23,461 nucleotides of DNA, from positions 1-23,461 of the forward strand of contig JAHENP010000156.1 of the NCBI GenBank assembly GCA_018609965.1, in the 5' to 3' direction. The notes below the pieces were generated by a model. The model was not told where the DNA came from, did not search any database, and was given only the letters and a program-made list of their open reading frames with translations. The DNA is from Haloferacaceae archaeon (GTDB lineage: Archaea > Halobacteriota > Halobacteria > Halobacteriales > Haloferacaceae). Both the position numbers and the translations under genes were made by a program. The stretch's first letter is position 1, and each line of letters begins with the position of its first letter. Positions 1 through 23,461 of the stretch are shown here, piece by piece.

Positions 1-1
1 T

Positions 2-1006
2 ATGGACGTACTCGTCACGGGAGCGACGGGGTTCGTCGGGAGTCGGCTCGTCCCGACGCTCCGTGACGCGGGCCACAACGTGACGGCGTTGACCCGCGAT
101 GCCGCGAGCTACGACGCACCGCCGGGAGTGACGGTCGCAGAGGGGGACCTGTTGGAGCCGGGGTCGTTCGACGACGCGCTCGCAGACCAGGACGCCGCCT
201 ACTACCTCGTCCACTCGATGGGGGGTGGTGGGAACTTCGCAGAGAAGGATCGCCGTGCGGCGCGGTACTTCACACGCGCGGCGACAGAGGCGGGGCTTGA
301 CCGCGTGATCTACCTCGGCGGGTTGGGTGACGAAGACGACAGCCTGTCGGAACACCTCAAGTCGCGCCGGGAGGTGGAGTACATCCTCTCGGAGGGTGAG
401 CCGGCGGTGACGGTGTTGCGTGCCGGTATCCTGATCGGGGAGGGCGGGGTGTCCTGGCGGATGGTCCGCCAGTTGGCCGCGCGCCTGCCGGTGATGGTGA
501 CACCGCGGTGGGTCGACACCAAGTGTCAGCCGATCTACGTCGACGACGCCGTCACGTACCTCGCCGGCGTGTTGGCGGAGCCGGCGACCGCGGGTGAGAC
601 CTACGAGATCGGTGGGCCGGAGGTGCTCACCTACCGGGAGATGCTCCGGCGGACGCGGGAGACGATCGGCGGCCACCTGTTCGTCTTCCCGGTGCCGGTG
701 TTGACGCCCAAACTCTCCGCGCGGTGGGTGAGTCTGGTGACGGACGTGTCGGCGGGGATCATCCGCCCGCTCGTGGAGGGGTTGCGGAACCCGGTGATCG
801 TCTCGGACGATTCGATCCGTGACCACGTCGCGCCCGAACTCACACCGTTCGACGAGTCGGTGCAACGGGCACTCGCGACCCGGGCCGACCGGCGTGGGGC
901 GACCGTCGAGACGGTCGAGACGGAACGGGACGGGCGGGCGACCGGAGCGGAGACGAGTGAGGGGCGAGCGGCCGAGACGGAGCCCGCGGGAGGCGCGGAG
1001 GCGTGA
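2..1006 (+). CDS. NAD(P)-binding SDR-family protein (atypical SDR / NmrA-like)
   Basis: This 334-residue protein begins with a Rossmann dinucleotide-binding motif, TGATGFVG (residues 6-13, GxxGxxG), and reads as an extended or atypical short-chain dehydrogenase of the kind annotated as NAD(P)H-binding or complex I NDUFA9-like. An acidic DGDL-like segment (EGDLLEPGSF, about 47-56) follows the second strand, as in this family. The usual YxxxK catalytic pair is not obvious, so it may bind nucleotide without classical SDR catalysis; the substrate is unknown. The last 40 or so residues are a low-complexity Glu/Arg/Ala tail. The ATG is at the second base of the window, so its promoter cannot be seen. 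Its TGA overlaps the GTG of the next gene (GTGA), which suggests translational coupling in a three-gene operon. Confidence 0.85.
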   Translation: MDVLVTGATGFVGSRLVPTLRDAGHNVTALTRDAASYDAPPGVTVAEGDLLEPGSFDDALADQDAAYYLVHSMGGGGNFAEKDRRAARYFTRAATEAGLDRVIYLGGLGDEDDSLSEHLKSRREVEYILSEGEPAVTVLRAGILIGEGGVSWRMVRQLAARLPVMVTPRWVDTKCQPIYVDDAVTYLAGVLAEPATAGETYEIGGPEVLTYREMLRRTRETIGGHLFVFPVPVLTPKLSARWVSLVTDVSAGIIRPLVEGLRNPVIVSDDSIRDHVAPELTPFDESVQRALATRADRRGATVETVETERDGRATGAETSEGRAAETEPAGGAEA

Positions 1007-1923
1007 CGGACGGAGCAGAGCGAGACGGTGCGGCAAGCGGCGCGGCAGACGACGGCCGAACGAACGGGGATAGACCGGCGCGTGACGAGAGACGGGCGCG
1101 CGGCGACGGCCAGCCGCGTGACGAGAAGCGAGCACGCGGCGACGGGGGCACCGCGGCCGCGGGCGATCCGTCGTTTGGCGACGCGTGGGTGTACGAGAGC
1201 ATCGTGACGGCGTTGCCGGGGGCAAACCTCGCCGGCGGGCCGGCGATCGCGCTCCAACTGGGCGTGTTCACCGGCGCGATCCTGATCGTCGCGGCCGCCT
1301 ACGACGTGTGGAACGCGGTCGTCCCCGGGATGGCCGCCATCGTCGTCGCCGCGGTCGGGAGCTACCTGATGTTGCAGTTCGGCGACGCCAGCCGGACGGC
1401 GAAGGCACCGCCCAGATACTACCGGTTGTTGTACGGCTCCAGCATCGAGGTGGTGTTGGCGGTGTTGGCGTTTATCGCGTTGCTCACACACTTGTTCGTC
1501 TACGAGCCGCAGTTTATCGGCGAGTCGTCGCCGCTGACGGCGTTGCTCCCGCCGGGCGTGACGACCGCAGACGAGCCGTTGGTCCGGGTGTTGTTCGGCG
1601 ACGAGCCGCCGGTCGCGGCCGTCTACCTGACGATGCTGGTGTTGTGGGACCTCTGTTACCGGATCGGCACCTCCTGGTGGGCGGCGGTGGTGTCGTTGTA
1701 CCGCGAGATCAGGTTCGTTCGCGGGGCGGGGGCGGCGTCGACGTTCCGCCGGCTCGACGTGTTGAACGTCGGCTTCGCGGCCACACAGATCGTCATGTTA
1801 CCGTTCCTGCTCGACAGGCCGGTGTTGTTGCTGGCGGTCGCGGGCCACATCGTCGCCGTCGCCGTCGTCTCCGGCGCGGCGCTGACGCTGTCGCTGTACA
1901 ACGGTGAGGTGGCAGCGACGTGA
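1003..1923 (+). CDS. polytopic membrane protein, unknown function
   Basis: A 306-residue protein that I do not recognise by function. The first 50 or so residues are a low-complexity Arg/Asp/Gly/Glu-rich cytoplasmic stretch. The rest is largely hydrophobic, with about six or seven likely membrane segments: a pair around residues 80-128, one at 146-165 (EVVLAVLAFIALLTHLFVY), one or two around 205-225, and two near the C-terminus including VLLLAVAGHIVAVAVVSGAA. The GTG start overlaps the previous stop by 4 nt, and the stop overlaps the next GTG by 4 nt, so the three genes are almost certainly co-transcribed and coupled. I know of similar conserved haloarchaeal membrane proteins with the phrase WVYESIV near the start of the conserved part, but cannot assign a role. 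Confidence 0.8.
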   Translation: MTDGAERDGAASGAADDGRTNGDRPARDERRARGDGQPRDEKRARGDGGTAAAGDPSFGDAWVYESIVTALPGANLAGGPAIALQLGVFTGAILIVAAAYDVWNAVVPGMAAIVVAAVGSYLMLQFGDASRTAKAPPRYYRLLYGSSIEVVLAVLAFIALLTHLFVYEPQFIGESSPLTALLPPGVTTADEPLVRVLFGDEPPVAAVYLTMLVLWDLCYRIGTSWWAAVVSLYREIRFVRGAGAASTFRRLDVLNVGFAATQIVMLPFLLDRPVLLLAVAGHIVAVAVVSGAALTLSLYNGEVAAT

Positions 1924-3281
1924 CCGGTGAGTCGCCCTCAGACGACGCCGGCGGTCGGCGGCGAGCGGCAGACGGGGACGAGGGCGACAGCGAACGGGAC
2001 GAGCGGCGTGACAGCGTCGACGGGAACGACGGCGGGTTCCGGTGGATCACAGACCCGGTCCCGCGAGCCCCAGACGCGAACCGAGCGGGTGACGGAGCCG
2101 AGGACAGTTGTACAGACGGGACTGTGCCGGGCGTGGCGAGGGAGTCGGGCGAGACAGACGAGTCTGTGGAGTCGGAGGACGGTGCGGTGTCAGACGACGC
2201 TGCGGACATCCAAGTCGGACTCGACGGCGTCGCGTCGGAGCCGTTGGGCGGGTGGGACGCCGTGCCGGACGACCCGCCGGAGTCGGCCGACGGGGCGGAG
2301 GCGGACGACGGGGCAGAGGCGGCGAGATGGAACACAGCCGTCGCGGACGCGACACTGCCGGCACCGCCGCGGGCGTGGCGCGACGGGGACCCGACGGGAG
2401 CGGCGTGGTGGCGGGTGTTGACCCGGGCGACACAGCTGTCCGTGGTCGTCTTGTTGCTGTGGTCGGTGCCGTTTGCGGTGGTTGACCTGACCGTCGCGTC
2501 CGCGCCAGGGTCACTCCCGACGCTGACTGCGGTCGGAGTCGGTGGGTTGGCAGTCGTCGCCGGTGTGTTGCGGTTCGTCGTGTTGCCGGCGGCGTTGTAC
2601 CGCGACGCGACGCTCGTCGGACGGGCGGACGCGGTGGCGTGGACACCGCGACGGCGGGAGCTTCTGGCGGCCGTGGCGGTGTCGGCGACGCCGACGTGTC
2701 TCTACTACCTCTACCTCCGGGGTCGGCACGTCGGCAACCCGCGAGTACCGCTGCGACCCTCGGTGTTGCGCTATGAGGGCCAGCGTGTCGCCTCGAACTG
2801 GTGGCTGGCGGTCGGGGTCGCGGTCGTCGTCGGGACGACCGCCGGCGGGGTGGCGACGGCACTCTCCGAGTTGCCAGCACCGACCGCGCTCGCGAGAACC
2901 GCACTCGGCGGGCCGTTTCTCACGCTGGCGGGCGCGGAGGCGTTCGTCACGACGACGACGGGGTTGCCGCGGCCGGTGAACGTGGCCGTCGGTGCGCCGG
3001 CGTTGGCGTTGGGCGGGCTGGCGGCGTTCCTCCGGCTTGTCGTCCTGCCGGTCGCGTTTTATGCGGACGCGACGGCAGTGCGGCGGTCCGACGCGCCGTG
3101 GGAGCCGTTGGCGTTGTGGTACGCCGCCGCCGGCTGGGTGTTGGCCGTCCCGACCGGGTTGTTCTATCTCGCGCGCCGGCGCGCCCGGACCGGGGTGTCG
3201 TTGCCCCCGGATCGGGAGGACGGGTCGCCAGACCGCGAGGGTGGGCCGCCGGGTCACGAGCGGGCACGCGGCGGCGAATAG
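1920..3281 (+). CDS. acidic-tailed membrane protein with internally duplicated membrane domain
   Basis: A 453-residue protein of unknown function. Residues 1 to about 150 are a very acidic, probably disordered cytoplasmic region rich in Asp, Glu, Gly and Ser. The remainder is a membrane domain that appears twice. VLRFVVLPAALYRDAT (about 216-231) corresponds to FLRLVVLPVAFYADAT (about 370-385), and each copy is followed by a hydrophobic segment ending in CLYYLYLRGR or GLFYLARRR. The offset is 154 residues. This suggests an inverted or parallel two-fold membrane protein made by gene-internal duplication. The GTG start overlaps the upstream stop (GTGA), making it the third gene of a coupled operon. 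The C-terminal tail is hydrophilic, rich in Arg, Asp and Gly. It could be a transporter-like or scaffold protein, but nothing decides this. Confidence 0.78.
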   Translation: MTGESPSDDAGGRRRAADGDEGDSERDERRDSVDGNDGGFRWITDPVPRAPDANRAGDGAEDSCTDGTVPGVARESGETDESVESEDGAVSDDAADIQVGLDGVASEPLGGWDAVPDDPPESADGAEADDGAEAARWNTAVADATLPAPPRAWRDGDPTGAAWWRVLTRATQLSVVVLLLWSVPFAVVDLTVASAPGSLPTLTAVGVGGLAVVAGVLRFVVLPAALYRDATLVGRADAVAWTPRRRELLAAVAVSATPTCLYYLYLRGRHVGNPRVPLRPSVLRYEGQRVASNWWLAVGVAVVVGTTAGGVATALSELPAPTALARTALGGPFLTLAGAEAFVTTTTGLPRPVNVAVGAPALALGGLAAFLRLVVLPVAFYADATAVRRSDAPWEPLALWYAAAGWVLAVPTGLFYLARRRARTGVSLPPDREDGSPDREGGPPGHERARGGE

Positions 3282-3318
3282 AAAGGACTTTGCCGGAAAT
3301 CACCGAATCCTCGGGGGC

Positions 3319-3852
3319 ATGACGAACCTCTGGGAGGACCTCGAAACGGGGCCGGACGCGCCCGAGGAGATTTACGCAGTCGTGGAGTGTCTCAAAGGCG
3401 AGCGCAACAAGTACGAGTACGACAAGGACGTGCCCGGCGTCGTGTTGGACCGGGTGCTCCACTCGAACGTCCACTACCCGGCAGACTACGGGTTCATCCC
3501 GCAGTCGTACTACGACGACGGTGACCCGTTCGACGTGCTCGTGCTCGTGGAAGACCAGACGTTCCCCGGCTGTGTGATCGAGGCGCGCCCGGTCGCGTTG
3601 ATGGGGATGGACGACGACGGCGAACAGGACGATAAGGTGATCGCCGTCCCGAGTGAGGACCCGCGGTACGACCACATCGAGGACCTCGACGACGTGCCCC
3701 AGCAGACCCTCGACGAGATCGAGGAGTTCTTCGCGACCTACAAGAACTTGGAAGAAGGAAAAGAAGTCGAGACGCTCGGGTTCGAGGACCGTCAGGCCGC
3801 ACTCAACGCGATCGAACACGCACAGGAACTGTACGACGAGGAGTTCGCGTAG
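3319..3852 (+). CDS. ppa: inorganic pyrophosphatase (family I)
   Basis: A 177-residue soluble inorganic pyrophosphatase that hydrolyses PPi to two phosphates, pulling biosynthetic reactions forward in the cytoplasm. The family I signature DGDPFDV lies at residues 67-73, with the three Asp that bind metal. Upstream are ECLKGERNKYEYD (Glu/Lys substrate contacts) and HYPADYGFIPQSYY; downstream are MDDDGEQDDKVIAVP and FFATYKNLEEGK, the Tyr-Lys pair typical of the active site. Length matches the usual archaeal and bacterial enzyme (about 170-180). The ATG at 3319 was chosen because it gives the family's normal N-terminus; the frame is open further upstream but that part is antisense-like. A weak A/T element near 3277-3286 may be its promoter. 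Its stop codon lies in the first copy of a small direct repeat. Confidence 0.96.
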   Translation: MTNLWEDLETGPDAPEEIYAVVECLKGERNKYEYDKDVPGVVLDRVLHSNVHYPADYGFIPQSYYDDGDPFDVLVLVEDQTFPGCVIEARPVALMGMDDDGEQDDKVIAVPSEDPRYDHIEDLDDVPQQTLDEIEEFFATYKNLEEGKEVETLGFEDRQAALNAIEHAQELYDEEFA

Positions 3853-3921
3853 TCGGAACCCCCGCAATTGACGCCAGCGTAGTCGGAGTCCGCGTAGTCG
3901 ACGCCCCCGCAATCGACGCCC
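3847..3921 (+). repeat. three imperfect direct repeats after the pyrophosphatase stop
   Basis: GCGTAGTCG occurs at 3847, 3877 and 3892. The outer copies extend to 30 nt (3847-3876 and 3892-3921) and match at about 25 of 30 positions, including CCCCCGCAAT-T/C-GACGCC. The middle copy is only 15 nt. The first copy contains the last Ala codon and the TAG stop of ppa, so the array seems to be a local duplication of the gene's 3' end. No function is evident. Confidence 0.7.
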
Positions 3922-4028
3922 GCGGGCGGTTCGAGCGGCGGTGTATTCTTCGTGTGCATCCGACGGTCGGCTCGGATGCGTTATGCCCATGGGTAATCTC
4001 TTGTGTGGCGACGGCGTACGGCGTCGTG

Positions 4029-4205
4029 ATGGCAACCAGTGACAGGCCGGCAGTGGGCGTGGACCACCCGACGGTCGTCCCGACGAATCTGGGGGAGTCA
4101 GACGACGCAGGCGCTGGTGCAGACGCAGATGCCAGTGTAGGCGCAGATTCCAGTGCAGACACAGACGCCAGTGCAGGCGCAGACGGCGCGACCGGCACAG
4201 AGTGA
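4029..4205 (+). CDS. possible small acidic protein (58 aa)
   Basis: A short open frame with ATG at 4029 encodes MATSDRPAVGVDHPTVVPTN and then an Ala/Asp/Gly/Ser tail (about 25-58) made from a near-repeat of GAD/SAD units. The first 25 residues look like normal protein, and the tail is extremely acidic, as haloarchaeal low-complexity tails are. A TTATG element at 3980-3985 could be a weak promoter giving a leader of about 20 nt. I recognise no family. It may be real, a decayed gene, or chance coding in a repeat-rich gap between ppa and the rhomboid gene; the repeat-derived composition lowers confidence. Confidence 0.35.
   Translation: MATSDRPAVGVDHPTVVPTNLGESDDAGAGADADASVGADSSADTDASAGADGATGTE
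4098..4195 (+). repeat. low-complexity GCAGAC/GCCAGT tandem-like repeat
   Basis: Hexameric units of the type GCAGAC, GCAGAT, GCCAGT and GTAGGC recur across about 100 nt. In the +1 frame of the small ORF at 4029 they encode an Ala-Asp-Ser-Gly repeat. This is consistent with replication slippage; no regulatory role is visible. Confidence 0.6.
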
Positions 4206-4243
4206 CCGGCGGTTGGGTCGTCCTCACCGCGCGCAGGGGAGCC

Positions 4244-4256
4244 GAAAGGATATACC
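4244..4256 (+). promoter_or_regulatory. archaeal BRE/TATA-like promoter of the rhomboid gene
   Basis: CGAAAGGATATACC has a purine-rich BRE-like part followed by a TATA-like part (GATATACC) centred about 27 nt before the ATG at 4279. That spacing puts transcription start at or next to the ATG, so the mRNA is probably leaderless, and it supports the chosen start. Confidence 0.55.
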
Positions 4257-4278
4257 GACCGCGAGACAACTGCGTGTA

Positions 4279-5232
4279 ATGGCCGAGTGCAGCGAGTGCG
4301 GCGAGTACGAGAACTTGCCGTACCAGTGTGACCGCTGTGGGGAGACGTTCTGTGGGGAACACAGACTCCCCGAGAACCACAGCTGTCCGGGGTTGCAGTC
4401 CGGGTGGGACGACCCAGAGGGTGTGTTCGAGTCCGACTTCGACGACTCACTCGACGAGTCCTCCCGGCCCGGCGGGGGGAGTGTCGTCGACACCGTCCGG
4501 TCGTCGGTCGCGGAAGCGACCAGCACGGGCGGGTTGTTGGGGTACTTCCGTGGCAACGTCAGCTACACCGTGTTGGGGCTGATGTGGGTGACGTTCCTGT
4601 TCCAGTACCTGTTGTTCCCGGCGGTGGGGATCGACGGGCCGCCGTTCGCCGACCCGTTGTGGCGGGCAACGTTCGTGCTCACCGGAGCGAACCCGGAGTT
4701 CGTCTGGACGTGGATCACCTCGATCCTCTCACACGGTGGGTTCGAACACATCGTGTTCAACAGCATCGCGTTGTACTTCTTCGGGCCGGTCGTCGAGCGC
4801 AGACTCGGCTCGCGGCGGTTCCTCGCACTGTTTGCCGTCGCGGGCGTGTTCGCCGGCTTCGCACAGATCGGGATCGGACTGTTCCAGGGCGTGCCGACGG
4901 GCGTGCTGGGCGCCTCCGGCGCGATCATGGCCGTGATGGGCGTGTTGACCGTGCTCCGGCCGAGGATGAAGGTGTATCTCTACTTCGTGCTCCCGGTGCC
5001 GTTGTGGTTGTTGACGTTCGGCTTCGCCGGCTTCTCGGTGATCTCGGGGTTCTCCAGCGTCGGCGCGGGCGGGGTCGCCCACTTCGCGCACCTCACCGGG
5101 CTCGCGATCGGACTCGCGTACGGCGCTCGCGTGAAGGGTGAGAAGCGCGCGCCGGAGGAACTCCGGCTGGGCGGTCCGGGCGGTCCCGGCGGGCCCGGTG
5201 GCCCGGGCGGCCCGGGACGCGGGCGGTTCTAG
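4279..5232 (+). CDS. AN1-type zinc finger / rhomboid intramembrane serine protease fusion
   Basis: A 317-residue protein. Residues 4-36 form an AN1 zinc finger with ligands C4, C7, C17, C20, C25, H28, H34 and C36. A Gly/Ser/Asp linker (about 40-90) leads to a rhomboid protease domain of about six membrane segments. Catalytic features are present: SHGGFEHIVFN (the HxxxN of TM2), the nucleophile Ser213 in GASGA, and His271 in AHLTGLAIG. It should cleave membrane proteins within the bilayer. The zinc finger is on the cytoplasmic N-terminus and may recruit substrates or ubiquitin-like modifiers (inference). The C-terminus ends in five GGP units (298-312) and GRGRF. This fusion is known in haloarchaea. 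Endonuclease V begins 1 nt after its stop, so the two are likely co-transcribed. Confidence 0.92.
   Translation: MAECSECGEYENLPYQCDRCGETFCGEHRLPENHSCPGLQSGWDDPEGVFESDFDDSLDESSRPGGGSVVDTVRSSVAEATSTGGLLGYFRGNVSYTVLGLMWVTFLFQYLLFPAVGIDGPPFADPLWRATFVLTGANPEFVWTWITSILSHGGFEHIVFNSIALYFFGPVVERRLGSRRFLALFAVAGVFAGFAQIGIGLFQGVPTGVLGASGAIMAVMGVLTVLRPRMKVYLYFVLPVPLWLLTFGFAGFSVISGFSSVGAGGVAHFAHLTGLAIGLAYGARVKGEKRAPEELRLGGPGGPGGPGGPGGPGRGRF
5170..5214 (+). repeat. five GGP-coding 9-nt repeats
   Basis: Five tandem 9-nt units (GGN GGN CCN type) encode Gly-Gly-Pro repeated at residues 298-312 of the rhomboid protein. This gives a flexible C-terminal tail that is probably length-variable between strains by slippage. 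Confidence 0.8.
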
Positions 5233-5233
5233 C

Positions 5234-6037
5234 GTGGTCGAGCTCGCGCGGCCGCGGTTCCGGCCGGACCCGACGGCCGACCGCGAGGCGATGGAGCAGC
5301 TCCAACACGAACTCGCAGAGACGGCCGTCTTCGCGGACCAGTTCGGTTTCGACCCCGGGGCTGTCGGCGGATCGGCGGACAGTACGGACACGGAAGCCGA
5401 GAGTGACCCACCGCTCGTCGCGGGTGTCGATCAGGCGTTTCTCGACGACCGAGCGGTCTCGGCGGTCGTCGTCTCACGCGGCAGCGAGGTGATCGAGCGC
5501 ACCCACGCAGTCACGGCGACGCGGCTGCCGTACGTGCCGGGACTGCTCTCCTTCCGCGAGGGGAACCCAATCTTCGCCGCGCTGGCGACGTTGGAGACCG
5601 ATCCCGACGTCTACGTGATCGACGGGAGCGGCCGGCTCCACTACCGCCAGGCCGGGCTGGCGACACACGTCGGCGTTGCGGTCGACGCGCCCACGATCGG
5701 CGTCGCAAAGAGCCTGCTGTGTGGGACGCTTGACGCGGACCCGGACGGGCGACCGGCGGGGTGGCGCACGCCGATCCGCGCAGACGCCGAAGTCGACGCC
5801 TCCGACGGCACCGTGATCGGGGCGGCGCTCCAGACCCGGCAGTACGACGAACGCCCGGTGATCAACCCGGTGTACGTCAGCCCCGGCCACCGGGTGAGCG
5901 CGGCGACGGCGACGGATCTGGTCGAACGGCTGTGTGACGGCTACAAACTGCCGGAGCCGACACGACGCGCGGACAGTCACGCCGAGACGGCGAAGTCCCG
6001 GGTCGACGACTCTGGAGCAGGCAGCGACGGCGGGTGA
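5234..6037 (+). CDS. nfi: endonuclease V (deoxyinosine 3' endonuclease)
   Basis: A 267-residue endonuclease V, which nicks DNA one nucleotide 3' of deoxyinosine to start repair of deaminated adenine. The catalytic set fits the Thermotoga enzyme's D43/E89/D110/H116 well: D66 in VAGVDQAF, E109 in PGLLSFREG, D130 in VIDGSG and H136 six residues later. Other conserved blocks are YVPG, AGLATHVGV and PTIGVAKSLL. The usual DGHG is DGSG here, which I recall as common in haloarchaea. An acidic Ser/Thr insert occupies about residues 42-60. The GTG at 5234 was chosen because it lies 1 nt after the rhomboid stop and gives the expected N-terminal length; an ATG at 5291 would lose part of the first helix. 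Confidence 0.93.
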   Translation: MVELARPRFRPDPTADREAMEQLQHELAETAVFADQFGFDPGAVGGSADSTDTEAESDPPLVAGVDQAFLDDRAVSAVVVSRGSEVIERTHAVTATRLPYVPGLLSFREGNPIFAALATLETDPDVYVIDGSGRLHYRQAGLATHVGVAVDAPTIGVAKSLLCGTLDADPDGRPAGWRTPIRADAEVDASDGTVIGAALQTRQYDERPVINPVYVSPGHRVSAATATDLVERLCDGYKLPEPTRRADSHAETAKSRVDDSGAGSDGG

Positions 6038-6047
6038 GCCTCGGAGG

Positions 6048-6677
6048 CTACAGTACGACACTGTCGCGCCCAGACACCGACTGCGGGACAGAGATACGGG
6101 CGACAGTTTGGCTGCCGTCCGGGGTGACAAACGTCACTGAGACGGCGTCGCCGGGTTCGACGACGGCGTCCGTCCCGAAGCTCCCCACGCGGACAACGAC
6201 CGCGATCCGGTCGGACCCGGCGTTGACGATTGGTGCGGAGCCGTCGTTGTCCTGTTCGACGACGTAGGCGAACTCAGAGCCGTCGATGCTCGCCGGGTTG
6301 TCGGGGTCGCCAGCAGCCGTCAGCTGGTAGGAGCCGTCCGGCCCGGCCCAGACGACGAGCGTCTCGTCGATGGCGAGCCGTTGGCCCGACCCACCGACCG
6401 TGAGGATGAACCGGACGCGGTCGACGCCCGTGGTGCCGTCGACGGTCGTGACGTTGCCGGTCGTCGCCACCACCGACACCTCGCCGGTGAGCTGTTCACG
6501 CACCGCCTCGCCGGTCTCCTCGGACTGACCCTGGAACACCTGTGAGACGTTGAGGAACACACCCGCGGCGATGGCGGCGATCAACAGCAACGCGATCAAC
6601 AGGATCAGCGTTCCGACGCCAGCCTGTGCGCGTTGACGCTCGGACCGGCTCTGTCCCCCCCGCGTCGTGTCCCCCAT
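6048..6677 (-). CDS. archaellin-like (type IV pilin-type) surface filament protein
   Basis: A 209-residue protein with an archaellin/type III signal: a basic leader ending RQRAQAG, then VGTLILLIALLLIAAIAAGV. The leader should be cut after Gly by the prepilin peptidase (PibD/FlaK), and the hydrophobic helix would pack in the filament core. The outer domain has archaellin hallmarks, including VRFILTVGGSG, LVVWAGPDGSYQL, and the C-terminal pattern VPQSVSGRDSVVL seen in FlaA/FlaB proteins. No other archaellum genes (flaCDE-J) are visible, so it is a lone copy, perhaps a minor archaellin or a filament of another type. The ATG at 6677 gives a 25-residue leader; the frame is open upstream but only antisense to the next gene. 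It is divergent from the gene at 6784. Confidence 0.85.
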   Translation of the reverse strand: MGDTTRGGQSRSERQRAQAGVGTLILLIALLLIAAIAAGVFLNVSQVFQGQSEETGEAVREQLTGEVSVVATTGNVTTVDGTTGVDRVRFILTVGGSGQRLAIDETLVVWAGPDGSYQLTAAGDPDNPASIDGSEFAYVVEQDNDGSAPIVNAGSDRIAVVVRVGSFGTDAVVEPGDAVSVTFVTPDGSQTVARISVPQSVSGRDSVVL

Positions 6678-6750
6678 CGGGTGTGCTTCTGTGCCGGGAG
6701 ACAAGAGTCGTGGGGTCACACGGCCACAGAAGAGCCGCGCAGTCGCAGAC

Positions 6751-6760
6751 AGCTTTTTGT
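6751..6760 (+). promoter_or_regulatory. TATA-like promoter of the gene at 6784
   Basis: AGCTTTTTGT is the only A/T-rich run in the 106-nt divergent gap and is centred about 29 nt before the ATG at 6784, which fits a leaderless haloarchaeal transcript. The archaellin-like gene on the other strand has only a weak candidate element near 6700-6707. Confidence 0.45.
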
Positions 6761-6783
6761 GCGCCACCGCGGAATCGCCGGGC

Positions 6784-7350
6784 ATGACACGACGGCGTTG
6801 GATCGGAGTCCTCCTCTGTTGTCTCGCGGTCGTCACGGCAGTCGCCGGTGTCACGGCGGTGACAGGTGCGACAGAACGGTGCCAGGCGAACGGCGGGCAG
6901 AAGGTGTGTCTCACGGACGTGCAGGTCTCCGACGACACGCTTGTCGTCAACCAGACCGGGAACGTCGAGGTGACACTCGAGAACCAGGGTGACCAGCTCG
7001 TCGCGCCGCGGGTGACGATGAACACTGCCGGACCGAACAACACGACCAGCGTGATCCCCATCGGCCAGCCGGAACTCCAACCCGGGGAGACGACGACCGT
7101 GACACAGTCGCTCGCCGGCGAGACGCCCGGTCAACACGGCGTGCAGGTGATCGTCACCAGCCCGGACGGGACCCACCGGTTCGACATCTCCGCGATCCAG
7201 TTCATCCAGGTGACCGCGGAGCCGCCGACGGAGTTGGGCGGCCGGATCGACCAGACAGAGATCTCGCTGGCGGTGTTGCTCGCCGCGCTCCTCGGGGCGT
7301 CTGTTGCCGGCTACCGGTACTTCGGGCCAAAGACCGACCCCGAGGAGTGA
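6784..7350 (+). CDS. secreted, C-terminally anchored protein (CARDB-like fold), unknown function
   Basis: A 188-residue protein with an N-terminal Sec-type signal peptide: MTRRRW, then a hydrophobic core to about residue 25, then VTGATER. Two cysteines about 10 residues apart just after the signal (CQANGGQKVC) could form a disulfide. The middle is beta-rich with phrases such as GNVEVTLENQGDQLV and PELQPGETTTVTQSLAGETP, typical of an Ig-like CARDB or DUF11-like surface domain. A single membrane helix near the end (ISLAVLLAALLGASVAGY) precedes a short cytoplasmic tail, so most of the protein faces the outside. It is divergent from the archaellin-like gene, which suggests shared regulation but does not show it. 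I cannot name the family. Confidence 0.8.
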   Translation: MTRRRWIGVLLCCLAVVTAVAGVTAVTGATERCQANGGQKVCLTDVQVSDDTLVVNQTGNVEVTLENQGDQLVAPRVTMNTAGPNNTTSVIPIGQPELQPGETTTVTQSLAGETPGQHGVQVIVTSPDGTHRFDISAIQFIQVTAEPPTELGGRIDQTEISLAVLLAALLGASVAGYRYFGPKTDPEE

Positions 7351-7483
7351 CCGACGGCGCGTCGGGCCGGCAGGGTGCGGGTCGGCCGGCGAGGGTTCAA
7401 CACCCACACCGCACAACGGCAGGCGTGAGACGACGAGAGAGACGAGGGGTAACCGGGAGGGACGGACCCACCGGAAAGCGCGT

Positions 7484-9319
7484 ATGAGCGGCGAGGGGAC
7501 GGGCGCGGGGCCAGCGAGCCGGAGCCGCGCACGGGCACTGCTCGTCTCTGGGGTGTATCTCGCCGGCGGCGTCGCCGTCGCCGGTGTGGTCGTACTCGTC
7601 GCACTGTTGCTCCCGGAGACACAACGACTGGTGTACGGGTTGGTCGTCGGGACCCCCAGTCTGTCGTGGTGGCTCCTCGTTGGCGGCCTCACGACGGTGG
7701 TCGCGGCACGACGGCTGTCTGGCGACTGGCGGCGGACCGTGCTCGTCGCGGTCGTCGGCGTCACAGTCCTGTTCGCGGTCGTGTTGGGGCCGGCGGTCGG
7801 AAGCGCGTACGCGAGTGCGGAGTTGGCCGACCGGAGCGACCGCGAGACGACCGCGTTGCGGTCGGTGCCGGACACCTCCACAGCCAACGCGCGGACCCGC
7901 TCGGAGTCGGCGGCCGCGACCGCCGCGCGGGCACAGGTGCGGGAACCGGGGTTCGGGACGCGCGACGGCCGGCTCACGTACCGGAACGGGACGTACGCGT
8001 GGTCGTTCCCGGTGGTGCCCGACGAACTCCGGTCGCGGCTGACCGGGTCACAACGCGGCGCGGTGTACGTCGCCGCAGACGGCTCCGGCGCGCCGGTCGT
8101 CCGGGAGAGTCGGTTCCGGAACGGGCTCGGCGGCGTCTGGCTCGGGGCCTACGAGTACCAGGCGATGCTGGCGGAGCCGACGCTCCAACGACAGCCCGCG
8201 ACGCGGGTGGTGTTCGAACACGACGGGGAGGCGTACATCGCGGAGTCGACCGTCCGCCACGAGTGGCGGTTCCGCGCGTTCCCGGTGCCACAGCCGTACG
8301 CCGTCCCACAGTTCGCCGGCGTCCAGCTGACCAACCAGTCGGGGGTCACGGAGTTCGTCCCAGCGAGCGCGGTCGCGGACGACGAGCGGCTGGCGGGACA
8401 GGCGGTGTACCCGCCGTCGCTCGTCCGACAGGAGATCGCAGCGCTTGCGTACCGCGACGGGCTGGTGGACGGTGCGCTCGGTGGGGGGCGCGACACGCCG
8501 CGGCCGAGCGAGTTCCCCGGTGGCTCCGGCGAGTGGCCGGTTGCCGCGCCGACGGGCAACGCGAGCGCGCCGTCGCTGACGTACTTCATGCCGACGACAG
8601 CCGGCGGCGAGGGTGTCGAACAGCTGTGGGCCGTCGACGCCCAGACCGGGGAGGCAGGCGTGGTGTCGTTCCGGACGCCACGGATCGGCCCCGACCGCGC
8701 TGCGCGGCTCGTCTCGCAGTCTGACCGGGTCGCCGGCTTCGGTGCGCGGACGGCCGGTGACCCCGTCCCGGTGAGTGTCGAAGGGAGCCTCCACTGGCAG
8801 ATCTCGACGGCGACGGCCGACGGGGCGGCCGGGACCGGGTTCGTCGACGCCGAGAGCGGCCGGACGACCGTCGCCAACGCGTCTGTCGCGAGTAGCGTGG
8901 CGACCAACGGGAGTCTGGGTGGCGACGACACAGCCGGCACGACCGACGCTGGTGTCGACGCAGTCGACGACGAGCGTGTCGCGGTCGGTGGAGAGGCCGA
9001 CGGCGTGGCCGTCAGGGTGGTTGTCCGCGACGCGAACGGGACGGTCGTCTCGCGACGCAACGTCACAGTCCCGCCCGGCGGGCGGGTCGGCCTCGCGGTC
9101 GGCGAAACGAACAACTCGACGGTCGAGGTAGTCGGGTCGCCGTCGGTGGATCGTCCGCCGGTCGGGACAGGGGTGCGTCAGCTCGGGGTGTCCGTCCCCG
9201 CGACGGTCCCACGTTCGGTTCCGGTAGCCGACTGGTCGTTGCTGCCGAGTTCACCGAGCGCGATCTCGGCGGCGTCGGCGAAGGAGAACGTCCCCAGCGG
9301 TTGGATGCGGAGCGTGTAG
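7484..9319 (+). CDS. large membrane-anchored extracytoplasmic protein, unknown function
   Basis: A 611-residue protein. Three membrane segments near the N-terminus (about 16-42, 50-77 and 84-108) are followed by a long hydrophilic region that should face the cell exterior. That region contains phrases such as GAVYVAADGSG, FRAFPVPQPYAVPQFAGVQL, EQLWAVDAQTGEAG and SLHWQISTATADGAAGTGFV, a repeated visual style of strand-turn-strand units in which a YFxP/WxxDxxTG motif recurs. The second half is Asn/Thr/Ser/Gly-rich with many N-x-S/T sequons. I have seen similar haloarchaeal proteins but know no function. The ATG at 7484 was chosen as the first start that gives the hydrophobic N-terminus. The last 47 or so codons overlap the convergent lipoprotein gene, so the C-terminus may be an extension after loss of an earlier stop. 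Confidence 0.75.
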   Translation: MSGEGTGAGPASRSRARALLVSGVYLAGGVAVAGVVVLVALLLPETQRLVYGLVVGTPSLSWWLLVGGLTTVVAARRLSGDWRRTVLVAVVGVTVLFAVVLGPAVGSAYASAELADRSDRETTALRSVPDTSTANARTRSESAAATAARAQVREPGFGTRDGRLTYRNGTYAWSFPVVPDELRSRLTGSQRGAVYVAADGSGAPVVRESRFRNGLGGVWLGAYEYQAMLAEPTLQRQPATRVVFEHDGEAYIAESTVRHEWRFRAFPVPQPYAVPQFAGVQLTNQSGVTEFVPASAVADDERLAGQAVYPPSLVRQEIAALAYRDGLVDGALGGGRDTPRPSEFPGGSGEWPVAAPTGNASAPSLTYFMPTTAGGEGVEQLWAVDAQTGEAGVVSFRTPRIGPDRAARLVSQSDRVAGFGARTAGDPVPVSVEGSLHWQISTATADGAAGTGFVDAESGRTTVANASVASSVATNGSLGGDDTAGTTDAGVDAVDDERVAVGGEADGVAVRVVVRDANGTVVSRRNVTVPPGGRVGLAVGETNNSTVEVVGSPSVDRPPVGTGVRQLGVSVPATVPRSVPVADWSLLPSSPSAISAASAKENVPSGWMRSV

Positions 9320-9762
9320 CGGTCTCCCGGCGACACCTCGAAGGCGAGCGCGGCATCCGTCGGCGAGTCTGGCGCGAGCGTGAGGAAGCTGAAACCCCGC
9401 GCCTGGACACGGCCGTCGCTGCCGAGGTACGGAACCACACTCGTCGACGGGGTGAACTCTCGGCCGTCCCCCCGGACGAGGGTGAACGGGTCGGGGGTCA
9501 TCTCCAACGGGCCCGTCGTCCGGTTGGTCAATCGGAGCGAGACGACCGCCCAGGTCCCGGCAGTGTTCCGCGGGTTCGTCTGCCCGAGCGCGTCGAGCGC
9601 CTGGACGCGACGGACGACGTACTCGACGCGTTTGGCGTCGTCGCCGACGAGCACGGACTCGCCGACGCTCGCTGGCTCCTCCTCGCTGCCGAGTCCGGCA
9701 CACCCCGCCAGCGTCGCCGCGCCCCCGACTCCCAGTCGTCGGAGTGCCGTCCGTCGGTGCAT
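9178..9762 (-). CDS. Tat-exported lipoprotein (DUF4352-like)
   Basis: A 194-residue lipoprotein. The N-terminus MHRRTALRRLG carries the twin-arginine motif, and LAGC with Cys21 is a lipobox, so it should be exported folded by Tat and lipid-anchored on the outer face of the membrane. The mature part is Ig-like: VVRRVQALDALG, TWAVVSLRLTNRTTGPLEM, and a LRIQPLGTFSFADAAEIALG segment near the end. This layout resembles DUF4352/telomeric-repeat-like haloarchaeal lipoproteins, which have no firm function. The final 20 or so residues are Ser/Thr/Gly low-complexity. The start is supported by a BRE/TATA-like element (GCGAAAAGCCCGTAC on the minus strand) about 27 nt upstream. Its 3' 142 nt overlap the convergent gene. 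Confidence 0.88.
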   Translation of the reverse strand: MHRRTALRRLGVGGAATLAGCAGLGSEEEPASVGESVLVGDDAKRVEYVVRRVQALDALGQTNPRNTAGTWAVVSLRLTNRTTGPLEMTPDPFTLVRGDGREFTPSTSVVPYLGSDGRVQARGFSFLTLAPDSPTDAALAFEVSPGDRYTLRIQPLGTFSFADAAEIALGELGSNDQSATGTERGTVAGTDTPS

Positions 9763-9784
9763 GGGTGGGTGTTCGGCCGGCGTC

Positions 9785-9800
9785 GGTACGGGCTTTTCGC
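9785..9800 (-). promoter_or_regulatory. BRE/TATA-like promoter of the lipoprotein gene
   Basis: On the minus strand, GCGAAAAGCCCGTAC has a BRE-like CGAAAA and a poor TATA part centred about 27 nt before the ATG at 9762, consistent with a leaderless transcript. Confidence 0.4.
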
Positions 9801-9876
9801 TCTGGCAGGAGTTTCGACGGACAGATCACTGTCTGTTGGGCGGGAGAATAGTGATCAACTCGTCTGATTTACCCAA

Positions 9877-10305
9877 CTAATTGAACGGGTTGACCGCCGC
9901 GGGCAGTCGAGTCAACCCGTCGACAGCGTCGAAGTCGTCGTCAAACGAGTACAGGAATTCGATGCCCGTTCGTCGTGCGTACGCGGCGAGGCTAGCGTCG
10001 ACGAAAGAGAGTTGCTCGTACTGTCGATAGATTATCCGGGTCGTCTCGAAGTCTTTCTTCGAAATTTGACAGATCTCGAAGTGAAGACCCTCTGTGAATC
10101 TGTCGAGAAGTTGGGTGCCAACGTCCGCACCAAGACGCTCAGTACAGAGGGTTACAGTTTCTGCGAGCACGTAATCGACAATAACAGCTCCTGGAAGCTG
10201 TCCACGGTCGATCCCACTGATGATCTCTCGTGCGGTGTCGTGGTGTGTATCACGAGCACTGGCGGCGGCGAACAGAACGTTCGTGTCCAACAGGACTGCC
10301 GGCAT
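9877..10305 (-). CDS. PIN-domain ribonuclease toxin (VapC-like)
   Basis: A 142-residue PIN-domain protein. The first acidic residue is D7 in AVLLDTNVLFAA, a second is the Glu of DYVLAETVTLC (about 49), a third is the Asp of LSFVDASLAAYARR, and the last are in YSFDDDFDAVDG. This is the four-acid site that binds divalent metal in PIN nucleases such as VapC, which cleave tRNA or other RNA. The ATG at 10305 shares one base with the antitoxin's TGA; a GTG one codon upstream (10308) is also possible. It is the second gene of the pair, as expected for a toxin. The target RNA cannot be told from the sequence. Confidence 0.88.
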   Translation of the reverse strand: MPAVLLDTNVLFAAASARDTHHDTAREIISGIDRGQLPGAVIVDYVLAETVTLCTERLGADVGTQLLDRFTEGLHFEICQISKKDFETTRIIYRQYEQLSFVDASLAAYARRTGIEFLYSFDDDFDAVDGLTRLPAAVNPFN

Positions 10306-10547
10306 CACTCGGAGCCGAACTCACGTTCCACTTCGACGGCGTCTGTCTCGCCGGCGTCAACGGGTTCGAAGTCGTCGAATACACCCTCACGCTGTTGCAC
10401 CACTTCGAGTGAAACTGTTCCGGACTCGTCGGCACTCCATCGGAGCACATCGCCTGGCTCAATACCGAGCCGGTCTCGGAGCGGCGACGGGAGTGTTACC
10501 ACACCGTCGCTACCGACCTCTGTTTTGACAGAGTGTCCTGTCGCCAT
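10305..10547 (-). CDS. AbrB/MazE-type antitoxin
   Basis: An 80-residue protein with an N-terminal swapped-hairpin (SpoVT/AbrB) DNA-binding domain: VGSDGVVTLPSPLRDRLG, then IEPGDVLRWSADESGTVSLEV. The C-terminal 30 residues (VFDDFEPVDAG and an acidic end) would be the toxin-binding arm. It lies directly upstream of the PIN gene with a one-base overlap, so it should both neutralise the toxin and repress the pair's own promoter. On the minus strand, ACACATACCA (10571-10580) is a candidate TATA element about 28 nt before the start. Archaeal VapB proteins of this AbrB class are well known. Confidence 0.88.
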   Translation of the reverse strand: MATGHSVKTEVGSDGVVTLPSPLRDRLGIEPGDVLRWSADESGTVSLEVVQQREGVFDDFEPVDAGETDAVEVEREFGSE

Positions 10548-10701
10548 ACTCTAACTGTGACACTCACCACTGGTATGTGTTGTCCCACTCGTTACTTTGC
10601 TGACGTATGTAAACTGGGAACAACTACGATTCGCTCAATTTCGTCGGGGATTTTCCGGAGACGGTACCGGAGCAGCTCACTGGGACGTTGCAGGGTATAC
10701 G

Positions 10702-11622
10702 CTACTCCACGTACTCCGAGCAGACCCGTTCGATCCCGGCTTCGAGGTCGATCTCGGGCTCCCAGCCGGTCGCCTCGTGGAACCGCGAGTAGTCCGCGAG
10801 CGTGTCGTGGACGTACACGTCCTCCGGAATCGGGTTCTCGACGAACGCCGGCTCTACGTCGGTACCCAGTTGTGTGTTGATCAGGTCGACGACGTGCAGG
10901 AAGCTGTGTTGCTCGCCGGTGCCGACGTTGTAGACTCCTTGGAGTTCGTGGTCGGCCGCGAGCGCGGTCGCGCGCACCACGTCGTCAACGTGTGTGAAAT
11001 CGCGGGTCTGTTCGCCGTCGCCGTACAACTCCGGCTGGTCGCCGTTCGCCATGTCCTCGGCAAACTGTGCGATCACGTTGGCGTACTCGCCTTTGTGGCC
11101 CTCGCTGCCGCCGTACCCCTGGTAGACGGAGAAGTACCGCAGGCCGGCCAGCGTCATGTCGTGGAAGTTGTGGAAGTACTCCGCGTACCGCTCGCGGGCG
11201 AGCTTCGAGGCCTCGTAGCCCGTGTTCGCCTCGACGGCCATCGTCTCCGGTGACGGCTCCGTCCGGTTGCCGTAGATCGAGGAGGTGGTCGCGTAGACGA
11301 CCGTCTCACAGCCGTCGTGGCGTGCCTGTTCGACCGTGTTGACGAACCCCTCGACGTTGACCCGTGCGCCGCGTGCGGGGTCCTCCTCGTGCATCGCGTA
11401 CGAGGACAGCGCCGCGAGGTGGAACAACACGTCGACATCCGTCGGGAGGTCGTCGTCCGTGACGCTCGCCTCGACGTACTCGACATCGTCGTGGAGGTTC
11501 TCCGGCGTGCCGAGGTAGCCGTCGTCGACGACGGTGACCTGGTTGGCTTCGGCGAGGCTGTTCGCGAGGTTCGAGCCGATGAAGCCGGCTCCGCCCGTGA
11601 CGAGAACACGGTTGCCCTTCAT
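10702..11622 (-). CDS. NAD-dependent nucleotide-sugar epimerase/dehydratase
   Basis: A 306-residue extended SDR enzyme. The N-terminus NRVLVTGGAGFIGSNLA has the GxxGxxG Rossmann motif (G10, G13, G16). TTSSIYG (112-118) provides the Ser, and YEASK (136-140) the catalytic YxxxK. This is the layout of UDP-glucose 4-epimerase and related UDP-GlcNAc or dTDP-glucose enzymes. It should interconvert or dehydrate a nucleotide sugar for glycan assembly; the exact sugar cannot be told. It sits just before the glycan island on the minus strand, between the toxin-antitoxin pair and the island. The ATG at 11622 gives the normal start for the family; an in-frame ATG at 11673 would add 17 residues without family resemblance. 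GATTACAAC (11647-11656, minus) may be its TATA element. Confidence 0.9.
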   Translation of the reverse strand: MKGNRVLVTGGAGFIGSNLANSLAEANQVTVVDDGYLGTPENLHDDVEYVEASVTDDDLPTDVDVLFHLAALSSYAMHEEDPARGARVNVEGFVNTVEQARHDGCETVVYATTSSIYGNRTEPSPETMAVEANTGYEASKLARERYAEYFHNFHDMTLAGLRYFSVYQGYGGSEGHKGEYANVIAQFAEDMANGDQPELYGDGEQTRDFTHVDDVVRATALAADHELQGVYNVGTGEQHSFLHVVDLINTQLGTDVEPAFVENPIPEDVYVHDTLADYSRFHEATGWEPEIDLEAGIERVCSEYVE

Positions 11623-11972
11623 ACAATGTGATGTATACTCCTCTGAGTTGTAATCTCCGATATGTCGTACCACCCCGGCCGGGACGAGTATCCTTCCCGG
11701 TTACCACGTCTCTATCTCACCGTCTATGGGCCCTTCGTCTGCCTGTGTTGATACCACCTTCATTACAACCTTGATCGACGAAGCCGCCCAACGTCCGGCT
11801 GGTGGTCGAGACTATACAATAGTGAGATACCGCCGTTAGGTACGTACCGATCGTCGTGACCGGGGAGCGTCGGGCTGGTGAACAGGACGACATGCATTAG
11901 AATCCAACATTCTAGTGAAGACTAAATTATATTCAAATATAGCATTATATACTTGTAGAGTAAGCAGAGAGA
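11623..11972. other. 350-nt AT-richer intergenic region
   Basis: No convincing gene is seen. The part near 11623-11660 holds the likely promoter of the epimerase. Around 11898-11914 there is a small inverted repeat, TAGAAT then CCAAC then ATTCTA, and the stretch 11915-11955 is strongly A/T-rich, which is unusual in this window. It lies downstream of the minus-strand gene ending at 11973 and could act as its terminator, but no clear T-tract follows the hairpin on that strand. Confidence 0.5.
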
Positions 11973-12530
11973 TCATCCAAATCGGTTGATAATAGCTGCA
12001 CCGAGCCTTTCGGGGCGTAATACGGTTGATCCTGGTGCTCCGTCCCGAATCCACAGGACAGTGGTGGCGACGAACAACGCGACGCCGACCAGCGTTCGGG
12101 GTCCGACCTCCGCGGTGGCGACGTGTGCGGAGACGCTACCGGCCGTCTTGTACTCGACACGCCGACCTAACGGCCACAGGAGGAATCGGAGGAACCGCGG
12201 CTGGACCGTGAGGAGCGGGAACCACGCGTCCCCGAATATCCCGCCGGCGTAGCCGGCCGTGAAGCCAACCCAGTGGGCACGTCGACCGACGGCCGTTGCG
12301 AGGATACCGACGAGGACGACCACCGGCGACGCCACGAGCAGCGAGTGTGCTAGCGATCGACCTGTCGGGAGGATACCGAACTGCCACGCGAGCGGCTTGT
12401 CCACGAGGTCGGGGAGTTGCGTCCCGACCGCGAGCGCGACGACCGGACCGCCACGGAGCGGCGTGTCGGTGCCCCACGTGTACACTCTGTAGAGGAGGTA
12501 CCCGACGGCTGCGTGTCCCCACGGCCACAT
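11973..12530 (-). CDS. YdjM/DUF457-like membrane-bound metal-dependent hydrolase
   Basis: A 185-residue polytopic protein with about four or five membrane segments. The motifs GHAAVGYLLYRVY near the start, GTQLPDLVDKPLAW at about 37-50, and SLAHSLLVA at about 58-66 are the conserved His/Asp cluster of the YdjM/DUF457 family (predicted inner-membrane metal-dependent hydrolases). The substrate is unknown for the family as a whole. The length is typical. The ATG at 12530 has a TATA element (CTTATTTTCT, minus strand, 12551-12560) centred about 26 nt upstream and a GGAGGT directly before it, so the start is well supported and the message is likely leaderless. It is divergent from the STT3-like gene; the two may share control, but a glycan role for it is only contextual. 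Confidence 0.85.
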   Translation of the reverse strand: MWPWGHAAVGYLLYRVYTWGTDTPLRGGPVVALAVGTQLPDLVDKPLAWQFGILPTGRSLAHSLLVASPVVVLVGILATAVGRRAHWVGFTAGYAGGIFGDAWFPLLTVQPRFLRFLLWPLGRRVEYKTAGSVSAHVATAEVGPRTLVGVALFVATTVLWIRDGAPGSTVLRPERLGAAIINRFG

Positions 12531-12550
12531 ACCTCCACAGACGGGGCTGT

Positions 12551-12560
12551 AGAAAATAAG
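12551..12560 (-). promoter_or_regulatory. TATA-like promoter of the DUF457-like gene
   Basis: Minus-strand CTTATTTTCT centred about 26 nt before the ATG at 12530, the spacing of a leaderless archaeal transcript. Confidence 0.6.
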
Positions 12561-12630
12561 TCTTCTCTCTGTGGTACCGTCACACCGGCCGGTCGTGCGG
12601 ATGTACACGACAGACGAGGACCCCGGGGTA

Positions 12631-12640
12631 CTTATTAATC
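12631..12640 (+). promoter_or_regulatory. TATA-like promoter of the STT3-like gene
   Basis: CTTATTAATC is centred about 26 nt before the GTG at 12661. It is the best TATA match in the divergent gap and is the main reason for taking the GTG at 12661 as start. Confidence 0.65.
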
Positions 12641-12660
12641 GTCGGTGGCCATTATCGAGC

Positions 12661-15579
12661 GTGACAGACCTCGGTGAAACGGTCGCCGACATCGCCGACG
12701 ACAAACAGTTGGCCGCGGCACTCGCGGCGGTGCTTGACGCAGACCGCGGCGAGGTGTGGGAGTTCGACGACGTTCCCATCGACAGCGGTGAGTTCGGTGA
12801 ACTTGTCGATCGCGGAGTGATCGTTTCGGTGGATGGTGGCTACCGACTGGCTGACCCAGAGGTAGTTGCGACGACACTCGACGGCGAGGCGGTCACAGAC
12901 GACACCGAGTCCGGCGGTATCGACTTCGGGTCCCTCACCGTCCCGGTCTCGACGCAGGCACTCACGCTGCTGTGCGGGGCACTGCTCCTCGTGGTTCTCG
13001 CTCGGACCGTGCCGGCCGCTGGCAGTGTCTTCCGGGACGGCGCGGTAGTTCTCTCGGGGAACGACCCGTACTACTACCGCACGCTCGTCGACCAGTTGCT
13101 TGTGGCCGACGAGCCGTCGACGACCGGTGCGTGGGCACGGGTCTCCGGCGATGACTTCCTGTTCGTGGTGACGTTGTGGGCCGCGAGTTCGCTCGTCGGC
13201 TCGTCCGGCGGTGTCTTCGCAGTGTACCCTGTGGTGATGGCTGTCGTCTCGACGACGTTCGTGTACGGGACGACGGTGACGGTTGCCGGCGACAGACGGG
13301 TCGGACTCGCCGCGGTGACGCTGCTGGCGTTCGTCCCGGTCCACGCGTTCCGCACCTCACTCGGGTTCGCTGATCACCACTCTTTTGACTACCTCGCGCT
13401 GGCGGCGACACTGTACGGGTTGGTCGTCCTCCTCACCCGCGACCGTGCGCGGTTCGGCGGTCGGTCGGTCACCGCCGGCCTCGTGCTCGCGGCCGGTGTG
13501 ACTGTCCAGGCGCTCGCGTGGCGCGGAGGTCCACTGTACCTCCTCCCGCTAGCGGTCGTAATTCCGGTCGTCGCTGCCCTCGACCTGCAGGCGGAACGGG
13601 ACCCAGTCCGGCCAGCCGTTCTGGCTGCGTTCGGCGGCGCGGCGGCGTGTACCGCCGTCGTGGCGACTGTGTTGGGGTTGCAGACGTATCGGTGGCTCGT
13701 GGTGGCGTTGGTGGCCGCCGGAGCCGGTCTGACCGCCGGCGTCGCTCGCGTGGTCGCCGCACGCGACCACGGCTGGTGGGTGTTCCCCGCCGTCGTCGGT
13801 GGCACCATCGCCGTCGTCGGGCTCGGAGTGGTCCTGGCCGTCCCGTCGGTGACGGAGACGCTGGGTGCCGCCGAGGCGTACTTCGGGTCGACGACGGGCT
13901 CCAGCATCGCCGAGACGCGGTCGCTGTTCGCCGCCGGTACGGGAGTGATCGTCACTCCACTCCTCTTTTTTGGGTTGGTGTTTCCGCTCCTGCTGGGGAC
14001 AGTCGTGTGGGCAGCAGAAATCGCCCGACAGACCCACGACCCCGGCGTGGCGGTGGTCGCGACGTACACGCTGGTGTTTCTCGCGTTCGCCGCGGTGCAA
14101 GTGCGGTTCAGTGGGCCGTTGGCAGTCGTCGCCGCACCGCTTGTCGGCTACGGTTTCCTTCTGCTGGCGGCGTGGACCGATATGGTCGCCGAGTCGCCGG
14201 GCCACCACATGGTGACCGACAGCAGGCGGCTGCCGTCGGTGTCGCTGCCAGACAGACAGACCGCCTCGGCGCTCCTGCTGTTGTTCCTCCTCGTTAGTGG
14301 ACTGGGGATGGTCCAGACGTGGGTAAAGATCGAACAGGTGACCATCGAGGACGATATCTACCAGACGGCCGTCGAGACGCGGGCCTACGCCGACGAGAAC
14401 GGAATCGACGACTCGTACGTCCTCAGCGAGTGGGGGCGCAACCGGGTGTACAATTACGTCGTCGGTGGGGAGGGTATGGGCTTCGGGTACGCCAGAGAGG
14501 TGCACACCAGGTTCGTCCGTTCGACCGACCCCGGCCGGTGGGCCGACCAGCTCTCCGGCCAAGTGCGGTTCGTCGTCACCGGGTCGGTCGACAGTGGCGA
14601 CCGCACAATGCACGCACGACTCCACGACAACCACGGGAGCGACGCTGACGGGAGAGCCGGGCTGGGTCGGTACCGACTCGTCTCCGTCGCGGACGGCGGC
14701 GGCCGGAAGGTGTTCGAGTTCGTCCCCGGCGCGCTCGTGACCGGTGTTGGACCGTCAAACGAGACTGTCGTCGTCACGCGAAACGTAACTGTCTCAGGGA
14801 GGACTGTCACGTATCGCCGGGTCGTCGAAACCAATCGGTACGGCGACTACAGCGTCCGACTTCCGTACACTGGATCGTACGATGTCTTCGGGCAGACTTC
14901 GACGGTCGAACGTACCGCTGTATTGAACGGTGACACGGTCGGACGACACCGGGCACACATTACGTTCGACGACGGGCAACTCCGGGAGGTGTTTCACGAC
15001 GACCCAGGTCGTGTCTCTGGGGCGGCAACCGTCGCAGGCGTCGCTGGTGACGCACTCCGGTTCGACGGCAACGATGATGCGCGTGTCGAGAACGTCTCGT
15101 ACCTCAACCGGGGCGACTCCTTCACCGTTGTCTTGTGGGCTCGGGGGCTCGAAGGCGGGGAATCTGAAGGATACGGTACGTTGGTTTCAAAGACCGCAGA
15201 CTCCGGTGGCCGGTACCAACTGATGGAGAAGGCTCGCAGCGACACCATCGGTGTCCGACTCGTAGACACGGATGGCCAGTCGGTAGCAGTGTACGGCGTG
15301 GCATCGCCAGACGAAGGCAACTGGACGCAGGTCGCGGCAGTCGTCGACCGATCGGCAGGTGAACTCCGCCTGTACGCCGACGGAACGCTCGTCGGGGTGG
15401 AGTCGATCGCCGACCTCGACCGAGTGCTTGGCCCTGGACCGCTCCAGTTTGGGACCCGGAACGGCAACACTCGACTCACCGGAACTGTCGACGAGTTCCG
15501 GCTGTACGACGGTGTCGTGACTGCCGAAGAGCTACAGAGAAAGTACAAAAACATCAGTTCGTCCGAGCCTCGTCGGTGA
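12661..15579 (+). CDS. STT3/AglB-like membrane protein with C-terminal LamG domain, WWDYG motif replaced
   Basis: A 972-residue protein related to archaeal oligosaccharyltransferase AglB/STT3 (GT-C fold), which transfers lipid-linked glycan to Asn on the outer face of the membrane. Residues 1 to about 95 form a soluble N-terminal domain; then come about 12-13 membrane segments. STT3-like signatures are NDPYYYR (134-140, DxD-type loop), GFADHH (about 235-240) and SSIAE (414-418, TIxE-type). The soluble domain's expected WWDYG is replaced by SEWGRNR (589-595). After it come an Ig-like stretch and a LamG/concanavalin-type domain, about 763-960, with FDDGQL and TLVGVES/FRLYDGVVT. I recall similar paralogues in haloarchaeal glycan clusters. 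Whether it is catalytic is open. The GTG start is set by the TATA spacing. Confidence 0.85.
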   Translation: MTDLGETVADIADDKQLAAALAAVLDADRGEVWEFDDVPIDSGEFGELVDRGVIVSVDGGYRLADPEVVATTLDGEAVTDDTESGGIDFGSLTVPVSTQALTLLCGALLLVVLARTVPAAGSVFRDGAVVLSGNDPYYYRTLVDQLLVADEPSTTGAWARVSGDDFLFVVTLWAASSLVGSSGGVFAVYPVVMAVVSTTFVYGTTVTVAGDRRVGLAAVTLLAFVPVHAFRTSLGFADHHSFDYLALAATLYGLVVLLTRDRARFGGRSVTAGLVLAAGVTVQALAWRGGPLYLLPLAVVIPVVAALDLQAERDPVRPAVLAAFGGAAACTAVVATVLGLQTYRWLVVALVAAGAGLTAGVARVVAARDHGWWVFPAVVGGTIAVVGLGVVLAVPSVTETLGAAEAYFGSTTGSSIAETRSLFAAGTGVIVTPLLFFGLVFPLLLGTVVWAAEIARQTHDPGVAVVATYTLVFLAFAAVQVRFSGPLAVVAAPLVGYGFLLLAAWTDMVAESPGHHMVTDSRRLPSVSLPDRQTASALLLLFLLVSGLGMVQTWVKIEQVTIEDDIYQTAVETRAYADENGIDDSYVLSEWGRNRVYNYVVGGEGMGFGYAREVHTRFVRSTDPGRWADQLSGQVRFVVTGSVDSGDRTMHARLHDNHGSDADGRAGLGRYRLVSVADGGGRKVFEFVPGALVTGVGPSNETVVVTRNVTVSGRTVTYRRVVETNRYGDYSVRLPYTGSYDVFGQTSTVERTAVLNGDTVGRHRAHITFDDGQLREVFHDDPGRVSGAATVAGVAGDALRFDGNDDARVENVSYLNRGDSFTVVLWARGLEGGESEGYGTLVSKTADSGGRYQLMEKARSDTIGVRLVDTDGQSVAVYGVASPDEGNWTQVAAVVDRSAGELRLYADGTLVGVESIADLDRVLGPGPLQFGTRNGNTRLTGTVDEFRLYDGVVTAEELQRKYKNISSSEPRR

Positions 15580-15901
15580 GGCGGTGGCGTAGACTGTCGT
15601 ATCTGTGTCTCTCTGGGCGTGTCCACTACGTTGTTCGTCTCTGCTAGGCAGCAAGCAAGGTGATCAGAGTGCAAACCAATGTGCACCATTTATATAATTG
15701 ACCCCGTGAAACAGGCAGTGTGCGTACCGCCAGTTCGTGTCGACGACACCAGACCGGATTCGACCGTCGATTCCGACGGAGGGCAGTTCCGGACCGTCTG
15801 GCCGACGACGCTCACTTATCTGGTGAACCCTAGCATCTCGAACTTTGCTTGTACTATCTACGTCGGCTGCTACCGAACAACGTGGATACCCCGTCAGGTA
15901 G
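15580..15901 (+). other. 322-nt AT-richer intergenic region with an isolated strong TATA element
   Basis: No convincing gene is seen between the STT3-like stop and the flippase start. TTTATATAATT (15688-15698) is the clearest TATA box in the window, yet no good coding start lies about 26 nt downstream; a short GTG frame at 15718 runs into the flippase gene but has no recognisable protein character. The element may therefore drive the flippase operon through a leader of about 180 nt, or a small RNA. GTACTATCTA (15851-15860) is a second candidate promoter nearer the flippase. Confidence 0.45.
15688..15698 (+). promoter_or_regulatory. isolated TATA-box-like element
   Basis: TTTATATAATT is a near-ideal archaeal TATA sequence in an otherwise gene-free stretch. 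Transcription would start near 15720, about 180 nt before the flippase ATG. Confidence 0.5.
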
Positions 15902-17374
15902 ATGGAAAGAGAACGTCGAATCACACGGAACGCCCTCGTCACCTTCTTATCTAGCGTCGGTAACAGGGGAGTCAGTCTCGTCGGATCGATACTCTTCGCA
16001 CGTTTCGCCGGTGAGTCGGCTCTGGGGTCGTTCTTCGCATTCATGTCTGCCTACCGCCTCCTCAGCATCACGACATCACTGGGGATCGGTCAGGCACTGA
16101 TCAAACGACTCTCTGAGACGCCGGTCGGTTCCGAACAACGTCGTGATCGAGAGATACTCGGAGCCGCACTGTTGATCCTGTCTACGATCACCGTCGGTGT
16201 CGTGGGCCTGTTGTTCCTCGTTGGTCCGCAGTTCGACGCATACATCGGTGTCGAAGGGGCCGTCGTCGCAATGGCTCTCTTTTTGTCGATAATGGTCGTC
16301 TACAGTACCTACAGGCAGACGATTGCCGGGTCTCACCGGGTCGGTCTCGCGTCACTCACGGACACCGTTCGCAACACGGCGGTCGTGGTCGCACAACTCG
16401 GCCTGATACTCCTCGGGTTCGACGCTGCCGGGCTTGTCGGCGGTGTCGTCGCCGGCTCTGCGTTCGCCGCGGTCGCAGCGTTCCTGTTGAGTCCGACGAA
16501 TATCCCTGCCAGACCCGGTCGTGAACAGATACGGTCTCTCGTTCAGTTCGGGAAGTTCTCGTATCTCGACTCGTTCTTCGGCACTCGGGACCGGTGGTAC
16601 GACATACTCGTCCTCAAGTGGTTCGTCGCCGATGGTCCGGTCGGTGTGTACGGCGTGTTGAATGGACTGTCTCAGTTCGGATTCACCCTCTCTTCGTCTA
16701 TCGGGAAGACACTGTACCCGGAAGTCAGTAATATCGACGAACAGAGCAACCTCGATCCGGCAACTCTCTCCCCCGTATTCAGATACACGACCATCATCTC
16801 GGTCCCGTTGTTGTTCGGTGCAGTGACGGTCGGCGACCTCATCTTACAGACGGTCTACGCGTTCGAGTACGGCACTACGACACTCGTCTTGTTGTCCGTG
16901 GGTTCCATCGCGTTCAGCCTGTACGAGCCGATCCACCAGATACTCTACGGATTGGACGACCCGGAGAGGGCGTTCAAGATCAGCTCCACGACGACCGGTC
17001 TGAACGTCGCTCTGTTACTTCTCTTGGTACCGCCGTACGGGATACTTGGAGCCGCCGTCGCGACGGCCACTGCGATGACGGCCTCGTTTCTGTTCGGCGT
17101 CCGTGTACTGAAGCAGACTCTTCCGTCGGTGGAGATCTTCCAGTGGCACCACTGGTCCCGACAACTGGCGAGTAGTCTGGTGATGTCTGTCGTCGTCTTG
17201 TTCGGTCGAGAGGAACTCACGTCCGGACAGAGTCTCCCGGTGACACTGGGCCTCGTACTGCTTGGCGCGATAGTGTACGGTCTTACGCTGGTGGCCATCG
17301 ACGAGACCCTCCGGACGTGGATTCGGTCGACGTTGGACGATATCGGAGACCGAAATGCCAAAGAGCGTGGTTGA
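15902..17374 (+). CDS. oligosaccharide flippase (Wzx/AglR-like, MATE/MOP superfamily)
   Basis: A 490-residue polytopic protein with about 12-14 membrane segments. The N-terminus RNALVTFLSSVGNRGVSLVG leading to LFARFAGESALGSFFAF is the typical start of Wzx/RfbX-like polysaccharide flippases, and GVYGVLNGLSQFGFTLSSSI and GLDDPERAF with polar residues within helices fit the family. It should move a lipid-linked oligosaccharide across the membrane, in this window probably the glycan handled by the STT3-like protein. The phosphodiesterase-like gene follows after 15 nt, so it is the first gene of a four-gene run. The ATG at 15902 gives the expected start; no strong ribosome site is visible. The sequence here is less GC-rich than the left half of the window. 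Confidence 0.9.
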   Translation: MERERRITRNALVTFLSSVGNRGVSLVGSILFARFAGESALGSFFAFMSAYRLLSITTSLGIGQALIKRLSETPVGSEQRRDREILGAALLILSTITVGVVGLLFLVGPQFDAYIGVEGAVVAMALFLSIMVVYSTYRQTIAGSHRVGLASLTDTVRNTAVVVAQLGLILLGFDAAGLVGGVVAGSAFAAVAAFLLSPTNIPARPGREQIRSLVQFGKFSYLDSFFGTRDRWYDILVLKWFVADGPVGVYGVLNGLSQFGFTLSSSIGKTLYPEVSNIDEQSNLDPATLSPVFRYTTIISVPLLFGAVTVGDLILQTVYAFEYGTTTLVLLSVGSIAFSLYEPIHQILYGLDDPERAFKISSTTTGLNVALLLLLVPPYGILGAAVATATAMTASFLFGVRVLKQTLPSVEIFQWHHWSRQLASSLVMSVVVLFGREELTSGQSLPVTLGLVLLGAIVYGLTLVAIDETLRTWIRSTLDDIGDRNAKERG

Positions 17375-17389
17375 TTACGGTCTTGGTAC

Positions 17390-18934
17390 ATGGTACAGAC
17401 AGTTATCATCGGGTTCGACGGTGCGACCTTCGATGTCGTCGACGACATCGAGGCGAGGATGCCGAACCTCTCCTCTCTGATGGCGGACGGTTACCACGCC
17501 GATCTATCGAGTACCGATCCACCGTTCACGTCTGTCGCGTGGCCGGCGTTTGTGACCGGTCAGAACCCAGGCCGGTTCGGACTGTTCGACTTTATCGGTC
17601 ACGATCCCGGGACCTCAGATTTCTATCTCAACGACACGAGGAAGAAAGACTTCGAATACTTCTGGGACTACATCCGAGAGGGCATCGGGTTGGCGTCGAT
17701 TCCGATGGTGCCGTACAACGACAACTGCTCGTTCTTCGTTCAAGGAAGTCTCGCCCGTGTCAACGAGGATCTCATAACGCAGCCACCAGATTTGGCGGAC
17801 AGGCTCCCGGAGTACTACGACCACCAGTTCGACTGGGAAGACGACAAAGACGAGATCGTCGAATCGGAACTCAGGCGGATAGGTGCACGCGAGGAACTGT
17901 TCTGTGAACTCGTATCGACGTACGACATCCCGCTGTACTTCCTGATGTTTCAAGCGGTCGATCACCTCCAGCACCACTTCTGGGCGTTCATGGACGAGGA
18001 ACACGAGGCGCACCGTCCGTCCGACTACGCCGACGCGATTCCACGACTGTACGAGCGTGTAGACGAAGCCATCGGACGAATACTCGACTGCTTCGACGAG
18101 CCAGTGAACGTCGTGGTAGCGAGTGACCACGGGTTCACGGGCGTCGATGTCGAAGTCGACTTGGACAACTTTCTCGCCGCGAACGGGTACACGGCCTCGG
18201 ACACGAGTATCGAGTCAGTGAGTACTTCTCTGGGGATGAAACTGAAGAAGTTGGCCGACGGCTCCGTGTTGGAGTATCTCGTCCCAGGTTGGCTCAAACG
18301 CCGCGTATCTAGTCAGCTTCCCGACGAGAGTGATATGGCAGATCAGTTAGACTGGGAACAGACCGAGGTGTACCGTTTCGGTGCGTCTCCCGGCATGTAC
18401 ATCAACCTCGAGGGGCGACAGCAGAACGGGATCGTCCCCGAGTCGGAATTCTCGAAACTGAAGAACAGATTGGCCGACGACCTCCGTGCTCTCCGTGGTC
18501 CCGACGGAGAGGAACTGATAGAGTTTGTCGCCGACAAGGACGACGTGTACGAGGGCTACTACGTCGACCACGCTCCGGACTTGGTCGTTCGTGGAGCAGG
18601 AGGAGTCAGACTGTGGGCCGGTCTCGACAAGGGTCAGACAGTCGCTCGTTCCGAGCGCGCGATGCCGAACTCCGGGATGCACGCACAGGACGGTATTCTC
18701 GTCGCTAGCGGTCCCGATTTCCGAGATGTCGAGGCTCGTGGGACGGCGGACATCATCGACGTCGCACCGACACTCTTGAACGCTCTCGGTTACGGGGCAC
18801 CAGAACAGATGGACGGCGAAGCGATCACCGGAGCACTCGACAATCCGTCGTCGACGGTGTCGAAACCTGTGCGGTCGGAACGCACCCGTATCAAGAATCG
18901 AGTGCTCTCGCTGCGACAGCTTCAGGAGGTGTAG
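17390..18934 (+). CDS. type I phosphodiesterase / alkaline-phosphatase-fold enzyme
   Basis: A 514-residue protein of the alkaline phosphatase superfamily, phosphodiesterase/nucleotide pyrophosphatase branch. GFDGATFD (8-15) gives the first metal Asp, and DPPFTSVAWPAFVTGQNPG contains the likely nucleophile Thr47 (Ser48 next to it). Later come QAVDHLQHHFW, VVASDHGFTG (metal Asp-His) and GMHAQDGILVASGP. The fold hydrolyses or transfers phosphate esters. In glycan loci such proteins are often annotated only as alkaline phosphatase family; here it could cut a lipid-phosphate carrier or attach a phospho group to the glycan (inference). No signal peptide or membrane helix is seen, so it looks cytoplasmic. 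It lies 15 nt after the flippase and 2 nt before the FemAB-like gene. Confidence 0.88.
   Translation: MVQTVIIGFDGATFDVVDDIEARMPNLSSLMADGYHADLSSTDPPFTSVAWPAFVTGQNPGRFGLFDFIGHDPGTSDFYLNDTRKKDFEYFWDYIREGIGLASIPMVPYNDNCSFFVQGSLARVNEDLITQPPDLADRLPEYYDHQFDWEDDKDEIVESELRRIGAREELFCELVSTYDIPLYFLMFQAVDHLQHHFWAFMDEEHEAHRPSDYADAIPRLYERVDEAIGRILDCFDEPVNVVVASDHGFTGVDVEVDLDNFLAANGYTASDTSIESVSTSLGMKLKKLADGSVLEYLVPGWLKRRVSSQLPDESDMADQLDWEQTEVYRFGASPGMYINLEGRQQNGIVPESEFSKLKNRLADDLRALRGPDGEELIEFVADKDDVYEGYYVDHAPDLVVRGAGGVRLWAGLDKGQTVARSERAMPNSGMHAQDGILVASGPDFRDVEARGTADIIDVAPTLLNALGYGAPEQMDGEAITGALDNPSSTVSKPVRSERTRIKNRVLSLRQLQEV
18925..18931 (+). promoter_or_regulatory. Shine-Dalgarno sequence for the FemAB-like gene
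   Basis: GGAGGTG lies 5 nt before the GTG at 18937 and overlaps the end of the preceding reading frame. A strong internal ribosome site in a tight operon decides the start and suggests translation by re-initiation. Confidence 0.7.
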
Positions 18935-18936
18935 CC

Positions 18937-19944
18937 GTGGCATTCGACACACAGGTTCTCCGCAGTATCTCTGACACCAACGCGAACCGGTGGAACAACT
19001 TCGTGAGACAGTCCGACCGCGGAACGATCTACCACACGGTAGACTGGCTCGAAAGCATCGAGACGGCAGCGGACGCCGACCCGAGACACGTCCTCGTCGA
19101 ACAGAACGGCGGGATCGTCGGTGTCTGCCCGAGTTTCCGGACGGAAATGGATCGTGGCCCACTCCACCGCCTGCTGTCGACTCCACACGGGTTGGGTGGA
19201 CCACTGATGTCGAACGACCGGGAGGCTGTTCTCGACGGCATCCTCAACCGTCTCGACAGTTGCGGTACGGCAGGGACGGCCGTGAGTACGTTCCTGATGG
19301 AAGGGGCGAGCGCGCTTTCGTACCGTGCACAGCTCGCGGAGTGCGGCTATCGGGCGGAGTTGTCCGGCAAGTACGTCGTCGAACTCGACAGTTGGGAGGC
19401 TGTTCGGGAGAGACTCTCGAAAGATCGGCGCTACGAACTCCGGAAGGCAACTGACCAGTCTTTCGCCGTCGAAAAGCTACCCGCGGAGCGAACAGTACTG
19501 TCTACGGTCTGTGATCACTACAGAGAGACTGTCGACGAGGGTGGCATCTCACCGGAGTTCCTCCAGACAGTCGCCGAACGAGCCCCCGATTCCTTCCTGA
19601 TCACGACAGCCGTCGTCGACGGGGAGCGGCGTGGCTACCACGTCTACGTGACCGACGACGTGTCCGGTCGTCTGAGACATCTTATCGCTGCTGTCGCTGC
19701 CGAGGACTACGAACACTACCCGTCACAACTCCTTCACCGGCACGGAATGCGTCACGCCATCGACGAGGGCTACGACTACTACGACATGGGTGGAACGGTC
19801 GTCGATCACCGTGACAGCGTCTCGTCCTACAAACGACAGTACGGGGGACGAATCGAGCCAGTGATGACTTTCGAATCTGGCATTTCACCTACCTCGTTGG
19901 TCTACCGCTTTGGGAGATTGTTGCTCGAAGCGAATAGGGAGTAA
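18937..19944 (+). CDS. FemAB / BioF2-like GNAT acyl- or aminoacyltransferase
   Basis: A 335-residue protein with the two-lobe GNAT layout of FemAB/peptidoglycan interpeptide-bridge-type or BioF2-like enzymes. RGTIYHTVDWLESIE near residues 28-42 is the usual N-terminal block, SKDRRYELRKA near 160-170 is the central one, and YDYYDMGGTVVDH with SSYKRQYGG near the C-terminus is the characteristic GNAT-fold ending. These enzymes transfer an acyl or aminoacyl group onto an amino acceptor; in this context an amino sugar of the surface glycan is plausible, but the acceptor cannot be told. The GTG start follows a GGAGGTG ribosome site and comes 2 nt after the previous stop. A methyltransferase starts 7 nt downstream. 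Confidence 0.85.
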   Translation: MAFDTQVLRSISDTNANRWNNFVRQSDRGTIYHTVDWLESIETAADADPRHVLVEQNGGIVGVCPSFRTEMDRGPLHRLLSTPHGLGGPLMSNDREAVLDGILNRLDSCGTAGTAVSTFLMEGASALSYRAQLAECGYRAELSGKYVVELDSWEAVRERLSKDRRYELRKATDQSFAVEKLPAERTVLSTVCDHYRETVDEGGISPEFLQTVAERAPDSFLITTAVVDGERRGYHVYVTDDVSGRLRHLIAAVAAEDYEHYPSQLLHRHGMRHAIDEGYDYYDMGGTVVDHRDSVSSYKRQYGGRIEPVMTFESGISPTSLVYRFGRLLLEANRE

Positions 19945-19951
19945 TTAGTAG

Positions 19952-20686
19952 GTGCCCGCTCACAGCACCACCGTGACCGAGGACATCGAACGCCAGAACC
20001 GCGCATTCTTCGACTCTGACGAGATCATCTCTCGTTACAAGAATGACAAACAACATATAAAACGTGGCGAGAGACGTATCCTGAGCCGTGTCGTCTCGGC
20101 CGACGATCGAGTGCTCGAACTGGGGTGTGGGGAAGGAAGAGTCACCGAGTATCTCCAGCAGCTCTGTGGGTCTCTCACTGCCGTCGACGTGGCTCCCGGG
20201 ATGGTCTCTGCTGCGGCAGAGCGGTCGTTGGAGGCGGAGTTCGGGGTCGCAGACGCCTCGACACTTCCCTTCGAGGACGACACCTTCGATTGTGTCATCT
20301 TCCCGTTCAACGGAATCGACAACGTCTCACCCATCGAGAGACGCCAGCAGACGCTCAGGGAAGTCCGCCGTGTACTCAGACCTGGCGGCCACTTCGTCTA
20401 CACCACCCACAACAAGTTCTGGTTGCCGATCAACCCGCTGAAGTGGTGGTCGTACCTGACGACGCACCTCCTGAACGGAAACGTCTCTCGGCAGTACAGA
20501 GAGACATCCCTCACCGAGGGGAGCGAAGAGTTCACTTTCTACCAGTTCTACGCCGACCCGCGACGCGAACAGCAGCGTCTTCGTGACGCCGGGTTCGACG
20601 TACTGGCTGTCGAAGACGAATCTGACTCTCGCCTCCTGAAGTATATCGAGCCGTGGCTGTACTACGTCTGCCGGTCGCCAGCCTAA
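19952..20686 (+). CDS. class I SAM-dependent methyltransferase
   Basis: A 244-residue methyltransferase. Motif I, VLELGCGEGRV (54-64), binds S-adenosylmethionine. ADASTLPFEDDTFDCVIFPF (about 100-119) holds motifs II/III, and EVRRVLRPGGHFVYTTHNK is the post-motif region typical of the UbiE/Methyltransf_11 group. The substrate is unknown; O-methylation of a glycan sugar is a reasonable guess from its neighbours. It lacks membrane segments. The start is uncertain between the GTG at 19952 (7 nt after the previous stop) and a GTG at 19973; I use the first. It is the last gene of the run and its stop overlaps by 4 nt the convergent beta-propeller gene. Confidence 0.88.
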   Translation: MPAHSTTVTEDIERQNRAFFDSDEIISRYKNDKQHIKRGERRILSRVVSADDRVLELGCGEGRVTEYLQQLCGSLTAVDVAPGMVSAAAERSLEAEFGVADASTLPFEDDTFDCVIFPFNGIDNVSPIERRQQTLREVRRVLRPGGHFVYTTHNKFWLPINPLKWWSYLTTHLLNGNVSRQYRETSLTEGSEEFTFYQFYADPRREQQRLRDAGFDVLAVEDESDSRLLKYIEPWLYYVCRSPA

Positions 20687-21585
20687 GTCGGACGGAACAC
20701 GCCGATACGCCAGTTCCCGTCTGGGCCCTTCCCGTCCGCGACGACGAGACCGTCCGACTCCGACAACGAGGTGTCGAGATGGTGCATCGCCTTCTGTGTC
20801 CACTCGCCGTCTTGACCAGCAGCGACGACCCTCGATGCCGCCGTCTCCGTGTGCGTGTACCCCGACTGTGAGAGCTCCGTCACACGATACGACTGGACGG
20901 CGACCGGCCCGTCGCGCTGCCACTCTTGGAAGAACGTGAACAGTTCGTCGTCGGTCGTCACTGCCGGCCCCGCCGGGCGTTGGGCACGCCGGTCTTTCAA
21001 CACTGGATTGCCGTCGACTGGGTTCCAGTCGCCGGTGAGTTCCCGTGCGTAGTACACTCGCAGCGAGTAGCTAGGCGGCCGGCGACAGAGCCGGTCGACG
21101 GCGTCCCGAGAGAACCAATCGAAGCTCGTGTCGGCACAGAGGAGCCAGAAGTACTCACCGCGACTGACGAGCAGTGGGTCGACCAGCGGCCGACCCGAGA
21201 GTAGCGTCTCGGATCGTTCCCAGACGGTCGGGAAGTCCACAGCCTCGTACAGACGGACAGCCTCTGTGCCCGGTGAGAGCGACGGAATCATGAACCACGA
21301 GCCGTCGTTCCGGAACACTTGTGGAAACGACAGTTGGGTATCGGCTTCGAGGACGACACCGCCGTACGTCCAGTCGATCCCGTCGGAACTCTCTGCGTAC
21401 GCCAAGACGTTCGGTGAGGCACCGGCCTCGAAGAACATGTAGTAGCGACCGTCGACACGAAACACGAACGGATCGGCGACGAAACTACAGTTCTCGACAT
21501 CGGTGACATCTGCTGCGGTCAAGACAGGATTATCGGCGGCAGGGTGTCGTTCTACTCCAGAGAGAATCTTCGTACTGTCGGCCAT
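20683..21585 (-). CDS. five-bladed beta-propeller protein (GH43/GINT1_N-like)
   Basis: A 300-residue protein made of repeated strand units typical of the GH43-like five-bladed propeller, and most like the domain at the N-terminus of glucosamine inositolphosphorylceramide transferase (GINT1_N). Propeller landmarks are VADPFVFRVDGRYYMFFEAG (36-55), SFPQVFRNDGSWFMIPSLSP (86-105), GRPLVDPLLVSRGEYFWLL (131-149) and RPAGPAVTTDDELFTFFQEW (about 203-222). It has no signal peptide, so it probably acts in the cytoplasm on a nucleotide-linked or lipid-linked sugar (inference). Position at the edge of the glycan operon supports a role there. The ATG at 21585 is favoured by an AATTATGC element about 28 nt upstream; an in-frame ATG at 21612 is the alternative. 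Confidence 0.82.
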   Translation of the reverse strand: MADSTKILSGVERHPAADNPVLTAADVTDVENCSFVADPFVFRVDGRYYMFFEAGASPNVLAYAESSDGIDWTYGGVVLEADTQLSFPQVFRNDGSWFMIPSLSPGTEAVRLYEAVDFPTVWERSETLLSGRPLVDPLLVSRGEYFWLLCADTSFDWFSRDAVDRLCRRPPSYSLRVYYARELTGDWNPVDGNPVLKDRRAQRPAGPAVTTDDELFTFFQEWQRDGPVAVQSYRVTELSQSGYTHTETAASRVVAAGQDGEWTQKAMHHLDTSLSESDGLVVADGKGPDGNWRIGVFRPT

Positions 21586-21646
21586 CGTGAAGAGATATCT
21601 GGGTTCCAGCATAATTGCTGTGCTTCCCGATTCGCGTCCACAACAC

Positions 21647-21654
21647 CTATTAGC
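21647..21654 (+). promoter_or_regulatory. TATA-like promoter of the 69-aa gene
   Basis: CTATTAGC is centred about 28 nt before the ATG at 21679, as expected for a leaderless transcript. It lies in the 93-nt divergent gap shared with the propeller gene. Confidence 0.45.
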
Positions 21655-21678
21655 ATCTATCGATACGATCCGAGTAGA

Positions 21679-21888
21679 ATGAAAATCGAAGTCCCAGACG
21701 AACTCCACGGGCGGATCTCGGAACGTGTCGAGGAGACAGAGTTCGATTCTGTCGAGTCGTACGTCACGTTCGTACTCGAAGAGGTCGTCAAACGACGGCC
21801 CGAACTCGAGGACAGTGAGGCGGGGCGAGACGAGGAACGTGAAGAAAAAGTCAGGGACAATCTGCGGTCGCTGGGGTACGTCGAGTAG
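21679..21888 (+). CDS. small ribbon-helix-helix-like protein with GYVE tail
   Basis: A 69-residue, highly charged protein. MKIEVPDELHGRISERVEET has the short strand followed by a helix, and SVESYVTFVLEEVVK the second helix, of a CopG/ribbon-helix-helix-like unit, which often binds DNA. Residues 45-60 are Glu/Arg-rich and the end, VRDNLRSLGYVE, resembles the LRxLGY tail seen at the C-terminus of many sulfatase and alkaline-phosphatase-superfamily proteins. An alkaline-phosphatase-fold gene lies in the same island. I recall similar small haloarchaeal proteins but no known function. It could be a regulator of the island or a partner of the phosphatase (inference). The ATG is supported by the TATA element about 28 nt upstream. 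Confidence 0.72.
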   Translation: MKIEVPDELHGRISERVEETEFDSVESYVTFVLEEVVKRRPELEDSEAGRDEEREEKVRDNLRSLGYVE

Positions 21889-22152
21889 GGTTCTCGAAGG
21901 GCTGGTACACGTGTCCCGAGTGGTACCGCCGGTCTGAAGACCGACAACAGACTCGTACTGACCGGAGACGTTTCCAGAGACTGTACGTGTTCGTCTGTGG
22001 GACCACCGACTGGCTGTCGAGGAAACAGACAGGATCGGAATACTTGTATCGAGGTTGATATCTTCCAGGTGTGAGAAGAGAGTCATTACCAGTAGGAAAC
22101 GCTGAGAGAAATTCGAAGAAATAAAGACGGCGCAAACGGAACAGGTGTAAGG
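21889..22152. other. 264-nt intergenic region with a hairpin and a promoter
   Basis: No gene is seen. CGGTC-TGAA-GACCG (21930-21943) can form a 5-bp hairpin with a 4-nt loop just after the 69-aa gene and may be a terminator, although no T-tract follows. At the right end, GAAATAAAGAC (22118-22128) is a TATA-like element about 30 nt before the ATG at 22153. Confidence 0.45.
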
Positions 22153-23461
22153 ATGAACCGTCGTAGGTTGGATGTATCTCAGAACACACCTTCCGTCCTC
22201 GTCGCCGCCGGTGGTTTTCTCTCGGTCGCCCTCGCCGGAGTCGTCCTGGCGAGTACGTCGACCGCAACCGGCTACGAACTGTCGTTGTACGCAGCGTTAC
22301 CGGCGAGTGTCACGGCACTGTTGATTCTCGGAACGGTCGCCGGCGTCACAAGCGTCATGATCGACCAACGGCACGGTTCGGGAGATGCGTGGTGGATCGG
22401 TGCGGCGTTGATCCTCTTGTCGAACATCGTCATCCTCTCGTTGGGGTTCCTCCGCGGGTACCCGGTCACCGGACACGGAGACGTACTGACCCACCTCGGA
22501 GAGGTACGAAGGCTCGTCGAGACCGGTCACCCCAGCCAGAACAACATCTATCCGGGGTTCCACACGCTTCAGGCGACTTTCGTGGTGATTGGAGGTCTCT
22601 CGATAGAGAGTGTCGGGTACGCTACAACCGTCGTGGCATACGTACTGTACTTGTTGGGGGTCGTGATTCTCGGCTGGAGCTTTCTCGGTCGAAGCGGTGG
22701 AGCCTACGCGGTCGCGGTAACCGCACCGTTCTTGTTCTCCCTCTATCATACTCAGGTGATACCGGCGTTTTTCTCGTTTTATCTGTTTATTTCGGTTTTG
22801 GCACTCGGATTTCATAGAGATATCGATCTGCCGAAACTCGGGTGTGCCTCGCTGTTGTTCACCGGGATCGTCTTCGTCCACCCGGTCACGACCATCGTCG
22901 GTGTCGGATTCTTCGTCTACTTCGCCGTTGCGAGGCAGTTCATCGAGCTGATCGACCGGTACTACCCCTTCCTGACTCCCGCCAGTCGAGAGAGTCTGCC
23001 TGTGTTCACTTCGTTGCTCGTCCCAGCGTTCGCCATAATGCTGTTTGCCGCTTGGTACCTCTCGTTCCCACGGATACTTATCAAATTTCAGGAACTCTCC
23101 ACCGACATCGTCGAGTCAGTAGATCCCTCCAAGGCGGAGGCAGTGCCCCAGACCGAAACCCAGGGAAGGACCGATACGGTGACGCCGAGCGAGACGCCGA
23201 CGACCACACCGACCCCCACAGATACACCCACCAGTACCCCCACAGACACACCTACCAACACCACGACGAACACATCGACCAGTACCCCCACAGACACACC
23301 CACCGACACCCCAACAGATACACCTACCAGTACCCCCACGGACACCCCCACGGATACACCCACCAGTACCCCCACAGACACACCTACCAACACCACGACG
23401 AACACATCGACCAGTACCCCCACAGACACACCCACCGACACCCCAACAGATACACCTACCA
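22153..23461 (+). CDS. GT-C-like polytopic membrane protein with Thr/Pro repeat (partial, runs off the window)
   Basis: An incomplete gene: I translated 436 codons from the ATG at 22153 with no stop before the window end. Residues 1 to about 300 contain about eight or nine membrane segments. The loop after the third or so segment, GHGDVLTHLGEVRRLVETG (about 107-125; D110, H114), resembles the acidic first external loop of GT-C glycosyltransferases and related archaeal membrane proteins. From about residue 340 the protein becomes a Thr/Pro/Asp/Ser repeat (TPTDTPTSTP), with N-glycosylation sequons NTT and NTS (N369, N373, N413, N417). The repeat probably faces the exterior. A TATA-like element at 22118-22128 supports the start. 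Its activity is inferred from fold resemblance only; it may be a glycosyltransferase or another surface protein. Confidence 0.78.
   Translation, partial: MNRRRLDVSQNTPSVLVAAGGFLSVALAGVVLASTSTATGYELSLYAALPASVTALLILGTVAGVTSVMIDQRHGSGDAWWIGAALILLSNIVILSLGFLRGYPVTGHGDVLTHLGEVRRLVETGHPSQNNIYPGFHTLQATFVVIGGLSIESVGYATTVVAYVLYLLGVVILGWSFLGRSGGAYAVAVTAPFLFSLYHTQVIPAFFSFYLFISVLALGFHRDIDLPKLGCASLLFTGIVFVHPVTTIVGVGFFVYFAVARQFIELIDRYYPFLTPASRESLPVFTSLLVPAFAIMLFAAWYLSFPRILIKFQELSTDIVESVDPSKAEAVPQTETQGRTDTVTPSETPTTTPTPTDTPTSTPTDTPTNTTTNTSTSTPTDTPTDTPTDTPTSTPTDTPTDTPTSTPTDTPTNTTTNTSTSTPTDTPTDTPTDTPT
23221..23461 (+). repeat. 132-nt macro-repeat coding for Thr/Pro-rich sequence
   Basis: The sequence from 23353 to the window end (109 nt) is identical to that from 23221, so the period is 132 nt (44 codons) with at least 1.8 copies, and it continues beyond the window. 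Within it are shorter nested units of the ACC CCC ACA GAC ACA type. It encodes TPTDTPT, TSTPT and a TNTTTNTST block. The near-perfect identity points to recent expansion or gene conversion. The frame of the gene at 22153 is kept. Confidence 0.9.

Follow-up and report, generated by a model that had tools for sequence, protein, structure and literature searches.

Roughly half of the haloarchaeal genomes in our sample encode, beside AglB, a second STT3/AglB-like protein, one of a conserved subfamily in which the WWDYG signature has given way to the motif SxWGxNR. Our reading, to which we give a probability of about one in two, is that this is a catalytically intact, haloarchaea-specific subfamily that glycosylates asparagines of surface proteins without Ser or Thr at the +2 position; the activity, the donor and the acceptor of the enzyme are what we infer. 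If the reading is right, nature has supplied a transferase with no need of a sequon, which would be useful for glyco-engineering, and the long-open question of Asn-2 in Halobacterium salinarum has acquired a concrete candidate.

The window—the whole stretch of 23,461 nucleotides analysed here, from a Haloferacaceae metagenome-assembled genome (MAG)—contains a LamG-bearing member of the subfamily (Table 1). The first-pass annotation had described an STT3-like protein with SEWGRNR in place of WWDYG and a LamG domain at its C-terminus, and on both counts it was correct: not one of 120 listed members, the window protein included, has WWD, and LamG (Laminin_G_3) is recovered both by PF13385, above its cut-off, and as a jellyroll in the model. 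The modeled protein combines a GT-C transmembrane fold with a C-terminal extracellular domain, as in GT66 oligosaccharyltransferases; the fold is that of AglB, at ~20% identity to the Archaeoglobus fulgidus protein (3waj, 5gmy, 7e9s, 3wak). Because the profile–profile comparison aligned the membrane half only, the soluble half was assessed by MAFFT alignment together with the fold. Against TIGR04154, the archaeosortase-associated AglB family, the window protein scores 134.5 bits and the Hbt. salinarum member 141.1 bits, both below the curated cut-off of 450.

Table 1. Features of the window gene and its neighbors
Feature	Position	Strand	Basis
NAD-dependent sugar epimerase/dehydratase	10702..11673	-	PF01370 E 5e-47
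SxWGxNR-subfamily STT3/AglB-like paralogue, LamG-bearing form, 972 aa	12661..15579	+	Subfamily alignment, profiles, model
N-terminal domain of ~90 aa, predicted cytoplasmic	12661..12930	+	Model: H-H-H-strand-strand-H, winged-helix-like by eye
First acidic motif NDPYYYR (D135)	13060..13080	+	D in 120/120 listed subfamily rows and 19/19 canonical rows
Second acidic motif GFADHH (D238, H239, H240)	13363..13380	+	DHN in canonical rows (n=19)
EL5 TIxE-type motif SSIAE (E418)	13900..13914	+	E in 119/120 listed members
QVRF motif, common to canonical AglB	14098..14109	+	Alignment
SEWGRNR at the place of WWDYG; strand-to-helix junction of the model	14425..14445	+	Alignment, model
AglB_L1 peripheral domain	14728..14874	+	PF18079 E 2.4e-6, 28 bits vs cut-off 23.6
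LamG/concanavalin-like jellyroll	15064..15534	+	PF13385 E 1.4e-19 and jellyroll in model
Polysaccharide flippase (Wzx/MurJ-type), downstream	15902..17374	+	PF01943 E 6e-16
Type I phosphodiesterase/alkaline-phosphatase superfamily protein	17390..18934	+	PF01663 E 6.9e-36
FemAB/GNAT-like acyltransferase	18937..19944	+	PF13480, PF02388
SAM methyltransferase	19952..20686	+	PF13649 E 3e-22

The motif change is a property of the subfamily and not, as might be supposed of an isolated case, an error in or decay of a single gene. A search for relatives with SEWG, suggested in the first-pass annotation, returned a whole conserved subfamily rather than one altered gene: 196 proteins, of which 120 are listed and those with names are all haloarchaeal, and a second set of 69 further members found with the Hbt. 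salinarum protein as query. WWD occurs in none of the 120 and none of the 69 (0/189 together), against 120 of 120 canonical AglBs. The listed members share the consensus S-x-W-G-x-N-R-x-Y-N, with W591 and R595 in 119 and N598 in all 120; the strict pattern is matched by 119/120 and by 57/69, so the motif varies in some members. The register of the alignment at WWD is uncertain by one residue, and in either register there is at most one Trp in the three positions and no conserved Asp.

Alignment with canonical AglB, proposed at the same time, revealed a further loss and several retentions. In the six subfamily rows shown, the DK region (DWQM/DYKM…K) is deleted together with ~80 surrounding residues, as judged from the alignment; the structure may hold an MI-like substitute for DK. 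Both DxD-type acidic motifs of GT66 are kept: D135, D238 and H239 are present in 120/120 listed members and H240 in 119/120, the acidic motifs having been compared with 19 canonical rows. The TIxE/SVSE glutamate survives as E418, its Thr does not, and R482 (502 in P0002 numbering) is invariant in a 42-row alignment. STT3-type transferases are known for reading Ser/Thr at +2 through WWDYG and DK/MI; in AglB, WWDYG and DK make up the Ser/Thr pocket, with the backbone of the sequon held by TIxE (PMC8342417). By alignment, then, the subfamily is without both halves of the +2 pocket and keeps the metal-binding and peptide-backbone-holding residues of AglB. It would seem capable of binding donor, metal and peptide backbone, and incapable of reading the +2 residue in the known way.

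The central role that the earlier interpretation gave to LamG is not supported. Of the 120 listed members, 23 have a C-terminal extension large enough for LamG (PF13385 is listed for 19 of those 23), and the rows that bear it are scattered, by eye, over a FastTree tree whose branches are long and which served only to separate groups; as a minority trait so dispersed, it was rejected as a defining feature. The N-terminal domain (positions 4–91) matches the N-terminus of a haloarchaeal EMC3/TMCO1-type, Oxa1-superfamily protein with E 9e-13, and the EMC3_TMCO1 domain is detected in that protein. Common to an insertase, this domain may, speculatively, tie the SxWGxNR enzyme to protein insertion, which would suit an acceptor site beside the signal-peptide cut.

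Carriers of the gene, defined by a best E below 1e-60, number 156 among 292 Halobacteria-class genomes, and non-carriers 136; no genome falls between 8.4e-101 and 6.4e-35. At least one carrier occurs in 52 of 77 genera. Beyond the class, 69 further genomes of the phylum yield no match with E < 1e-30, and the two best matches there still contain WWD, so an origin outside the haloarchaea is not supported. Canonical AglB is above cut-off in 59 of 59 sampled genomes. It is present, too, in the MAG of the window, where a protein with SWWDYGHW and DYKMA (P0122) lies on contig C30 and the window gene on contig C156; the window gene as a replacement for AglB was accordingly rejected. Haloferax (genus g7, placed by AglB identity of 73–96% to the Hfx. 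volcanii protein) has no carrier among 14 genomes, and Haloferax sp. Atlit-6N (P0262) is a subfamily member. The transferase of the AglB-independent pathway of Hfx. volcanii is described as unknown (PMC8241124); the 0/14 count, in a sample that may not include Hfx. volcanii itself, gives no support to the subfamily as its source.

The subfamily keeps gene company unlike that of aglB. Scanning genome contigs with a single protein found no relative; an alignment as query found 166, and the best 80 of these, with the window, make up the 81 loci, examined to within ~10 kb of the gene, their gene clusters each named from one representative. At 42 of these loci (8/13 LamG-type and 34/68 others) there is a polyprenyl glycosylphosphotransferase nearby; NAD-epimerases occur at 41, nucleotidyltransferases at 30 and UDP-sugar dehydrogenases at 26. 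As a paired control we read the flanks of aglB and of the subfamily gene, ~8.5 kb to either side, in 20 genomes taken from the carriers in the set sampled for AglB, three of the stretches being shortened by contig ends. Eleven of the 20 subfamily genes have a glycosylphosphotransferase nearby, and none of the 20 aglB genes does (p 1.5e-4). Sulfatase-like genes favor aglB (11 vs 1), as does Wzx (9 vs 2); the subfamily gene has more often an epimerase (12 vs 3), a nucleotidyltransferase (10 vs 2), GlmS (5 vs 0), DUF4330 (6 vs 0) or an S-layer glycoprotein (5 vs 0, p 0.047). Thirteen such tests were made, uncorrected and with kinship ignored, in a set where 5 of 20 genomes are Halorubrum; only the glycosylphosphotransferase and sulfatase differences would survive correction. 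No clear difference appeared in this set, aglB given first, for UDP-sugar dehydrogenase (4 vs 2), GT4 (5 vs 4), ABC exporter (1 vs 2), GT2 (0 vs 3) or cluster 15 (2 vs 3). In none of the 20 genomes is the subfamily gene next to aglB, the closest pair being ~25 kb apart (G031). For bacterial relatives of the glycosylphosphotransferase it is established that they make a pyrophosphate-linked first sugar.

Two neighbors of the window gene belong to clusters that recur at subfamily loci: the epimerase to one found near 41/81, the flippase to one found near 13/81. The phosphodiesterase-like neighbor invites comparison with Hbt. salinarum, where agl-cluster proteins annotated as of alkaline-phosphatase type prove to be sulfotransferases (PMC11980604). 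Neither an S-layer gene nor a glycosylphosphotransferase lies in the window, and its MAG (74% complete, 361 contigs) yielded no glycosylphosphotransferase either; any acceptor proposed for this LamG-bearing copy is therefore more tentative.

At some other loci an S-layer gene is close at hand. In Hbt. salinarum DSM 3754 (L052) the subfamily gene (9980–12301) has an S-layer glycoprotein gene (4124–6664; TIGR04216, 1181 bits) 3.3 kb upstream and a glycosylphosphotransferase 4.3 kb downstream. Counting as S-layer-type any protein of >600 aa with a PGF-type C-terminus, such a gene occurs within ~10 kb at 10 of 80 named loci (8/80 by cluster count), another Halobacterium (L028) included, and at 0 of 13 LamG-type loci. 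In Halorubrum (genus g2) half of the sampled genomes (17/34) are carriers, and in 15 of the 17 an S-layer match lies within 10 kb of the subfamily gene, a count that takes in G008, with the C-terminal fragment of an S-layer gene at a contig end, and G202, whose subfamily gene is split over two frames; the other two, G111 and G285, are on short contigs. The S-layer proteins themselves differ. In Halorubrum carriers the first Asn falls within five residues of the predicted mature N-terminus in 16/16 (proteins and genomes being equal in number), and in non-carriers it does so in 3 of 17 proteins from 14 genomes; by genome this is 16/16 against 3/14 (p 7e-6), in a test that ignores kinship and uses a home-made cleavage rule fixed after part of the data had been seen. 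It leaves aside two of 18 carrier loci, for want of a signal-peptide match, and three of 17 non-carrier genomes (G198, G206, G249), for want of a full S-layer match. The early Asn lies outside N-x-S/T in 12 of the 16 carriers and inside a sequon in four.

Over other sets the pattern is less regular. Seven of the S-layers at the 10 named loci have an early Asn; those of Halonotius (L016, L032) and Halomicroarcula (L026) do not. Outside Halorubrum, within the Halobacteriaceae, early Asn fails to separate carriers (G018, G067) from non-carriers (G035, G237 and one of the two G222 copies), in a comparison where the N-termini of carriers G010, G039 and G093 are missing; in G067, moreover, the S-layer genes are ~48 kb away from the subfamily gene.

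Asn-2 of the Hbt. salinarum S-layer glycoprotein was found in 1998 to be glycosylated even after exchange of Ser-4 (Zeitler, as cited in PMC2952790), in a strain in which, from the title of that paper as cited there, the sequence is Asn-Ala-Ser. The 2010 review that cites it states that no fitting explanation for this glycosylation had been offered and notes that only one transferase gene had been found in the genome (PMC2952790). Another paper reports that an aglB mutant loses archaellin N-glycosylation and that whether AglB handles the repeating-unit glycan of Asn-2 is not clear (PMC6591318); the pathway of the other Hbt. salinarum glycan has been described (PMC8674786). In the type strain the predicted mature N-terminus is ANAD; Asn-2 is retained and Asp occupies position 4, which is what one would predict were the +2 residue irrelevant. 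Nineteen database sequences form one cluster at 90% identity; its representative is named Hbt. salinarum and is 98% identical to the DSM 3754 protein, which suggests that the subfamily gene is general in the species. The SxWGxNR gene may encode the missing enzyme for the Asn-2 glycan. With this conserved STT3-type gene, the second in the species, at 3.3 kb from that of the S-layer, the question is reducible to the deletion of a single gene.

How would such an enzyme work? The neighboring polyprenyl glycosylphosphotransferase would put the first sugar-phosphate on dolichol. Once the glycan had been assembled on dolichyl pyrophosphate (Dol-PP), the subfamily enzyme would attach it, on the outer side of the membrane, to asparagines of surface proteins, with the S-layer glycoprotein as main target and no need of Ser/Thr at +2. 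Position would select the acceptor, close to the start of the mature protein in the case of Halobacterium and Halorubrum, and accessory domains, LamG for one, might contribute; in Hbt. salinarum the enzyme would supply the repeating-unit glycan of Asn-2. More tentatively, the subfamily can be pictured as an oligosaccharyltransferase class in its own right, encoded by roughly every second haloarchaeal genome: with Dol-PP donors it would N-glycosylate the S-layer glycoprotein at its N-terminal Asn, sequon-free and guided by position, perhaps in the course of signal-peptide cleavage, given the N-terminal domain common to the Oxa1-type insertase.

Other explanations deserve weighing. That the protein is an O-glycan or polysaccharide transferase, a ligase of STT3 fold passing a glycan begun by the glycosylphosphotransferase to Thr or Ser of surface proteins, a surface polysaccharide or a lipid, and not to Asn, is an idea we take seriously, even if we think it unlikely: E418, whose AglB counterpart belongs to the sequon-binding TIxE, is conserved in 119/120 listed members, and the partner gene in Halorubrum and Hbt. 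salinarum is that of the S-layer, which in the latter bears a documented orphan N-linked glycan. We consider it rather improbable that this is a second N-glycosyltransferase still acting on N-x-S/T through a pocket that other residues have re-formed, and serving another donor glycan or other conditions of growth. The replacement motif (W591, R595, N598) is itself highly conserved and could form a new pocket, four of the 16 early asparagines are within sequons, and multiple AglBs and WWDXG variants have been documented in archaea (PMC5131992); set against this, the DK motif and its surroundings are deleted as well as WWD, and the other 12 asparagines lie outside sequons.

The first-pass annotation had also entertained an inactive partner of AglB and a glycan-binding receptor, and to an inactive STT3 relative of either kind we give very little credence. 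True, the hallmark motif is gone and a lectin-like LamG occurs in part of the membership; yet D135, D238 and H239 are present in 120/120 listed members and the EL5 residue E418 in 119/120, 97 of the 120 have no LamG-sized extension, and the gene keeps other company than aglB, adjoining it in 0/20 genomes. What stands of that interpretation is the transferase with a different acceptor, and with it our preferred reading, which the near-invariant acidic and EL5 residues, the rebuilt +2 pocket and glycan-assembly neighborhoods unlike those of aglB all favor; the inactive partner, the receptor and the centrality of LamG are not supported.

Extra AglB copies with a changed WWDXG have been noticed before: multiple aglB genes are reported for over 30 archaea, and WWDXG varies in some of them (2013 survey as cited in PMC5131992). 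Our literature search, whose coverage did not extend to the 2013 and 2020 AglB surveys and most subscription papers, returned no account of a conserved SxWGxNR motif, its distribution, gene company or function. Set beside the Asn-2 transferase activity of Hbt. salinarum, the subfamily enzyme fits in that a Dol-PP donor and a relaxed +2 position match the glycosylphosphotransferase neighbor and the lost pocket, the link being one of genome context; the count of a single transferase gene in the 2010 review is discordant (PMC2952790). The AglB of Archaeoglobus fulgidus has the WWDYG and DK that bind the sequon Ser/Thr (PMC8342417), and in this the subfamily is unlike it. With canonical haloarchaeal AglB (GT66; TIGR04154) the window protein shares the GT-C fold, both acidic motifs, the EL5 glutamate, QVRF and AglB_L1; it differs in the absence of WWDYG and DK, the ~80-residue deletion in the soluble half, the additional N-terminal domain and the optional LamG.

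The surroundings of the SxWGxNR-type genes include a DUF4330 protein as a recurrent neighbour, found at 15 of the 81 loci (80 named genome loci and the window). When the two settings are compared within the same 20 genomes, DUF4330 lies near the subfamily gene in six and near aglB, the gene of canonical AglB, in none. Proteins resembling the YdjM-like membrane protein of the window also recur near other subfamily genes (clusters 11 and 34), a likeness judged by appearance. Amid the archaeal surface-glycan genes of the window stands a protein that carries GINT1_N, the N-terminal domain of glucosamine inositolphosphorylceramide transferase 1. PIN-like and small DNA-binding-like genes, recognized by eye, lie near the S-layer genes of three other loci (L080, L081 and L016), too.

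Features of the window and of locus L251
Feature	Position	Strand	Remark
PIN-domain/MazE-like pair	window 9877-10547	-	adjoins glycan genes
YdjM-like membrane protein	window 11973-12539	-	adjoins subfamily gene
Shared N-terminal ~90-aa domain	window 12661-12930; in the open frame at L251:614-1501		profile match
GINT1_N-domain protein	window 20683-22086	-	E 3e-35
Short-period repeat	window 23088-23441		contig end; codes GVSVGVLVGV-type ORF

The N-terminal domain of the subfamily proteins, approximately 90 aa long, also matches the N-terminus of a separate open frame of ~300–370 aa, present, among the matches listed, in 12 of 16 Halobacteria-class genomes. The one such frame that was checked is EMC3/TMCO1-like (Oxa1-superfamily) by Pfam. 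The short-period repeat at the contig end may have caused the contig break.

Haloferax sp. Atlit-6N, a single strain, encodes a subfamily protein (P0262), whereas none of the 14 Haloferax genomes sampled does so; possibly this is a recent transfer. And in one Halorubrum genome the subfamily gene is split into two frames (G202:C3:880851-883282), possibly a broken copy.
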